64,000 bases of DNA from Blautia glucerasea (GTDB lineage: Bacteria > Bacillota > Clostridia > Lachnospirales > Lachnospiraceae): positions 1-64,000 of the forward strand of contig NZ_JAAITU010000009.1 in NCBI RefSeq assembly GCF_013304385.1, read 5' to 3'. The notes beneath the pieces are model-generated. The model was not told the origin of the DNA and searched no databases. It worked only from the letters and a program-made list of their open reading frames with translations. Numbering within the stretch: position 1 is the first letter of the stretch; every line of letters starts with the position of its first letter. A program made the position numbers and the translations under genes. Below are positions 1 through 64,000 of this stretch, one piece after another.

Positions 1-27
1 CGAGAGATTTTGCTTAAAAATCTCTCG
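1..27. terminator. Hairpin at window edge
   Basis: An 11-bp perfect inverted repeat, CGAGAGATTTT (1-11) and AAAATCTCTCG (17-27), with a 5-nt loop. It is probably the terminator of a gene lying outside the window; the direction cannot be decided because the flank is missing. The 216 bp between it and the first gene hold no gene. They contain a direct repeat of AATTTACTTTT at 57-67 and 75-85 (18-bp period) that could be a regulator site, but this is speculative. Confidence 0.45.
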
Positions 28-243
28 TAAAAACAACAAAATTTAAAGTGCTGTGAAATTTACTTTTGCACTGGAATTTACTTTTTCAAGTCACAAGAGT
101 AAGATGTTACCAAGGCAATGCCGTAAAATAATAAATAATCATTAACCAATTTATTTTTATGTTGAAACCACTGAAAAAGAGTGATACCCTAATGATTAAC
201 GCAAGAATAACCTTATTTGGCGATTTTAGCAGGAGGAACAAAA

Positions 244-738
244 ATGGAGAACCATACCAGAGAACAGCTTCTTAAATTATTAGAAAATAACAGCCGGCTG
301 ACCAATGCAGAACTGGCAATCATGCTTGACGTCACACAGGAGCAGATCCATGATGAGATCGCATCCCTTGAAAAAAAGCATATTATCTGTGGTTATCATA
401 CACTGATCAACTGGGATAAAGTAAATGACAACGATGTTACAGCTCTTGTAGAGCTTCATGTCACCCCGCAGGGAGGCAATGGCTATCAGCAGCTGGCAGA
501 CCGGATCAAACAGTATCCGCAGGTACTTTCTCTTTATCTGATGTCCGGAGCCTACGATTTCCTTGTTATGATAAAAGGAAAAACCCTGAAGGAGATTTCC
601 CTGTTTGTTTCCGGTAAGCTTGCCTCTATTGATGAGGTACAAAGCACAGCCACCCATTTCGCCCTTACCAAATATAAAGAACTGGGCGTTGACTTTAACA
701 GTAAAAAATCTGATGAAAGAATGATAATGACACCATGA
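244..738 (+). CDS. Lrp/AsnC family transcriptional regulator
   Basis: A 164-residue regulator. The N-terminal ~55 residues form a winged helix-turn-helix (LTNAELAIMLDVTQEQIHDE), followed by an Lrp-type ligand-binding (RAM) domain with LVELHVTPQGG and LMSGAYDFLVMI. The start at 244 is chosen because AGGAGG lies 7 nt upstream; an in-frame ATG at 217 has no ribosome site. The stop overlaps the start of the downstream aminotransferase gene (ATGA), so the two are translationally coupled. Lrp-family proteins usually sense amino acids, so it probably controls the aminotransferase; the effector cannot be read from sequence. Confidence 0.9.
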   Translation: MENHTREQLLKLLENNSRLTNAELAIMLDVTQEQIHDEIASLEKKHIICGYHTLINWDKVNDNDVTALVELHVTPQGGNGYQQLADRIKQYPQVLSLYLMSGAYDFLVMIKGKTLKEISLFVSGKLASIDEVQSTATHFALTKYKELGVDFNSKKSDERMIMTP

Positions 739-1925
739 ATGAATTTCTATCTGAAAAGGTAAAGGCTTTAAAGCCATCTGGAATACGTAAATTTTTTGAT
801 ATAGTAAAGGAGATCCCTGGAGCCATCTCCCTTGGTGTTGGAGAACCGGATTTTGAAACTCCATATCACATCCGTGAGGCCGGGATCCAGGCATTGCAGG
901 CCGGCAAGACCTTCTATACTTCTAACAGCGGCCTGATGGAGCTTCGTAAAGCAGTTTCTGACTTTACCAAACGACGTACAGGACTTACCTATGATCCTGC
1001 ATCTGAGATCATGCTTACTGTAGGCGGCAGCGAAGCTATCGACGTAGCTCTCCGTACCATTATTAATCCAGGGGATGAAGTGATTTATATTCAGCCCAGC
1101 TACGTTTCTTATCTGCCCTGTATCCTTCTGGCGGATGGTGTTCCGGTTCCAATTGAATTAAAAGCCGAAAATCGTTTCCGCCTTACCCGTGAGGAACTGG
1201 AGGCAGCCATCACTCCCAAGACCAAGGCATTGATCCTTTCTTTCCCCAATAACCCTACAGGAGCCATTATGGAAAAAGAGGATCTGGAGGCTATTGTGGA
1301 TGTGATCAAAGAGCATCACATTCTGGTGATCTCAGACGAGATCTACAGCGAACTTACCTATGGAAAGGAGCATGTATCCATTGCATCCCTTCCCGGCATG
1401 AAGGAGTATTCCATTGTGATCAATGGTTTTTCCAAAGGCTTTGCCATGACCGGCTGGCGTCTGGGCTATGCTCTGGGCAATAAGGAGATCCTGAAGCAAA
1501 TGATCAAGATCCATCAGTATGCCATCATGTGTGCTCCTACCGTAAGCCAGTATGCTGCAATTGAAGCCATGTACAACGGCGATCAGGATGTTGTTTACAT
1601 GCGGGAATCCTACAACCAGAGACGTCGTTTCCTCTATCATGAGCTGCAGCGTCTTGGGCTCCCCTGTTTCCTTCCGGAGGGAGCTTTCTATATGTTCCCG
1701 GATATCCGGGAATTTGGCATGACCAGTGAGGATTTTGCCCTTGACCTTCTGAAGGAAGAAAAGGTAGCCGTTGTTCCAGGCAGCGCTTTCGGCGATTGCG
1801 GTGAAGGTTTTATCCGTATTTCTTATGCTTATTCCATTGAGGAGCTGAAAGAAGCTCTTCTCCGCATTGAACGATATCTGAATCGAAAACGCAGCCAGAA
1901 GACAGAATCCCAAAAGCAAGTATAG
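735..1925 (+). CDS. PLP-dependent aminotransferase, class I/II fold
   Basis: A 396-residue fold-type I aminotransferase. The Schiff-base lysine is K234 in INGFSKGFAMTGWRLGY. Other marks are the cofactor-binding aspartate region (VISDEIYSELTYG), SFPNNPTGA, and the C-terminal substrate-carboxylate arginine in GEGFIRISYA. The sequence resembles aspartate/aromatic or N-acetyl-diaminopimelate aminotransferases (AspC/PatA-like), and the exact substrate is not resolved. It is joined to the upstream Lrp-type regulator by a 4-nt ATGA overlap, which suggests amino-acid-responsive control. Confidence 0.92.
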   Translation: MNEFLSEKVKALKPSGIRKFFDIVKEIPGAISLGVGEPDFETPYHIREAGIQALQAGKTFYTSNSGLMELRKAVSDFTKRRTGLTYDPASEIMLTVGGSEAIDVALRTIINPGDEVIYIQPSYVSYLPCILLADGVPVPIELKAENRFRLTREELEAAITPKTKALILSFPNNPTGAIMEKEDLEAIVDVIKEHHILVISDEIYSELTYGKEHVSIASLPGMKEYSIVINGFSKGFAMTGWRLGYALGNKEILKQMIKIHQYAIMCAPTVSQYAAIEAMYNGDQDVVYMRESYNQRRRFLYHELQRLGLPCFLPEGAFYMFPDIREFGMTSEDFALDLLKEEKVAVVPGSAFGDCGEGFIRISYAYSIEELKEALLRIERYLNRKRSQKTESQKQV

Positions 1926-1957
1926 CCCTGGGGCAGATCTGACGGGGAGGTAAATAT

Positions 1958-2224
1958 ATGTTCCGTTTATGGGGGAAAATTTGGAAAGACAACCATATGC
2001 TTAAAGACGAAGTGGTATGTGATGACCGTGAAGACACCCGCACACACAAGGTTTTCCACTGTCTTGAACAGCTTTGTTATGATATGGATCTTGGCAATCC
2101 CATCTGGCTGGATACTACGGTCCGCCATTTCCAGAAGCATGATAAAGCGCGTTTTTACCAGGATAATTTTATTGAACAAATTGATTTTGACTACCTGGAG
2201 ATCCAAGTAATTGAAGAAGATTAA
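1958..2224 (+). CDS. Small conserved hypothetical protein
   Basis: An 88-residue acidic protein without signal peptide or membrane segment, preceded by GGGGAGGTAAATAT, a good ribosome site. It follows the aminotransferase by 32 bp and probably shares its transcript. The central part (HKVFHCLEQLCYDMDLGNPIWL) looks structured. I believe similar proteins occur in Lachnospiraceae, but no function is known to me. A strong hairpin terminator follows. Confidence 0.75.
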   Translation: MFRLWGKIWKDNHMLKDEVVCDDREDTRTHKVFHCLEQLCYDMDLGNPIWLDTTVRHFQKHDKARFYQDNFIEQIDFDYLEIQVIEED

Positions 2225-2288
2225 ATGAATGGAACTCATGATACAAGCCGCATATAACATCATCTTATTTTACTGAATCCAGAAAAAA

Positions 2289-2324
2289 ACGGAGAAGCCC
2301 CCACATTCCCGGGAACTTCTCCGT
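2289..2324. terminator. Bidirectional Rho-independent terminator
   Basis: Stem ACGGAGAAG (2289-2297) with CTTCTCCGT (2316-2324). T-runs follow on both strands: TTTT on plus and seven T on minus. It sits between convergent genes and would end the aminotransferase transcript on plus. The giant surface gene on minus ends at 2380, so the same hairpin can terminate that transcript too. Confidence 0.85.
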
Positions 2325-2379
2325 TTTGTCATTATCTTGCCATCTTTGCGTTGTAAGCTTTATTTATAGCACGCTTCTG

Positions 2380-5300
2380 TTACTTCACACGTACCTTTTT
2401 CGGTGAGGAATACGCTCCGTATACCTTACCGCTCTTTGTGCTGATATATGCACGCACTTTCACATAATAGGTTTTCTTGCTGGTAAGCCTCTTAGCAGTT
2501 GCTTTTGTAACTGTACCTTTCTTTACAGTAGCAGCCAGCTTATAGCCGCTTCCCTTTCTTTTTGAAACATAAACCTCATATCCATTGACTCTGGAAATTC
2601 TGCCATATTTCACAGTCAGAGATCGTTTGCCGCCTGTTACTCTGGAGATGGCTGCCTTCTTCGGTGCCAGTGTACTTTCGATCACTGCTGCCGGGCCTTT
2701 GGCGCTTAAGCTGCCCTGGATAAAGAATGGAATCACCTTGTATCTGTACTTGGTGCCATACTTCAGTTTCTTATCTTTATCCGTATACCGTGTGTTGGTA
2801 CCGCCGTTTAAGGTTGCACGCAGCACATATTTCTTTTTCGCTTTTTCATAGCGATATACATAGTATCCGGTTGCACCAGACTGCTGATTCCAGCCAATGG
2901 TCAGTTTCTTCTGGGTAGCACTAACCGTTTTGCCTCCGGTTACTTTCTTAAGGTTAGGCTTCACAATGTAGAATTCCACTGTTGCGGATCCTGCAAAGCT
3001 TCCAAGACCGCTGATCACTGCAGTTGCCTTTCCAACATTGATATTGCTGGAATAGAATACTGTATAATCCACACCTGCAGTAAGTGTACGTCCCATATAA
3101 GTAATATTAAGGGCAGGTGTTACAGCACTTCCTGTGTAATACTGATTGGGAACTGCCGCAATCTGTGCATAGCCAATGGATGTGGTTCCTGATGCCCTTA
3201 CCACCCGGAATCCATATTTTGCATAACTGCTGTCAGAGGTAAGTCTTACCTTAATGGTGCTTCCAGAAACCGTAACTGTCCGGTTTCGAAGCTCTGTACC
3301 TGTATAAGTACCAACCTTCTTTCCTGTGCCATCCATGATGTAAATGTAATCGAAATCATCCTCTGTCTCGGTATCCGAACTGAAGGTAATGGACACGGAA
3401 CCAGCACCATCTACATGATAGCTCCAGGTTCTGTCTTCATTGTTTGCATATGGATGATCTGACTGAAACTGGCTAAGATCTGTTACATTCACCATGTTAT
3501 CTTCCGGAGCTACAACAGTTACCTGGCAAGAAGCAGAAAGACCGCTTTCTGTAGCTGCAGTGATCACTGCAGTTCCTGGATCTCGTCCATAGACCTCACC
3601 ATCACCATATACGTCAGCCACATCATAATTGCTGGATGTGAAAGTAACACGGTCCGTTGCATCTGACGGATAAATATCATAACTCAGATAATAGCTTTGT
3701 CCATCTCTTATGGTAATATTCTGAGTATTCAGGGTAATCCTTTCAGCAGGTACATAAACCGTTACATTGCAATATGCATGGAAGGTATCTCCTATACTTG
3801 CCTCGATCAGTGTTGTTCCTGAAGATATTGCTTTAACAGAAGCAATGCTGTTGTTTTCTCCTGATGTAACCAGTTCTGCCACATCTGTATCATAAATGGT
3901 CCAGTCAACTCCCTGCTTTTCTGTTGTATCAAAGGGCAGGAAATTCACACTTAAAACAGCTGAATCATTTTTCTTAAGTTTTAATGCACTTTCACTGATC
4001 TGGATACCGGTAAGCGGATTCGTCACTCTTACCTTGCAAGTTCCTTTCACATCGCTCTTTGTGCTGACTGTGATCTCTGCATCTCCCACTGCATTAGCAG
4101 TTACTTTTCCATTTTCATCTACAGATACGATCTCCGGATGATCAGAAGTATAAGTAAGGGCTTCTGTTGCATTGGAAGGAGTAAGCAGTACTTCTACCGT
4201 GTCCTGCGCTCCCACACCATCCAGTTCCAGTGTTGGATAGATCATGCGGATATCTGTTACAGGAACATCCTTTACAGTTACACTACAAGTATCAGAATAA
4301 GCTCCGCAGGTCACTTTGATCTGTGCTGTTCCTGCTTTCAGGGCCTCTACTTCGCCTTTTTTACTTACACTGATGATATCTGTCTGCTCTGTTGTATATG
4401 TACATTTGTCACTTGCATCTGATGGAGTAACTGTTGCATTTAACTGCTCCACATCTCCAACAGAAAGTTCCAGTGTTTCCGGTAAGGATACACCAGTCGC
4501 CTTTTTCTCTTTCTTAAAGAGTGCAGTAACCTCCACATCCTTCTCAGGCATGATAAAGGTAGTGCTTGGGCTGTCTTCGTCTTCAAAAATTCCAGCATTT
4601 GCAGTCCAGTGGTCAAACACATAACCATTCTTTGCAGCTGCGATCACATCTATTTCTGTGTCTGAATCATAGTTCTTCTCATTTTCGCTTACAATGGTTC
4701 CGCCTTCACCAGCTGTGATCTTAAAGGAGCTTGTTGTAAGCAGACGCACATTTTCTGATGAATTACTGAGAAGAGAATATGCATCCTCTTCATTACGTCT
4801 TGGAGAATCTGTAGCCAGATACAGGTATGCTGCCTTGGAACCATCCATTGTGGTTCTTGGGAAATAAACAGTCCGTACTTCTCCCGGCTCCAGGGTTCCC
4901 ATATTTTCCGTGTAAAGCACAGCACCGTCCTTAGCATCTGCCAGGATACGGAAGCCTACGTTTTTAGTTTCCAGACCGCTGTCGTTTACAATCTGCAGGA
5001 CGATACATTCCTGATTATCCATCATTACATCATCCAGCTGCTCTACATAAAGCACACGATAGCCAAGTTCAAACTCTGCTGCATCCTGGCGTACCCCACT
5101 GCCAGCCGCAGACACTTCTATTCTGTAAGTTTCCGGCTCATCATCCACATTCAGTTCCGGAACAGGGTAATCGATCTGGATCTGTTTTTCTTCACCAGGC
5201 TGGATCACTACGTCTTTATGACCCTGACCAACTTCATAATCTTTCTCTGCACAAATGTAGGAAAGATCAATTCCCTCTGCTGCAAGATTTCCATTGTTCT

Positions 5301-8300
5301 TTACAGTGACCGTCATCGGCAGAGCCTGGTCAGAAGCAACATCGCTGTCCTCAAAATCTACTGACTGGATCTTCAGATCCACAGTTTCTTCTACTGTCTT
5401 TTCTTCCAGATCAGAATATTTTGTGGTGCCATTTTCGTCATATTCTGCTCTGTTGTAGGAAAGTACCAGCTTGCCATCCTCATTAAAGGCTCCTGAAAGG
5501 CCGGAAATAATACCTGCTCCAAGGTTTCCAAGACAATGTACCTTTCCAAAAGCACCCTTTTCCCAGATACATCCATAGACAGCCTTCTGATTCTGATCCT
5601 GATCAGATGAAGCAGTGGCAGTCCACAGGATATAGGTTTTTGTCTGGGAACTGATCACCTGGAAATCCTTTGTAAGATTTTCCGGAAGCTGTGCCGGGTC
5701 AAACACATAAGAAGCTTTGTCATTTACATTTGCTTTATAAGCAATATTCCCATCCTGATACCAGAACATATACTCTGTTCCATCAAGGCTTCCGGTAATG
5801 ATGCCGGAGGCTGCACTTCCTTCCTCTGTACCAAGATTTCCTGTTTCACCTGTATTGATCTGAATATAGCCGCTCTGTCTTGTTTCATCTACATCTGCAA
5901 GGGCCTGTACGCCTTCACCAGAGGTAAAGGTATAGGTAACAACCGGGCCGGAGCCTGATGCAGCTACAGAGATCTGGGAAATATAACGGTTTGATCCAAT
6001 ATCTACAGACTGTACGCTTCCTTTATTACCATTTGCATTGATAGAAGTATAGTATACATAACCTGGCAGTGTAGTCTCAAGCGCCTTGTTTTCAGTATGA
6101 TACCATGCCACATATGCAACACCGTCTTTCACTGCGATTCCAGGAATGGTATCTGTCACATTATTATCTGTAAGAGGATATGTACGGATCATATCAGAAC
6201 CGCTGCCATAGTGGATCACAGCTACACAGATCTCAGATGCGTTTGCCATCTGATCTACCGTAGCGGAAGAATCGTCAAAGGCCTTCTTTGTATCCTGCCA
6301 TGCCACATAGATCACTTTCTTTGCTTCGTCTACTGCAACTGCAGGTGCAAAGTCAGAAGTTCCGTCATCGTCAATAATGGTATATCCTGTTTCTCCTGCT
6401 TTCTGATATACCAGCTGGCTGCTGTTGCAGATCTGCTTTGATGGATCCTCATGGATCCAGAATTTATAATTGGTTCCGCCTGCATTTACAAAAATGGGAT
6501 TGGAATCCGAGCCTGCAGTAATTCCGTTATCTGTCTCCACACCTTCCTCTGACGCCAGAAGGAAAGGCTGTGCATTCAGTTCATCGTAAATATTCTGATC
6601 CTGGCAATATACAGAACGATCCTTCCGGTTGCTGTCATATACAGTGACCGTAGCCTCTGCCAGCTTCAAACTCTTCTCAAACTTCCACACTGCAGCTTTC
6701 AGGCTGGCAGATGCTGTCAGCTCACAAAGCTGGGTAGACTTTACAAAGTCCGCTGTATACTTAACGGTTCCTCTTCCCTCTGCGCCAAAATTGACAATCC
6801 CCTTGGAACCTACGCCGCCTTCAATTGCTACAGAGATAGAAGGTGCAATGGTTCCGCTGGTCCATTTCGGCAAAAGTCCGTTCAGGTTCAATCCGTTCTG
6901 GTTTATAATACTTCCTCTGATCTCTGCTTCGATCTTTCCTTCTCCGCTTACTGAGATGTATGTAGGAACGATCCAGAAGAAATTGGTGGTATGGCTTCCA
7001 GAAACAGAACCGCATGCCCTGACGACTATATTGACTATTACCTTTCCGTTATCCAGATATCCTTCTCCATATCCGGCAACATTAAATGTAGTCTTAAAGC
7101 TTCCTATATTAAGCTTTGGCTGCTTCTTTCCAAGCTTAAAGTCCTTTGCCTTAGATTCCAGAAGTTCTTTGTTCAGCTTTTCCTTTTCCTTCTGGGTGCT
7201 AGGCATAAACTTCAGATTCAGACCAACGCTTACCTTTCCATTGTCATCGGTTTTCACTTCCAGATCCAGCAGATCATTCATACCGAATTTCAGGGCATTT
7301 CCCATGAACAAGGCTGCAAGGGAAGATTTTCCCACATTCCCCTCTCCCATGGTCATGAATTTCATCTTGGTAATACCCTTTGCCGAAACTACTGGTTTGG
7401 AAACCTTCAGTCCAAACTGGATCTCTTTGGAAGATTTACCATCCTTGGAAACGCATTTTACGTATCTTTTTGACTGGGAAGTAAGCTTCTCGATCACAGT
7501 GCCGTTTTTCTTTTCCAGTGTTTTGAATTCAAATACACCGGTTTTATTCTTGGCTACCACAGACTCGTCCTGCATCAGGAAATAGACACAGTCATCCATG
7601 TCGGACTCAACATTGATCTTAACGGTCTTTGTATTCTTGGCTTTTGCGATCTCAGCGCTTGAATCCTCCAGAAATGAAACCGTATCGATCAGAAGGTTCT
7701 TGTCTCCCATTGTAACGGACTCAATCTCCGGAGTGGTGTCATTCAGATTTTTCAGGGTAAAGACCATTGATTCTCCACCCTTAAGTTTCTTGCGGATCAC
7801 CTTGGTGCGATACTGGTCTTTGGAAATGCTAATATCCACATCTCCGGCAATGCTTTTTATGTCATCAAAAAGAATCTTGCCGTTTTCATCTGTTTTTCCC
7901 TGAAGTGTCTGCCCATTCTGTCCTGTAAGAGCAACATCCACATCTTCCAGATATTCTTCTGTACCGGTATCCTTTACCTTGATCAGGAACTGGTTTTTCC
8001 CTACTGATTCATTACCTGAGCCTGCTGTAATGGAATTACCTACACTGATTCCATAATAGGTTGAAACTTCCATGGATTTGCCGGCAGCCAGTGTTTTAGG
8101 ATCAAAGCGGATCGCTACTGCACTGTCTCCCAGACTGCTTCCCTCATATGGATCATAATCCCAGTATTCTCCACGGATGGATGACCAGTTGGTAAAATAT
8201 ACCACATCAGGTCTGCGCTCATTTCCTCTGTAAAGATATCCTGTAGCCAGTGTGGTGGGATCATCCAGACGGTCATATACCTGATAGGACTGAGGGATTG

Positions 8301-9051
8301 CTGCCCCTGTAAAAGTACGGATCGTGGTCTGGTTTCCTACTCCTGGAATCCTGAAAGGTGCATCGTCATTGTTAGCAAGCATGGTATCCAGCATAATACG
8401 GATACCTACATCTACTGCACTTCCGGATACATTGATGGCCTGGTAAGAAATCCTTACTGTATCTGCATAGCTGGCATTTCCGCTTTTTACCAGTTCCAGG
8501 GTCTGTATGATCTGTACACCGTTGTAGGTCATGCTGGCAATTACTTTATTGCCCACACTGTTTACTGTATCTGCCTCAAAAAAGCGTTCCTGATCTCCTA
8601 CTTTGATCAGGGTTTCTGATGTATTTGGATTGGGATGTCCATACAGAAGCTTTCTGTTATTGTCAGAATCGTAGTTTGGATTTCCTTCACAGGTTCCCAT
8701 GGTAAACTTGCCTTCGCTGTTTACTACTGCTTCCAGATAATTATTTCTCAGCCAGCCTTCAGTTCCTGAAGAATGAACCGCCGCAGTCTCCGGATTCACT
8801 CCCAGGTACTGTCTTACATAGGCCTTATAGACCTCATACAGATGGATGTTCTCTTCTTTTGAAAGACTGTCCACATCCACACCCTGACTTTCCAGATATT
8901 CTCTGAAAGACAGAAGCGCTTCCGGCTCTTCTGATCCTTCCTCACCGGAATCAGAGAACTCTTCTGCCTCTGTACTGCCATCCCCAAACAGGGAGTCTGT
9001 CTGTGCTGTATCGGATGCATCTGAAAAAACACTGTCTGTATCACCAGACAT
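2380..9051 (-). CDS. Giant multidomain surface protein, main body (5' part cut off by an in-frame amber)
   Basis: An open frame of 2223 residues. In order, counting from the first Met: an N-terminal beta-rich region (~50-340), a carboxypeptidase-regulatory-like beta-sandwich (~350-440), a long uncharacterised central part, an InlB-type divergent repeat (~1440-1515), about four BIG2 immunoglobulin-like domains (~1517-1847), a CUB-like domain (DFDYIYIMDGTGKKVGTY), and two Fn3-like repeats at the C-terminus. There is no LPXTG signal. The Met at 9051 has no ribosome site, and the frame continues upstream through a TAG (9067-9069) into a perfect signal peptide with a good ribosome site. The natural gene is therefore 2380-9246, about 2288 codons, now interrupted. 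It is probably an adhesin or cell-envelope protein; the ligand is unknown. Confidence 0.8.
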   Translation of the reverse strand: MSGDTDSVFSDASDTAQTDSLFGDGSTEAEEFSDSGEEGSEEPEALLSFREYLESQGVDVDSLSKEENIHLYEVYKAYVRQYLGVNPETAAVHSSGTEGWLRNNYLEAVVNSEGKFTMGTCEGNPNYDSDNNRKLLYGHPNPNTSETLIKVGDQERFFEADTVNSVGNKVIASMTYNGVQIIQTLELVKSGNASYADTVRISYQAINVSGSAVDVGIRIMLDTMLANNDDAPFRIPGVGNQTTIRTFTGAAIPQSYQVYDRLDDPTTLATGYLYRGNERRPDVVYFTNWSSIRGEYWDYDPYEGSSLGDSAVAIRFDPKTLAAGKSMEVSTYYGISVGNSITAGSGNESVGKNQFLIKVKDTGTEEYLEDVDVALTGQNGQTLQGKTDENGKILFDDIKSIAGDVDISISKDQYRTKVIRKKLKGGESMVFTLKNLNDTTPEIESVTMGDKNLLIDTVSFLEDSSAEIAKAKNTKTVKINVESDMDDCVYFLMQDESVVAKNKTGVFEFKTLEKKNGTVIEKLTSQSKRYVKCVSKDGKSSKEIQFGLKVSKPVVSAKGITKMKFMTMGEGNVGKSSLAALFMGNALKFGMNDLLDLEVKTDDNGKVSVGLNLKFMPSTQKEKEKLNKELLESKAKDFKLGKKQPKLNIGSFKTTFNVAGYGEGYLDNGKVIVNIVVRACGSVSGSHTTNFFWIVPTYISVSGEGKIEAEIRGSIINQNGLNLNGLLPKWTSGTIAPSISVAIEGGVGSKGIVNFGAEGRGTVKYTADFVKSTQLCELTASASLKAAVWKFEKSLKLAEATVTVYDSNRKDRSVYCQDQNIYDELNAQPFLLASEEGVETDNGITAGSDSNPIFVNAGGTNYKFWIHEDPSKQICNSSQLVYQKAGETGYTIIDDDGTSDFAPAVAVDEAKKVIYVAWQDTKKAFDDSSATVDQMANASEICVAVIHYGSGSDMIRTYPLTDNNVTDTIPGIAVKDGVAYVAWYHTENKALETTLPGYVYYTSINANGNKGSVQSVDIGSNRYISQISVAASGSGPVVTYTFTSGEGVQALADVDETRQSGYIQINTGETGNLGTEEGSAASGIITGSLDGTEYMFWYQDGNIAYKANVNDKASYVFDPAQLPENLTKDFQVISSQTKTYILWTATASSDQDQNQKAVYGCIWEKGAFGKVHCLGNLGAGIISGLSGAFNEDGKLVLSYNRAEYDENGTTKYSDLEEKTVEETVDLKIQSVDFEDSDVASDQALPMTVTVKNNGNLAAEGIDLSYICAEKDYEVGQGHKDVVIQPGEEKQIQIDYPVPELNVDDEPETYRIEVSAAGSGVRQDAAEFELGYRVLYVEQLDDVMMDNQECIVLQIVNDSGLETKNVGFRILADAKDGAVLYTENMGTLEPGEVRTVYFPRTTMDGSKAAYLYLATDSPRRNEEDAYSLLSNSSENVRLLTTSSFKITAGEGGTIVSENEKNYDSDTEIDVIAAAKNGYVFDHWTANAGIFEDEDSPSTTFIMPEKDVEVTALFKKEKKATGVSLPETLELSVGDVEQLNATVTPSDASDKCTYTTEQTDIISVSKKGEVEALKAGTAQIKVTCGAYSDTCSVTVKDVPVTDIRMIYPTLELDGVGAQDTVEVLLTPSNATEALTYTSDHPEIVSVDENGKVTANAVGDAEITVSTKSDVKGTCKVRVTNPLTGIQISESALKLKKNDSAVLSVNFLPFDTTEKQGVDWTIYDTDVAELVTSGENNSIASVKAISSGTTLIEASIGDTFHAYCNVTVYVPAERITLNTQNITIRDGQSYYLSYDIYPSDATDRVTFTSSNYDVADVYGDGEVYGRDPGTAVITAATESGLSASCQVTVVAPEDNMVNVTDLSQFQSDHPYANNEDRTWSYHVDGAGSVSITFSSDTETEDDFDYIYIMDGTGKKVGTYTGTELRNRTVTVSGSTIKVRLTSDSSYAKYGFRVVRASGTTSIGYAQIAAVPNQYYTGSAVTPALNITYMGRTLTAGVDYTVFYSSNINVGKATAVISGLGSFAGSATVEFYIVKPNLKKVTGGKTVSATQKKLTIGWNQQSGATGYYVYRYEKAKKKYVLRATLNGGTNTRYTDKDKKLKYGTKYRYKVIPFFIQGSLSAKGPAAVIESTLAPKKAAISRVTGGKRSLTVKYGRISRVNGYEVYVSKRKGSGYKLAATVKKGTVTKATAKRLTSKKTYYVKVRAYISTKSGKVYGAYSSPKKVRVK

Positions 9052-9066
9052 CTGTGGCGGGATCTC

Positions 9067-9246
9067 CTATGCGTCCAGCACCTGTTCCTCGTCCACATCC
9101 TCTACGGCTTCCTGTGCATCTGAAAATCCTTCAGCTCCCACCTCTGTCACAGCTTCTTCTGCTGCCAGCAGTGAAAGCGGCTGCCCTGCAACCATGGATA
9201 CAGTCAGTAATGCACATAAAAACTGTTTCAACCTCTTTCTCTTCAT
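9067..9246 (-). pseudogene. Signal-peptide fragment of the giant surface protein
   Basis: A 59-residue frame with MKRKRLKQFLCALLTVSM, a hydrophobic core and an Ala-X-Ala-like cleavage region (LSLLAAEE), then an acidic stretch ending ...EEQVLDA followed by TAG. The start at 9246 has GAGGGAAAG upstream; a Met at 9270 does not. After the stop the codons GAG ATC CCG CCA CAG lead in the same frame into the Met at 9051 of the giant protein. A single base change (for example CAG to TAG) explains the break. If the stop is real, only this short secreted peptide is made unless ribosomes read through. Confidence 0.85.
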
Positions 9247-9351
9247 CTTCTTTCCCTCGTTTCTGTACATTTTTTATTTCTGTACATTCTTTCACGAAAA
9301 ATTATATCATGCAGTATAAATACAAACAACACATTTTCCTGTTTTTCATAA

Positions 9352-9410
9352 GCTTTTTCAAGCTTTGATATGCTTTTGATATGCTTTTAATCAGCTTTTC
9401 ATTAGCTTTT
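9352..9410. promoter_or_regulatory. Helically phased GCTTTT repeats between divergent genes
   Basis: Six direct copies of GCTTTT (one is GCTTTG) start at 9352, 9362, 9372, 9383, 9394 and 9405, spaced 10, 10, 11, 11 and 11 bp, about one helical turn. On the minus strand they read as phased AAAAGC A-tracts. They lie between the giant surface gene and the LytTR regulator gene. They may be tandem regulator sites on one face of the DNA or an intrinsically bent promoter region. Function is inferred. Confidence 0.55.
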
Positions 9411-9483
9411 CAAATTGTGAAAATACTGTTCATTCTCCCGAATTCATGTTATACTTTACCATAAACATAAGAGGTGACAGACA

Positions 9484-10230
9484 ATGAACATAGCATTAAT
9501 TGATGACATGCCCCAAGTACTTACCCATACCAGGAAGCTGATCCAGCAATTTGCTGATTCCAGCAATATAGATTTTTCCATCACCTGCTACTCCAGCAGT
9601 GAGGAACTGCTTGCAGATTTTACCCCACATAAATATTCCATACTTTTTATGGATATCTATATGGACGGACTGCCAGGCATTGAAGCTGCCCAGCAGATCC
9701 GCAGACAGGATGAAAGCTGCCTGATCGTTTTTCTGACAAGCAGCAGTGACCATCTGCCTCAAGCCTTCCACTGTCATGCTTTTGACTATCTCCAAAAGCC
9801 TGTCACGCAGAAGGATATTTCCCGTGTCCTTCAGGATGCCCTGCGTCTGATGCAGACAGATATCCAGTATCTGGAATTCACTCATAACCGCCAGACGGTT
9901 CGGATTCCCCATAGTGAGATCATCAGCATCCTTTCTGATGACCACCGTACCGTTGTTACAGACAATAAAGGCGGCCGTTATGATCCGCTGATCAGCTTTT
10001 CAAAGCTGACTGCTGATCTTGAAAATGAAAGCCGTTTCAGGCAGATTAACCGGGGGATACTTGTGAATATGGACTACATTTCCGGTTTTGACAGCAATCT
10101 GTGTATCCTTTCCAACGGCCAGAAGCTTCCTGTATCTACACGCAGACTTTCCAGGATCCGTCAGCAATGGGAGGATTATACGTTTGCCTCCATCCGTCAC
10201 AAGATGGCAGAAAGGAGACTTCATTCATGA
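9484..10230 (+). CDS. LytTR family response regulator (AgrA/ComE-like)
   Basis: A 248-residue two-component regulator. The receiver domain is residues 1-~120, with acidic pocket D7-D8 and phospho-acceptor D57 (ILFMDIYMDG). A C-terminal LytTR DNA-binding domain spans ~140-240 (FTHNRQTVRIPHSEI ... RQINRGILVNMDYI). A GAGGTG ribosome site lies 9 nt upstream. The stop overlaps the start of the kinase gene (ATGA). LytTR regulators bind direct repeats in promoters, so the phased repeats just upstream are candidate targets, pointing to autoregulation or control of the divergent surface gene. Confidence 0.93.
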   Translation: MNIALIDDMPQVLTHTRKLIQQFADSSNIDFSITCYSSSEELLADFTPHKYSILFMDIYMDGLPGIEAAQQIRRQDESCLIVFLTSSSDHLPQAFHCHAFDYLQKPVTQKDISRVLQDALRLMQTDIQYLEFTHNRQTVRIPHSEIISILSDDHRTVVTDNKGGRYDPLISFSKLTADLENESRFRQINRGILVNMDYISGFDSNLCILSNGQKLPVSTRRLSRIRQQWEDYTFASIRHKMAERRLHS

Positions 10231-11570
10231 CTTTACAGTATTTTTTCTCTGACGTTTGCACCTACCTTGCCATTATCCCTGCAGCCATTTTCTGCTTTCT
10301 TCCCACCAAGCAATATATGAAATGGTCATCCCGGTCCGTGATCCTTGCATTTTCACTTCTTTTCATCCTGATGGTGCCTGCTGGAGTCTGTTTGGGATTT
10401 TTCTTTCATTTGGATGACAATATCACAGTGGGGATTATGATCATCATATTTTTCATCGGTTACAACCGCCTTCTTACTACCCGTTTCAGCCAGAACCTGA
10501 ATACGTTCTGCCTGTGCATAGCACTGATGGCATTTTGCAGCAATTTTGCCAGAGGCTTTGACGCCCTGCTCCATCCTGCTGCACCTGCAAACAGTTTCAG
10601 TCTGGAAGCCTGTCTTTTTCAATTCGGATGCAGTATTCTTCTGGTTCTGCTTCTTGGGTGGCCGGTTGCCCATTTTGGAAGCAGGCTGATCCATTTTCTG
10701 AAGGCAGATGCCCCCTGGTACGCCATGTCTCTTGTTTCCTGTACATTTTTTATTTTGAATATTTTCATCATTCCCCATAACTACCAGGTACTTTATTCGT
10801 ATCGTGTATTTACTGTATTCTGGCAGATACTGGTTTGTATGATCTTTATGCTTTGTTTCATTTATTTTGTTTTCTATTTTGTAGCGCAGACAATTCTGAC
10901 AAATGCAGAGAATTCCCGGAAGCTGCGGCTTATGAGCATGCAGGAATCCCTGTATCAGAGACAGCAGCGATACATAGAGCAGACAGCTGTGCTGCGCCAT
11001 AATTTCCGTCAGACTGTAGTCACTCTCCAGGGTCTTTTAAATGAACAGGATTACGCTTCTCTTAGTTCTTATCTGGATGAATATATGAAAACCCTGCCTG
11101 TAAAGGAAACCAGTGATTTCTGCCAGAATTATGCCTTAAACTCCCTGCTGAATTACTATCAGCAGGCAGCACAGAATCAGCAGATCAAGACACACTGGAA
11201 AATCCAGCTTCCTTACAAAATCCCTGTGGGGGATGTGGATCTTTGCACTTTAGTGGGAAATCTTCTGGAAAATGTGATCAAAGGATGTAATACTGTGACA
11301 GACAGTCCTAAATACCATGATCTGTCCGTATCTGTAGAAAAGGAAAAGAATCTCTATATTGTTTCCACCAACAACTTTGACGGAAAAATAAACAAAAGAA
11401 ACGGGCAGTATCTGCCCGTGTATAAACAGGGAGGAAGCGGGATCGGTCTGTCTTCCATCGAGACTATCGCTGAAAAATACCATGGCTTCGCCCGGTTCTC
11501 CCATATTGGTACTGAATTTTATATTGATGTGATGATCCCGCTATGGCAGGATCTGCCGCCGCTTCAATAA
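10227..11570 (+). CDS. GHKL-type sensor histidine kinase
   Basis: A 447-residue membrane kinase. The N-terminal ~225 residues hold about six transmembrane helices. A dimerisation segment follows with the likely phospho-acceptor H258 (VLRHNFRQ), then a GHKL ATPase domain with N-box GNLLENVIKGC and G-box GGSGIGLSSIE. The start at 10227 is set by AAAGGAG upstream and the ATGA overlap with the regulator gene. This AgrC-like layout usually senses a peptide, but no precursor peptide or AgrB-like protease gene is seen nearby. Its 3' end overlaps the convergent dehydrogenase gene by 7 bp. Confidence 0.9.
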   Translation: MTLQYFFSDVCTYLAIIPAAIFCFLPTKQYMKWSSRSVILAFSLLFILMVPAGVCLGFFFHLDDNITVGIMIIIFFIGYNRLLTTRFSQNLNTFCLCIALMAFCSNFARGFDALLHPAAPANSFSLEACLFQFGCSILLVLLLGWPVAHFGSRLIHFLKADAPWYAMSLVSCTFFILNIFIIPHNYQVLYSYRVFTVFWQILVCMIFMLCFIYFVFYFVAQTILTNAENSRKLRLMSMQESLYQRQQRYIEQTAVLRHNFRQTVVTLQGLLNEQDYASLSSYLDEYMKTLPVKETSDFCQNYALNSLLNYYQQAAQNQQIKTHWKIQLPYKIPVGDVDLCTLVGNLLENVIKGCNTVTDSPKYHDLSVSVEKEKNLYIVSTNNFDGKINKRNGQYLPVYKQGGSGIGLSSIETIAEKYHGFARFSHIGTEFYIDVMIPLWQDLPPLQ

Positions 11571-12520
11571 ACCCGGTTTACAGTATCTCCCCTTTGGAAA
11601 CGGCGTATATTTTGGACTACCTCCTCTACTACCCGGAAACGTGTTTCTTTTGCAGCCCAGGCAATATGAGGTGTGATCAGAAGCCTGGTGCTGTCCTGTA
11701 TCTTCAGTAGCGGATTCTCCGGATCCATAGGCTCCCTGCAAAGTACATCCAGTGCAGCACCTGCGATCTCATCTGTGGTCAATGCTGTGTACAGATCCTG
11801 CTCATTTACCAGGGCTCCTCTTGCCACATTAATAAAGATGGCTGTATTCTTCATCTTTTTAAAAGCATCCAGCGTAAACAGATTTTCAGTATATGCATTT
11901 AATGGTGCATGGACAGAAATAAAGTCCGACTTTGCCAGCAGAGTATCAAAATCTGTCTGCTCATATCTGCTGTCATACTTATGTCCTGATGCTGAATAGC
12001 ACAGCACCTTGCAGCCAAAGGCTTCTGCCAGCTGCGCCACTCTTCTGCCAATAGTGCCTAGTCCAACGATCCCCCAGGTTTTATCCTGCAGTTCACAGAA
12101 GCTTTTTCCGAAATGGGAAAAACAGCTTCCTCTTGCATATTCTCCAGATTTAACATACTGATCATAATAGGACAGCTTTTCCAAAATATAGAAAAGCAGT
12201 GCAAAGGTATGCTGTGCCACTCCGTTCGTAGAATACCCAGCCACATTGTAGGCAGCGATCCCTTTTGCTTTAAGATAATCCCCATCCAGGTTATTGATCC
12301 CTGTAGCAGTAAGGCATACCAGTTTCAGATTCTTTGCCTGTCCAATGGTTGCTTCACAGATAGGTACTTTATTGGCGATCACTACATCTGCATCCTGCAC
12401 ACGCTCAGGCGCCTGTTCACTGGTGCAAGAAGGATAGATCACCACTTCCCCAAACTCTTCAAAAGGAGTAAATACCATATCTTCTCCCAGACTGTCTGCT
12501 TCCAATATTACGATCTTCAT
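11564..12520 (-). CDS. D-isomer-specific 2-hydroxyacid dehydrogenase
   Basis: A 318-residue NAD(P)-dependent dehydrogenase. The Rossmann loop is GIVGLGTIGRRVA. The family catalytic triad is visible as Arg in NVARGALVNE, Glu in DVLCREPMDPENPL, and His in LLITPHIAWAA. It is closest in style to hydroxypyruvate reductase/glycerate dehydrogenase; the substrate is not certain. The start at 12520 is chosen for GAGGAG 8 nt upstream and the family-typical MKIVILEAD. It stands alone downstream of a membrane-protein gene and is convergent with the kinase gene. Confidence 0.9.
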   Translation of the reverse strand: MKIVILEADSLGEDMVFTPFEEFGEVVIYPSCTSEQAPERVQDADVVIANKVPICEATIGQAKNLKLVCLTATGINNLDGDYLKAKGIAAYNVAGYSTNGVAQHTFALLFYILEKLSYYDQYVKSGEYARGSCFSHFGKSFCELQDKTWGIVGLGTIGRRVAQLAEAFGCKVLCYSASGHKYDSRYEQTDFDTLLAKSDFISVHAPLNAYTENLFTLDAFKKMKNTAIFINVARGALVNEQDLYTALTTDEIAGAALDVLCREPMDPENPLLKIQDSTRLLITPHIAWAAKETRFRVVEEVVQNIRRFQRGDTVNRVY

Positions 12521-12614
12521 GTTGTATCTCCTCTCTTCACTGAGACTCATTTGTTACCCACTGCTTATAAAGGCGGACGTAAGTGCACATCCCATGTATC
12601 CTAAATGTAACGAT

Positions 12615-13208
12615 TCAGTCCATAAATTCCCGTATGATCTCACGCATGATCTCTTCCTCCTCCGGAGTAAGCATCTTGCTGAAATGACTGCCGGATGCAG
12701 CAGTCTGGCGGATGCTGGCTGTGATCTTGTCCACTACCTGCTCCTTCAGGATAGGATCTGCTTTCTCCTTCGTTGGGATCTCCTCCACCCAAGTACGCAT
12801 CTGCTCAATATAGTCGGATAATGTGCCCATGACCAGGCTTTCCTTGTAAGAAAAGTCCAGTCCCCACCTTAAAAGCATCAGCACCACAGGTACTGCAGCT
12901 CCGATATACAAATAGATTAATGGCATGCCTTTTTCCAGGTCATAAGCAGTTGTCAGATAAAAAGCCAGTCCCAGGACCGCTGTTGATAACAGGGAACAAT
13001 ACCATACAAATCGATTCATCCGATGCAGCAGCCTGTCTCTTGTTTTCCATAAATTAAGCCACTTCTCTTTAAGATTTGATAAGCGGCCTGTTTTTCTGAT
13101 TATTCTTCTGTAAGAAAGATTTGTGGCAAGCATACCTGCAGCGCCCAGGACTCCAAGTCCAGCCATACAATAAAGCAGCAGGTACAGATCCATGATTTTT
13201 TTTACCAT
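12615..13208 (-). CDS. Predicted membrane protein of unknown function
   Basis: A 197-residue protein. The N-terminal helix (LYLLLYCMAGLGVLGAAGML) and two central helices (WYCSLLSTAVLGLAFYLTTA and LIYLYIGAAVPVVLMLL) are membrane-spanning. The C-terminal ~75 residues are charged and cytoplasmic or peripheral, ending in EEEEIMREIIREFMD. AAGGAGGAG lies 5 nt upstream of the ATG. I do not recognise the family. It lies between murF and the dehydrogenase, separated from murF by a repeat fragment, so shared transcription is doubtful. Confidence 0.7.
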   Translation of the reverse strand: MVKKIMDLYLLLYCMAGLGVLGAAGMLATNLSYRRIIRKTGRLSNLKEKWLNLWKTRDRLLHRMNRFVWYCSLLSTAVLGLAFYLTTAYDLEKGMPLIYLYIGAAVPVVLMLLRWGLDFSYKESLVMGTLSDYIEQMRTWVEEIPTKEKADPILKEQVVDKITASIRQTAASGSHFSKMLTPEEEEIMREIIREFMD

Positions 13209-13323
13209 AAGCTCCTCCTTATATCTTCTTGCTAAAGAAGATTATACCCCGAAACAGGAGCCTGCGGTACATAAATCGTTCGTCAAATTCTATACCTGCC
13301 TGACAAATTTCGCATCTGCAGCT

Positions 13324-13367
13324 TGCCGGAGGCTATATCAGTTGGGGAATTGACTCCCAGCTGATAT
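13324..13367. repeat. Partial copy of the dispersed hairpin repeat
   Basis: A 44-bp segment matching the distal part of the repeat at 49182-49225 with a few changes. It includes the inverted repeat ATATCAG..GGGG / CCCAGCTGATAT. It lies just past the 3' end of murF on minus, where it could act as a transcript-end hairpin, although no clear T-run follows. Confidence 0.6.
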
Positions 13368-13401
13368 CCTGCCAGCTGCTTGCCGGCAGGATCACTAAGT
13401 C

Positions 13402-14772
13402 TCAGACTTTCTGCAGTTTATTTACCAATTCTTCAAAATGCATAAAATGAGAAGCCTTTACAAGGATGGTGTCTCCTTCTTTTACATAGCTTCCAATCTT
13501 ACTGAGCAAAGCCTCCCGATCCGGCTCATAGATCACATCCAGAGAAGGATTGTCCTGCTTTGCCTTCTGTGCCATATATCCGGAAAGGCTGCCGCAACAG
13601 ATCAGAAGGTCGATCCCGCACTTTGCCGCATGGCTTCCCACACCTTCATGAAGGGCGATCTCATCCTCGCCCAGTTCACCCATATCTCCAAGGATTGCCA
13701 CCTTCCTGCCATCGGCATCCTTTAATACATCCAGTGATGCTTTCATAGACATAGGATTGGCATTATAACAGTCGTCTACGATCAGATATTTCTCTGTGTC
13801 GATCATATGGAATCTGCCACTGATCGATTCATAGCTTTCAATGCCCTGACAGATCTGAGGGATGGTCAGTCCATAAATCCTGCCTACAGCAGCTGCTGCC
13901 AGTGCATTATAGATCATGTGCTGTCCAGGCATAGGGATCTTTACCGGAAAGCTTTCTTCTCCCATATGGATCCTGCAGGACATCCCTTTCAGTCCCAGGC
14001 TTTTCACTTCATCTGCATAAACAGGCAGTCCCTGATCCATGCCGAAAAATACCGGTTTTATACCATGATATTCCTTCACTGTACACAGCTTGTCATCGTC
14101 CCCGTTCAGCACAATATGCCCATCCGGGTTCACATACTGGAAAATCTCTGTTTTTGCCTTTAATACTCCGTCCCGGTCTCCCAGAAACTCCAGATGACAG
14201 GTACCAATATTGGTGATCACGCAGGTATCCGGTCTGGCGATCTTTGCAAGACGGGTCATTTCCCCAAAATCGCTGATCCCCATTTCAAGAACTGCGATCT
14301 GATCGTCTTCCCGCAGCCGGAATACAGTAAGGGGAAGTCCCAGTTCATTATTAAAGTTCCCCTGGGTTTTCAGGGTTTTATATTTTTCCTTCAGAACAGA
14401 AGCGATCATTTCCTTGGTACTTGTCTTGCCTACACTGCCGGTGATTCCCACTACCGGTATCCCCAGCTGCTTAAGATAAAATTCTGCAATATCCTTCACT
14501 GCCTGAAGAGAAGACTGCACCTGGATGTAAGGATACTGAGCTCCTTCCAGTGGTCTTTCTGATAATGTGGCAAGAGCACCCTTTTCCATAACCTGTGGGA
14601 TAAACGTGTGTCCATCCACCCGCTCACCTGCTATGGGTACAAACAGACCTTCCGGCTGTATCTGCCTGCTGTCTGTGGTAATAGAGGAAACCTGTATGTC
14701 TTTTTTATTTTCAGGCCCATGATAAACACCTCCACAGGCCTTTGCAATATTTGCTAATGTAAGATTCTTCAT
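13402..14772 (-). CDS. murF: UDP-N-acetylmuramoyl-tripeptide--D-alanyl-D-alanine ligase
   Basis: A 456-residue cytoplasmic Mur ligase that adds D-Ala-D-Ala to UDP-MurNAc-tripeptide in peptidoglycan synthesis. It has the N-terminal UDP-binding domain (TTDSRQIQPEGLFVPI), the ATP loop GITGSVGKTST from residue ~109, a central domain with LEMGISDFGEM, and a C-terminal domain with DDCYNANPMSMKASL. It starts 5 nt after the ddl stop, so the enzyme that makes D-Ala-D-Ala and the one that uses it are co-transcribed. Confidence 0.96.
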   Translation of the reverse strand: MKNLTLANIAKACGGVYHGPENKKDIQVSSITTDSRQIQPEGLFVPIAGERVDGHTFIPQVMEKGALATLSERPLEGAQYPYIQVQSSLQAVKDIAEFYLKQLGIPVVGITGSVGKTSTKEMIASVLKEKYKTLKTQGNFNNELGLPLTVFRLREDDQIAVLEMGISDFGEMTRLAKIARPDTCVITNIGTCHLEFLGDRDGVLKAKTEIFQYVNPDGHIVLNGDDDKLCTVKEYHGIKPVFFGMDQGLPVYADEVKSLGLKGMSCRIHMGEESFPVKIPMPGQHMIYNALAAAAVGRIYGLTIPQICQGIESYESISGRFHMIDTEKYLIVDDCYNANPMSMKASLDVLKDADGRKVAILGDMGELGEDEIALHEGVGSHAAKCGIDLLICCGSLSGYMAQKAKQDNPSLDVIYEPDREALLSKIGSYVKEGDTILVKASHFMHFEELVNKLQKV

Positions 14773-14777
14773 AAACT

Positions 14778-15815
14778 TTACCTGTATTTCTTCATGGAGC
14801 AACGGATCAGTTCCTCACAAAGCTGTGGATAATCCATGCCCAGAACCTTGGCTTCCTGAGGGATCAGGCTGGTAGGAGTCATCCCCGGAAGTGTATTTGC
14901 CTCCAAACAGTACATATCCCCGTTTTCCTTCATAAGAAAATCCAGTCTGCTGTAAGCTTCCAGCTTCAAAGCCTTTGCCGCCTTTACAGCCAGATCCTGC
15001 ATCTTGTCTGTCAACTCCTGCGAAATATGTGCCGGACAGGTTTCTACGGTAGATCCAGCCTGATATTTATTCTTGTAATCATAAAAGCCCTGGATCGGTG
15101 CGATCTCAATAATTGGATACGCCTTTCCGTCTACTACGGATACAGAAAACTCCCGCCCCTTTATGTACTCCTCTACAACTGCTTCGTTTCCGTAAATACT
15201 TACTTCTTTTAAAGCTTCTTCATACTCTTTCTGGTCATTTACAATGTAAACGCCTACACTGGAACCACCGCAGCTGGTCTTAACAACCACAGGGAACTCC
15301 AGTCCAAGAACTGACAGATCTGTATCAAAGCCATTTTCTCCTGTCAGGGTAGCCCCCTTAGGAGTGGGCACATGATTTGCCAGGAAAAATTCCTTTGTCA
15401 TACATTTGTCCATGGCAATGGCGCTGCTCAGATAACCGGTTCCTGTATATTTGATCCCCATCAGATCAAAAGCCGCCTGTACTTTACCATCTTCCCCGTT
15501 AGCCCCGTGAAGTCCCAGAAATGCAATATCAGCTGCTTGACACAATTCCAGTACATTTGGTCCAAAGAAACTGCGTCTTTCGGCTTTCATGGTTTCAATC
15601 TGAGGATTAAAGCTCTTCATATATTCTACAGCCTGGTCAACATCGTATTCCTCAGGGAAAGGATCTGCCCAGTCCACATTCTCTGTACCACAAAAAATAT
15701 CCACCAGAACTGCCTGGTGTCCTTTCTGTCTCAGTGCTTTGCAGATGCCTGTACCTGACATAATGGAAATATCCCGTTCTGTACTGGTTCCGCCTGCCAA
15801 AACAACGATCTTCAT
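14778..15815 (-). CDS. ddl: D-alanine--D-alanine ligase
   Basis: A 345-residue ATP-grasp ligase. The N-terminal part is VVLAGGTSTERDISIMSG; the ATP-grasp core has LGLHGANGEDG, KTSCGGSSVGVY, EEYIKGREFSV, and the C-terminal metal-binding EANTLPGMTPTSL. It supplies D-Ala-D-Ala to MurF, encoded directly downstream. Two in-frame ATGs are possible, at 15827 and 15815. The AAGGAG site abuts the first, so the second, about 12 nt away and family-typical, is preferred. The leader is made of 14-bp tandem repeats. Confidence 0.94.
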   Translation of the reverse strand: MKIVVLAGGTSTERDISIMSGTGICKALRQKGHQAVLVDIFCGTENVDWADPFPEEYDVDQAVEYMKSFNPQIETMKAERRSFFGPNVLELCQAADIAFLGLHGANGEDGKVQAAFDLMGIKYTGTGYLSSAIAMDKCMTKEFFLANHVPTPKGATLTGENGFDTDLSVLGLEFPVVVKTSCGGSSVGVYIVNDQKEYEEALKEVSIYGNEAVVEEYIKGREFSVSVVDGKAYPIIEIAPIQGFYDYKNKYQAGSTVETCPAHISQELTDKMQDLAVKAAKALKLEAYSRLDFLMKENGDMYCLEANTLPGMTPTSLIPQEAKVLGMDYPQLCEELIRCSMKKYR

Positions 15816-15823
15816 AATAAGAT

Positions 15824-15908
15824 TCATCTCCTTATATTCATTTCCTTATATTTAATTTCTTATAACCTAATTCCGTATATCCAATTTCTTATATTCATTT
15901 TCTTCTAT
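15824..15908 (-). repeat. 14-bp tandem repeat carrying the ddl ribosome site
   Basis: Six head-to-tail degenerate units with minus-strand consensus ATATAAGGAAATGA (five of 14 bp, one of 15 bp) fill the whole space between the L,D-transpeptidase stop and ddl. The unit nearest ddl, ATATAAGGAGATGA, supplies its Shine-Dalgarno. The others carry weaker purine runs (AAGGAAA, AAGAAA, ACGGAA). The most distal unit overlaps the upstream stop codon. Confidence 0.85.
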
Positions 15909-17305
15909 TGATATACCACTACCGGCATGCCGATCTCCACATTGCTGTAAAGAGCTGCTGCCTGGTCATAAGGTAAATTTACACATCCATGAGACCCTTC
16001 CAGCTGATAAAGATTACCGCCAAATTCAGTTCTCCATACAGCATCGTGGATCCCTACATTTCCAGAGAAAGGCATCCAGTAAGTGACCTCTGCTGCATAA
16101 TCCTCTCCTGTGAGTACAGAAGGAGACTTTTTGTTTGCCAGTGCAAAGCATCCGGTAGGTGTAGCACAGCCATCTATATTTGGATTTCCTGTTACTACAG
16201 GAGTATCTATGATCGGTTTCCCGTCTTTATAAAATACAAGTCTTTGATTAGTCAGGTCGATCTCCACATAAGTGTAGCCGATATCATTGGCTGCACGGCT
16301 CCATCCGGAGTAAGCATAAACCGGCTGCCGCACCTGGGTTTCCCCGCTTTCTACTGCTGCGATCAATGCCTTAGTCTCCGCCTGCTGGTCAATGGCCCAT
16401 CCATAATCTCCGCCTTCTATTGTAATTTCCCTGTTATCATATGTGAGGAAAGTACGTGTCTTTCCAAATGTATCATATTTGTATCCTAACGCATCCACAT
16501 ATTTTGCTACCAGTGTTTCGTCAAGATACACATCTCCGTTCTGATCTATATTAAACCAATCAGCAATCACGCTTCTGTCTACTGTTTCTGTCCTGTCTGC
16601 AAAATCATAGGTAATGATCACATCTGACAGTTGATTCATCTGCTCACAATTACGGATCAGCTGCTCATCTGTGCTATATACTGCCGGCTTCAGATAACAG
16701 GCTTCATCCTCCAGATTCACCTGGTTCTGTCCTGTTACCATTGCATTGGCGATCACCTGCTTTACCTTCAAAGGATCCAGGGCATTCCCTGCCACCTCAG
16801 ACACGATTTCAAACTTCTCCCCTGTATCCCTGATCTGGGCATCCACAGGCTGGACCACTTTGTCCGGATCCATGCACTTCAGATTGTCTATGGCCTTTGT
16901 CATCTTCCCTTCGTCATAGGAAATGTCTTCAGCTACATCATACACCTGATCCTGTCCAAAAGCCAGGAACCATTTATAACGATTCTGATCTTTGATCAGC
17001 TTCTGTACACTTCCAGAAGACTGATAGGAAAGTCCCACGTCCTCTGCTGTGATCCCTTCCTGTCCATTATTCTTCGTACCGATCGCCAGTGCATATGCAT
17101 GCACTCTTTCTCCAAGAAGGCTCTCTGCCTCCCCTGCTGTCATATAAGAACAATTAAATCCATTTACTGTGGATCCAGGCAGAAAATGGCTGCTGAAATA
17201 ATATACTCCATAAGCATATGCTCCTACAGTACACAGGAGGAGAATCACGATCAAAACTATCACTATCTTCTTTCCTGCTCCCATTTTCCTGTTTTCTTCT
17301 GCCAT
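15905..17305 (-). CDS. L,D-transpeptidase (YkuD) with membrane anchor
   Basis: A 466-residue peptidoglycan cross-linking enzyme. A single N-terminal transmembrane helix (residues ~13-33) is followed by two putative peptidoglycan-binding-4-type domains (~45-310) and a C-terminal YkuD catalytic domain (~335-466). The active-site motif is HGSHGCVNLP-like, with Cys441 and the preceding His in VGIHDAVW. CGGAGG lies upstream of the ATG. It makes 3-3 cross-links outside the cell and is encoded just upstream of ddl and murF, which fits a cell-wall operon. Confidence 0.94.
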   Translation of the reverse strand: MAEENRKMGAGKKIVIVLIVILLLCTVGAYAYGVYYFSSHFLPGSTVNGFNCSYMTAGEAESLLGERVHAYALAIGTKNNGQEGITAEDVGLSYQSSGSVQKLIKDQNRYKWFLAFGQDQVYDVAEDISYDEGKMTKAIDNLKCMDPDKVVQPVDAQIRDTGEKFEIVSEVAGNALDPLKVKQVIANAMVTGQNQVNLEDEACYLKPAVYSTDEQLIRNCEQMNQLSDVIITYDFADRTETVDRSVIADWFNIDQNGDVYLDETLVAKYVDALGYKYDTFGKTRTFLTYDNREITIEGGDYGWAIDQQAETKALIAAVESGETQVRQPVYAYSGWSRAANDIGYTYVEIDLTNQRLVFYKDGKPIIDTPVVTGNPNIDGCATPTGCFALANKKSPSVLTGEDYAAEVTYWMPFSGNVGIHDAVWRTEFGGNLYQLEGSHGCVNLPYDQAAALYSNVEIGMPVVVYQ

Positions 17306-17358
17306 AAACTGCCTCCGATCCAGTCACAGGGGTCTGTGGCTTTACAGGCCCGCTGTTC

Positions 17359-18642
17359 TTACATTGCTAATAGTTTTTCCACACTTGTGAGTTTTACACA
17401 TAAAACAAATACCTGTGCTGCTTTTTCCAGATCTTCCAGTGTAGGGAAGGACGGTGCAATACGGATATTGGAATCTTTCGGATCCTTTCCATATGGATAG
17501 GTTGCACCGGCTCCGGTAAGCACAACGCCTGCTTCTTTTGCTTTTGCTACGATTGCCTTTGCACAGCCATCCAGTGAATCAAAGGAAATAAAGTAACCGC
17601 CGTGGGGGCTGGTCCACTGACCAATACCAAGACCTCCCAGTTCTTTTTCCAGAGTATCCAGTACCAGTTCAAACTTAGGACGAAGCAGGGCTGCATGCTT
17701 TCTCATGTGTGCACGAAGTCCGTCCAGATCCTTAAAGAATTTTACATGACGCAGCTGGTTCAGCTTGTCATGACCAATGGTCTGTATCTGCATATAAGTG
17801 CGGAAATCATCCAGGTTAGCCTTAGAAGCTGCTACTGCTGCAATACCTGATCCAGGGAAGCTTACCTTGGATGTGGATGTAAACTTGTAGACCAGATCTG
17901 GATTGCCTGCTTTTGCACATTCAGCCAGGATCTCTACCAGGAAATCCTGATTGTCATCATACAGATGGTGGATGCTGTATGCATTATCCCAGTAAATACG
18001 GAAATCCGGTGCTGCCGGTTTCAGTCTGGCGAAACGCTCAACTGTCTCCTTTGAATAGGTATATCCCTGTGGGTTAGAGTATTTAGGTACACACCAGATC
18101 CCTTTAATTGATGCATCCTTGCTTACCAGCTCCTCTACCATATCCATATCCGGTCCCTGTGGTGTCATAGGAACATTGATCATCTGGATTCCGAAAAACT
18201 CTGTGATCTTGAAATGACGGTCATATCCTGGAACAGGACAGAGGAATTTTACTTCATCCAGCTTGCACCATGGTGTATTCCCCATAACACCGTGTGTCAT
18301 AGAACGTGCAATACTGTCAAACATAACATTCAGGCTTGAGTTACCGTAGATAATGATGTGATCCGGATCCACCTCAGACATTTCTCCAAGAAGTCTTTTG
18401 GCTTCCGGAATACCGTCGATCACCCCGTAGTTCCTGCAGTCAACCCCTGTCTCGCATTTCAGGTCATCACCGCTGCCAAGAACATCCATCATTTCCATAG
18501 AAAGATCAAGCTGTGCAGCACTTGGCTTTCCTCTGGACATATCAAGGGCAAGTCCCTGTGCCTTTACCTCTGCAAACTGAGCGTCCAGTTCTTTTTTCAG
18601 TGCCTGCAGTTCTTCCTTGTTCATTTCGGTATATTTCTTCAT
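17359..18642 (-). CDS. Aminotransferase, class Ic aspartate aminotransferase-like
   Basis: A 427-residue PLP enzyme of the family often called AspT/MocR-like aminotransferase (PF12897). K259 in KFTSTSKVSFPGSG is the likely Schiff-base lysine. Other marks are GKPSAAQLDLS, CPVPGYDRHF, VPKYSNPQGYTYS and the C-terminal NIRIAPSFPT. The start at 18642 follows AGAGGAGG by 5 nt. It probably makes aspartate or glutamate-linked amino acids. It heads the run of cell-wall genes, 53 bp upstream of the L,D-transpeptidase. The 98-bp repeat sits in its 5' region. Confidence 0.9.
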   Translation of the reverse strand: MKKYTEMNKEELQALKKELDAQFAEVKAQGLALDMSRGKPSAAQLDLSMEMMDVLGSGDDLKCETGVDCRNYGVIDGIPEAKRLLGEMSEVDPDHIIIYGNSSLNVMFDSIARSMTHGVMGNTPWCKLDEVKFLCPVPGYDRHFKITEFFGIQMINVPMTPQGPDMDMVEELVSKDASIKGIWCVPKYSNPQGYTYSKETVERFARLKPAAPDFRIYWDNAYSIHHLYDDNQDFLVEILAECAKAGNPDLVYKFTSTSKVSFPGSGIAAVAASKANLDDFRTYMQIQTIGHDKLNQLRHVKFFKDLDGLRAHMRKHAALLRPKFELVLDTLEKELGGLGIGQWTSPHGGYFISFDSLDGCAKAIVAKAKEAGVVLTGAGATYPYGKDPKDSNIRIAPSFPTLEDLEKAAQVFVLCVKLTSVEKLLAM

Positions 18643-18686
18643 AATTTCCTCCTCTTGCCTGTATTTCAAGGGATTTTACCACTCCC

Positions 18687-18784
18687 TCAAGAATGCCTCG
18701 GCATTCTTGCTGCGAGGTGCGCGTCATGCAATTGCATGACATACTTCTCCTGCGCACCTCTGCAATCCTGCCGGAGGCTATATC
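18687..18784. repeat. 98-bp structured repeat, copy A
   Basis: Identical over all 98 bp to 49100-49197. It contains three nested symmetry elements: GAATGCC/GGCATTC (18691-18706), GAGGTGCGC/GCGCACCTC (18714-18760), and the palindrome CATGCAATTGCATG inside the latter. It has no coding capacity of its own. It lies ~45 bp upstream of the aminotransferase start, so it would be in or near that gene's leader. Confidence 0.85.
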
Positions 18785-18898
18785 TGTTACATTTTAGTAT
18801 GCTAAATTATTGGTTGTCAAGCCTTTTCCCCATACAATATTTATATGGGGTATGCACTTTTTTCGTATATTCCAACCATATTTACCACCGGACCGTCA

Positions 18899-19190
18899 GA
18901 TACAGTAAAATAAACATTGGCAAATTAATCATATCGTATCGTCAGTTGCATGACAGAAAAGATCTTGGTTATATATCATGCGAGGCTTTCGTAGATTTCG
19001 ACTGGGCTAATTTCTCTGTTATTTGCCGTGTCTGAGCACTGTAAGTGCGAGTTTGGCAAATGACAGAGATAATAAATGCCCGGGAGAAATCCGAAAATGA
19101 AGCCCTGATATATAAACATATCTTTTCTGTACAATGCAACCTATACAAATACAGTATAATCAAATTTGTCAATGATTATTTTACTGTATC
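18899..19190. repeat. ~292-bp imperfect palindromic element
   Basis: The two ends are a perfect 15-bp inverted repeat, GATACAGTAAAATAA (18899-18913) and its complement (19176-19190). Imperfect pairing continues inward nearly to the centre: ACAGAAAAGAT with ATCTTTTCTGT, TATATATCA with TGATATATA, GGGC with GCCC, and TCTCTGTTATTTGCC with GGCAAATGACAGAGA around ~19044. This is the shape of a MITE or of a very long hairpin RNA. The remaining bases of the 652-bp gene-free stretch (18643-19294) show nothing else I can name. Confidence 0.75.
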
Positions 19191-19294
19191 CCTTCCCTCT
19201 TTTTGCCTTGCACAACCTTCCCTTTTCCACTATACTGTCCTTATAAGGCACACCTGCCATCAAAGGAAATTCAAAAAGAACGAGGTTTTATTTC

Positions 19295-20161
19295 ATGTGG
19301 ATTGCAGATAACTGGAAAGAATATCAGGTAATAGACACTTCCCGTGGGGAAAAGCTGGAAAAATGGGGGGACTACCTTCTGATCCGTCCGGATCCTCAGG
19401 TGATCTGGGACACCCCACGCACAGACAAAGGCTGGAAAAGGCCTAATGCACACTATCACAGAAGCTCCAGAGGCGGTGGAGAATGGGAATTTTTTGATCT
19501 GCCGCAGCAATGGGACATTCATTATAAGGAGCTGACCTTCCATCTGAAGCCATTCAGCTTCAAGCACACCGGTCTTTTCCCGGAACAGGCTGCCAACTGG
19601 GACTGGTTTGGGGACAAGATCCGTAATGCAGGTCGTCCCATCAAGGTGCTGAATCTTTTCGCCTACACAGGAGGTGCTACCCTTGCAGCAGCTGCTGCAG
19701 GAGCCAGTGTGACCCACGTAGACGCATCCAAAGGTATGGTTACCTGGGCCAAAGAAAATGCTGTGGCCTCAGGTCTTGGAGACGCCCCCATCCGCTGGCT
19801 TGTAGATGACTGTGTAAAGTTTGTAGAGCGTGAGATCCGAAGGGGCAATCATTACGATGCCATTATCATGGATCCTCCCTCTTATGGCCGTGGTCCCAAA
19901 GGAGAAGTATGGAAGATCGAGGAAGCGATCCATCCCCTGATCAAGCTGTGTGCTTCCCTTCTTTCTGATCAGCCCCTTTTCTTCCTTGTTAATTCCTACA
20001 CTACAGGGCTGGCACCGGCTGTACTTACTTATATGCTGTCTACAGAGCTTGGCAGGTTCAATGGCCATGTAGATTCCCAGGAGATCGGACTTCCTGTCAG
20101 AAATAACGGTCTGATCCTTCCCTGCGGAGCATCCGGACGGTGGGAGGCAGATTTCCATTAA
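19295..20161 (+). CDS. Class I SAM-dependent rRNA-type methyltransferase (RlmI/K-like)
   Basis: A 288-residue methyltransferase. The SAM-binding motif is VLNLFAYTGGATLAAAAAG, the second acidic motif VTHVDASKGMV, and the catalytic-type motif IIMDPPSYGRG. This resembles the catalytic part of RlmI/RlmK/RlmL-type 23S rRNA methyltransferases (SAM methyltransferase family PF10672). The N-terminal PUA domain found in RlmI is absent, as in many short homologues. The exact base target is unknown. CGAGG lies ~10 nt upstream. Confidence 0.88.
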   Translation: MWIADNWKEYQVIDTSRGEKLEKWGDYLLIRPDPQVIWDTPRTDKGWKRPNAHYHRSSRGGGEWEFFDLPQQWDIHYKELTFHLKPFSFKHTGLFPEQAANWDWFGDKIRNAGRPIKVLNLFAYTGGATLAAAAAGASVTHVDASKGMVTWAKENAVASGLGDAPIRWLVDDCVKFVEREIRRGNHYDAIIMDPPSYGRGPKGEVWKIEEAIHPLIKLCASLLSDQPLFFLVNSYTTGLAPAVLTYMLSTELGRFNGHVDSQEIGLPVRNNGLILPCGASGRWEADFH

Positions 20162-20198
20162 TAACATCTAATAACATCTGTAACAAGGAGAGAGTGTT

Positions 20199-21062
20199 AT
20201 GGAACAATTGAATATCAAGCATGAATGTAAGCGCTATGGCTGTGCTGTACTTGCAGCTACTGTTTTTGCCATTAATATCAAAACCTTTGTAAGAGCAGGC
20301 GGTCTTTATCCAGGAGGCGTCAGTGGTCTTACCCTTTTGATCCAGAACATTTTTGCCCAGTTTTTAGGGCTTCAGATTCCTTACACTGTGATCAATATCC
20401 TGCTGAATAGTATTCCTGTTTACGTAGGCTTCCGCTTTATCGGCAAGAAGTTCACCATCAGCTCCTGTTGTGTGATCCTTCTTTCCAGTGTGCTTACAGA
20501 CCTGATCCCTGCACAGCCTATCACCTATGATTCTCTACTGATCAGCATTTTCGGAGGGCTGATCAACGGCTTTTCCATCAGCCTTTGTCTGATCGGCAAT
20601 ACCAGCAGCGGCGGCACCGATTTCTTTGCCATTTATTTTTCCGAAAAAAGCGGCAAAGATATCTGGAATTATGTTTTCTGTGCCAATGCCTGCATCCTTG
20701 TGGCCGCAGGTATCCTGTTTGGCTGGGACCGTGCACTGTACTCCATTATTTTCCAGTTCACCTCCACCCAGACTATACAGATGCTTCATCAGCGTTACAA
20801 GAAGCATACGCTATTCATCGTTACCAGACATCCTGATCTGGTTTACCACGAGATTTCCCAGCTGACCCACCATTCTGCCACCCGTTTTGAGGGGAATGGC
20901 TGCTATACCGGTGAGGGGACCAGCCTGCTCTATTCCGTAGTATCCAGAGATGAAGCAAAGCTTCTTGTGAAAAAGGTACACGAAACAGATCCTTCTGCCT
21001 TTGTAAATCTGATCAAAACAGACTATATCAACGGACGTTTTTACCATAAAACAGATTATTGA
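20199..21062 (+). CDS. YitT family membrane protein (DUF2179)
   Basis: A 287-residue protein with about five N-terminal membrane helices (residues ~15-185) and a C-terminal soluble domain of the DUF2179 type (YCYTGEGTSLLYSVVSRDEAK-like). GNTSSGGTDF in the loop is typical of the family. An AAGGAGAG ribosome site lies upstream. The family is common in Firmicutes; transport or signalling roles are proposed but not settled. It follows the methyltransferase by 37 bp, and a hairpin terminator follows it. Confidence 0.9.
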   Translation: MEQLNIKHECKRYGCAVLAATVFAINIKTFVRAGGLYPGGVSGLTLLIQNIFAQFLGLQIPYTVINILLNSIPVYVGFRFIGKKFTISSCCVILLSSVLTDLIPAQPITYDSLLISIFGGLINGFSISLCLIGNTSSGGTDFFAIYFSEKSGKDIWNYVFCANACILVAAGILFGWDRALYSIIFQFTSTQTIQMLHQRYKKHTLFIVTRHPDLVYHEISQLTHHSATRFEGNGCYTGEGTSLLYSVVSRDEAKLLVKKVHETDPSAFVNLIKTDYINGRFYHKTDY

Positions 21063-21088
21063 GAAAAGCAGGACTTCTCCTGCTTTTC
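21063..21088 (+). terminator. Hairpin after the YitT gene
   Basis: A perfect 11-bp stem, GAAAAGCAGGA (21063-21073) and TCCTGCTTTTC (21078-21088), with a CTTC tetraloop, immediately after the stop codon. The U-rich part is within the 3' arm, so it may be an attenuating terminator ahead of the next gene. Confidence 0.65.
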
Positions 21089-21109
21089 CATGCATTAAAG
21101 AGGATGATT

Positions 21110-22438
21110 ATGATGAATGATGTATCAAGACCTGTACAGGCACAGCGATTTTGGAAATGGTTCCTGATCTGCCTGTCTGTTTTCTTTCTTGGCTTTACAG
21201 ACACTGCCTCCGCACAGGCAGCTTCCTATGTAAAGGCTTCCAAAACCCAGGTAAAAACCACCTCCTCCACCAGAAGAGGCTGGGTAAAGCTTGGCAAGCA
21301 TTATTATTTCTACAATACGAAGGGACGGCTGATGTATGGCCGTATCAAGTACAAGAGCAATTACTATTACAGCTATACCAACGGACGCCGTGCTTCTGGC
21401 TGGCTCAAAAAAGGAGGCCGGCGATATTACTGTTCTCCCAGTACAGGGATCATGTTCCGCAACCGCTGGGCTACCAGCAAAGGCAAGCGTTACTGTTTTG
21501 ACAAAAATGGGGTTGCCATTGCAAAGAAATGGCTTACTTCCAAAGGCAGACGCTATTACTTCCTGGCAGACTCCACCATGGCAAAGGGCTGGCAGAAAAT
21601 AGGCAATTTCTATTACTATTTTGATAAAGCCTCTGGCGTTATGGCCAGGAATCAATGGATTGATGATGCTTATGTTAACAACATCGGTCAAAGGATTGCT
21701 ACCAGGGAGCCGCAGCCGGCCAAGACCTTAAGTTCCTCCCATTATACCTACACAAGCAGCACCCTGAAGATCGATCTTCGCAAAAAATCCATGCATGGGG
21801 TTTCTTACTGGGCTGCCAAAATACATATTTCCAGTCCTTCCCAGCTGCGTTCTGCATTATCCTATGGTACTTACGGAGGCACACGCCAGACCACATCCAG
21901 TGCTGTATCATCTAACGGCGGGATCATTGGTGTGAACGGCAGTGCTTTCAGCTACCAGACAGGGAAGCCTTCCCCACTGGGCATGTGCATCAAAAACGGT
22001 AAGATCTACGGAAATTACATGACCAGTTATAGTGTGATGGCAGTAAAAAAAGACGGAACCATTTATACCCCTGCCCAGGGACTGATGGGAAAAGACCTGC
22101 TGGCAGATGGGGTAAAGGATACCTACAACTTTGGCCCTGTGCTGATCAAAGATGGCAAAGTACAGCCAGCCTGGTCCGAAACAGCCAAATATTATCCAAG
22201 AACTGCCATTGGGATGATCTCTCCTTGTAACTACGTGCTTCTTGTTACAAATACCGGTTCCTATACAGGGCTGAATCACTGGGATATGGTTAATATCTTT
22301 CTGTCTTATGGCTGCACCTATGCCTACAATCTGGACGGAGGCGGCTCAGCCACTTTGTATTACAATGGAAATGTTATGAACAGCCTGATCAGCGATTACC
22401 AGCGTCCCTGTGCTGATTTCCTTTACTTTACAAAATAG
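21110..22438 (+). CDS. Cell-wall-binding-repeat protein with phosphodiester glycosidase (NAGPA) domain
   Basis: A 442-residue secreted protein. The signal peptide is followed by ~6 choline/glucan-binding-like repeats (GWVKLGKHYYFYNTKGRLMYG and similar, residues ~50-190), and a C-terminal NAGPA-type domain (~215-442) with GIIGVNGSAFSY, RTAIGMIS and the signature NLDGGGSATL. NAGPA domains cleave or bind sugar-phosphodiester linkages, so a cell-wall polymer or exopolysaccharide is a likely substrate. The start at 21110 is set by AGAGG 6 nt upstream; the frame is open back to 21059 but without a ribosome site. Confidence 0.87.
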   Translation: MMNDVSRPVQAQRFWKWFLICLSVFFLGFTDTASAQAASYVKASKTQVKTTSSTRRGWVKLGKHYYFYNTKGRLMYGRIKYKSNYYYSYTNGRRASGWLKKGGRRYYCSPSTGIMFRNRWATSKGKRYCFDKNGVAIAKKWLTSKGRRYYFLADSTMAKGWQKIGNFYYYFDKASGVMARNQWIDDAYVNNIGQRIATREPQPAKTLSSSHYTYTSSTLKIDLRKKSMHGVSYWAAKIHISSPSQLRSALSYGTYGGTRQTTSSAVSSNGGIIGVNGSAFSYQTGKPSPLGMCIKNGKIYGNYMTSYSVMAVKKDGTIYTPAQGLMGKDLLADGVKDTYNFGPVLIKDGKVQPAWSETAKYYPRTAIGMISPCNYVLLVTNTGSYTGLNHWDMVNIFLSYGCTYAYNLDGGGSATLYYNGNVMNSLISDYQRPCADFLYFTK

Positions 22439-22531
22439 AATCCCACGATATGCGAATAACGGGAAGGCTTGTAGAAGTGCAAAGCACGGAACAATCCGTG
22501 TAATCATGATGAAAATTCCGTTATCAAAAAA

Positions 22532-22586
22532 CGGTGCATCTGTCAGATCCTTTCAAGGATCAATGACAGTGCACCGCTTTTATTTT
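22532..22586 (+). terminator. Rho-independent terminator
   Basis: A long interrupted stem: CGGTGC with GCACCG, TGTCA with TGACA, ATCCTT with AAGGAT, followed by CTTTTATTTT. It ends the glycosidase transcript and lies close to the 3' end of the convergent radical SAM gene. The ~90 bp between 22439 and 22531 also hold a small hairpin (CACGGA/TCCGTG) but no gene. Confidence 0.8.
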
Positions 22587-22617
22587 ATGTTTCTATCAGC
22601 TTGCTACTGCAAAAAAA

Positions 22618-23991
22618 TCATTCTGCTGCTTTTGCTTTCTTTTCTTCCAGAGTCTTTGCCCACATCTGGTCTGCTCTTTCTTTCCAGCATGCTGCATACT
22701 GATCACACTTACCACACAGATGATCTGCTGTCTCCGGAGACTGCAGATCTGTGGACTTGGCTCCTGTCTCTTTTACAAGACGGCGAAGGATCTGCGGATT
22801 CTCAAGCATTGGGCATGGTCTGAGCATATTTTCATTAAATGGCTGATTATCATGATAAGCCTGGAAGATCGGGCTCTTCAGTGCATCCAGCAGGGATGTA
22901 TCTTTGATGTTGCAGTTTGAATAATGAATAAATACACATGGTTCCACATCGCCATTTGCATTAATATGCAGATACTGTCTTCCTCCTGCAATACATCCGC
23001 CTACATACTCTGCATCATTCTGGAAATCCAGTGTGAAGATAGACTTTGTACCTCTGAATTTACGGATGCTGTGATACATTTTCTCACGCTGATCCGGTGT
23101 AAGAAGCAGCTCCGGTGAAGCATCGTTTCCTACCGGCATATAATGGAAGAACCATGCAAACAGAGCACCGCAATCGATCAGATGATCAAAATATTCTTCA
23201 CTGCTTACACTGTCTACGTTTGCTCCTGTATAACAGGTGGATACACCAAAGGGAAGATGTCTTTCTTTCAAAAGCTTCATTGCATGCATAACCTTCTGAT
23301 AGATACCCTCTCCACGACGCCCATCATTGGCTTCCTCAGAGCCTTCCAGGCTGAATGCAGGAACAAAGTTCTTTACTCTCAGGATCTCATCACAGAATTC
23401 CTCGTCAAATAATGTACCATTGGAGAAAGAAAGGAACTCACAATCCGGATGCATTTCACAGATCTTGATCAGATCTTTCTTACGCACGGTAGGCTCACCG
23501 CCTGTATAAATGTACATATAAGTACCAAGCTCTTTACCCTGTCTTACAATAGAATCAATGGTCTCAAGGCTCAGGTTCAGTTTATGTCCATACTCAGCAG
23601 CCCAGCATCCGGTACAGTGCAGATTGCAGGCACTGGTAGGATCCAGAAGGATCGCCCATGGTACATTACAGTTGTTCTCTGCTGCCACCTCATCCTGTCT
23701 TGCACTTCCTTTCAGGCTGGCATTGATGATAAAATTCTGGAAAAATACTTTTCTTACCTCAGGATCAAGATCATAAATACGCATGATCAGCTGATACCAG
23801 TTGCTGTCTTTATCTTTAATCGCATTACGGATGGCATTTCTCTGGCCTGCATACCAGTCATCTGGTGAGTACTTGTCAACCAGATCCATCAGCTTTGGAA
23901 TATTGGTTTCAGGATCTTTCTCCAGATAGCTTAAGCCCTGCTTTACTGCGGCGCTGATAGCCGCCTGTTTTACCTTGTCTGTAATCTTCAT
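22618..23991 (-). CDS. Radical SAM protein of unknown substrate
   Basis: A 457-residue protein with an ~110-residue N-terminal extension. The radical SAM core has the cluster motif C122-x3-C126-x2-C129 (CNLHCTGC), the SAM-binding motif YIYTGGEPTVRK and a long C-terminal part rich in Cys (CIAGGRQYLHINANGDVEPC, RPCPML, CGKCDQYAAC), suggesting SPASM-like auxiliary iron-sulphur clusters. Such C-termini are typical of peptide- or cofactor-modifying enzymes, but no precursor peptide gene is visible nearby. It is co-directional with the DUF308 gene (45-bp gap) and has AAGGAGG upstream of the ATG. Confidence 0.9.
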   Translation of the reverse strand: MKITDKVKQAAISAAVKQGLSYLEKDPETNIPKLMDLVDKYSPDDWYAGQRNAIRNAIKDKDSNWYQLIMRIYDLDPEVRKVFFQNFIINASLKGSARQDEVAAENNCNVPWAILLDPTSACNLHCTGCWAAEYGHKLNLSLETIDSIVRQGKELGTYMYIYTGGEPTVRKKDLIKICEMHPDCEFLSFSNGTLFDEEFCDEILRVKNFVPAFSLEGSEEANDGRRGEGIYQKVMHAMKLLKERHLPFGVSTCYTGANVDSVSSEEYFDHLIDCGALFAWFFHYMPVGNDASPELLLTPDQREKMYHSIRKFRGTKSIFTLDFQNDAEYVGGCIAGGRQYLHINANGDVEPCVFIHYSNCNIKDTSLLDALKSPIFQAYHDNQPFNENMLRPCPMLENPQILRRLVKETGAKSTDLQSPETADHLCGKCDQYAACWKERADQMWAKTLEEKKAKAAE

Positions 23992-24036
23992 AATTTCCTC
24001 CTTATAGATACATCTTTCTATATTGTATAAATTATT

Positions 24037-24606
24037 TTACTGATCATACCTGTCCCATTTGCCTTCGATCACTTTCACAGTGTATATGGCTACACCCAGA
24101 TTTAAGGCACCTTCCAGCAGGAAGCTGATCCCTGTAAGAACCATGGTCATCTTCGCCCCTCCGTAAGGATCGATCAGCAGGATCATCCCGAAAATCCCAA
24201 CCAGTATGGCTGCCAGCAGGATCCTCCACCAGAGACTTAAGCCAAAGCGTCTGGCATCAATGGACATCTGTATCCGTATCAGGGCATCCATAAGTACCAT
24301 AAGCCCAAGCACTGCAAAGATCAGGTGCATAATACTTTCGCGCCTTACCAGGATCACGATCCCCACTGCTGCCATCAGTATGCCAAATGCAAAATCAAAC
24401 TGAAATGCCAGACAGTAAACATCTTTTGAAAAATAGCCGATCATCTTGATGATCCCATCAGCAATAAACAAAAGACCTATGATGGTGCAAAAAATAACCG
24501 CAGAACATCCCGGTTTGCACACAAGAAACAATCCCATGGCACAAAAGATCAGGGAAATTGCTATGTAACCATTTCTGGCTATCTTCAGCATTTTCAGAGA
24601 ATCCAT
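24037..24606 (-). CDS. HdeD/DUF308 family membrane protein
   Basis: A 189-residue protein with about six membrane helices arranged as repeated helix pairs with GLLFIADGIIKM- and GLMVLMDALIRI-like turns, typical of DUF308 (HdeD family). HdeD in enterobacteria is linked to acid resistance; the role here is unknown. AGGAGG lies upstream of the ATG. It precedes the radical SAM gene in the same transcript. The TetR gene upstream is separated by a terminator. Confidence 0.88.
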   Translation of the reverse strand: MDSLKMLKIARNGYIAISLIFCAMGLFLVCKPGCSAVIFCTIIGLLFIADGIIKMIGYFSKDVYCLAFQFDFAFGILMAAVGIVILVRRESIMHLIFAVLGLMVLMDALIRIQMSIDARRFGLSLWWRILLAAILVGIFGMILLIDPYGGAKMTMVLTGISFLLEGALNLGVAIYTVKVIEGKWDRYDQ

Positions 24607-24705
24607 TTCCTGCTCCTCCTTTCTTATATGGTGATGACATTGTCAAGCGGCATCATCCTTTCATTAAACTAAGTATACCTCAAAAAAAAGAAGATCAAAA
24701 CAGAC

Positions 24706-24743
24706 AAAAAACGGATTATGTCTAAAAATAAACATAATCCGTT
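24706..24743 (-). terminator. Terminator after the TetR gene
   Basis: A perfect 12-bp inverted repeat, AACGGATTATGT (24710-24721) and ACATAATCCGTT (24732-24743), with a 10-nt loop. On the minus strand it is followed by a T-run (24706-24710 complement). It separates the TetR transcript from the DUF308-radical SAM pair. Confidence 0.85.
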
Positions 24744-24818
24744 CTTGTTGTTATACGATTTAACAAATGATGCCGGACTGTTAAAAGTCCCAGGCTATAA
24801 TATAGAAAATAATGGCAT

Positions 24819-25352
24819 TTACCACATACCATGTTCTTTTAAAATAGCATTCAATCTTCGTGCATACTCAACCAGGTCATATTTCATCCCCTGGTCCATC
24901 CAGTCCAGAAGCATCCCTACGATCACACATTTTTCGTAATGTATGAGAAGCTTCTTGTCGTTTTCAGGGATCTGTGCAAGATCACTGTCTTTCCCTGCAT
25001 ACTGGGTGATAATGTACTCTGCCAGATCACGAAGATATTTTGCCATGATCTCCTTATCTGCTGACCGATAGATATGAAGGATTGCTTTTTTGTTCTCTCC
25101 CAGACGCTCAGCTAGAAGCACAAGTCCTTCCATAAAACTGCCGATCTCCATCTGGCTGCTCATCACCCTGTCTGCTTCACGCTTCAGTGCGAAGTACATC
25201 ACATCCGGAATGTCCCGAAAATGGTAGTAAAACGTATTTCTGTTGACTCCACAGCGTTCTACAATATCTTTTACTGTTATTTTCGCCAGCGGCTTCTCAT
25301 TAAGCAGCTCTAAAAGTGTCTGAATGATAATCTCTTTTGTAAAACCCGCCAT
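24819..25352 (-). CDS. TetR family transcriptional regulator
   Basis: A 177-residue regulator. The N-terminal helix-turn-helix (residues ~5-50) reads KITVKDIVERCGVNRNTFYYHF. The helical C-terminal part resembles the DhaS/TetR_C_33 group, with CVIVGMLLDWMDQGM. A GGAAAG ribosome site lies upstream. It may control the neighbouring DUF308-radical SAM genes; this is inferred from position only. Confidence 0.88.
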   Translation of the reverse strand: MAGFTKEIIIQTLLELLNEKPLAKITVKDIVERCGVNRNTFYYHFRDIPDVMYFALKREADRVMSSQMEIGSFMEGLVLLAERLGENKKAILHIYRSADKEIMAKYLRDLAEYIITQYAGKDSDLAQIPENDKKLLIHYEKCVIVGMLLDWMDQGMKYDLVEYARRLNAILKEHGMW

Positions 25353-25512
25353 TATTCTTTCCTGCCTGTTCCAAACTTGTATGCTTCTGCAGTTCCACTA
25401 CTTTGTCTTTTTGTATTGACTTATTATGCCATAAATCGCCAGCAAAAGCAACCTTTGCGCTGTGGAGAGAATGAGAATACTTACATCTGTAAAAATCCCG
25501 TATCGTTACAGA

Positions 25513-27669
25513 TTATTTCAATTTAACAGTTGTTGCTGCCCATTTGCTATAAATCTTTGCCCCATTTGCTGTATTAAAGGTCCTCACACGAATATAAATA
25601 GTTTTTCCTTTGCCCAGATTCTTCTGAGTATAGGATGTTGCTTTCTTTCCAAGTACCTTCACAGTTTTATAGGAACCTTTCTTGGATGTTTTCAGCTGGA
25701 TCTCATATCCAACAGCACCCTTTACTTTCTTCCAGGTCAGTTTTACAGTTCCTTTTTTCGGAGATGAAGCCTTAAGTGCAGCCTTTCCAGGTGCGGTATT
25801 CGTCTTCAGGATTTCTGTTTTGCCTTCTGTTTTCTTGTTCTTTGTAAGAGACACGATCCGGAACTGATATGTAGTTCCGCTCTGGAGTGCCTGACCTTTC
25901 AGTTTCTTAAATACATAACTGTTCTTGTTTGCAGCAACATCAGCAATCTTTGTCCAGCCTTTGCTCTTTCCACCTTTTACATAAATGCGATAGCCTTTCT
26001 TCGCAGCCGGATCCTTCTGCCATGTGATCTTGATCTGTGTTTCAGATGTTTTTACTGCTTTTACCGGTGCTTCCGGAGCCTTGGTAGGTTCTACAGTAAC
26101 CTCCGGAGCCTGAGTAGGTGCCGGTGTTGCTGTTGGTGCTACTGGTGCCGGTGTTGCTGTTGGCTCTGCCGGAACCGGTGTTGCTGTTGGCTCTGCCGGA
26201 ACCGGTGTTGCTGTTGGCTCTACCGGTTTTGCTTTGATGGTAAGCTGGAAGGTTCCCTCTACCTTGCCATCATTAACAGCAGGATCTCCGTCCTTATTTG
26301 CTGCGGTTACCGTTACAGTTCCGGCCTTTTTTGCTGTCAGGATTCCATTCTCATCAATACCAGCCAGTTCCGCATTATCTACAGACCATGTAATCTGGCT
26401 GTCCCTGATGCCCTCCGGCTGAACCTGTGCTGTGAATGTTGCCTCATCACCTTCAACCACTTCCGTTTTCTCTCCAGAAACAGTTACTTTTGAAGCATAG
26501 GGCACAATGGTGATCTGTTTGGAAGCAGTTACATCAGCATCACTGTCACTCCATTTCTCATCCGTGGATGTTGCAGTTACTGTCACTGTGCCTGCAGCCT
26601 TTGGTGTAAGTGTACCATCACTGGTCAGGTCTGCATATTCTGTACTGTCAATGCTCCAGACAATTCCCTGATCTGCTGCTGCAGGTAATACAGACGCTTC
26701 CAGTTTAACACTTCCACGGCATTCCTCCGGTACACTGTCCAGGCTGATCCCGTTTGCTTTCTGGATCTTGCTCATAGTAGAAAGAAATGCACTAGTTCCC
26801 ATCTTTGTTGATGCCAGATTACCATAGAACCAGGCTTCTTCCAGAGAATTATCATTAGTATCTCCCTGAACAATGCCATAGAAAGCATACTGTCCTACTT
26901 CTGTAAGGCTGGATGGAAAGCGAACCTTTTTCAGATGCTGGGCATTCTGAAATGCACCATGGAATATTTTTGTTACGCCATCCGGTACAACATAGGTTTC
27001 AGCGTTCCTTCCTGCCGGATATGCATACAGGATAGTACCTGCTTTATCATAAAGCACACCATCTATATCCTTGAAGCTGGTGCTTTTCTCATCTACAAGA
27101 ATATCCATCAGGCTGGTACAGCCATTAAAGATACGTGTATGGGCAATTCCCTGCGGATTGGTACCAAATGTTTTTACACTTGCCGGAATTTCCACCATCT
27201 CCAGACTGGAACATCCATCAAACATATAGTTTGGCAACTGGGTAAGTGTTTCAGGAAGCTTAATGCTGACCATCCCTGAACATCCCTCAAAAGCAGTGCG
27301 TCCAGGTCCTTTTGTCTGGAATGTTGTAACTTTGGTAGCGGAAATATCTATACTGGTAATTTCTGTCTTTTTACAGAAAATCCCATTTTTAATCTGGGAT
27401 ACAGAAGCCGTTACATCACCTTTCGTCACTGCTCCTGGAACAACCACATCATACGCATCAGCACCACTGAGATCGATCATGCCCAGAGTTGCACTTGAGC
27501 CACTTATCACAAAATTATATACGATCCCATTATCATCCGTATAATTATTCTCTCCGTCCAGCTGTACAGGATCTGCATCGTCTGCTTTTACAGCTGCCGG
27601 TGCTGCCATCATAACAGCTGCTGCCATAGCGGATAAAAACAATTTTGCATGTTTCTTCATGTTTTTCAT
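25513..27669 (-). CDS. Secreted LRR/BIG2/Fn3 surface protein
   Basis: A 718-residue protein. It has a signal peptide (KLFLSAMAAAVMMAAPAAVKA), BspA-like leucine-rich repeats (~70-300; GCSGMVSIKLPETLTQLPNYMFDGCSSLEMVEIPA-type units), two BIG2-type domains (~310-480), a Pro-Thr linker with PAEPTATPV repeats, and two Fn3-like domains (~545-718). The start at 27669 overlaps the stop of the upstream 2031-aa gene (ATGA), so the two are coupled. It is the last gene of the moxR-DUF58-transglutaminase-like operon and probably a cell-surface substrate or effector of that system; this is an inference. Confidence 0.88.
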   Translation of the reverse strand: MKNMKKHAKLFLSAMAAAVMMAAPAAVKADDADPVQLDGENNYTDDNGIVYNFVISGSSATLGMIDLSGADAYDVVVPGAVTKGDVTASVSQIKNGIFCKKTEITSIDISATKVTTFQTKGPGRTAFEGCSGMVSIKLPETLTQLPNYMFDGCSSLEMVEIPASVKTFGTNPQGIAHTRIFNGCTSLMDILVDEKSTSFKDIDGVLYDKAGTILYAYPAGRNAETYVVPDGVTKIFHGAFQNAQHLKKVRFPSSLTEVGQYAFYGIVQGDTNDNSLEEAWFYGNLASTKMGTSAFLSTMSKIQKANGISLDSVPEECRGSVKLEASVLPAAADQGIVWSIDSTEYADLTSDGTLTPKAAGTVTVTATSTDEKWSDSDADVTASKQITIVPYASKVTVSGEKTEVVEGDEATFTAQVQPEGIRDSQITWSVDNAELAGIDENGILTAKKAGTVTVTAANKDGDPAVNDGKVEGTFQLTIKAKPVEPTATPVPAEPTATPVPAEPTATPAPVAPTATPAPTQAPEVTVEPTKAPEAPVKAVKTSETQIKITWQKDPAAKKGYRIYVKGGKSKGWTKIADVAANKNSYVFKKLKGQALQSGTTYQFRIVSLTKNKKTEGKTEILKTNTAPGKAALKASSPKKGTVKLTWKKVKGAVGYEIQLKTSKKGSYKTVKVLGKKATSYTQKNLGKGKTIYIRVRTFNTANGAKIYSKWAATTVKLK

Positions 27670-30600
27670 ACTACTTGGTTCCTTTCTCTTTTTCTGCGCT
27701 TCCACGCAGTTCTTGTTCTATTTACCACACAGGCCCTGATCCAGAATAAAAGATAAAGCCCGCCGGCCAGTGCGATCCCGGAAACAACCTTCAGTTCTCC
27801 AGGCAGCCTCTGACCACTGCTTGCACTAGCCACATTTGCCTGTTTGGCAGCTCCGCTGTTACTGCTTCCCAGGCTTGTTTTTGTTTCTGATTTTTCCGGC
27901 GTTTGTCCCTCTGTACTTTCCTTTTTGCTTTTCTCTTTTTTCAGTTTTTTCTTCTTTGTATCACTCTTCCCTTCTTTTTGATCTGGCTTCTTCCTGTCAG
28001 ATCCCACAGCTCCACGCTTTTCCTGTGGGTTTTCTGATGATCCGGAAGAAGTTTTATTCATTTTTTTCAGTACTCCATCTCCTTCTTCCACGCTGTCCTT
28101 GTTATTTCGGATGTATGCAGTGGATTGTTGTCCTCCCGGCCCTTTCTTCCCTGAGGAACCGGAAATATTGTTTGCCTTATTCTTATCCGTGCTGCCGCTT
28201 TTACGGCTGTCGGGAATACTGACTGTAAGTACATTGCTGAAATTGCCGGCTTCATCCTTCATAATGATATGGATTTCTTTTTCACCGGCTGACAGCTTTT
28301 TCAAAGTAATAATATTGGTTCCGGCGATCCCTTCAATTCCTTTTCCTGAGGTATCGATCTGGTCGCTTCCACCCTTTTCTGTTACCTTGTAATAATATCT
28401 TCCCTTTTCTCCTGATTTGAAGATCACAGAGGCCTTTTTCCGGGAAATGCGGCTTGCAGAAACCGGCTTCAGCACCGGAGCTGTTGTATCTTTGATATAA
28501 AGCTTCACAAAATAATCTGTTCTTGTCTGATCCTCTGCTGTTACAGCGATCCGGACGGATGCCTCAAAAACCTGTTTTTCAAAATAAACCCTGCACACAG
28601 GATGGCTGCCTGTATGATCTACCTCTATGGATTCATCTTCTTTTGATACTGTGGATTTCTTAACACCGCCCACTGCATAAACCTTTACCGTTGCCTTTGG
28701 GTCGGAAACCTGCGGCCACAGGTTCAGGTAACTTCTCTCTCCCTCATATACAGCCTGGTAGTTAATGGTTTCAGATGAAAATGCAGGAGTGAGTTTCAAT
28801 ATTCCTTTTCCATACTTGTCAGAGCTGCTTACATACAGCTGTTTCAATGCAGAATCTGAGCTTCGGCTGCTTTCAAGCGTGATCTCAAACCGGGTAGTTT
28901 CCTCTGATGCAACAAAATCCAGTGTTTTTGTGTAATATCCATCCAAAGACACCGTAACTGTATAATGGTTTCCCGGAAACAGTGTACAGCTTCCGTTCTC
29001 CTGAGGAACCGTCCTTCCTGTATCATCCTGGACCACTACCTGTGCCTGTGCCGGTGTTACCACAAAGGACACCGTCAAAAGCTTATATTCCTGAAGTTCC
29101 AGATGGACAGGTGTTTCCATTTTATTTCCATAGCTGTCTACAGCCAGAATATAAATGTCTTTTGCACTGCCTCCGGTCACATCCAGTTCAAAGGAATTTT
29201 CCCCCTGCAGAAGTTCTGTACCTGGCACAGACAGATCAAATACCGGTGCATCTGCCCCCTTGTCCACAGCCGCCAGGTAATAATATCCGGTTTCATTAGA
29301 TTTAAAAGAAACCTGTGCATGGTCCTGGTCGATCCGCACTGCCCTGGTATCGGAAAGAACCGGCGGATATGTATCTGTGCGCCGCAGCGCTACATGATAC
29401 TCTTTCACCGTTACTCCGTCCCCGGCTGTTACCTTCAATGTAACCTGTGCCACAGCTGCCTGGTCATCAAAGTAAACTGCAAACCGGGTCGCACCCAAAG
29501 TTCCTGCTGTATTTTCAAAACGCATGATCCTTCGGGTTCCTTCGCCGGCTTCTGCTGTAACCTTTCCAAAGCTTCCTGCCGGTGAAGCGAAAATATTCAG
29601 AAATTTCTTTCCCCCTGTATATACATCGGAAGTATAATCCGTAATATCCTTTGAGAAAGCCGGCGTTACCGGGATCTGACTTGCTGTAACATTCACTGCA
29701 TTATTATCGCTGACGATCAGCGATGCCAGGTCTGCATTGCTTCCAAGTCCCAAAAGTTTAAAACGGTAGGTTCGTTTCTGCTGACCATACTCAACAACTA
29801 CCTGTATCTCTCCCTCGCCCTGTTCATTCAGGGGCACTGTGGTAATGCCTGTATATGGCTGCCCGTTTACAGTAGCAGTCCTGCCACTTGGTATAGTCAG
29901 CTTTACAAAAGCCGCCTTTGTGCCATTTGGCATGGTCAGTGTATAGGAGCCTGTGGAAGAAGAAAAATCATCGTCCCATTTTACTTTTCCCTCCTGACAG
30001 GTGATATCCACATCATCCAGATAAGCACTGTTAGAGGAAATTGCCATCAGATATCCGGAGTCGTTCTTATAATACAAAGTACCGTCGCTGTCAGCACAGA
30101 TAGTACTGATACAGTACTGCTGCTGTTTTTTGTCCGGAATGTACAGGTCCTCGGCTTTTCCTTCTGTCTGTCCCGGCTCGTCAGAGATAAAGCTGATTCC
30201 GCCCGGGTATACATTATAGGTAAAGTAAACGTACACCCTTCCATCCGGTTTGCCGTCTCCGTTATAATCCTCGTTTTCATAGGCAGTGGAAAGGGTTGCC
30301 CCTGCCTGGGGATATCCCCGGATAGGCACGGAATATGCACGGTACAACCCGTTTGCATCCTCAGTAAGTACATCAAAATGATGGCCTGCATCCTCCTGGA
30401 ACTGTCCGCCGGTTCCGCATACACCAATGTAGATACGACCATTATGGACCACCGGTGACGCAGTTGCCATTCCTCCCAGGGAAATAGCCACAAGCTGGCC
30501 AAAAGTTCCATCCGCATGCATCTGCACCCTGTAAAGGATGCCGCCTTTTGTTGCAAAATAAATGTATCCGTTGTCGTACACAATGGAAGTACGGATATCC

Positions 30601-33600
30601 CCATCCAGTCCGGAAATCATATCAATCTGGATTCCGGTTTTTGCTGATACGGAATACAGGATCGATGAGGCTGTATAACTGCCCTCCCGTGAACCGTCAT
30701 CTGATCCGAAAACCAGATATTTTTCTGTTGCATAGGAGCCGGCCCAGTAAAATCCGCCCATATGGGAGAATTTCCAGGCACATTTCTTGATCTCTGTCGG
30801 ATTGTCCGGATCCTCGTCTGTAACAGAAAGGCAGAAATATGTACCCTCCTTGCTTTCTGAATTCCAGGTTCCTGTATAAATATACCCGTTTTTATAGGTA
30901 ATAGGAGAAAGCGTCTGTCCTCCCAGCACCTCACTGATCCATACGGATTTCAGGGTCGTGGCATCTACTGCCTGGACCTGCCCGTTTCCTACCTGTGCAA
31001 AGATCATTCCTTCCGCATAGGTCAGGGGATTTAAGGCAAAAACAAGACTTCCCTTCAACTGGTCACTTACAGCCAGGATCTTGCCTGTTTCCTTATCAAC
31101 CTTATAAATATATTTACCTGATCCTGTATACAGCTGTCCCCCGAGGATCAGTGGGGGAGTACAGGATTCGCTCCAGCTGCTGCTGATCTGAAGTGCCCAC
31201 TTTTCGCTGGTTTCCTTAGGGTTATTTGGTGTACTTACGCTGGTAACACCGTTATTTTCTTCATTGTTGCGGTAATTCCACCACTCATTGTCTGTCAGTT
31301 CCTCATGCTTGGTATCTGCCCGTTCCAGACGGACCTTCAGACTTCCACCAGGTTGTGCAGTAAAGGTTCCTGACTCAGTTTTAAACCCGTAACAGCTGAC
31401 CGTATAGGAATATTCCGTATCTCCTTTCAGGCCTGCAAACATATTGGGTTGATTCTCTGAGGGCATCACCCTTTTTCCCAAAGGATCATATACACAGACT
31501 AATGCATCCTCCGGGTCTGTCTGGAAAGTCATATCCGAAACAGCAGATCTTTTTATGGTGATGGAATAATTTCCCTCTGTGGTATACGTTTTCCCGGCCA
31601 GAGCCCCTTCCACATAAGTTTCTTCCTTTGCAAGCCTGACAGGGATCACTGTAACCGGATCGGTGATGGGAATTTCAAGCTCTTCGCCGCTTTCCCATGG
31701 CTGTCCATTGATAAACAGGCTGTACCCTTCCTCCTGTTTGATGGTTGCCTTCACATAAACCTGTTTTACCTGATCGGTTATAGAGGCTGTATAATCAAAA
31801 ACATTACTGAAAAATCTTTTCTCGTTAAAAATTGATTCTCCGTCTGACGAGTCCGAACAGGTCAGATCATTCAACGCCAGGGTGCGAGTGACAAGGATCT
31901 TGTAAACCTCCTGTTCTTCACCGTTTCCTACAGTGACTGTACAGATTCCTCTTCTGGCGCCATATTCACCTGATTTGAAGAAATCTCCGGTAAATCCATT
32001 ACGATAATCCAGATTTTCTTTCGACAGCAGCATTTTCCGGCTCAGTGGATTTCCATTTACATCTGTGGCACTCATTACAGCTTCCGAACCAGCAGGTGCA
32101 AAAGCAGAAAGGCTTGCAGACAGAAAGAACGAGTAATTGGAACTGTACTGATTGCTGTATTCAGCAACATAGGTAATACCTCCCAGTTCCTGATCCAGCT
32201 CTTCATGGCGTACCAGTGTTTTTTCCATTCCACCGGAACCACTGTGCTGCCTTGTGTTCAGAGTCATTTCCTCCAGATAATGGCCCTTGGCTTTCTGTGT
32301 AAATTCAATATTAATATGACCGTTTTCCTCTGTTGCCGTAAATTGGCCTTTTACCCGCTGGTATCCATCTGCATAGGCTACATAGGAATAACTGTTGTTT
32401 TCAAGAAGTCCTGTAAAAATAAGGGGATCTTCTTTATTAGAGGTGATCTTGGCCCCATACTGATCATGCATCTCCACAAAAAAAGTATCTCCAGCCCCTT
32501 GGCTCTCTGTAGAAAAAGTCATGTTCAGAGATTTTTGCACAGGATGTATATGCAAGGTGTAAACCGTATCTTCTACACCTTCGTAGGAAAGACAGATTTC
32601 CACATCCTCTTCCCCGCCTTTTAATACACAGGCATATTCTTCGTCAGTAGGCGTTTCTGTTCCATTTATCGTAACCCGGTATTTTTCCCGTACATCTGCA
32701 TATTGGCAATAATAGGTCTCAGGAAACAGGGATAAGGTCTGTCCTGTGGTATCTCCCGGAAGATACAGATCATATTCTTTCTGGAAATCCGGGTCTTTAT
32801 CTGCAAACAACTCTTCCCGTTCATGGTTGTAAAGCACATATTCCGTTCCCTGATAGGCTGCTTTCAGATATCCCAGAGAAAGAATACGTTTTACATGTAC
32901 CAGGTAATCTTTTGTGCCGCTTTTTGAATGGATCTGCATGGTATTTTCACCCGGTCCATAATCCACAATATAATCCATTGCCTGATAATTGCCATACTTT
33001 GCATAGGCATTCAGATTTACGCTTTCCCTTTCCCCATTGTGATTTACATAAGTAGAAAGTACAGGTTCTGAATAACTGGACACGCCAAGACCGTAAATTC
33101 CTTTTGTAAAATCCGGTAAATACAGAGTATACTCATGGATCTCCGGTGAAAAATCCGGTACAGTCTTGTAGATCACATCACCTTCTGACATGGTAGTCCT
33201 GGAAGCAAAGCTTAACTGCTCCAGCCAGTCATCACTATCCTTTGTCGCATCCTCAGAATCTGCATCTTTCCCTGAATCCGTGGCACTGTTATTTTTGTCT
33301 GTTTCCTGACTCTGATCTTCCTGACTCCCTGTTGCCCCCTCCTGGCTGTTATCTCCTTCCGACGGCGTTGTCGTTGGTTCTGGCGGCACTGCTGTTGGTT
33401 CTGACGGCGCTATCGTGGGGTCTGACGGTGCCATTGTGGGTTCTGACGGCGCTATCGTCGGTTCTGACGGCGCTATTGTGGGGTCTGACGGCGCTATTGT
33501 GGGGTCTGACGGCGCTGCTGTTGGTTCTGGCGGCGCTGCTGTTGGTTCTGGCGGCGCTGCTGTTGGTTCTGGCGGCGCTGCTGTTGGTTCAAACAGTGCT

Positions 33601-33761
33601 TCTCCTGTTTTTTCCTCAGTCTGTACTGCCGATGCCCCTGCAGTCTCTGCCTGGACTGCTTCTTTGGTTATCTGTGGCTCTTTTATCTCTTCTGCTAATA
33701 CCGGAACACTGCTAAACAGCAGTATCACGGACATATAAACGGCCAGCAATTTCTCTTTCAT
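27666..33761 (-). CDS. Giant surface protein with beta-propeller and cadherin-like domains
   Basis: A 2031-residue protein. The signal peptide is KEKLLAVYMSVILLFSS. Next come eleven heptad repeats of (E/D)PT(A/I)AP(P/S) at ~54-130, cadherin-like beta-sandwich repeats (starting near ~187, 623, 1340 and 1633), a PQQ-like beta-propeller (~850-1237; LYTGSGKYIYKVDKETGKIL), a low-complexity Lys/Ser-rich stretch, and a C-terminal membrane helix (~1990-2010) with a basic tail (KRRKRER). No LPXTG motif is seen, so it is membrane-anchored rather than sortase-attached. It starts 1 nt after the DUF4430 gene stop. The role is probably adhesion or extracellular assembly. Confidence 0.88.
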   Translation of the reverse strand: MKEKLLAVYMSVILLFSSVPVLAEEIKEPQITKEAVQAETAGASAVQTEEKTGEALFEPTAAPPEPTAAPPEPTAAPPEPTAAPSDPTIAPSDPTIAPSEPTIAPSEPTMAPSDPTIAPSEPTAVPPEPTTTPSEGDNSQEGATGSQEDQSQETDKNNSATDSGKDADSEDATKDSDDWLEQLSFASRTTMSEGDVIYKTVPDFSPEIHEYTLYLPDFTKGIYGLGVSSYSEPVLSTYVNHNGERESVNLNAYAKYGNYQAMDYIVDYGPGENTMQIHSKSGTKDYLVHVKRILSLGYLKAAYQGTEYVLYNHEREELFADKDPDFQKEYDLYLPGDTTGQTLSLFPETYYCQYADVREKYRVTINGTETPTDEEYACVLKGGEEDVEICLSYEGVEDTVYTLHIHPVQKSLNMTFSTESQGAGDTFFVEMHDQYGAKITSNKEDPLIFTGLLENNSYSYVAYADGYQRVKGQFTATEENGHINIEFTQKAKGHYLEEMTLNTRQHSGSGGMEKTLVRHEELDQELGGITYVAEYSNQYSSNYSFFLSASLSAFAPAGSEAVMSATDVNGNPLSRKMLLSKENLDYRNGFTGDFFKSGEYGARRGICTVTVGNGEEQEVYKILVTRTLALNDLTCSDSSDGESIFNEKRFFSNVFDYTASITDQVKQVYVKATIKQEEGYSLFINGQPWESGEELEIPITDPVTVIPVRLAKEETYVEGALAGKTYTTEGNYSITIKRSAVSDMTFQTDPEDALVCVYDPLGKRVMPSENQPNMFAGLKGDTEYSYTVSCYGFKTESGTFTAQPGGSLKVRLERADTKHEELTDNEWWNYRNNEENNGVTSVSTPNNPKETSEKWALQISSSWSESCTPPLILGGQLYTGSGKYIYKVDKETGKILAVSDQLKGSLVFALNPLTYAEGMIFAQVGNGQVQAVDATTLKSVWISEVLGGQTLSPITYKNGYIYTGTWNSESKEGTYFCLSVTDEDPDNPTEIKKCAWKFSHMGGFYWAGSYATEKYLVFGSDDGSREGSYTASSILYSVSAKTGIQIDMISGLDGDIRTSIVYDNGYIYFATKGGILYRVQMHADGTFGQLVAISLGGMATASPVVHNGRIYIGVCGTGGQFQEDAGHHFDVLTEDANGLYRAYSVPIRGYPQAGATLSTAYENEDYNGDGKPDGRVYVYFTYNVYPGGISFISDEPGQTEGKAEDLYIPDKKQQQYCISTICADSDGTLYYKNDSGYLMAISSNSAYLDDVDITCQEGKVKWDDDFSSSTGSYTLTMPNGTKAAFVKLTIPSGRTATVNGQPYTGITTVPLNEQGEGEIQVVVEYGQQKRTYRFKLLGLGSNADLASLIVSDNNAVNVTASQIPVTPAFSKDITDYTSDVYTGGKKFLNIFASPAGSFGKVTAEAGEGTRRIMRFENTAGTLGATRFAVYFDDQAAVAQVTLKVTAGDGVTVKEYHVALRRTDTYPPVLSDTRAVRIDQDHAQVSFKSNETGYYYLAAVDKGADAPVFDLSVPGTELLQGENSFELDVTGGSAKDIYILAVDSYGNKMETPVHLELQEYKLLTVSFVVTPAQAQVVVQDDTGRTVPQENGSCTLFPGNHYTVTVSLDGYYTKTLDFVASEETTRFEITLESSRSSDSALKQLYVSSSDKYGKGILKLTPAFSSETINYQAVYEGERSYLNLWPQVSDPKATVKVYAVGGVKKSTVSKEDESIEVDHTGSHPVCRVYFEKQVFEASVRIAVTAEDQTRTDYFVKLYIKDTTAPVLKPVSASRISRKKASVIFKSGEKGRYYYKVTEKGGSDQIDTSGKGIEGIAGTNIITLKKLSAGEKEIHIIMKDEAGNFSNVLTVSIPDSRKSGSTDKNKANNISGSSGKKGPGGQQSTAYIRNNKDSVEEGDGVLKKMNKTSSGSSENPQEKRGAVGSDRKKPDQKEGKSDTKKKKLKKEKSKKESTEGQTPEKSETKTSLGSSNSGAAKQANVASASSGQRLPGELKVVSGIALAGGLYLLFWIRACVVNRTRTAWKRRKRERNQVV
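33358..33600 (-). repeat. 21-bp tandem repeats coding heptads
   Basis: About eleven 21-bp units inside the giant gene encode (E/D)PT(A/I)AP(P/S) heptads. Several units are near identical at DNA level, so copy number could vary by slippage without breaking the frame. Confidence 0.8.
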
Positions 33762-33762
33762 T

Positions 33763-35139
33763 CTACCAATCCCCCCATGTTTCACCTCCGAGCATCGCTT
33801 CACCAATATCTGCTCCATAATATAAAGTGAAACGTACCCGTATTTCATCCCCATCTGCTGGGAAATAGGTATTCATTCCTGAACTCAGATACGTACCGTT
33901 TACAGAAAACATCCATCCGGCTCCTCCGGTAAGCGTACCATCTCCCAGCCAGTCAGGGGAGCAGGTTTCCGGATCCGGAATGTCATTTACATCCTCCAGA
34001 TGCTGCAGAATCTCTGCCGGAATCTGATATCCCAAAGTGATTCCCGGACGATCCACGGATTTAAGGTAAAACCCAGCATCCATAGATCCTGTATAATGAT
34101 ACTGGAACCCTGAAGAATAAAGCACACGGTTCAGTACATAAGGCAGGGTTTCTTCTTCATAAAACGGAACCTCTGCCGGCCCGATCAGGTATCCCAGTCC
34201 CATAGTGGAAGCTTCCAGGCTGAAGGTGATGGTTCCTGCAGGCTGCTCTTCTTCCTCATCTCCTGTGATTTCCTTATATACAGTCACACTCACTGTATCC
34301 TGATTGCCATATCTGTCCTGTGCCGTAATACTGATCGTATTCACATCATCAAGATATGCTTTGTATTTGATCACCCCATTATCCGTTGAAATACTGGTAA
34401 GATGCTGTCCATTGCAAAGCACAGTCAACTGGGAAGGAGTCAGTGCCCTTTCCTTATAGTCCTCTGCATAAACAGAAAATACCCTGGATTCCCTGTGGAT
34501 CACTTCTCCATCCTGCAGGTCTGAACTGATAGAAGGCCGCAGATCCTCCACCTCTGGAGTTGGCGTAGGCGTATTCTGTGGAACCTCAGCCTCTTCCTGA
34601 TTATAATCATCATCTCCGGCTTCTGCGTGATCTTCCTCTATCACCTGGGTGTCATCAAAGATTTTTGTAACTGGCTTTTCTTCTCCATTTTTATCGTCCT
34701 CTGAAGCGGAAGGCTTCTCCCCATTTCCATGCTCGCTGGTCTGTGTACCCGGATCTTCCGGCTGTTCCTGTGAATTTCCCTCATTTAGATTCTCCTGTAC
34801 AGGCTTCTCCGGTACAGGCTCTTCCTGTGGTTCCTGTATTTCCTCTTTTTGCTCTTCCTTTGGAGCCTGGGAAGGCGTAGGAGTGGGATCCTCCTGCATC
34901 AGCACTTCTGTTTCCGGCTGTTCTTCTATTGTATCCTCATCGCTGCTGACCACAGGAGTATAATACCCTTCACCTCTGTAGAGAACCTGGGATCTTTCCT
35001 GATTTACACCTGTAACAGGATTCTCCGGGATTTGTTTTTGCTGTGATCCTATTTTTGCTGCAAATCCGGCAGTAAGCAGGATCAGACACAAAATCAGCCC
35101 TAGCACTGCCGCTGCTTTTCTTCTTTGATCATGCTTCAT
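33763..35139 (-). CDS. DUF4430 domain membrane-anchored protein
   Basis: A 458-residue protein with an N-terminal signal anchor (AAVLGLILCLILLTAGFAA), a long acidic Pro/Glu-rich linker (~45-205), a beta-sandwich region (~215-300), and a C-terminal DUF4430-like domain (~305-458; LPYVLNRVLYSSGFQYHYTG, GAGWMFSVNGTYLSSG). DUF4430 is related to the C-terminal domain of cobalamin-binding intrinsic factor, but no ligand can be assigned. It has a GGGAGG ribosome site and lies 27 bp after the transglutaminase-like gene in the same operon. Confidence 0.83.
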   Translation of the reverse strand: MKHDQRRKAAAVLGLILCLILLTAGFAAKIGSQQKQIPENPVTGVNQERSQVLYRGEGYYTPVVSSDEDTIEEQPETEVLMQEDPTPTPSQAPKEEQKEEIQEPQEEPVPEKPVQENLNEGNSQEQPEDPGTQTSEHGNGEKPSASEDDKNGEEKPVTKIFDDTQVIEEDHAEAGDDDYNQEEAEVPQNTPTPTPEVEDLRPSISSDLQDGEVIHRESRVFSVYAEDYKERALTPSQLTVLCNGQHLTSISTDNGVIKYKAYLDDVNTISITAQDRYGNQDTVSVTVYKEITGDEEEEQPAGTITFSLEASTMGLGYLIGPAEVPFYEEETLPYVLNRVLYSSGFQYHYTGSMDAGFYLKSVDRPGITLGYQIPAEILQHLEDVNDIPDPETCSPDWLGDGTLTGGAGWMFSVNGTYLSSGMNTYFPADGDEIRVRFTLYYGADIGEAMLGGETWGDW

Positions 35140-35166
35140 CTGTGCCGCCTCCCTTCATAAAGATTT

Positions 35167-37521
35167 TCAGCAAAGCCGTTCAATATAGCGCATCATGAAA
35201 CGGTCAAACCATCTGTTTTTTTTCAGTTTTTCTTCTTTCAGCTTTTTCATATAATCCTGTACGGAAGCCTTTTCCTGCCAGGTGATCTCATGTTTGCTAA
35301 ACGCTGCCTTTTCTCCCACTGTGACAGCTGTATCATAAAGTTTTACCAGTTCCCCTGAAAATTCTTTTTCCAGATAACTTCGTATATCTTTCTTTTTGCT
35401 GCCATAAAGCTGGGATTGGCCATAAAGCAAAAGTGACATTGCATATTTCATCATATAAAGCACTGCTTTACGGTTATCCTCCTGATTGCATCCTTTCTTT
35501 CTCCTGCAGCATGCCCACGCTCTTCGCAGTACCACAACGATCATAAAGAGAATTAATATGATGTCAAAAACCAGAAGAAGGATCAGGATCAGGCGCACAA
35601 GATCAAACATGGTTTTCCGGAGAAGTTCCGGAAGTGATGTTTCTTCTTCAGGAGTATTTGTCTCCAGTGTTTCTGCCGCCTGCTGTGCACTTCTTGTGCC
35701 TGCCTGCAGGCCTTTGGTAAGATCCGGCTGCTTCATGCGTTTCAGATAATCCGGCGATACCTCTATGGGGACCCATCCAATGCCATCCACGTAAATCTCC
35801 GGCCATGCATGTCCGTTAGATGCTGGAATATCCAAAGTCTTTGCCGGTTCCTTACCGGAAAGATCATCTTCAGTAATTACATAGCCTTCTGTATATCTGG
35901 CCGGTATCCCATAGTAACGAAACATCAGTGCTGCCACTGTAGCAAAGTGTACATCATAGCCGGTTCTGGATTCTGTTAAGAAATAGTTTAGAAAGCTTCT
36001 GCCCTCCGGCATTTTTTTGCATGCTTTATCATATATGAAATTATTCTGCAAACACTCCCTGATCTTTGTGATGGCAGAATAGTAATCTATATGTCCCTTT
36101 GTCTGATCCCCGGCCTCTCCCAGTTCCCTGGAAAGCAGTTCTGTCTGGCTTTTTGTCAGGCCTGTATAATGCTCATATACAAAAGCATTGTAATAGCTTT
36201 CTGCCTGCTCATATTCTGTATTTTTCTTATCCTGAATACTTAAAAATGTTTCTGCGGCAAGCTCAGGGAAATAACTGGTAAGACCGGTATTTACATGGTA
36301 TTCGTAAGACCGGCTTCCGTACAGGCGGAAGGAACGAAGTGTTTCGTCTGAATTTTCCCAGACAGAGGCATCACTCCAGGAACCTGCTTTTACTTCATAT
36401 GGTGTATAAATATACTCACTATCTGCATTCTCATTAGTAATCTTCATCACCTGATCCTGGTGTGGAATACTTTTATCCTCTACCAGGCTCCGAGCCAGAT
36501 CCAGCTGAGCATTGCCGTACAATCCAGCCTGGTGCAGCCAGTAAAACAGGCCATTGTTATTATAATAATCCTCTGTTTTCAGGTGCTTCCACTTGCTGCC
36601 ATCAAAGCTGCTTCCCACAAATCCCCGCAGATAGCAGGATTCCAGCTGGTCTGCGGTAACCGTCAGTGCTGTATCCTCAGTGGCAGACCAGCTGCCTGCC
36701 TGATCCACTCTTCCCTTTGGAAGAGAATTGATCTTTTTTTTCTCATAACGGATATGGTTCAGAAGATTACTTCCATTGTCCTGAAGCGCCTTTGAAATAC
36801 CTGTAACAGTCCGGGATCCGGAAGGGAATACCGTAGAAGCAAGCAATACTCCTGCCAGCATAAATACCGAAAGATAAAGATACAGCTCCGGCACAAGCCT
36901 GGACGTATGATTTTTCACAGCCTTTTTTCCTGTGCCGTATACAGAAAGGGCCAGCGCACCTGTAACCCCCAGCCCTGTAAGCAGCGGCCCTGCATAAACC
37001 TTTACATTTCCTGCCTGTCCGGCAGTCAAAAAAGCAGGCAGTGCCACCACAATTGCCAGCCAGAACCATCTGCTTCTTATGATCCAGAAAAAAATCATTC
37101 CAACAGCAAATGCCAGTACAAAGCAGGATGCCTCCATATCCCTTCCCACAGTTGTCTCACGGATCAGGACAAACTTTGGCAGTACGATACCGGTACTTTC
37201 TCCCACAGTCTGAACCAGTGTATTATAAAGGACCGTCAGCCCATTAACCAAAGGCGTAACTCCTGCCAGAACTGCTGCCAGAATTACCCCAGCAAAGAGA
37301 AAGGTACCCTGAAGTGCCCATTTTTTCAGGGAAAGAAGCTGCAGAATCAGAATAGCAATCCCTGTCCCCATCCAATAAAAAACAGCCGGACAGCCTGTAT
37401 CAACCCACTGCTCTAAAGTAAGTAGGATACCCGCTGCCAAAAACCAGGCTGCTGTTCCTTCTGTTAAAAAGGCACTGATATTCTTTTTATGGTCTGTTTT
37501 TTTATCAACAGAAAAAAACAT
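35167..37521 (-). CDS. Transglutaminase-like (TgpA family) membrane protein lacking the catalytic Cys
   Basis: A 784-residue protein with about seven N-terminal membrane helices (~20-240). An extracellular transglutaminase-core domain (~420-600) is followed by one more helix (~640-667) and a cytoplasmic C-terminal tail. The core motif reads GYDVHFATVAALMFRYYGIPA, with Asp523 where the family normally has Cys. The His is present (NGHAWPEIYVDG) and the third position reads GWVPIEVSPDY, where an Asp is usual. It is probably not a standard transglutaminase or protease. It sits between DUF58 and DUF4430 genes, the common MoxR-DUF58-TgpA arrangement. AAGGAG lies upstream. Confidence 0.88.
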   Translation of the reverse strand: MFFSVDKKTDHKKNISAFLTEGTAAWFLAAGILLTLEQWVDTGCPAVFYWMGTGIAILILQLLSLKKWALQGTFLFAGVILAAVLAGVTPLVNGLTVLYNTLVQTVGESTGIVLPKFVLIRETTVGRDMEASCFVLAFAVGMIFFWIIRSRWFWLAIVVALPAFLTAGQAGNVKVYAGPLLTGLGVTGALALSVYGTGKKAVKNHTSRLVPELYLYLSVFMLAGVLLASTVFPSGSRTVTGISKALQDNGSNLLNHIRYEKKKINSLPKGRVDQAGSWSATEDTALTVTADQLESCYLRGFVGSSFDGSKWKHLKTEDYYNNNGLFYWLHQAGLYGNAQLDLARSLVEDKSIPHQDQVMKITNENADSEYIYTPYEVKAGSWSDASVWENSDETLRSFRLYGSRSYEYHVNTGLTSYFPELAAETFLSIQDKKNTEYEQAESYYNAFVYEHYTGLTKSQTELLSRELGEAGDQTKGHIDYYSAITKIRECLQNNFIYDKACKKMPEGRSFLNYFLTESRTGYDVHFATVAALMFRYYGIPARYTEGYVITEDDLSGKEPAKTLDIPASNGHAWPEIYVDGIGWVPIEVSPDYLKRMKQPDLTKGLQAGTRSAQQAAETLETNTPEEETSLPELLRKTMFDLVRLILILLLVFDIILILFMIVVVLRRAWACCRRKKGCNQEDNRKAVLYMMKYAMSLLLYGQSQLYGSKKKDIRSYLEKEFSGELVKLYDTAVTVGEKAAFSKHEITWQEKASVQDYMKKLKEEKLKKNRWFDRFMMRYIERLC

Positions 37522-37537
37522 ATGCTCTCCTTATCTA

Positions 37538-38626
37538 TCAGGCCTGACTGTTGTCTTCCCCATTAAGTATGGTTACTTCCGCTGACTCCTGCAGCAGCAC
37601 AACTTCTTTTGCTGCCTCTTTTGCAGTTACATAAATATAATGGCCAGCCTGCCATTCCTCACAGTTTTCAAGAAATCTTCTAAGGCCTGAAACACCGTTT
37701 TCCTGTCTTCCTGCACGCACCACCAGCACTGCTGCCTGCCAGAAGCTTTCCATGTCCTGTATGTTTTCCTGAAATACCCGATTCAGGGCAAAATCATAAA
37801 ATCCAAGCTGACAGGTAATTCCCTGCCTGAGTAATGCATCTGTTACAGACAATGCCACCGATGCCTGACGATCCAGATATTCAGGATCTGGAAAAGAACC
37901 TTCATATCCGGTTTCCAGAAATACCAGCACAGAACGTGTTACCGGATACCCTGGCTCCCGTACCACCAGATCATTCAATCTTGCACTTAACTTCCAGTGG
38001 ATCTGTTTCATACTGTCTCCTGCCTCATATTCCCTTACCTGGAAAGTTTCTCCTGCATCCTCGCCTCCATGCTCCTGGGAATACCGGAAGCTTTCCATAT
38101 TATAACTTTCGGAATGTGTGATCTCTTCCCTTGCATCATAGATTTCCGGCAATATAACGGTTGCTCCATACATTGACACAGGAATCTTACGTCTGAATAT
38201 TCTCAATGAATCCATGCATTCCAAAGTCTGTGCCTGAACAGTACATTCTCCACTGTATACTGTTTCAAAAGAAAACTGGATTTCTTCTGTCTTTTTTCCG
38301 GCAATTCCGAAAAGGATCTTTTCTTTTCCCTTTTCCCCTGTAAGCCGGTTTGCCCAGTACAGATCACAGCCAACACAAAAAAGCGGCAGTATGGAATGAT
38401 TCTCTATACAGATCTTTCCGCTGATCCTAGCTTTCTTTTCTCCGTTTTCCGGAAGCTGTATGTATCCGGCAAGATTCCGCCCAGCCAGCACTGTATAAAT
38501 TGCCAGGCAAAGCAGCAAAAAAAGCACTGCTGCCAATACACAGAACATTCCATAGGAGCCGGTATAAAGAAGCACAAGGATCCCAACCGCAAGCAGAATG
38601 CCTGCGGATATTCTGTTACGCTTCAT
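37538..38626 (-). CDS. DUF58 domain protein (vWA-like MoxR partner)
   Basis: A 362-residue protein with two N-terminal membrane helices (~8-50) and a DUF58 signature around residues ~200-225 (YEAGDSMKQIHWKLSARLNDLVVREP-type segment), followed by a vWA-like fold (SVLVFLETGYEG). DUF58 proteins work with MoxR AAA+ ATPases as chaperone-like pairs. Its ATG directly follows the moxR stop codon with no gap, so the pair is translationally coupled. Confidence 0.93.
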   Translation of the reverse strand: MKRNRISAGILLAVGILVLLYTGSYGMFCVLAAVLFLLLCLAIYTVLAGRNLAGYIQLPENGEKKARISGKICIENHSILPLFCVGCDLYWANRLTGEKGKEKILFGIAGKKTEEIQFSFETVYSGECTVQAQTLECMDSLRIFRRKIPVSMYGATVILPEIYDAREEITHSESYNMESFRYSQEHGGEDAGETFQVREYEAGDSMKQIHWKLSARLNDLVVREPGYPVTRSVLVFLETGYEGSFPDPEYLDRQASVALSVTDALLRQGITCQLGFYDFALNRVFQENIQDMESFWQAAVLVVRAGRQENGVSGLRRFLENCEEWQAGHYIYVTAKEAAKEVVLLQESAEVTILNGEDNSQA

Positions 38627-39559
38627 TTATTCCACCCTGGGTGCTTCTATATTTTTCAGGATCTGAGTAAGCACCCCCACAGCAGTCAGGTCGCTGATCC
38701 TTGCTTTCGGACTGAGCACGATCCTGTGTGCACACACATCTGTCCAGACTTCCTGTATATCCTCTGGGATCACATAATCCCTGCCGGATAAGTATGCTCT
38801 TGCTTTTGACATCCTGCTAAGAGCAAGGGCGCCTCTTGGGCTGACACCCAGCACGATCCCCTGATTTTTTCTTGTCTGGTCTGTTAATAAGGAAATATAT
38901 TCCAGGATAGGATCCGAAATATATACATTATCCGTCTCCTGCTGCATTTCCAGAATTTTATCAGTATCCAGAATTTTACGCACACTATCCAGAGGATTGG
39001 TTTTCTGCCTGTCACGAAGCAGTTCTACCTGGCTTTTCACATCCGGATACCCCATACTGAGCCTTACCATAAAACGGTCAAGCTGAGATTCCGGAAGCAT
39101 CTGCGTGCCTGCAGTTCCCAGCGGATTCTGGGTTGCGATCACCACAAAGGGTTTAGGCACTTCATAGGTCACGCCATCCACTGTCACATTGCCTTCTTCC
39201 ATAACCTCCAACAATGCTGACTGTGTCTTACTGGAAGTACGGTTTATCTCATCTGCCAGAAGCATATTGCACATCACTGCACCGGGATGATACTGGAACT
39301 GTCCGTTTTCCTTATTATACATGGTAAATCCGGTAACATCTGATGGAACTACATCCGGCGTAAACTGAATTCTTCTGAAATCCAGCCCCAAGATCTTGCT
39401 TAAACCCAACGCTGTGGTTGTTTTTCCCACCCCTGGCACATCTTCCAGAAGAATGTGGCCTCTGGCCAGAAATGCCATAAGGATTTTATCTGTAACTTCC
39501 TTTTTTCCGATAATAACACTGGCAAGTTCTTTTTGTACTTGTTCCATTATTTCTGCCAT
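38627..39559 (-). CDS. MoxR family AAA+ ATPase
   Basis: A 310-residue ATPase. Walker A is EDVPGVGKTTTA, Walker B LLADEINRTSSKTQSALLE, and the sensor region has VIATQNPLGTAGTQMLPESQLDRF. The start at 39559 is chosen because AAAGGGGAAG lies 3-4 nt upstream and the following MAEIMEQVQKE matches the family. MoxR proteins mature or activate partner protein complexes. It is the first gene of a packed operon running to 25513. Confidence 0.94.
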   Translation of the reverse strand: MAEIMEQVQKELASVIIGKKEVTDKILMAFLARGHILLEDVPGVGKTTTALGLSKILGLDFRRIQFTPDVVPSDVTGFTMYNKENGQFQYHPGAVMCNMLLADEINRTSSKTQSALLEVMEEGNVTVDGVTYEVPKPFVVIATQNPLGTAGTQMLPESQLDRFMVRLSMGYPDVKSQVELLRDRQKTNPLDSVRKILDTDKILEMQQETDNVYISDPILEYISLLTDQTRKNQGIVLGVSPRGALALSRMSKARAYLSGRDYVIPEDIQEVWTDVCAHRIVLSPKARISDLTAVGVLTQILKNIEAPRVE

Positions 39560-39600
39560 AACTTCCCCTTTCCTTAACTTCCTGCAATCAAGTCGAGTAG

Positions 39601-39755
39601 CCGCGAGACTTGGCGCGTGATTCTGGTCAGCGTAAGCTGACATATTCTTTACAGAATCACTGCGCATCCTCGCGGAGCGTTTTTTACTTTATTGGAACAT
39701 TACGGAGTAATTTCCCATAAAGTAAAAAAGCGTAATACCTTGTGTGGTATTACGC
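39601..39755. repeat. Compound nested hairpins upstream of moxR
   Basis: First a 75-bp cruciform-like element (39601-39675): CCGCGAG/CTCGCGG outside, then GCGC/GCGC, TGATTCTG/CAGAATCA, and an inner GTCAGC/GCTGAC hairpin. Next come TTTTTTACTTTAT (39680-39692) paired with ATAAAGTAAAAAA (39717-39729), and then GCGTAATACC/GGTATTACGC (39730-39755). The first is within ~45 bp of the moxR start and would lie in its leader RNA. No other copy is seen in the window. The rest of the 39560-40260 gap has no gene I can support. Confidence 0.7.
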
Positions 39756-40113
39756 CTGATTATCAAAACCTGCTTTTTGGACTGCCTAATACACTACGCA
39801 AGAAATATCCCTGTAAGTCTGTCTTCCAGGCAGCCTACAAGAATAACAATTTCCTTCCCCATTATCAATACGTGCACTATATAACTGGCAGCATCTTTGA
39901 GCAGTATCTCTGACTTAAAAACAGATTCCAAAATCTTTGTATCTTACAGCAACCTGTTTTCACACAGAAGCACGACTGTTCAGGACTCTCACCTGATCTT
40001 CTCTTAGCTGTCTTCCAAACAATCCCGTTGTAGAAGACAGGACTCAAAGCCGGTCATTGTTCTATATTCGTTTTGTAAGGAATTGTAACATATTTTTATA
40101 TTAAATGCAACAC

Positions 40114-40194
40114 ATGGCATGATGTTGGAGGCAAAAGCCTATGGCATGATGTTGGAGGCAAAAGCCTATGGCATGATGTTGGAGGCAAAAGCCC
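40114..40194. repeat. 27-bp direct repeat, three copies
   Basis: Three perfect head-to-tail 27-bp units (the last differs by one terminal base), with core GATGTTGGAGGCAAAAGCC. Each has a small hairpin AGGC-AAAA-GCCT and, on plus, a Shine-Dalgarno-like GGAGG nine bases before an ATG. They lie between the pullulanase 3' end and the moxR leader. Function is unknown. Confidence 0.85.
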
Positions 40195-40260
40195 AAAGCT
40201 ATGATAGCTACGGATTGTTTCGCACAACGCACTCCCCCAATCCTACCCTATATTCGCATA

Positions 40261-42186
40261 TCATGGTCTTTTTCCAAGGATCACTGCACTTACCGGCTCC
40301 ACAGTAACTACGTCTTTGCAGAATGCCTTGTCACAGATCCTGCCATCTTTTACAAGGATCTCCCAGTCACCTTCCGGAAGGGGTCTCTCAATCACCTTGT
40401 CAGATGCGTTATACGCAATGTACAGCTGTGTCCAGGCAGCGTGTTTCCCGGGAACCAGATTATCCACAGTAAAGCCTGCCGTCTGTGACTGGACCCACAG
40501 ATCCCGGATCCTTTCAAAAGCCTGTGCTGTTTTGTCACACAATCCGGGCATCTGTTTGCGAAGCCGGATCAGCCCCTGATAAAAACTTACCAGCTCTTCA
40601 TTTTCATAAGCCCTCTGCCAGTCCAAACGGTTCAGTTCTATGGGCAGGTTAAAGCTGTTTTCCTCCCCGTCCTTGGTCCTTGCAAATTCCTCCCCGGATA
40701 ACAGGAACAGATTACCCTGACAGGTCATATAAACAGCTGCTGCCAGTTTATTCACTCTGAGAAGTTTCTCTCTGGAAGCACCTTTCATTGTTGCCAGAAG
40801 CTTATCCCACAAAGTAAGATTGTCATGTGCAGAAATATAGCTTATGATCTGTGCAGGTGATTTGATCTGGCTGCCTGGAATGCGCCAGGCCTTTACGCTG
40901 TCAAGGATCTTCTCCTCTAATCCGCCCTTTCCATTTACAAAGCCAGGCACTTTTGCCTCAAACACATGACCCTTGACGGCATCTCTGGTATCGTCGCAAA
41001 ACATACCCACATTTTCATCCAGAAGGCCAATATTAGACTTTAATGCCTGAATACTGCTGCCTTCCATAGCAGTTTTGTCTGCAGCCCATGGCTCACCGTA
41101 AACCAGTTTTTCCCCTTTTCCGTAACGTACATCCAATTCCTTTCGGATCCTGTTCATAAGGTCTGTGTCCAGAAGCCCCATCAGGTCAAACCGAAAGCCG
41201 TCAATATGATATTCTTCTGCCCAGTAAAGCACGGACTGAAGGATATAATCCCCACACATTGGCCGCTCACTTGCTATATCATTGCCACAGGCAGAGCCAT
41301 TGGAGATCTCTCCATTTTCAAAAGAACGGTAATAATACCAGGGAACTGCTTTATTCAGATTTGTATCCAGAGAATACATATGGTTATACACCACATCCAT
41401 GATCACACGAAAACCATTTTTGTGCAAAGCCTGTATCATCTCTTTAAATTCACGGATACGCACTTCCCCATGGCAGGGATCTGTAGAGTAAGAACCTTCC
41501 GGAACATTATAATTCACAGGATCGTACCCCCAGTTAAAGCCATGATCATCCTTCTCATCCACAGAGCCATAATCGTATACCGGCATCAGCTGCACATAAG
41601 TTACACCCAGCTGCTTCATATAATCCATTCCTGTTGGATGGATCCCGTCATTATTTAAAGTGGTATGTTCTTTTGTAAATGCTGTATATTTTCCACAGTC
41701 TTTTTCAGGGAATCCACCGGATCTGTCCCAGGAAAACTCCTTTACATGGATCTCATATATAATATTTTCCTCGGCTTTTGCAGGAGCCTTATCTTCCTTC
41801 CATCCTTTTGGGTCTGCACTTCCAGGCAATAATGCCATACTTCTTTTGCCGTTCACACCGCAGGCTCTGGCATAAGGATCTCCAAGCCATACCTGCTCTC
41901 CATCCATCGAAAGCCTGAAATCATAATATACTCCGTTCAGATTCTCTTCTGTTTCCCATCTCCAGGTTCCTTTTTCGCCCTTTTCCATTGGAAAAGATCC
42001 ATATGCTTCTCCTGATTCTCCGTCATTGTACAGGTAAAGACATACTTCCTTTGCAAAGGGACTCCACAGCACAAAAGAAGTTTTCCCTTCTGTGCAGGTA
42101 CATCCCAGATCCTGCCCTGTATATGTATAGTTATCCTTGAAATCTTCTGTATTATAGATCCTTTTCCATTCGCTGATGCTTCTCAT
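40261..42186 (-). CDS. pulA: Type I pullulanase (GH13)
   Basis: A 641-residue alpha-1,6-debranching enzyme. An N-terminal CBM48-like domain (residues ~20-120) precedes a GH13 barrel with the type I pullulanase mark FNWGYDPVNYN. The catalytic regions are VIMDVVYNHMYS, GFRFDLMGLLD (nucleophile Asp), VYGEPWAA (acid Glu) and ISYISAHDNLTLWD. A signal peptide is absent, so it acts inside the cell on glycogen or imported malto-oligosaccharides. AAGGATTT precedes the ATG. It is a single-gene transcript, divergent from the two-component genes. Confidence 0.94.
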   Translation of the reverse strand: MRSISEWKRIYNTEDFKDNYTYTGQDLGCTCTEGKTSFVLWSPFAKEVCLYLYNDGESGEAYGSFPMEKGEKGTWRWETEENLNGVYYDFRLSMDGEQVWLGDPYARACGVNGKRSMALLPGSADPKGWKEDKAPAKAEENIIYEIHVKEFSWDRSGGFPEKDCGKYTAFTKEHTTLNNDGIHPTGMDYMKQLGVTYVQLMPVYDYGSVDEKDDHGFNWGYDPVNYNVPEGSYSTDPCHGEVRIREFKEMIQALHKNGFRVIMDVVYNHMYSLDTNLNKAVPWYYYRSFENGEISNGSACGNDIASERPMCGDYILQSVLYWAEEYHIDGFRFDLMGLLDTDLMNRIRKELDVRYGKGEKLVYGEPWAADKTAMEGSSIQALKSNIGLLDENVGMFCDDTRDAVKGHVFEAKVPGFVNGKGGLEEKILDSVKAWRIPGSQIKSPAQIISYISAHDNLTLWDKLLATMKGASREKLLRVNKLAAAVYMTCQGNLFLLSGEEFARTKDGEENSFNLPIELNRLDWQRAYENEELVSFYQGLIRLRKQMPGLCDKTAQAFERIRDLWVQSQTAGFTVDNLVPGKHAAWTQLYIAYNASDKVIERPLPEGDWEILVKDGRICDKAFCKDVVTVEPVSAVILGKRP

Positions 42187-42334
42187 AAATCCTTCATCCT
42201 TCCCGCCAAAAATATAATATCTTCATAGTTTTCATATTATATCCAACTCCCTCCCTCATTGCAACCAAAATCATCGTTTGCCATACTACCAATAATGTGC
42301 TACCCTGATACAAATGCGAAAAACTGTTTAAATC

Positions 42335-42361
42335 TCATAAATTTTATGAATTTCATAAATT
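42335..42361. promoter_or_regulatory. Palindrome and direct repeat before the response regulator gene
   Basis: The palindrome TCATAAATTTTATGA (42335-42349) is followed by a second TCATAAATT at 42353-42361, 18 bp from the first. It sits in the 243-bp divergent gap between the pullulanase and response-regulator genes and is a candidate operator, perhaps for autoregulation. This is inferred from symmetry only. Confidence 0.4.
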
Positions 42362-42429
42362 CTTAAGACTTTCCTTTCGCCTATCTTAAAAAGGAATTGT
42401 TACGATCTGACCATTGGAGGTAAAAGAAA

Positions 42430-43125
42430 TTGGCTAATATATTAGTATGTGATGATGACAAAGACATTGTAGAAGCGATCCACATTTATCTGCAGCAGGA
42501 AGGCCACCAGGTTCTGAAAGCCTATGACGGAGTTCAGGCTATGCAGGTTCTCCGCACCCAGGAGGTAGACCTTTTGATCATTGATGTGATGATGCCCAGG
42601 CTGGACGGGATCCGTGCCACACTAAAGATCCGTGAGGAAAATTCCCTTCCCATTATTATCCTGTCTGCCAAATCCGAAGATGCAGATAAGATCCTGGGGC
42701 TGAATGTAGGGGCAGATGATTATGTAACAAAGCCCTTTAATCCACTGGAGCTGGTGGCACGGGTCCGCTCCCAGCTGCGCCGGTATATGAAGCTTGGCTC
42801 TGTTTCCCAGGAAAAAAGCGGCCATATCTACGAGACCGGCGGCCTGATGGTAGATGATGACCGTAAAGAAGTTACAGTGGACGGAGAACCGGTACGGCTT
42901 ACCCCTATTGAATACAACATCCTGCTGTTATTGATCAAGCACCAGGGACGGGTATATTCCATTAACCAGATTTACGAAAATATATGGAACGAACAGGCCA
43001 TAGCAGCGGATAATACCGTAGCTGTACACATCCGCCATATCCGTGAAAAAATAGAGATCAATCCAAAAGAACCCCGTTATCTGAAGGTTGTATGGGGTCT
43101 TGGCTACAAAGTAGAAAAAATCTGA
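42430..43125 (+). CDS. OmpR/PhoB-type response regulator
   Basis: A 231-residue regulator with receiver domain and phospho-acceptor D52 (LLIIDVMMPRLDG), then a winged-helix output domain (~130-230; LTPIEYNILLLLIKHQGRVYS). The start is a TTG at 42430, supported by GGAGG nine bases upstream and the family-typical ANILVCDDDKD. It is followed by its kinase gene 23 bp downstream. The style is VanR/PhoP-like; the target genes are unknown. Confidence 0.93.
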   Translation: MANILVCDDDKDIVEAIHIYLQQEGHQVLKAYDGVQAMQVLRTQEVDLLIIDVMMPRLDGIRATLKIREENSLPIIILSAKSEDADKILGLNVGADDYVTKPFNPLELVARVRSQLRRYMKLGSVSQEKSGHIYETGGLMVDDDRKEVTVDGEPVRLTPIEYNILLLLIKHQGRVYSINQIYENIWNEQAIAADNTVAVHIRHIREKIEINPKEPRYLKVVWGLGYKVEKI

Positions 43126-43148
43126 TTTTTTTTCTGAAAGGAGTTCTT

Positions 43149-45758
43149 ATGAATCACAAATTTTACAGAAGCCGTCCCATGAAAGGTCTGGTCTGGATCC
43201 TGACCTGTGGTTTCCTGTGTGTATCCCTTGTATGTGGACTCTTTCTTTCTTACATGCTAAGCAAAGACCAGTCCCCTATACAGATGTCTGATACCTATCC
43301 AAAATCCAGCATGTTTGCAGACGATCTTAATACCGCTGCTGGAAAGATCGCCGCTGCTTACTCAAATACTTCCCGTTTTTCTTCTGTTGCAGATGATTCC
43401 TGCATGATCGACCTGGATGAAGTTTTAAATGACCAGCCTCTTTCCGGCAAAAACACTTCCGGCCTTGCCTATTCCTTTTCTGATCTGAAGAAATGGGTCA
43501 GTGACGACTGGTCTTATGATTCTGATCCGGGCCACACAATTGTGATCTGTGAAAAAGAAGACGGCACAAAAGAATATTTCCCGTTCTCTGATTTTCAGGA
43601 TCAGATAAAAAACGGCACTCTTAACTTCCGGTATAACCAGCAGTTCCTTCATGATGATGTGTGGACAGAGAAAGAAGCATATAACATGATCATGGATGAG
43701 CTGGAGTATGACTATGTTGAAAAAGAGTTTTCTGTCAATGCCCTGACCGGAATTTATGGCAGCGATAAAACTACTTTGAAATATGTAAGTGTTTCCAGCT
43801 GTACACAAACCCCTTTGGTGGAGGACTTTTCTCCGGAAGGAGGCACCAGTCTCCTGGATATCCTGAATCATGATCCAAATTGGAATGACCGTGTCCTGGA
43901 TGCACTGAATGCTCTGGAAAAAACATTATCTTTAGTATCCGCCTATATGGACAGCCAGAATGTGCTCCAGGAATATGAATCTGATTCCAACCTTACCTGG
44001 CTTTTAGTAGACAATGAGAATAAAAAGGCTTTTTCCAATCAGGAAATCTCCTACTCTTCGGCAGCATCTCTTCTGTCAAAGATGAAGCAAACACCGGTAT
44101 ATGTTCGTACCGGCTCTGACCGCTCCTTTGAAACTGCAGGAACTGCCATCAGTAATACAGGCCATGGCATCCTGTCTGTTTCTGCCTGGCTGCAGAATAT
44201 AGAAAATCACCTTAACCTTTCAGATTATACCTTTGCAATGGCAGTGGATACAGACTATCCTGCAGCAGATGTTTTTTCTGCCCATGCTGACACTTATCAG
44301 ATCTGCCAGAAATGGGCACGGCCTGCCCTGGCCGGTTTTGCTGCCGGTTTGATCCTTACACTGATTGGTTCCCTATGGCTTTGCTTCAATGCAGGCAGAA
44401 CTTCAAAAGACGGTAATATCCACCTTACATTTACTGACAGATGGTTCACTGAGATTTACTGGGCAGTGCTTTTCCTGATCTGGTTCCTGCCATTTGTTTA
44501 TGTAATAAACCATAGCACCTTGGTCACGCTTTATGAAAATGCACAAAACGGAAGAAAAGCACATGCTTTTGTACTTATATCCCTTTTGTTATATACCTTT
44601 GTCCTGATGCTTTCCTTTGTCCTTGGCATGATCCGCAGGATCCGTACCAAAACCTTCTGGAAAAACAGTCTGACCTGCAGGATTCTCTCTCTGATCCGGC
44701 TGTTCTTCCGTAAATCAAAAGATTTTTTTGCCCTGTATTTTACCAACACTGCCCTTAAAATAACCCTGACCCTGGGGCTGGCTGTTTTCCTGTTTTTCCA
44801 GTTTATTTTTTCCATACTTGCTGTAAATACTCCGCAGGTTTTCCTGCTTCTCCTGTTTGTTATGGATGCAGCCGCACTGGTATGGGTGCTGAAAAAAGCA
44901 GACGGCCAGGATCAGATCACCCTTGGGCTTAAAAAGATCACGGAAGGAGATCTGCAGTATAAAATACCGGTTGACCATCTGAAAGGCAATCAGAAACGTA
45001 CAGCAGAATATATCAATAATATTGGCAGCGGGCTGGATGCTGCTGTTGATAAAAGCCTTCGGGATGAACGGCTGAAAACAGAGCTGATCACCAATGTTTC
45101 CCATGACATCAAAACACCACTTACTTCCATTATCAATTACATTTCCCTGCTGAAACAGGAGAATTTTACAGATCCAAAGATCTGTGGCTATCTGGATATC
45201 CTTGATGAAAAGGCCCACCGCCTGAAAACACTGACAGAAGATGTGGTGGAAGCCTCCAAGATCAGTACCGGAAATGTTTCCCTGAATATCCAGCCTTTGA
45301 ATTTTACAGAGCTTGCCCAGCAGGTGTGCGGAGAATTTCAGGAGCAGTTCCAAAGCAGGCAGCTGACCATTGTTACCCTTTTCTCTGCCAAACAGCCCAC
45401 CATCCAGGCTGACGGTCAGAAAATGTGGCGAGTGCTTTCCAATCTTTTTACAAATATCTATAAGTACGCAATGGAAGGCACCCGGGTCTATATTTCCCTG
45501 GAAAATCAAGGGGCTGAGGTTGTTTTTACTGCTAAGAATATTTCCGCACAGGCTCTTAACTTCTCAGCTGACCAGCTGACAGAACGCTTTATACGCGGGG
45601 ATCTTTCCAGAAGCACAGAAGGCAGCGGTCTTGGCCTTTCCATTGCCAAAACCCTGACAGAACTGCAAAAAGGCAGCTTCCGCCTGTATCTTGACGGAGA
45701 TCTGTTTAAAGTAGTGATCACCTTCCCTGTGGAAAAGGAATTACATGAGGAAGCATAA
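43149..45758 (+). CDS. Sensor histidine kinase
   Basis: An 869-residue membrane kinase. The first helix is ~13-36, a large extracellular region follows (~37-390), then several membrane helices (~395-600), a linker, HisKA with H652 (NVSHDIKTPLTSI), and a C-terminal HATPase_c domain (NLFTNIYKYAMEGT, GSGLGLSIAKTL). The start at 43149 is set by AAAGGAG; the frame opens earlier without a ribosome site. It is the partner of the preceding response regulator. The stimulus is unknown. Confidence 0.92.
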   Translation: MNHKFYRSRPMKGLVWILTCGFLCVSLVCGLFLSYMLSKDQSPIQMSDTYPKSSMFADDLNTAAGKIAAAYSNTSRFSSVADDSCMIDLDEVLNDQPLSGKNTSGLAYSFSDLKKWVSDDWSYDSDPGHTIVICEKEDGTKEYFPFSDFQDQIKNGTLNFRYNQQFLHDDVWTEKEAYNMIMDELEYDYVEKEFSVNALTGIYGSDKTTLKYVSVSSCTQTPLVEDFSPEGGTSLLDILNHDPNWNDRVLDALNALEKTLSLVSAYMDSQNVLQEYESDSNLTWLLVDNENKKAFSNQEISYSSAASLLSKMKQTPVYVRTGSDRSFETAGTAISNTGHGILSVSAWLQNIENHLNLSDYTFAMAVDTDYPAADVFSAHADTYQICQKWARPALAGFAAGLILTLIGSLWLCFNAGRTSKDGNIHLTFTDRWFTEIYWAVLFLIWFLPFVYVINHSTLVTLYENAQNGRKAHAFVLISLLLYTFVLMLSFVLGMIRRIRTKTFWKNSLTCRILSLIRLFFRKSKDFFALYFTNTALKITLTLGLAVFLFFQFIFSILAVNTPQVFLLLLFVMDAAALVWVLKKADGQDQITLGLKKITEGDLQYKIPVDHLKGNQKRTAEYINNIGSGLDAAVDKSLRDERLKTELITNVSHDIKTPLTSIINYISLLKQENFTDPKICGYLDILDEKAHRLKTLTEDVVEASKISTGNVSLNIQPLNFTELAQQVCGEFQEQFQSRQLTIVTLFSAKQPTIQADGQKMWRVLSNLFTNIYKYAMEGTRVYISLENQGAEVVFTAKNISAQALNFSADQLTERFIRGDLSRSTEGSGLGLSIAKTLTELQKGSFRLYLDGDLFKVVITFPVEKELHEEA

Positions 45759-45766
45759 ATAAACAA

Positions 45767-45826
45767 GCAAAATAAAAAACCAGATGCAGATCCTTATTTA
45801 TGGTCTTCACCTGGTTTTTATTTTGC
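45767..45826. terminator. Bidirectional terminator
   Basis: GCAAAATAAAAAACCAG (45767-45783) and CTGGTTTTTATTTTGC (45811-45826) form a 16-bp stem with one bulge and a ~27-nt loop, with T-rich 3' ends on both strands. It lies between the kinase gene (+) and the ROK gene (-). Confidence 0.8.
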
Positions 45827-45839
45827 TTTTATTTTACTT

Positions 45840-46775
45840 TTATCTCCACTTTCCTTCAGCAGCAAGAAGAGCACCTACGATCACCGCTTCATCCATCAGT
45901 CTGCAAGGTTGGATCAAATAAGTTCCCTGATTTGCCACAAATGCATATTCCTTTGTAAACCTGCGGATCCGTGAAAACAGAACCTCTCCCATTTTAGCTA
46001 CGCCTCCGCCAATAAGGATCTTCTGGATTCCTCCAAGAGCCAGGACATTGGCCAATCCGATAGAAAAGCTGGAAGCGATCCGATCCAGTTCTTCCATACA
46101 GAAAGCATCTTCCGCCTTTACCCCATCTCCAAGATCCTGACAGGTGATCCGCTCTCCGGTCTTGTACAAAAAAGAACTTTCCGGTACATAGCCAGGCTGA
46201 TTCAGACGGGTCTCAATGCTTCTGCCGGAACAGATCAGCTCCAGACGGGTCATTGCCCCTGGTGTACTGCTCTGCCAGTCCGGGATCAGGCTGTTTCCCA
46301 GATAGCCTGCCCCAAAACCGATCCCATCATAATTTTTCCCGTCAATGTAAAGGCCGCCGCCGATGCCAGTTCCGATGTTGGTATAAAACATGGATTTTGA
46401 ACCGATCCCGGCACCGCAATAAAGCTCTGCAATCCCACCGGCTACGGTATCATTCACGATCACTGCCGGAAGATGAAATTCTTCTTCAAACCACTTTTTC
46501 AGCTGAAAATCCTTCCATCCCGGAACCTGAAGTGAACAAAGCACACGACCGGTTGAGGACTCCAGCGGTCCGCCAAATCCAACGCCGATCCTGGACACAT
46601 CCGGATGCTCATCAAGCAGCTCCCTGATATTTTCGGACAGCCAGTCAAGAATGTCCTCTGCGCCTCTTTTATACTGAAGCTTTACATTCCTGCTGACAAT
46701 AATATTTCCGTTCCCATAGCCAACCCCGATCTGCTGCTTGGTACCGCCGATTTCTACGCCAATATATTTATTCAT
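45840..46775 (-). CDS. ROK family protein, no zinc motif
   Basis: A 311-residue sugar kinase-like protein with N-terminal ATP motif GVEIGGTKQQIGV, VNDTVAGGIAEL and the ATP-binding GTGIGGGLYIDGK. The CxCGxxGC zinc motif usual in ROK kinases is missing; the region reads GAGYLGNSLIPDWQSSTPG. The start at 46775 has GGAG nine bases upstream, better than the ATG at 46790. It is the last gene of the epimerase-ROK-ROK group. It is probably a sugar kinase of unknown specificity or a non-catalytic regulator. Confidence 0.82.
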   Translation of the reverse strand: MNKYIGVEIGGTKQQIGVGYGNGNIIVSRNVKLQYKRGAEDILDWLSENIRELLDEHPDVSRIGVGFGGPLESSTGRVLCSLQVPGWKDFQLKKWFEEEFHLPAVIVNDTVAGGIAELYCGAGIGSKSMFYTNIGTGIGGGLYIDGKNYDGIGFGAGYLGNSLIPDWQSSTPGAMTRLELICSGRSIETRLNQPGYVPESSFLYKTGERITCQDLGDGVKAEDAFCMEELDRIASSFSIGLANVLALGGIQKILIGGGVAKMGEVLFSRIRRFTKEYAFVANQGTYLIQPCRLMDEAVIVGALLAAEGKWR

Positions 46776-46861
46776 GCCACTGGGCTCCATATTTCTTTTC
46801 CATATCTGAGATCATCTGCACACGCATTGCATGACGGCATTAATACTTTTTTACATTTATG

Positions 46862-47764
46862 TTATTTTACACTGGCAAAATAAGCCAGAGCTCCACCGAT
46901 CACACCACTGGTCTGAGTATGCTCAGGGAAAATAAACTGAATATCCTCTGCCGGATAAGGATGTCTGCAGCGTATTCTGATCTGCTCAAGAAGCCTTTCC
47001 ATAGGGAAGTCCTTCATGATCATCACACCGCCTGCCATTAATACATAGTCCGGATCCAGAATCGTGATCTCTGTACTGATAGGATAAGACAAAATATCTA
47101 TATATTCCTGGATCACCGGATCATCTCCGTGTTTTGTGAAAATATCATCGATCACTGTATCCGGGAAATATTCCGCCCTTATTTCCTGCAGATGCTTGCC
47201 TGAACAATGAAGTTCACTACATTCTTTGCCGCCGCATCCACACTGTCCATGGGCACCTCTAAGTGGAATATGACCAAGCTCTCCTGCAACCCCATGCTTT
47301 CCGCAATGAAGACTGCCATTTATATACACGGCATTTCCAAAGCCAGTGCCAAGATACATACCAAGAATGGTTTTGTCACGATCAGGATCAATATCAAAAT
47401 TCTTGATATCATTCATCAGGAGATAGTTCACATCCCTGTCTACAAACACCGGCATCTGAAGGGCATCTCTTAAAAGATGTCCCAGATCCATGTTCTCAAG
47501 ACCTTTCAGGTTTGGAGAAGAATAGATAAAACTCTTATCCTTGCTTACTGCTGACGGAACTCCGATAGTGATAGCCAACTCTTCTTTATTCAGCTGATAT
47601 GTATCCATATATCTGAGTATCTCGTTTTTTAGATTTTCAACTGCATTATCGGATACCAGAGAACCACTGGATTTCTTTTCAAAATGTTCCAGATTTCCAT
47701 TGTGATCCACAACTCCGAACCGCAGGTTGGTTCCTCCGATGTCAATTCCGATTACTTTTTTCAT
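46862..47764 (-). CDS. alsK: ROK family kinase, allose kinase-like
   Basis: A 300-residue ROK kinase. The N-terminal phosphate motif is GIDIGGTNLRFGV. GVAGELGHIPL is followed by a Cys cluster (CGCGGKECSELHCSG) for zinc. VSKDKSFIYSSPNL and the catalytic RDVNYLLMND region resemble E. coli AlsK (recalled from memory). It is encoded directly downstream of an AlsE-like epimerase. Together they would phosphorylate D-allose and interconvert allulose-6-P and fructose-6-P. Sugar specificity is inferred from the neighbour. Confidence 0.8.
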   Translation of the reverse strand: MKKVIGIDIGGTNLRFGVVDHNGNLEHFEKKSSGSLVSDNAVENLKNEILRYMDTYQLNKEELAITIGVPSAVSKDKSFIYSSPNLKGLENMDLGHLLRDALQMPVFVDRDVNYLLMNDIKNFDIDPDRDKTILGMYLGTGFGNAVYINGSLHCGKHGVAGELGHIPLRGAHGQCGCGGKECSELHCSGKHLQEIRAEYFPDTVIDDIFTKHGDDPVIQEYIDILSYPISTEITILDPDYVLMAGGVMIMKDFPMERLLEQIRIRCRHPYPAEDIQFIFPEHTQTSGVIGGALAYFASVK

Positions 47765-47779
47765 AGATTTCTCCTGTCC

Positions 47780-48457
47780 TCAGGCATTCACTTCCTGATT
47801 GAAGTCTGCGATCATCTTATCCCAGGCTGTTTCCAGATTGGAATCCAGTCCAAACAATCCTGTAGAACCTACAACGAACACTTCTGTTCCAGCTTCCGTC
47901 AGCTGCTTGAAGGTTCTCTTATTGCAGGATCCGTCTACCTCGATCAGATAATGATATCCATTTTCTTCCTTCAACTGTTTCAGTTCCCGGATCTTGTCTA
48001 ACATTTCCGGGATGAATGGCTGTCCGGAAAACCCAGGATCAACGCTCATTACTGTGATCTTGTCCAGCTTGTGGATGTAGTGCTTAATATAAGATACCGG
48101 TGTTGCAGGATTCAGTACAACGCCAGCCTTGCATCCATTATCATGAATCTTGTTGATGATACGAAATGCTTCGGAATTGATAGTCTCAGCATGAGGGCAG
48201 ATAAAGCCTGCACCGGCTTTTGCCAAAGGTTCAATAAAATCATCCGGTGTAGTTACCATCAGATGACAATCCAGCGGAATGTCACAGATGGGATGAATCG
48301 CTTTTACAAAATCCGGGGACAGAGTAATATTTTTAACAAAATGTCCATCCATGATATCTACATGATAAAAGTCTGCACGTTTATTCAGAATCTGGATCTG
48401 CTCTTTGATATTAAGAAGATCCATACACATTAATGAAGGATTAAACATTGGTTTCAT
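47780..48457 (-). CDS. alsE: D-allulose-6-phosphate 3-epimerase-like
   Basis: A 225-residue TIM-barrel epimerase of the ribulose-phosphate 3-epimerase family. It is closer to E. coli AlsE than to Rpe: SLMCMDLLNIKEQI, HVDIMDGHFVKNITLSP, LDCHLMVTTPDDF, ITVMSVDPGFSGQPF and IEVDGSCN all match the pattern I recall for AlsE. AAGGAGAG lies upstream. It is the first intact gene after a sigma-A promoter and palindromic operator, but between them only fragments of transporter genes remain. Confidence 0.87.
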   Translation of the reverse strand: MKPMFNPSLMCMDLLNIKEQIQILNKRADFYHVDIMDGHFVKNITLSPDFVKAIHPICDIPLDCHLMVTTPDDFIEPLAKAGAGFICPHAETINSEAFRIINKIHDNGCKAGVVLNPATPVSYIKHYIHKLDKITVMSVDPGFSGQPFIPEMLDKIRELKQLKEENGYHYLIEVDGSCNKRTFKQLTEAGTEVFVVGSTGLFGLDSNLETAWDKMIADFNQEVNA

Positions 48458-48538
48458 TTTTTTCTCTCCTTAAGCCAAAAACTGTAACTTTATTTGAATT
48501 TGTAACATGATCCGGGTGTGAAAACACCTGAATCCAGA

Positions 48539-48658
48539 TTATTTCTTACTTACTACGAAATGGTCGATTGCAACAGAGATAATGATCAGAGCACCCATTA
48601 CAACTCCCGGGATCTTACCTTTATCACCCATAAAGCTTGTTCCACTGATGATGGAAGC
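48539..48658 (-). pseudogene. C-terminal remnant of a sugar ABC permease
   Basis: Thirty-nine codons and a stop read ASIISGTSFMGDKGKI..., then PGVVMGALIIISVAIDHF..., the typical end of RbsC/AlsC-type permeases. The rest of the gene is missing. It lies directly behind an ATPase remnant in another frame. It is a deletion scar of the operon upstream of alsE. Confidence 0.7.
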
Positions 48659-48660
48659 TT

Positions 48661-48735
48661 GCCTACGAAAAGGTTTTCTAAAATAGATAACTCGTTAATT
48701 ACACTTAATTCCTGGCAAATAATACTGATGCAACC
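48661..48735 (-). pseudogene. Internal remnant of a sugar ABC transporter ATPase
   Basis: About 25 codons read GCISIICQELSVINELSI..., then LENLFVG. This fits the Q-loop region of RbsA/AlsA-type ATPases (IIYQELSVINELSVLEN-like). No start codon, Walker A or signature motif remains, and the fragment is joined to the permease remnant by a deletion. Confidence 0.65.
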
Positions 48736-48837
48736 TTCATAGAAATCTTAGTAAAGTCTCCATATTACCATTTTTCTCTGTTATTATAAAGTGAACGTGC
48801 TCCTTTCCTGTATATTTTTTATAATTTGTAACATATT

Positions 48838-48906
48838 TCAAATGTTTTTGCACATATTTGTTAAGTAAAGGATTACACGAATGATGGACAACTTCTTTTC
48901 ATTCAT
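48838..48906 (-). CDS. Possible 22-codon leader or 5' remnant
   Basis: MNEKKLSIIRVILYLTNM... then stop, with GGTGG eight bases upstream. It follows the operator directly. It may be the first codons of the lost first gene of the operon, or nothing; it is listed because it is the only start site behind this promoter. Confidence 0.25.
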   Translation of the reverse strand: MNEKKLSIIRVILYLTNMCKNI

Positions 48907-48928
48907 AGTATTAACCACCTTATTTTTC

Positions 48929-48950
48929 GTTGCGTAAACCTTTACGTAAC
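48929..48950. promoter_or_regulatory. Palindromic operator upstream of the alsE remnant operon
   Basis: A 22-bp near-perfect palindrome with arms GTTGCGTAAA and TTTACGTAAC around a central CC. Nine of ten arm positions pair. It sits right after the -10 box, so a repressor (LacI-family-like in symmetry) would block transcription. The repressor gene is not in the window. Confidence 0.55.
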
Positions 48951-48960
48951 TTATGATGTA

Positions 48961-48989
48961 ATCATAATACCCGTGTTATGATTTGTCAA
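48961..48989 (-). promoter_or_regulatory. Sigma-A promoter for the alsE operon
   Basis: On minus: TTGACA (48984-48989), a 17-bp spacer, TATGAT (48961-48966). Start is expected about 7 bp past the -10. This is one of the best promoter matches in the window. Confidence 0.75.
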
Positions 48990-49099
48990 TATACCTTTTA
49001 TCATTTCGTCAGTTTCGCTTATTTGAAGCATTATTTTTATGCACATTTCACAACACGCAAACAGAGCTGCTTCCTCAGCCCTGGAAACAGCCCTGCTTT

Positions 49100-49225
49100 T
49101 CAAGAATGCCTCGGCATTCTTGCTGCGAGGTGCGCGTCATGCAATTGCATGACATACTTCTCCTGCGCACCTCTGCAATCCTGCCGGAGGCTATATCAGC
49201 CGGGGGATTGACTCCCAGCTGATAT
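49100..49225. repeat. Structured repeat, copy B (98 bp plus tail)
   Basis: 49100-49197 is identical to copy A (18687-18784). The extra tail to 49225 contains an inverted repeat with ATATCAG / CTGATAT that also occurs at 13324-13367. It lies just past the stop of the surface protein gene at 49242 and may serve as its transcript end. The rest of the gap between alsE (48457) and this repeat holds the transporter remnants, promoter and operator listed separately. Confidence 0.85.
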
Positions 49226-49241
49226 AATATTTGAGAAAGAG

Positions 49242-51119
49242 TTATTTACGGATAACCTTAATATCCTTTGTGATCTTTGCAGCCTTTAAGTACTTTTTGT
49301 ATGCTTTGTATTTTGCTTTTGGAACGTAGATCTTTGCTCCCTTCTTCACCTTACGGAAGGCATTTACCTCAATCTTCTTCACTGCTTTGGATCTGATGGT
49401 GATCTTCTTCAGGTTTCTGCAGCCCTCAAAAGCCTGTCGTCCGATCTTTGTGATCTTCGCTCCTATTGTTACCTGAGTAAGCTTCGTATTATTTCTGAAT
49501 GCTTTTGCATTGATAGACGTAACCTGATATGTATAGCTGCCAAGCTTTACATATGCAGGAATGGTGATCTTTTTCTCTGTTTTCTTTACAGGACGCATTA
49601 CCGTTACAGTCTTTTTGGAAGCTGTGGATGCTGTCACCTTGTAGATCAGCCCTTTTACCTTATGTTGGCTTCCCTTCTTAGGAAGAGCAGGCGCAGCTGT
49701 AGGTGTTGATGTCTGTGCATTTCCCGGTGTTACACTTTGCTCCGGTGCCTTGGTAGGTGTTGGTGCTGTACTAGGCGTCGGTGCTTCTGATGGCAACGGT
49801 GCTGTGCTTGGCGTCGGTGCTTCTGACGGCAATGGTGCTGTGCTAGGCATCGGCTCAGTACCACCAGACCACTTGGCATACAGATCTGTAATATAATCAG
49901 ACCGAGTGGTCCAGAACGGGATCTTCCAGTCAGCATGTCCGGTCGTATCATAAGTCCGGTCATCCTGGAAGCCGTAGAACTTCTGGCTGAAATTCTCGTC
50001 CAGGTACCAGCCCTCAAACTGATATCCAGCCCTCACCGGGGTAAAACTCACATCCGTATATTTATACGGATAGGTAGAATCCTTATCCCGATCCACTTCG
50101 CTGATCCAGGTATCCAATCCGTTCACTGTGCCGCCGTTCCCATGGAATACAGCGGTATAGCCCTTATTAAAGCTGAACCAGAAATCTCTGTTTTGAGAAT
50201 TGTTGTCATCGGCAAATAGAGCAAAATATCCAGGCCAGTATTCAAACACATAATAGGTCTGTCCATTTTCCTGTTCCTTCACAGCCTTTTCCCCAAACAG
50301 AGAGTGTCCCCCATTATAAGAGCCTATTGCAGCACAATGATTTCCTTCTTTTACAGGTGCCCAGATCTTTACTGTACGAGGTTCCAGAGTTGCTACCGTA
50401 TATGTGGATGGATTGTTTTTCCCCTGAAGCGTACCTCCATCCAGATCATAGGTGATATCGCACTCTGGATCAAAAATCTTCAAATACATGGATTCCCGCC
50501 GAAAATTATAAGTCCTGATCGTTTGTCCTGTCAGATTATTTTTTTCATCCAGCAGACCACTTGTAGACTGCCCATCCGTCAGATAGGCCAGCCCCTGTCC
50601 ATTACCGTAGATCTGGATCACTTTGTCTGTGTTATTCTTAAAGCCTGTGATCACTTCTATGGAACTGCCCTGCTGATTGTAAACCTTGCCTGTAACAAAC
50701 TCCAGACCCTGCAGCACATTATTCAGCCTGTCATTCTCAATACCTGACTTATACCCATCTGTAGGAAGCCCAGAAATATAGGAAGCGGTGTAGGGTCCTG
50801 TTTTCATACTTTCCTTGGTATAATAAAAATATTTCTCTACATCCATGGATACTACCTGCGTAATGTGCTCAGGTTCGCCACTGGTCTGAGACACATCCTT
50901 CCTGCCTTCCATCTTCACGGTATCCCCCGGCATAATCGGACCACAATAAAAGTCATTTTCTCTTGTAACTGTTTCTGTTGCATTTACCTGGCACGTGGTA
51001 CCTTCTGTACATATGAGATCCCTTGCTGCTGCCGGAACCTGGGTCAGCATCACTGCTGCTGCCGCTGTTCCCAAAACCACTGCCAGCCTGTGCAGCCATC
51101 TTCCTTTTTTCATTCTCAA
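49242..51119 (-). CDS. Secreted LRR/InlB-repeat surface protein
   Basis: A 625-residue protein. It has a signal peptide (LHRLAVVLGTAAAAVMLTQ), an uncharacterised beta-rich domain, a Listeria-Bacteroides (Flg_new/InlB B) repeat at ~330-415 (PVRAGYQFEGWYLDE, LYAKW), a Pro-Ser-Thr linker (PLPSEAPTPSTAP), and C-terminal BspA-type leucine-rich repeats (~500-625; AKAFRNNTKLTQVTIG, QAFEGCRNLKKI). The start is TTG at 51119, eight bases after GGAGGG; an ATG at 51113 is 14 bases away and less likely. It is a probable cell-envelope or host-contact protein, monocistronic. Confidence 0.86.
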   Translation of the reverse strand: MRMKKGRWLHRLAVVLGTAAAAVMLTQVPAAARDLICTEGTTCQVNATETVTRENDFYCGPIMPGDTVKMEGRKDVSQTSGEPEHITQVVSMDVEKYFYYTKESMKTGPYTASYISGLPTDGYKSGIENDRLNNVLQGLEFVTGKVYNQQGSSIEVITGFKNNTDKVIQIYGNGQGLAYLTDGQSTSGLLDEKNNLTGQTIRTYNFRRESMYLKIFDPECDITYDLDGGTLQGKNNPSTYTVATLEPRTVKIWAPVKEGNHCAAIGSYNGGHSLFGEKAVKEQENGQTYYVFEYWPGYFALFADDNNSQNRDFWFSFNKGYTAVFHGNGGTVNGLDTWISEVDRDKDSTYPYKYTDVSFTPVRAGYQFEGWYLDENFSQKFYGFQDDRTYDTTGHADWKIPFWTTRSDYITDLYAKWSGGTEPMPSTAPLPSEAPTPSTAPLPSEAPTPSTAPTPTKAPEQSVTPGNAQTSTPTAAPALPKKGSQHKVKGLIYKVTASTASKKTVTVMRPVKKTEKKITIPAYVKLGSYTYQVTSINAKAFRNNTKLTQVTIGAKITKIGRQAFEGCRNLKKITIRSKAVKKIEVNAFRKVKKGAKIYVPKAKYKAYKKYLKAAKITKDIKVIRK

Positions 51120-51236
51120 TAATCATACCCTCCTTTTCCTTCAGTCAGTCTTTTCTCTATTTTACTATATATTTTCTTATAAATTATGATATTTCCGATT
51201 TTGTCATTGCCAAAACCGGAAAACTCCCTTAAACGC

Positions 51237-51270
51237 CAAAAAGAGCTGCCACGTTTTCATGCAGCAGCTC
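51237..51270 (-). terminator. Terminator of the pst operon
   Basis: On minus: GAGCTGC ... GCAGCTC followed by TTTTT. It lies 60 bp past the phoU stop, ending the pstSCAB-phoU transcript. Confidence 0.8.
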
Positions 51271-51329
51271 CCTATAGGGGATAGGGTCAAAACCCTTAAC
51301 AAATTATAGACAGATAGTTGCTTCATGAA

Positions 51330-52019
51330 TTATTTCATAAAAGCAGCCATCTCTTTTTCAAAATCATACTCATGCTCGTTATTTCTGTGCTCTCCTGTAA
51401 TGGCAAACTCCACCCATTCAGCAATATTCACGGCATGATCACCAATCCTCTCAAAATATTTTGCAGTCATAAGAATATCCAGACCAGTACGCGCATCAAG
51501 CTTTTTTCCGTAGATCTGATCCGCCAGATTCTCCTTGATCTCATTGAAAGCATTGTCCACAATGTCATCACTGTTGATCACATATCTGCTCTTTTTAAGA
51601 TCCATGTCCACAAAAGCTTCAATGCTTCCCTGAACCATATGTACCGTAGCATCTGCGATTCCTGCAATATCTGCGGACACCTTTACTGCTGCAGTATCCA
51701 TATGAAGCGCCAGATCAGCAATATCTGCAGCCTGATCTCCGATTCTTTCCATATCTGCCACCATACGAAGTGCAGCTGAGATCCGCCGAAGATCTCCGGC
51801 AACCGGCTGCTGAAGAAGCAGCAGCTTCATGCATTGTCCTTCAATCTCACGCTCTTTTGCGTCAATATCCCGATCCGTTTCAAATACCTGACGGACGACC
51901 TGATCCCCGCCTCCACGAACAGCTTCTGCGGAAAGAGTAATCGCCTGTTCGCACAGATTTCCAATTGCGATCATCTGTGCATGCAATTCTTCCAGCTTTC
52001 TTTCAAAATGCGTTCCCAT
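51330..52019 (-). CDS. phoU: Phosphate transport regulator PhoU
   Basis: A 229-residue all-helical protein with two repeated three-helix PhoU domains. Metal/contact motifs are visible as DMERIGDQAADIAD and FERIGDHAVNIAEW. PhoU links Pst transport activity to PhoR signalling and prevents phosphate overload. It is the last gene of the pst operon, 5 bp after pstB; its ribosome site is weak, which suggests coupling. Confidence 0.95.
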   Translation of the reverse strand: MGTHFERKLEELHAQMIAIGNLCEQAITLSAEAVRGGGDQVVRQVFETDRDIDAKEREIEGQCMKLLLLQQPVAGDLRRISAALRMVADMERIGDQAADIADLALHMDTAAVKVSADIAGIADATVHMVQGSIEAFVDMDLKKSRYVINSDDIVDNAFNEIKENLADQIYGKKLDARTGLDILMTAKYFERIGDHAVNIAEWVEFAITGEHRNNEHEYDFEKEMAAFMK

Positions 52020-52024
52020 AGTCT

Positions 52025-52783
52025 TTAACCAAACCTTCCTGTAATATAGTCCTCTGTTCTCTTATCCTGAGGCATGGAAAACAGCTTCTGTGTCTTGGCA
52101 AACTCTACCACTTCGCCTAATAAGAAGAATCCTGTTTTGTCGGAAATTCTGGTTGCCTGCTGCATATTATGTGTAACGATCACAATGGTATAGTCCTTCT
52201 TTAATTCCATTGCCAGTTCCTCAATCCTTGAAGTAGAAATAGGATCCAGCGCAGAAGTAGGCTCATCCATAAGAAGAACTTCCGGCTGCACTGCCAGAGC
52301 TCTTGCAATGCAAAGACGCTGCTGCTGGCCGCCGGACATCCCCAGTGCGCTCTTTTTCAATCTGTCCTTAACCTCGTCCCAGATTGCTGCATCACGCAGG
52401 GATTTTTCCACAATCTCATCCAGCTTTGCCTTGGAACGGATCCCATGTGTTCTTGGTCCATAGGCAATATTATCGTAAATACTCATAGGGAATGGATTGG
52501 GCTTCTGGAAAACCATACCTACTCTTTTTCGCAGCAGATTCACATCCATATCTCCGTAAATATCCTGTCCATCCAGTTCTACTTTTCCTGTGATCTTACA
52601 TCCTTCTACCAGATCATTCATCCTGTTCAGGGACTTTAACAACGTAGATTTTCCACAGCCGCTGGGGCCGATAAATGCGGTTATTTCCTTCTCAGGTATT
52701 TCCATATTGATATTCTTTAACGCATGGAAATTGCCATAATGCAGATCCATATTACTGATCTGGATTTTCGTTTTTTCACTCAT
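52025..52783 (-). CDS. pstB: Phosphate ABC transporter ATPase PstB
   Basis: A 252-residue ATPase. Walker A is [19 protein letters not shown], the signature [14 protein letters not shown], Walker [14 protein letters not shown], and the switch His is in [11 protein letters not shown]. It powers phosphate uptake through PstA-PstC. It follows pstA by 4 bp. Confidence 0.97.
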
Positions 52784-52787
52784 AAAA

Positions 52788-53672
52788 TTATCCTTTCGCT
52801 ATCCTTTTTGCCACACGGCCGGACAGCCAGTTAATAAGCATTACAAAGAACAAAATGATCACAGCCGTTGCTGCTGCCTGGTTCATGTGCAGACCTTCAC
52901 AGGAAAGTACATACATATGAAGAGCCAGAGTACGTCCTGAGCCCATCAGGCTGTCCGGAATTTTCGGAAGTGTACCGGAGGTATAGATCAGCGCAGCTGT
53001 CTCACCAACTACTCTTCCTACTGCAAGGATCACACCTGCCAGGATCCCTGGAACTGCAGAAGGAAGTACAATAGTAAATATCGTCCGAAGCTTTCCTGCA
53101 CCAAGGCCAAAACTGGCTTCCCGGTAGGAATCAGGAACTGATTTTAATGCTTCCTCTGATGTACGCATGATCAGTGGAAGGATCATGATCACCATCGTAA
53201 ATGCACCTGCAAGCAGGGACATTTTCCACTTCAATGCTGTTACAAAAAACAGCATACCAAACAGACCAAATACAATGGATGGAATACCTGAAAGTGTTTC
53301 TGCCGTAATACGGATCACATTCACAAGGCGGCTTCCTTTTTTTGCATATTCTACCAGATAGATTGCTGCAAAAATTCCCAGTGGTGCAGCAATTGCCAAT
53401 GATACGATTGTCATGATAAAGGTATTGATCAGCGCCGGAACAAGTGAAACATTATCGGATGTATATGTGAAGGAAAACAGATCCTTATTCAGATAAGGAA
53501 CTCCTTTTACCAGTATATATGCGATCAGGAATAATAACACTGCAAAGGTTATACCTGCTGCCAGGATCGTTAAAAATTTCAGGATTTTTGATCCAATATA
53601 TTTAGGTTTTGCTGGCTTCGTCCTTGTATAAGCCATAGAACCTCCTATCGTCATTGCTGCATCACCCTTCAT
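52788..53672 (-). CDS. pstA: Phosphate ABC transporter permease PstA
   Basis: A 294-residue permease with about six membrane helices and the EAA coupling loop ([20 protein letters not shown]). An N-terminal extension of ~30 residues precedes helix 1. The start at 53672 overlaps the end of pstC and has AGGAGG six bases upstream. Confidence 0.95.
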
Positions 53673-54519
53673 TTTCGCTCCTCCTGTTCAGCAGAGAAAG
53701 ACTGAGATTTATGATCAGAATAAATACAAACAACACAACAGCCGTTGCGATCAGTGCCTGTCTGTGCAATCCGGTTGCATACCCCATATCTGTTACAATA
53801 TTCATTGTCATTGTACGCACACCTTTCAGCAATCCTTTTGGCATTCTGGGCTGATTTCCGGCGATCATTACCACTGCCATGGTTTCTCCGATGGCACGGC
53901 CGATCCCCAGTACAATACCTGCCAGGATTCCTGATTTTGCCGCCGGAAGCATAACCGCATATATGCTTCTTTCTTTTGTAGCTCCAAGGGCAAGCGACCC
54001 TTCATAATAGCTTTCCGGTACCCCCCGGATGGCTGCTTCTGTCACACCTACAATGGTAGGTAGGATCATGATCCCAAGCAGAATAATTGCAGCCAGCATG
54101 CTGGCTCCAGGTCCGCCGAATACGTCCCGGATCAAAGGAACGATCAGTACAAGTCCAAAAAATCCATATACGATGGATGGGATTCCGGCCATCAATTCAA
54201 TCCCTGATTTCAAAACACCATAAATCCTTTTGGGACAATATCTGGCCATAAATACGGATGTTAAAACCGCAATAGGAACTCCTACCAGAATTGCTCCACC
54301 AGTAACATAAATGCTGGCAACGATCATTGGAAGGATTCCGAATTTGTTGTTAGAAGGTTTCCATTCCTGTCCAAACAGAAACTTTAATGGTCCGATCTGT
54401 TCAATGGTAGGGAGTCCATTGGCAAACAAAAAAATACAGATCAGAAGTACTGCCAGAACAGAAGTGCATGCAGCGATCAGAAATACCATCTTCATGCCTT
54501 TTTCTTTTACTCGATTCAT
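53662..54519 (-). CDS. pstC: Phosphate ABC transporter permease PstC
   Basis: A 285-residue permease with about six membrane helices and the EAA loop (EGSLALGATKERSIYAVMLP). AGGTG precedes the start. It lies 103 bp downstream of the permuted pstS gene. It forms the membrane channel with PstA. Confidence 0.95.
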   Translation of the reverse strand: MNRVKEKGMKMVFLIAACTSVLAVLLICIFLFANGLPTIEQIGPLKFLFGQEWKPSNNKFGILPMIVASIYVTGGAILVGVPIAVLTSVFMARYCPKRIYGVLKSGIELMAGIPSIVYGFFGLVLIVPLIRDVFGGPGASMLAAIILLGIMILPTIVGVTEAAIRGVPESYYEGSLALGATKERSIYAVMLPAAKSGILAGIVLGIGRAIGETMAVVMIAGNQPRMPKGLLKGVRTMTMNIVTDMGYATGLHRQALIATAVVLFVFILIINLSLSLLNRRSENEG

Positions 54520-54622
54520 AAATACACCTGTCTTTTTTAATAGATACAGTTACATGTTACAACGCCGATGCCCTGTTATTTCCAAAGCACCGACGCCGTT
54601 TCGCTTGTGATATCAAGGATTT

Positions 54623-55480
54623 TTATTTCGCCAGATCATCCCAGGTAGTTGTCTCGCCTGTGAAAATGGATTTTACCTGATCGCTGGTAAGCTCATCTAC
54701 ATCATTGTCTTTGTTTACGATTACTGCAATACCATCTCTTGCGATTTCCTGTGCAGTAAGACCATCTTTCTCCTCATCTTTCAGATCACGGGATGCCATA
54801 CCAATGTCACAGATACCTTCTTTTGCAGATGTGATACCTGTTGTGGAATCGCTCTGCTGTACCTCTACTGTTACGTCTTTGTTTGCTGCCTGATAAGCCT
54901 CAGCAAGTTTCTCCATTACTGGTGTTACAGAAGAAGATCCTGCTACAACAACTTTTCCGGATGGTGCTGCGCTCTCATAAGCTTTAGCTTCTGCATCTAC
55001 TTTAATGTATCCATTATCCTCGATGATCTGCTGTCCGTCTGCGCTCATAATGTAGTTAATAAAATCCTGAGCTGCATCACTTACAGAATCGCCTGTAATG
55101 ATGTTGAACGGACGAGATACTTTGTAAGAACCGTCAGATACATTCTCTACGCTGGCTTCTGCACCATCGATCTTTACAGCCTTTACTGTGTCATCCAGGG
55201 ATCCAAGAGAAATGTATCCGATTGCATTCTCATCACCAGCAACGGTTGTCATCATAACAGATGTGCTGTTTGTGATGCTTGCTTCCTCTGTAGTCATATC
55301 TACCTTCTCATCACCCTGTTTTTCTTCTATTCCGAACAGTTCGATAAATGCGCCTCTTGTACCGGAACCATCCTCACGGGATACAACGGTGATATCTCCG
55401 CTTGCTGCGCTTACTGTACCTGCAAATGCTGTAGCTCCTAATACTGCTGCTGTTAAAACTGCTGCAATTTTTTTCTTCAT
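54623..55480 (-). CDS. pstS: Circularly permuted phosphate-binding protein PstS
   Basis: A 285-residue phosphate-binding protein, first gene of the pst operon. After a signal peptide (~1-26; AVLGATAFAGTVSAAS) comes the half that is normally C-terminal: SREDGSGTR (34-42), GYISLGSLDDTVKAVKIDG, SRPFNIITG. A linker (~161-174) leads to the half that is normally N-terminal: GSSSVTPVMEKLAEAY (181-196), QQSDSTTG (208-215), DIGMASRDLKDEEK (225-238), and the protein ends at IFTGETTTWDDLAK. Usual PstS has the order SSSVTP ... DIGMASR ... IFTG..TW ... SREDGSGTR. All phosphate-contact motifs remain, so binding is probably kept. There is no lipobox Cys; the only Cys is C224. AGAGGAG lies upstream. Confidence 0.92.
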   Translation of the reverse strand: MKKKIAAVLTAAVLGATAFAGTVSAASGDITVVSREDGSGTRGAFIELFGIEEKQGDEKVDMTTEEASITNSTSVMMTTVAGDENAIGYISLGSLDDTVKAVKIDGAEASVENVSDGSYKVSRPFNIITGDSVSDAAQDFINYIMSADGQQIIEDNGYIKVDAEAKAYESAAPSGKVVVAGSSSVTPVMEKLAEAYQAANKDVTVEVQQSDSTTGITSAKEGICDIGMASRDLKDEEKDGLTAQEIARDGIAVIVNKDNDVDELTSDQVKSIFTGETTTWDDLAK

Positions 55481-55562
55481 GATAATCTTTCTCCTCTTTC
55501 TTGATTCGCTTTATTTAATTTTTCCTGTTGCCTCATTTACAGGTGCTATTGTAGATGCCCTT

Positions 55563-55602
55563 TGTAAAAGGAAAAAGCGTAGTTTTGTTAAAAACATGTA
55601 AA
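55563..55602 (-). promoter_or_regulatory. Candidate Pho box upstream of pstS
   Basis: On minus TTTACA (55597-55602) and TTAACA (55586-55591) are spaced with 11-bp period, as in PhoP half-site tandems, and a third TTTACA lies at 55563-55568 (23 bp away). It is consistent with phosphate-starvation control of the pst operon. A match by eye only. Confidence 0.5.
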
Positions 55603-55665
55603 AGAAATTGAGAGAAAGTAAAGTTCTGTGTTTGTACGCTTGCAGAGGAATCTCCTTCAGAGCAT

Positions 55666-55694
55666 AAAAAAAGAGCCCCTTGGGACTCTTTTTT
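55666..55694 (-). terminator. Terminator after the Rpn-type gene
   Basis: A-run-GAG-C-CCC paired with GGG-A-CTC-T-run; T-rich on both strands, so it may work bidirectionally. It separates the Rpn-type gene from pstS. Confidence 0.85.
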
Positions 55695-55733
55695 CTTGCA
55701 TTTCAGTTTTTATCCGGTTATTTGGAAAACAAA

Positions 55734-56708
55734 TTATAATCCATATTCTTTATATAGCTTTTCTCGATATTCTTTATCCTCAGAAGCTCTTTCTGCATCA
55801 GAATACTTTTTATTTTTCAAGAGGATATTCATAAGCATTCCCAAACGATTTTCACCTATCTTCTCTCCCTGCTCTTTACCTATCTTTTTCCCTTTTTTCT
55901 CTCCCTGCTCTTTGGCATAAGCCACCATACTTAACATATCTGCCACCTCCTTTTGGCATACTTCATTGTCCGGATCTGGAATATATGATAATACTTTTTC
56001 CTGATTACCAGAAAATACTCCATATAATAGATCCATAAGGCCTTTTTCTTTCTGTGCTTCTCCTCCAAGTCGAACTATAATAATTTCTATAAGGTCTACT
56101 TCATCTGCATCCACCTGGATACTCTCATTTTCAAATCCTTCGTTTTCATAATTTGTTATCTTATAATAAGATACTGTATTCTGTAGTTTCTTCGGAATCC
56201 GATCAAGGCAAATCCAAATAGAATATACCTTTTCCAAATATTTATATCCTTTTCCATTTGGCGAAATCTTATCTAACTGTGCTGATAGCTTGCGACATCC
56301 GTAATATACGCCTCTTTTTATAACTGGATAGCCTGGCTGATAGTTTTTCTGAAGTTCAAAATCCACATGAAGATTAATCAACACATTTCTTTCTGTCTGA
56401 GGAACCAATGACCGAAACAGAATGTCAAATGTTGCAGCAGCTTCATCAGTGGTATGTAACTCATTTCTTTCTCCCCGTATCGTTTTCGCCATGTCTTCTT
56501 CAATTAACGCTGTGCCGGTTTGTATCGTATCTCCTTCAATGCATTCCATGATTTCTTCCAGGGAACAGTTTTTATATTCCTCTACAGTATATTTAAGAAT
56601 ATTGCTCATGATCGGTTTATATGAAAAAATACTCTTGGCCGACTGATCTTTTGATTCTTTTCCTCGTATCGCATTCATTGACTCAGAAATACTATTTTTA
56701 ACATTCAT
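55734..56708 (-). CDS. Rpn family PD-(D/E)XK nuclease/transposase-like protein
   Basis: A 324-residue protein. The N-terminal part carries a PD-(D/E)XK-like nuclease core: KYTVEEYKNCSLEEI, then NLHVDFELQKNYQPGYPVIKRG, whose FELQ matches the E-x-Q/K motif. The C-terminal part is charged and helical with Lys-Glu-Gly-rich repeats (EQGEKKGKKIGKEQGEKIG) and a final KEYGL. This is the common Lachnospiraceae group of Rpn-like proteins linked to recombination or mobile DNA. It may be phase-variable through its C-terminal repeats. Function in the cell is uncertain. Confidence 0.85.
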   Translation of the reverse strand: MNVKNSISESMNAIRGKESKDQSAKSIFSYKPIMSNILKYTVEEYKNCSLEEIMECIEGDTIQTGTALIEEDMAKTIRGERNELHTTDEAAATFDILFRSLVPQTERNVLINLHVDFELQKNYQPGYPVIKRGVYYGCRKLSAQLDKISPNGKGYKYLEKVYSIWICLDRIPKKLQNTVSYYKITNYENEGFENESIQVDADEVDLIEIIIVRLGGEAQKEKGLMDLLYGVFSGNQEKVLSYIPDPDNEVCQKEVADMLSMVAYAKEQGEKKGKKIGKEQGEKIGENRLGMLMNILLKNKKYSDAERASEDKEYREKLYKEYGL

Positions 56709-56871
56709 AAGAATCTCCTGTTGTCTGCGATTTACTGGTATTTCAATGATACCCCAGAGTCAAAATTTCGTCAAATGTTTGTTGTTTTCCAAATATTATC
56801 AAATTCGACAAACTAATTGCCTACGTTTCATATGGAAATATTTACTTCTTTCATCATGAACTATAATGCAT

Positions 56872-56913
56872 AAAACTCCCCAGTCAGGTACAATACCTGT
56901 ACAGGGGAGTTTT
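56872..56913 (-). terminator. Terminator after the Rrf2 gene
   Basis: AAAACTCCCC (56872-56881) with GGGGAGTTTT (56904-56913) and an inner CAGGTA/TACCTG pair. It lies just past the stop of the cysK-Rrf2 operon. Confidence 0.85.
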
Positions 56914-56932
56914 CAATTATCTTATAAAAATG

Positions 56933-57367
56933 TTAAATCACATAATCGTCTGCTCTGGCGTTCTGCCAGGAAAGAAGTTCCTCCAGACTTACATGATCTA
57001 CCACACTACTGATGGCATCATCCAGCTTCTTCCACAGCATACGTGTGACGCAGGTGTCTTCCCTGTCACAGCTGCCATTTTCTTCAGCAGCACAGTCAAC
57101 CGGGCAAAGACTGCCTTCTGTAAGCCTGAGTATCATACCAACCGTATAATCTGCCGGTGTCCTGGATAAAGAATAACCGCCCTGGGGACCTCGCACGCTT
57201 CTGACAAATCCGGCTTTATTTAATATAGAAATTATCTGTTCCAGATATTTTTCGGAAATTCCCTGCCTCTTTGCCACATCTTTCAAACGGATCGGTGTTC
57301 CCGAATCATTGCTGGCAAGATCCAGCATCAGACGAAGGGCATACCTGCCTTTGGTGGATATCTTCAT
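56933..57367 (-). CDS. Rrf2 family regulator (CymR/IscR-like)
   Basis: A 144-residue winged-helix repressor. The HTH is GTPIRLKDVAKRQGISEKYLEQII, with the family wing RSVRGPQGGYSLSR. Cysteines C88, C92, C100 and C106 lie in the region where IscR holds a [2Fe-2S] cluster. The gene is 15 bp after cysK in one transcript. In Bacillus-type bacteria CymR controls cysteine genes together with CysK, so a cysteine-sensing role is likely. The extra Cys pattern could also mean Fe-S sensing; sequence alone does not decide. Confidence 0.9.
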   Translation of the reverse strand: MKISTKGRYALRLMLDLASNDSGTPIRLKDVAKRQGISEKYLEQIISILNKAGFVRSVRGPQGGYSLSRTPADYTVGMILRLTEGSLCPVDCAAEENGSCDREDTCVTRMLWKKLDDAISSVVDHVSLEELLSWQNARADDYVI

Positions 57368-57382
57368 ACCATACCTCCGTAA

Positions 57383-58315
57383 TTATTTTGTAAATAATGG
57401 TGTAGAATAATATCTGTCACCACTGTCGGGAAGAAGGGCAACGATGGTTTTCCCTTTATTTTCCGGGCGTTTAGCCAGCAAAATAGCTGCATACAGAGCT
57501 GCACCTGAGGAAATACCGGTAAGGATTCCTTCATTCTTAGTCAGCTTTCTGGATGTTTCAAAAGCATCCTCATTTTCTACCTTGATCACTTCATCATAAA
57601 TCTTGGTGTTCAGGATATCCGGAACAAATCCGGCGCCAATCCCCTGGATCTTATGCGGACCGGCTTTTCCCTCTGAAAGAACCGGAGAGGTTGCAGGCTC
57701 AACAGCCACAATCTTAACCTCTGGCTTCTGGCTCTTCAGGTATTCACCAACACCAGTCAGTGTGCCGCCTGTGCCAACACCTGCTACAAAAATATCTACC
57801 TGTCCGTCTGTATCATTCCAGATCTCAGGACCTGTTGTTGCAATATGAGCTTTCGGATTTACAGGATTTACAAACTGTCCCGGGATAAAGCTGTCCGGAA
57901 TCTCTTTTGCCAGTTCATTTGCTTTCGCAATAGCGCCAGTCATACCTTTTGTACCATCTGTAAGTACGATCTCAGCTCCATATGCTTTCAAAATGTTACG
58001 TCTTTCAACGCTCATTGTTTCCGGCATGGTCAGGATGATCCTGTATCCTTTGGATGCTGCAATGGCAGCAAGGCCGATCCCTGTATTTCCTGAAGTCGGC
58101 TCAATAATTGTAGACCCCTTCTTCAATGCGCCTGTCTTCTCTGCATCTTCGATCATTGCTCTTGCAATACGATCCTTTACGCTACCTGCCGGATTAAAAT
58201 ATTCAAGCTTCAGCAGCACAGTTGCCTCAAGTCCTTCTGCCCGCTCAATATTCTCAGCCTCCAGAAGAGGTGTGTTTCCAATCAGATCTAAAATGCTCTT
58301 ATTAATCTTTGCCAT
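57383..58315 (-). CDS. cysK: Cysteine synthase A (O-acetylserine sulfhydrylase)
   Basis: A 310-residue PLP enzyme that makes cysteine from O-acetylserine and sulfide. K47 in [11 protein letters not shown] binds [15 protein letters not shown] is the substrate loop and [18 protein letters not shown] the phosphate-binding loop. The start at 58315 follows AAGGAG. It is the first gene of a pair with the Rrf2 regulator. Confidence 0.95.
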
Positions 58316-58483
58316 AATCATTCTCCTTTTCTGCCTGCTGCCTGACACCGGCTATGCCGCTTGGACTGGCCTGGCGCTGCGTCCGGCTTCCTTTTTCCTA
58401 GTTATCATATATGAATTACGTATTTGATGTTTCTGATTATAGCGAGCATTTCCTACTTTGTCAATAGGTTTTTGTGATTTTTC

Positions 58484-58520
58484 AAAAAAACCGGAGGGCC
58501 ACTGTGCCATCCGGTTTTTT
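58484..58520 (-). terminator. Terminator after the PHP gene
   Basis: AAAAAACCGGA with TCCGGTTTTTT around a GC-rich loop; T-runs on both strands. It ends the PHP gene transcript 20 bp past its stop. Confidence 0.85.
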
Positions 58521-58539
58521 GCTTTCACTGTACTGGTTT

Positions 58540-59451
58540 TTACTTTCTCAGCTTTTCTATATGCTGCGTATAATACTGATAGGTTACGCCACACTCTCCC
58601 AGTTCCCTGGGATTGGGTATGCCTGTTTTCTGGTCACCATGAAAATCCGAACCTCCGGAAAAGAAAATGCCCTTGCTCTGATACCTGCTTCGGATCTGCT
58701 GCTCCAGCTCTGCCTTGGAATTTCTGCCAGCGTAGCTTGACTTATCGTAGGTATAGCTTGCCTCTATACCATCCAGTCCGGCATCTACCAGCATGTCCAT
58801 ATACTGGAAACGAGTCATAGTCTTGCCTTGATAGGGAGGATGTTCTTTTACCAAAAACGGGTGTGCCATGATCGCTATACCACCTGTTTTGTGAAGCAGC
58901 TGAATGATCTTTACAGGATCCGGTTTCTCCCGGTTGGTCTGGAATTCCGGTACAGACTGTACCAGACGCTTTGCCTTAGCCCAGTCCACAGCATATCCTT
59001 TTGCAGCCAACAGCTCATACACTGACTTTTTCTGGACAGTTTCCGGACAATCAGTTTTCCCTGCATGTTCCAGAACTTCCTGCCAGGATACTTGATACCC
59101 GGCCTTTGCCATCTTTCGGATCATTTCCTGATAGCTTTCCATCCTGCTTGTCTGAACACTATGTTCCAGATCCGCAAACGCAGGATCATCCCAGTTACAG
59201 TACAATCCAATAATATGGACGTCGTCATTCCAGGTATCGCAGGATACTTCGATTCCCGGCAACAGCCGGATTCCTTTCTCAGCCCCATATGAAACAAGAT
59301 CAATTCCTTTCCAAATGGCTGGCAGCGTCATGTCATGGTCAGTAATGGCCATAACTTTCAGCCCAAGAGACGCAGCACGGTCAATGGATTCGATTGGTGT
59401 CATGTGTCCGTCAGAACGGATCGTATGTGTGTGCAGATCGCAAGCAAACAT
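58540..59451 (-). CDS. PHP domain phosphoesterase
   Basis: A 303-residue protein of the polymerase-and-histidinol-phosphatase family. N-terminal metal motif DLHTHTIRSDG (H7, H9), AITDHDMT, GIEVSC, and later MAHPFL and GSDFHGD complete the trinuclear metal site. It probably cleaves a phosphoester of a nucleotide or metabolite, like E. coli YciV/RnaseAM; substrate unknown. GGAGAAG lies upstream. It lies 32 bp past the aldolase gene and could be co-transcribed with the sugar operon. Confidence 0.9.
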   Translation of the reverse strand: MFACDLHTHTIRSDGHMTPIESIDRAASLGLKVMAITDHDMTLPAIWKGIDLVSYGAEKGIRLLPGIEVSCDTWNDDVHIIGLYCNWDDPAFADLEHSVQTSRMESYQEMIRKMAKAGYQVSWQEVLEHAGKTDCPETVQKKSVYELLAAKGYAVDWAKAKRLVQSVPEFQTNREKPDPVKIIQLLHKTGGIAIMAHPFLVKEHPPYQGKTMTRFQYMDMLVDAGLDGIEASYTYDKSSYAGRNSKAELEQQIRSRYQSKGIFFSGGSDFHGDQKTGIPNPRELGECGVTYQYYTQHIEKLRK

Positions 59452-59483
59452 GTGTGGCTTCTCCTATCCTGTTCAAAACCAAA

Positions 59484-60098
59484 TCAGATGTCTTTAATGT
59501 TATTTTTGAAGATGTTGCAGATGGCATCTGCTTCAATTCTCTCAAGCATACTGTATGCCATGAAAAGGTCCGATCCGGAAACAACAACCCCATGCAGCGG
59601 CATGATAGCTCCGATTGGATATTTCTCAGCCAGTTCCCTTCTTGCGTCAAAATATTTATAAACCTCTTCATGCAGATTCTTTGTATAAGCCTGTGTATAT
59701 GGAATACATTCTACAGGGCCTCTCTTCATGGTTGCCTCTGTAATATTTGGAATCGGCTTTGTCTGTGCTACAAATACCATGCAGTACATAGGATGTGCAT
59801 GAATCGTTGCACCGATATTTTTGAAGTTTTTCAGAAGAAGTACATGCATGTAAGCTTCACGGGAAAGCTTTCCTGTACCTTCCAGAATGTTCATATCATA
59901 ATCGATCAGTAAGAAATCTTCTGGTTTCATCTCGCAAAAATGTCTTTCAGACATAAGAGATGGAGAGATCAGAATCCTGTTATCATCTACTCTCACTGCA
60001 AAATTCCCACCTGCAGCATTTGTAAGTCTTCTGTCCCACATATAATGTGCAACTTTACTCATATCTTCTCTGTCTTTCATGTAAGATAACTCTGCCAT
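59484..60098 (-). CDS. Class II aldolase (fuculose/rhamnulose-phosphate aldolase family)
   Basis: A 204-residue zinc aldolase. H100 and H102 (ATIHAHPM) and H169 (MPLHGVV) are the zinc ligands; E81 (SREAYMH) is the likely acid/base. Size and motifs match the FucA/AraD/RhaD group. With rhamnulokinase encoded two genes upstream, rhamnulose-1-phosphate (or fuculose-1-phosphate) is a reasonable substrate, giving DHAP and lactaldehyde. GAGGAG lies upstream of the start. Confidence 0.88.
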   Translation of the reverse strand: MAELSYMKDREDMSKVAHYMWDRRLTNAAGGNFAVRVDDNRILISPSLMSERHFCEMKPEDFLLIDYDMNILEGTGKLSREAYMHVLLLKNFKNIGATIHAHPMYCMVFVAQTKPIPNITEATMKRGPVECIPYTQAYTKNLHEEVYKYFDARRELAEKYPIGAIMPLHGVVVSGSDLFMAYSMLERIEADAICNIFKNNIKDI

Positions 60099-60158
60099 CT
60101 TTTCTTTTCTCCTCTTCTTTTTCTTTTCTTTCCATATCAGTCTTCATAAACTATTATA

Positions 60159-61241
60159 TTAAAGAACCAGGATTCCGGGACGAAGGATCTTCTGTCCCTT
60201 GTATTCTACTTCTTCATAAACCCATTCCCCTGTATGGGAAACAATTTCCTGTTTGCCGTCAATCACAAGGAAGGTATCCTCTGCCTTTACACCTGCAATG
60301 GTCGGATTCCAGGAAAATCCCTGTCTGTCATGCACAACCTCTGTGCAGGCAAAATTGGTACAATAATCTCTGGTAGGATATCCAAGACCGCCTCCCTGGT
60401 GATGCAGATCAAAATCAGGGCCATAGCCTTCTGCTTCGTAAACAGCCTTTCCTGCTTCCAGGACGCTGACTGCTGTAACACCTGGAACCGTAGACAGAAT
60501 ATAAGCTGCATCTGCTTTTACTACCGCTTTCAGACGTTTCATCTTGTCTTCGTCCACCTCACCAAAGGATACAATTCTTGAAATAGAAATGGTGAGACCG
60601 TATTTCTGTGCACAGATCGCTGCCATTGCATATTTCTCCACCTTATTAGCGGTTGGAATTGGATGACGGAATTTCTTCAATCTGTCATCTGCAGCTACCA
60701 GGCAAACCGGCACCTGATATCCTTTTGCCATTAAAGCTCCTGTGATCCTGCCGGCAATCTCAAATTCTGTTTCACCTTTTTTGATCTGCCTTACACACTC
60801 TTCCAGAATCCTTGTGCTTTCCGGCCCAATCTGGCGGAACCGGGCGATCTCTTCATCTGTAAGAATGTAACGGAGCGGCTGGATCTCACTGCCTTTATTC
60901 TCGCCATAACAACCATTATCACTTACCACTTTAAGCCCTTTAAGATAAGGCTCCAGGATCTTCGCTTCATCCTCATGCCACAAATAACCGATCAATTCAA
61001 AACCAAGCCCATCCAGTTCTTCCTCCATCACGCGGTATCTTTCACTGGAATTACACACTGCATAGCTTTTATCCTTTGTAATCAGGATCTTAGAAGCCGC
61101 AGGCCCTGACTTGTCTACAAAAGCACTTTTTCCCCCTGTGATCCAGAAAAAGTTCTCGTTTGTATTCAGAACCACTGCATCATAGCCCTTTTCTTCCATC
61201 AGCTCTCTTACTCTTAAGATCTTTTCTTCTGTTTCCCTCAT
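60159..61241 (-). CDS. M24-fold protein without the usual metal ligands
   Basis: A 360-residue protein with the two-domain layout of prolidases and creatinases: an N-terminal creatinase-like domain (~1-130; VRELMEEKGYDAVVLNTNENFFWITG) and a C-terminal pita-bread domain (~140-360; DEEIARFRQIG ... HHQGGGLGYP). In the position of the metal Asp pair the sequence reads KYAMAAICAQKYGLTISISR, with no Asp. One Glu (KAEDTFLVID) and the central His remain. It is either a metal-free enzyme, as creatinase is, or a non-catalytic relative. The start at 61241 is set by AAGGAGG. It sits between rhamnulokinase and aldolase genes, so a role in that sugar pathway is suspected. Confidence 0.8.
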   Translation of the reverse strand: MRETEEKILRVRELMEEKGYDAVVLNTNENFFWITGGKSAFVDKSGPAASKILITKDKSYAVCNSSERYRVMEEELDGLGFELIGYLWHEDEAKILEPYLKGLKVVSDNGCYGENKGSEIQPLRYILTDEEIARFRQIGPESTRILEECVRQIKKGETEFEIAGRITGALMAKGYQVPVCLVAADDRLKKFRHPIPTANKVEKYAMAAICAQKYGLTISISRIVSFGEVDEDKMKRLKAVVKADAAYILSTVPGVTAVSVLEAGKAVYEAEGYGPDFDLHHQGGGLGYPTRDYCTNFACTEVVHDRQGFSWNPTIAGVKAEDTFLVIDGKQEIVSHTGEWVYEEVEYKGQKILRPGILVL

Positions 61242-61260
61242 CTGCCCCAATGCCTCCTTT

Positions 61261-62736
61261 TCACACACTCTTTAAAAGAGTTTTAAAGTACTGATACTTT
61301 TCTTCCCAGACAGCCTGATCTGCAGGTAAAAATTCTTCAATATCAAAGGATTTCCTGATAATTTCCCTGCCCTGTAATACATCCCTGATCTCTCCCTTTG
61401 CTTTCATCTGCATCAGGAAGTTGCCAGCCAATGCTGCTTCTGTAGGCCCTACATAAACCGGACGTCTGCAGGCATTTGCCGTAAATTGATCCAATAGTCT
61501 GTCCTGACCGCCGCCTCCAAGAATATGGATACAGTCAATTTTCTTTCCGTTGATTTCTTCCAGTGCATCCATTACCCAACGATACTTAAAGGCAAGGCTT
61601 TCTTCCACTGCCCGCACAAACTGACCTGGTGTTTCAGGCTCCTTCTGCCCTGTCATGCTGCAGAATTTCCGAATTTTTTCAAGCATTCTTCCAGGCTCGT
61701 AAAATTCTTCCCAGTCCGGATCGATGAGAGCTTTAAATGGTGCTTCCTTTGCTGCCAGGGCAGCCAGCTCCCCAAAGGAATACTCCTGACCCATGGTCTG
61801 ATATTCCCTGCGGCACTCCTGGATGATCCAAAGCCCCATTACATTTTTCAACATACGGTACCTATGTTCCACACCGCCTTCAAATGCAATGTTATATTTA
61901 AAAGTAGTTTCATTTGTAAAGAAATCGCAGGTTTCCACTCCCATCAGTGACCAGGTACCACTGCTGATATAAGCAGGATTTCCAGACAGTGCAGGCAGAG
62001 CTGCCACTGCGGAAGCAGTATCATGTTCTCCTACTGCGATCACATCAAAGCCGCCTGTCCCAAGCAGGCTTTGCATCTCCCGTGTTGCATGTCCGACCAC
62101 AGATCCCGGCTCTACAATCGGCGCAAGGATCCTTTCCGGGATCATAAACCTTTTCAGTACTTCCTTGTGCCACAAATTCGTCCGGTAATCAAACATCTGT
62201 GTTACAGAAGCAATCGTATATTCTGATTTTCTTTCACCTGTGAGCATATATGCCAGAAGATCAGGCAAATGAAGAAGAGTTTCACACCCTTCCAGAAGAT
62301 AACCATCCCCTTGCTGTATCATAGCTGCCAGCTGAATGACAGTATTGAACAGTGCGTTCTGGTTACCTGTAAGCTGATGAAGTTCTTTTTCAGAGATCAG
62401 GTCGTAGATTTTATCCCTGTTTCTCTTTGTACGTGCGTCCCTATAGCAGTGCATCTGCGTGATAATGTCTCCGCTTTTTCCAATAAGGCCAAAATCATTA
62501 CAGTAGGAATCCATTCCCAATCCTGTGATCTGGCCGTCTGCTTTCCGGATGCCCGTCCTAAGACCTTCTATTAGATTTTGATATATTCCAAGAAAATTCC
62601 AGTATAAACTTCCATTTGCAGAAATCTGACAGTTGGGGAACCTGTGGATCACTTCTGTGTCCAGCCTGTTTCCATCAAAGCTTCCCAGCATCATTTTCCC
62701 GCTGCTCGCTCCTAAATCGAATGCGATATATTTCAT
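61261..62736 (-). CDS. rhaB: Rhamnulokinase
   Basis: A 491-residue FGGY-family kinase. The N-terminal phosphate motif is AFDLGASSGKMMLG; substrate and ATP regions include GMDSYCNDFGLI, VGEHDTASAVAALP, YISSGTWSLMGVE and ILGGGGQDRLL. It phosphorylates L-rhamnulose. The start at 62736 follows GGAGGAG. It is encoded upstream of the M24-fold protein and the class II aldolase. No rhamnose isomerase gene is seen in the window; it may be beyond the end. Confidence 0.92.
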   Translation of the reverse strand: MKYIAFDLGASSGKMMLGSFDGNRLDTEVIHRFPNCQISANGSLYWNFLGIYQNLIEGLRTGIRKADGQITGLGMDSYCNDFGLIGKSGDIITQMHCYRDARTKRNRDKIYDLISEKELHQLTGNQNALFNTVIQLAAMIQQGDGYLLEGCETLLHLPDLLAYMLTGERKSEYTIASVTQMFDYRTNLWHKEVLKRFMIPERILAPIVEPGSVVGHATREMQSLLGTGGFDVIAVGEHDTASAVAALPALSGNPAYISSGTWSLMGVETCDFFTNETTFKYNIAFEGGVEHRYRMLKNVMGLWIIQECRREYQTMGQEYSFGELAALAAKEAPFKALIDPDWEEFYEPGRMLEKIRKFCSMTGQKEPETPGQFVRAVEESLAFKYRWVMDALEEINGKKIDCIHILGGGGQDRLLDQFTANACRRPVYVGPTEAALAGNFLMQMKAKGEIRDVLQGREIIRKSFDIEEFLPADQAVWEEKYQYFKTLLKSV

Positions 62737-62821
62737 GTAAACTCCTCCAGTCTTATGGCCGGAGACGTTTCCTGTGAGATACTTTACCGGCAGCCATCCG
62801 CAGATGGCCGCCATTTCATTT

Positions 62822-63613
62822 TTATTGAAGTGTTACGATCTCAGTTCCCTGAGATTCAATGAAGTGCCTGTATTCTTCGGAAACCGTCTCGTCCGTAATC
62901 AGACAATCAATGAAATCAAACTGAGAAAGAACTACCACACCTGTTTTGCCGATCTTGCTGGAATCTGCAAGCAGAAATGTTTTCTTTGCCTGCTTCAGCA
63001 TTTCACGCTTTGCATCCACCTCATAAATACTTCCGTCTGTGATCCCGTCTGTCATACTGATCCCATGGCAGGAAACGAATGCTTTATTAGGACGGAAATT
63101 GTGGATCTGTTCCACAGCCATCACTCCTGTAAGAGAGTAATTCTTGGACTTCAGCAAACCTCCCAGACAGATAAATGTCAGGCTGGGATGGTCCTCAATG
63201 GACGCTTCCACCAGAAGCCGGATGGAATTGGTAATGATCGTCACCCGATAATCCTGCGGTATGTAAGATACCAGATTCAAAGTAGTGGAGCTGTTGTCAA
63301 TAAAGATGGTGTCCCCATCTTCAACATACTCTGCTGCCTTCTGGCAAAGCCGGATCTTTTCAGAGTAATTCCGGATCTCCCTGGTAAGAAGGGGATACTC
63401 CTTCACTCCTTTGGATGCCTCTGATAAAACTGCTCCTCCATGTACTCTCTGGATGATCCCTGCTTCTTCCATCTCTTTCAGGTCACGGCGGATGGTTTCC
63501 TTTGATACCTGGAGTATCTCAAACAATTGATTCACATTAATGCGTTCATTTTTTTCCAGAAGCCGGGCAATGTGTGCCTGTCTTTCTTTATTCTTTTTTC
63601 TGTTGTCATTCAT
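62822..63613 (-). CDS. DeoR family transcriptional regulator
   Basis: A 263-residue regulator. The N-terminal HTH is INVNQLFEILQVSKETIRRDL. The C-terminal sugar-phosphate sensor domain (~80-260) has FIDNSSTTLNLV, ITNSIRLLVEA and LLADSSKIGKTG. It is the probable local repressor of the rhamnose-type operon that follows it on the same strand, induced by a phosphorylated intermediate. CGGAGG lies upstream. Confidence 0.92.
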   Translation of the reverse strand: MNDNRKKNKERQAHIARLLEKNERINVNQLFEILQVSKETIRRDLKEMEEAGIIQRVHGGAVLSEASKGVKEYPLLTREIRNYSEKIRLCQKAAEYVEDGDTIFIDNSSTTLNLVSYIPQDYRVTIITNSIRLLVEASIEDHPSLTFICLGGLLKSKNYSLTGVMAVEQIHNFRPNKAFVSCHGISMTDGITDGSIYEVDAKREMLKQAKKTFLLADSSKIGKTGVVVLSQFDFIDCLITDETVSEEYRHFIESQGTEIVTLQ

Positions 63614-63727
63614 TACAGATTACCTCCGGTATCAATTTGATATAGTACTAAGAATGGTATGATTATATCATGAAATCCATACCGGAACTATCGTTTTTCA
63701 GGAAATTCCTGACATTTTTACTTTTGA

Positions 63728-64000
63728 TTAATGAATATCTCCATTATTCTTGATACTGTCTACCATTACTGCTACGAAAATGATCAGTCCTTTGAAAATA
63801 TTCTGGATATACGCAGAGGCTCCGATAATGGTAAGTCCGTTGCTAATGACCTGTACCATAACGATACCAATGATCGCTCCCGGGATCACCTTTCCTTTAC
63901 CGCCGAAAAGGCTGGCCCCGCCGATAACTGCTGAGGAAATAACAGTAAACTCATCATTCTGTGCAAAGTTAGGATTAATAACACTAAGTCTTGCCGCATT
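63728..64000 (-). CDS. Sugar ABC transporter permease, partial
   Basis: The last 90 residues of an RbsC-type permease, cut by the window edge. SSAVIGGASLFGGKGK and IPGAIIGIVMVQVISNG are the family C-terminal motifs, followed by a final helix and the end DSIKNNGDIH. It precedes the DeoR gene on the same strand, so it is probably the uptake system of the rhamnose-type operon. Confidence 0.88.
   Translation of the reverse strand, partial: NAARLSVINPNFAQNDEFTVISSAVIGGASLFGGKGKVIPGAIIGIVMVQVISNGLTIIGASAYIQNIFKGLIIFVAVMVDSIKNNGDIH

Follow-up and report, generated by a model that had tools for sequence, protein, structure and literature searches.

The locus considered here raises the question why the gene of a very large protein, apparently meant for export, carries a stop codon shortly after its signal peptide. 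It lies on the minus strand of the window, i.e. the whole stretch of 64,000 nucleotides of Blautia glucerasea DNA that was analyzed. The frame starts with an ATG at 9246, preceded by the ribosome-site-like sequence GAGGGAAAGAAG (9247–9258, minus strand), which is nearly the same in the close relative described below. Its first 59 codons (9070–9246, minus strand) comprise the signal-peptide-like N-terminus MKRKRLKQFLCALLTVSMVAGQPLSLLAA, which was judged by eye and is kept in the relative, and an acidic linker, after which follows an in-frame TAG (amber) at 9069–9067. The same frame then remains open for 2,228 codons (2380–9066, minus strand) up to a TAA at 2380, 2,223 of them counted from the methionine codon at 9051, and encodes the body of a modular exported protein with Flg_new_2, Big_2, CUB and fn3-like modules. 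This arrangement had been described in the initial annotation and was found as described. The 30 bases that surround the TAG are found a single time in the window, and an 801-base query around it gave one match in its own genome. The interruption does not stem from a chance open frame: in a codon-usage scan that covered 291 kb of this genome, the piece upstream of the TAG was classed as coding, and the relative has a single frame running through this point to which the sequences on either side can be aligned.

Only one other genome yielded a close copy when 61 genomes and, separately, 64 genomes of the genus were searched; the collections compared hold one genome per species, and a contig scan likewise gave this genome alone as relative. 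The copy (genome G022, contig ONBN01000080.1) belongs to the isolate RUG154, a member of the same genus, and is 88% identical over the body. The codon alignment of both genes comprises 2,290 columns, of which 2,013 are identical and 3 contain gaps. A comparison of the interrupting codon in close strains had been proposed at the outset; in RUG154, a different species, the column of the window's TAG holds a glutamine codon and the frame is continuous there. RUG154 has an in-frame TAG of its own at a different position (ONBN01000080.1, 2563–2565), namely at codon 709 of its frame as compared to codon 60 in the window, and in this column the window has a glutamine codon. Codon by codon, no other internal stops or frameshifts were found in either copy.

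To cover more distant homologues, the N-terminal domain was searched against 397 genomes of the family, which gave 12 matching genomes besides the window's own; an earlier search added G036 and G040. From these 14 distant homologues 12 were fetched, leaving out the weak homologues G040 and G321. All 12 examined have a signal-peptide-like sequence before the domain, in the same open frame and with no intervening stop. Together with the glutamine codon of RUG154 this indicates that the TAG is derived. Judged from the sequences compared, it would be a recent nonsense mutation, or else a sequencing error, in a protein that is normally exported. The homologue in G114 (L178) changes its reading frame at about 3910–3928 and looks frameshifted, so that 3 of the 14 copies examined (the 12 distant ones, the window and RUG154) are broken in some way.

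The evidence on decoding points to TAG being read as a stop in this organism. In the 291 kb sampled from the window's genome it terminates 24 of the 221 complete ORFs called with confidence, and in 258 kb of RUG154 the count is 24 of 182; in one example a TAG-ended ORF of 1,502 codons is followed by a neighbour which starts with its own ribosome site. Release factor RF1 is intact (361 aa) in both genomes. Among 58 tRNA matches in the window's genome, 57 have an anticodon readable by ARAGORN and none of these is CUA, with the proviso that 150 of 170 first-look candidates were scored and a very weak tRNA could escape; the 41 tRNA matches in RUG154 do not include a CUA tRNA either. The best PylS hits in the window's genome reach 23 and 20.8 bits, compared to a cut-off of 178. 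A stimulatory RNA structure around the TAG was not detected, the fold being no better than shuffles (z -0.57), and a conserved stop position, a criterion for programmed readthrough, is absent, the TAG of RUG154 lying elsewhere. Suppression, which the initial annotation had offered as one possibility, is therefore unlikely, given the regular use of TAG as terminator, the intact RF1 and the missing CUA tRNA; the other part of its proposal, a recent interruption by a single codon, is supported by the glutamine codon of the relative and by the lack of a second stop.

The age of the stop can be bounded. Between the window and RUG154 the gene shows a dN of 0.064 and a dS of 0.446 (dN/dS 0.144), so selection has maintained it during most of the period since these species diverged. 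The gene's codon composition predicts about 248 nonsense mutations for each unit of neutral divergence, with transitions weighted twice. As no second stop is found in the frame, either the stop arose recently or is an error, or the frame continues to be used; unconstrained decay would have lasted for less than about 0.012 substitutions per site (95%, Poisson), which would correspond to about 5% of one branch to RUG154. The kind of stop is also easily accounted for. Glutamine is encoded by 73 CAG and 1 CAA codons in the window's copy and by 69 and 3 in that of RUG154, which makes TAG the stop codon most likely to arise by a transition, and for the same reason two ambers facing glutamine codons are no sign of recoding.

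With a probability of roughly three in four, the locus represents an ordinary, recent nonsense allele of a gene for a large exported modular protein. We infer that the cells do carry this TAG and that it abolishes the function of the gene. In its intact form the gene encodes a signal peptide and an acidic linker, together with a beta-sandwich domain and Ig-like, Big_2, CUB-like and fn3-like modules. One of the linker's glutamine codons would have become TAG by a point mutation, ribosomes would stop after 59 residues and RF1 would release a short, secreted acidic peptide. The body would either not be made, or would arise as a low-level cytoplasmic product by restart at Met 9051 and then lack the export signal. 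The separate amber of RUG154 together with the dN/dS of 0.144 suggests a dispensable gene which is lost now and then rather than a new code. For annotation this would mean that the 2,223-residue ORF is not a leaderless protein starting at Met 9051, but the interrupted remainder of an exported one.

The finding that the orthologue carries a different amber is nevertheless a mildly odd coincidence. Confident ORFs were scanned in both genomes (250 and 191, together 174,685 codons), and no other convincing mid-gene interruption was seen, at a power to detect a single stop of 53% and 59%, respectively. The codon-usage scan of the window's genome flagged 12 pairs of ORFs separated by a same-frame stop, the amber included. 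Eight of the 11 others were inspected in sequence: seven read as adjacent genes and the eighth (window 20811) as a frame that does not convince. For the other three (window 47780, 38627 and 24037) the judgement came from the ORF list only, in which an ATG of its own opens the second ORF. The scan of RUG154 gave 7 other pairs, judged from the printed residues, of which L142 14251 and L148 6910 are ambiguous. The chance of a second hit in a gene of this length is at most about 7% (a rough 95% bound), a mild surprise which has to be read in view of the fact that the sample was not blind, as the gene had been chosen for its stop. A rather unlikely extension of the preferred reading would explain the coincidence by alternating selection, e.g. 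on a phage receptor or immune target, under which recent null or leaky ambers would recur across species while over longer times the gene stays intact; if the TAG is decoded leakily, small amounts of the giant protein might still be exported. If both ambers hold up in reads, they would point to a surface protein which is repeatedly switched off in these bacteria. Full-text literature searches on recurrent nonsense alleles of gut surface proteins returned general papers only, and we make no claim of an unpublished phenomenon.

The main rival to a real nonsense allele is an error of sequencing or assembly, with the gene intact in the organism. Such an error would fit a single altered base in an otherwise intact and conserved gene, an assembly of 175 contigs and the fact that the RUG154 assembly likewise has a lone TAG in the same gene. 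Against it stand the location of the site in the interior of a 91-kb contig, at 9 kb from the end, and the absence of any other convincing interruption in 291 kb of the same assembly. Moreover, the odds of an error in a given gene are low at usual consensus quality, and we consider this explanation unlikely.

Less probable still is a leaky amber, in which a near-cognate tRNA reads the TAG often enough to be useful and some full-length protein is exported. The 2,228 codons without a second lesion and the occurrence of one TAG facing glutamine in each of two species could be taken in its favour. In E. coli reporters (PMC11126739), TAG readthrough inserts Tyr, Gln or Lys and is mostly below 1% at 37°C; other literature found on readthrough or restart at premature stops consisted of general papers. 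The position of the stop is unconserved, RNA structure is not above that of shuffles, CUA tRNAs were not found, RF1 is intact and the match to glutamine simply follows from codon usage, all of which makes a useful leakiness quite improbable.

The initial annotation had also stated that no ribosome site precedes Met 9051. This was too strong: a Shine-Dalgarno-like AGGAG (9064–9068, minus strand) shares bases with the TAG and is separated by 12 bases from the downstream ATG (9049–9051, minus strand), which itself follows 15 bases after the TAG. Reinitiation at nearby internal methionine codons has been reported (PMC6728339), and from the sequence a cytoplasmic restart at Met 9051, with a product devoid of the export signal, appears possible. 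That the cell deliberately makes a second, cytoplasmic form in this way is, however, very doubtful, as RUG154 has GTG in place of the ATG and, at the AGGAG site, AGGAGG as coding bases (Gln-Glu codons), and as all 12 examined homologues have the export signal in frame and the modules are of exported types. The idea that the organism reads TAG as glutamine or even pyrrolysine, which would draw on the two TAGs that face glutamine codons in the same gene of both species, has next to no probability, since a changed code, pyrrolysine and a suppressor tRNA are ruled out by the TAG terminators, the intact RF1, the lack of a CUA tRNA in both genomes and the PylS scores below cut-off in the window's genome.

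Directly after the amber lies a terminator-like hairpin with a T run (9033–9050); 2 such elements were found in the region as compared to 0.4 in shuffles. Where ribosomes are absent over the hairpin, it could make a nonsense mutation polar.

Among known systems, the locus resembles natural amber alleles such as rpoS396 of laboratory E. coli K-12, which also represent recent in-frame stops in otherwise intact genes; in contrast to rpoS396, no suppressor tRNA was found here, and the gene encodes a large exported protein instead of a regulator. A TAG facing a glutamine column also recalls genetic code 15 (TAG to glutamine) of gut phages, a recoding that is shown for crAss-like phages (PMC9523058). 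Unlike in those phages, TAG ends many genes here and CUA tRNAs are lacking. As to the protein, the signal peptide and the Flg_new_2, Big_2, fn3-like and CUB modules are shared with modular surface proteins that carry Big_2, InlB-B-repeat and fn3 domains, from which the window's protein differs in an N-terminal domain that lies below every Pfam cut-off and is predicted to resemble the beta-supersandwich of GH94 and YidC proteins (TM 0.18–0.44). As an interrupted gene, it is ordinary in kind.

In detail, the body from Met 9051 (2,223 residues) contains Flg_new_2, three Big_2 stretches, a CUB match and an fn3 match just under the cut-off. For its N-terminal domain Pfam gave no family at cut-off. 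NCBIfam gave nothing above cut-off and a profile search against solved structures nothing significant. A structure model of body residues 61–450, made from an 11-row alignment (mean pLDDT 76.4, pTM 0.64), places a large beta-sandwich domain ahead of an Ig-like domain. In the PDB it comes closest to cyclic glucan synthase entries, GH94 phosphorylases and YidC periplasmic domains; the query TM-scores among the 50 matches listed are 0.18–0.44, which suggests a general fold class only. Near DNA copies were absent from the plasmid and phage collections searched.

The gene is divergent from genes for a LytTR response regulator (9484–10230) and a GHKL-type kinase (10101–11570). Between the regulator and the interrupted gene, about 6.5 copies of an 11-bp unit are found (9343–9412), of which the upstream region of RUG154 has far fewer; they are possibly binding sites of the regulator. 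Further large modular proteins are clustered at 25513–37521, comprising an LRR_5/Big_2/fn3 protein (25513–27705), a Cadherin-like protein of 2,062 aa (27666–33854), a DUF4430 protein (33763–35139) and a transglutaminase core protein (35167–37521).

Some tRNA genes of the window's genome are also worth recording. The 58th tRNA-like gene (L086 197–271; G000:C87:122796–122870) scores above the Rfam cut-off and has an anticodon loop of six bases, its anticodon being unreadable. In addition, four low-scoring tRNA genes (Arg, Tyr, His and Glu) stand in a row at L073 (G000:C136:8950–9700) and are perhaps phage-borne, and two equal-scoring tRNA-Leu (aag) genes (L084 and L085; G000:C153:7942–8026 and 10254–10338) lie in opposite orientation about 2.3 kb apart.

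Follow-up and report, generated by a model that had tools for sequence, protein, structure and literature searches.

In the window analysed here, the first 64,000 nucleotides of a contig of Blautia glucerasea (NZ_JAAITU010000009.1, assembly GCF_013304385.1), a gene at the position of pstS encodes a protein in which the two halves of the phosphate-binding protein appear in exchanged order. The question is whether this is a natural circular permutation of a working importer component, and how it may have arisen. A sequence-only reading of this DNA had claimed that the halves are swapped, that the break falls at the normal junction between them and that a linker of about 14 residues joins the old termini, in an open frame with a signal peptide and a ribosome site. 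We call the canonical N-terminal half A and the canonical C-terminal half B. The features of the gene are as follows.

54623..55480, minus strand: pstS, circularly permuted phosphate-binding protein of 285 aa (ORF, profile and PDB search)
55490..55496, minus strand: ribosome-binding site AGGAGA, about 9 bases upstream of the pstS ATG (read from the sequence)
55403..55480, minus strand: signal peptide, residues 1-26, type I (VSA/A), with no lipobox Cys, the same in 24 Blautia-type loci
54995..55402, minus strand: B half with SREDGSGTR, residues 27-162, now N-terminal (TIGR02136 161-294; structure match of 22-161 to 1TWY 136-276)
54959..54994, minus strand: linker that joins the former C- and N-termini, about 12-13 residues (half-domain models; ordered in the predicted model, pLDDT about 92-94)
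54629..54958, minus strand: A half with GSSSVTP...QQSDSTTG, residues 175-284, now C-terminal (TIGR02136 36-157; structure match of 171-285 to 9L8J 2-118)

The frame is open throughout, and the translation places SREDGSGTR at residues 34-42 and GSSSVTP at residues 181-187. Alignment of the halves to the family profile TIGR02136 did not recover the canonical order: the profile matches in two inverted pieces, the N-terminal half of the protein corresponding to profile positions 161-294 and the C-terminal half to positions 36-157, so that the break costs the match just three profile positions. The profile is thus represented by both of its halves, while the combined score of the two swapped stretches (193.5 bits) stays below the curated cut-off of 206.6, because the profile expects the opposite order. 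According to the half-domain models the linker measures 13 residues, and the new joint spans 11-17 residues in all relatives but one. The swapped order and the position of the break are therefore confirmed by the motif positions and the inverted profile pieces, and the signal peptide and the ribosome site are present, as the earlier reading had stated.

The best match in a sequence search of the PDB is 4H1X, 'phosphate-binding protein PstS 2' (SP_2084) of S. pneumoniae TIGR4, released in 2012. It is collinear with the window's protein over the whole mature chain, residues 24-283 aligning to 5-264 (E 8e-75, 50% identity over 255 columns), while the canonical structures 4Q8R and 4GD5 align in two swapped pieces; this combination excludes chance. 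A structure prediction built from 24 sequences has a mean pLDDT of 88.4, stays above 90 through the linker and is poor in the signal peptide only. Superposed on crystal structures, the predicted model matches 4H1X over its full length with the same fold and topology (Z 35.7, 1.9 A, 257 of 257 residues, TM 0.93 of target), and canonical structures (1TWY, 4Q8R and 4GD5 among them) by halves only, with residues 22-161 on 1TWY 136-276 and 171-285 on 9L8J 2-118. Sequence profiles, predicted structure and a solved relative thus agree in showing a naturally permuted protein whose break lies at the A/B junction. Since 4H1X shows the swapped order, the permuted topology has been in the PDB since 2012, and the window's protein adds one more member to a permuted PstS family already known from a crystal structure; it is a real curiosity and not a new kind of protein. 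The literature that we covered on permuted PstS, 4H1X, SP_2084, permuted binding proteins and lipobox loss nowhere describes the permutation; subscription papers fell outside this coverage, so novelty is unproven.

The permuted gene heads a complete pstSCAB-phoU operon, in agreement with the gene order that had been read from the sequence.

53662..54519, minus strand: pstC, permease (TIGR02138, 288.7 bits, over cut-off)
52788..53672, minus strand: pstA, permease (TIGR00974, 270.3 bits, over cut-off)
52025..52783, minus strand: pstB, ABC ATPase (PF00005; the name comes from operon position)
51330..52019, minus strand: phoU (PF01895)
54559..54599, minus strand: 17-bp stem-loop in the gap between pstS and pstC, the whole gap folding with z -3.85

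A search of the genome, which is 99.97% complete, found no second, canonical PstS elsewhere, and the permuted gene is the sole PstS found; the idea that it is a spare beside a canonical copy was rejected on this account. Residues R35, S39, G40, T41, R42, S182 and S212, among others, are kept at no less than 90% in proteins of both orders, and we take them, by motif, to be the counterparts of the phosphate contacts of E. coli PstS. Such conservation speaks for a phosphate receptor of the ordinary Venus-flytrap kind. The short linker bridges the old termini, the new termini lie at the former A/B junction, and the two lobes and the phosphate site would be left unchanged by the permutation. The protein would then enclose phosphate as other Venus-flytrap PstS proteins do and hand it to PstC and PstA, the changed topology being presumably neutral for binding, but with the N-terminal tether point moved to the A/B junction. 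Taking the evidence together, we consider it very probable that the product is the substrate-binding protein of a working Pst importer in circularly permuted form, for which a single early origin by fusion and truncation is the likeliest. The stem-loop between pstS and pstC perhaps raises the pstS message over that of pstCAB. Most relatives likewise have stem-loops downstream of pstS (101 of 138 reach a local energy below -15 kcal/mol, a count with no shuffle control), and the sequences of these are mostly unrelated.

The sequence-only reading had also noted the absence of a lipobox, and had implied a link between this absence and the permutation. The absence itself is borne out: the signal peptide ends in ...FAGTVSA/A and no Cys precedes residue 224. 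The implied link fails. The lipobox pattern is matched by 113 of 139 permuted PstS proteins, two of which (L044 and L059) are probably without a true lipobox, and 24 of the 26 proteins that lack the pattern are Blautia-type sequences, so that all 24 Blautia-type loci are without it. Signal peptides of other ABC binding proteins, hand-read from a simple pattern scan, lack a lipobox in 10 cases and carry one in 4 in the window genome, lack it in 15 or 16 of 18 readable cases in five other genomes of the genus, and carry it in 8 of 8 readable cases in three clostridia outside the genus. Most sampled ABC binding proteins of the genus being without a lipobox, its absence is a habit of the genus and not a consequence of the permutation, and on these counts the link between permutation and lipobox loss was rejected. 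The type I signal without lipobox is the usual form among the sampled ABC substrate-binding proteins of the window genome (G000) and its relatives (loci L194-L210 and L228-L257). Two lgt-like genes are present in the Blautia glucerasea genome. That so few ABC binding proteins of the genus carry a lipid anchor raises a separate question, namely how a single-membrane bacterium keeps them at its surface.

Regarding distribution, it had been guessed that related Lachnospiraceae carry the permuted form, which is right but too narrow. By our own count from the search table, 56 of 291 Clostridia genomes contain a full-length collinear match, and a phylum-wide sample extends the form to other classes of the same phylum, besides Streptococcus pneumoniae. 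A scan of species genomes gave 80 high-identity permuted loci, of which two belong to records that carry the label Actinomycetota; the occurrences in that phylum come from these two MAG records only (Eggerthellaceae and Coriobacteriales). The half-domain scan of all ORFs in the collected loci found 142 B-A, 51 A-B and 2 A-B-A-B proteins, a few of the B-A entries being duplicates of the window's own gene. In two genomes two permuted pstS genes stand in tandem before pstC (L144:4380-6261 and L145:5227-7220, both on the minus strand), and one genome of the same genus carries a second, divergent permuted PstS of 35% identity (G674:C1:1175976-1176719, L224).

How the permuted form arose was approached by a tree of 102 rows, for which each protein was cut into its halves and the halves were put in canonical order; its bootstrap is not fully settled, and midpoint rooting serves for drawing only. 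Out of 57 permuted rows, 55, with 4H1X among them, form one clade (bootstrap 95, SH-aLRT 84), and a weakly supported sister relation (84/83) links it to a small clade of canonical sequences. Two very divergent, long-branch permuted rows (L148 and L150) lie outside it in the free tree, where their placement is unsure, and under the AU test a tree that unites all 57 is not rejected (p-AU 0.227). One old permutation is therefore likely from the un-permuted sequence alignment, although unproven. Canonical order is present across bacteria and archaea, and is for this reason taken as ancestral.

Two genomes of one genus code, G592 and G633, hold what a route by duplication and truncation predicts, a tandem canonical PstS fused in a single frame.

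L142:3850-5481, minus strand: fused tandem PstS, A-B-A-B, in a pst operon (half-domain scan)
L143:3632-5224, minus strand: fused tandem PstS, A-B-A-B, in a pst operon (half-domain scan)

These proteins, of 544 and 531 aa and 75% identical, have one lipobox, at the N-terminus, and are flanked by response-regulator and histidine-kinase genes upstream and by pstC-pstA-pstB-phoU on the other side, the gene names having been given from reading the sequences. Their existence shows that a pst operon can be served by a protein so arranged. In the tree the two units cluster with each other in a different canonical clade (100/95); the fusion is thus an independent event, and direct descent of the permuted clade from the fused genes is not supported. 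The A-B-A-B form was not seen in other genomes sampled from the class of G592 and G633. The permuted form would have originated once and early, when a tandem fusion gave A-B-A-B and the two outer halves were lost to leave B-A, and would then have spread by descent and some transfer. We lean, by a modest degree, towards a full account in which one old permutation, produced when tandem copies fused in frame and were truncated, displaced the canonical form or came to stand beside it across Clostridia and other groups, the living fused genes showing that the intermediate is viable.

Other explanations have to be weighed against this account. The window genome is a draft of 175 contigs, which might suggest that two pstS fragments were wrongly joined in assembly; however, about 140 ORFs share the swapped order although their genomes were assembled independently, some of these being isolates (for example Blautia wexlerae, Coprococcus catus and Faecalicatena contorta), and the crystal structure 4H1X has it too. 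With the 80 further loci and this structure at hand misassembly was rejected, and its chance is negligible. The missing lipid anchor, in turn, could mean that the permuted protein senses phosphate, or scavenges it after release from the cell, and is not the binding protein of the transporter, as the absence of a lipobox from all 24 Blautia-type loci would allow. This is improbable, though less so than misassembly, given that the protein is the only PstS found in its genome and lies within a complete pst operon, and that other ABC binding proteins of the genus also do without a lipobox, so that the absence is not special to PstS.

A stronger competitor concerns the history of the protein rather than its function: the permutation may have arisen more than once, or by another route such as fission and re-fusion of half genes. 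In favour of this are the divergent rows outside the main clade, the fused forms in another branch and the occurrence of permuted paralogues in tandem (L144 and L145). On the other hand, a single permuted clade survives the AU test, the break point and the linker length are alike in nearly all permuted PstS proteins, and the ORF scan of the collected loci turned up no split half-genes. We therefore regard repeated origin or another route as unlikely, yet as deserving far more weight than either of the two explanations above, and keep to a single tandem fusion with truncation as the preferred history.

Comparison with known systems places the window's protein more closely. It has the swapped order, the break and the fold in common with SP_2084, and differs from it in lacking the lipoprotein signal, with no Cys, that most members of the 4H1X type carry and that is not essential to the type; SP_2084 itself is a lipoprotein, and the two sit in different parts of the permuted clade. 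With canonical PstS of the TIGR02136 family (C. perfringens 4Q8R and 4GD5, the latter with phosphate; V. cholerae 1TWY) it has both halves, the phosphate-site residues and the pst operon in common, but not the order of the halves or a score over the cut-off. The fused proteins of G592 and G633 contain the B-A joint inside A-B-A-B and stand in a pst operon, but keep both canonical units complete and belong to another PstS clade. A naturally permuted ABC substrate-binding protein has been described before, TpMglB-2 (Tp0684) of Treponema pallidum, for which the authors proposed the label 'type Ic' (PMC4990184). Unlike the window's PstS, it binds glucose, belongs to topology class type I with an extra fourth crossover, and is poorly conserved in its permuted part (PMC4990184).

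The value of the finding lies in the breadth of the permuted form, its likely single origin and its fused counterpart. As far as we know, it is rare for a natural circular permutation to have its predicted fused intermediate still present in the same family. With canonical, fused and permuted PstS in the same operon context, the route by duplication and truncation, and the cost of permutation to binding and docking, become directly testable, and if the single old origin is true, PstS would offer a ready system in which to test how proteins become circularly permuted in evolution. For annotation, permuted PstS can be under-called, as the profile in canonical order scores it below cut-off. Elsewhere in the window, two very large surface-type proteins of 2223 and 2062 aa, with Ig-like, InlB-like or cadherin-like domains, are encoded at 2380-9051 and 27666-33854.
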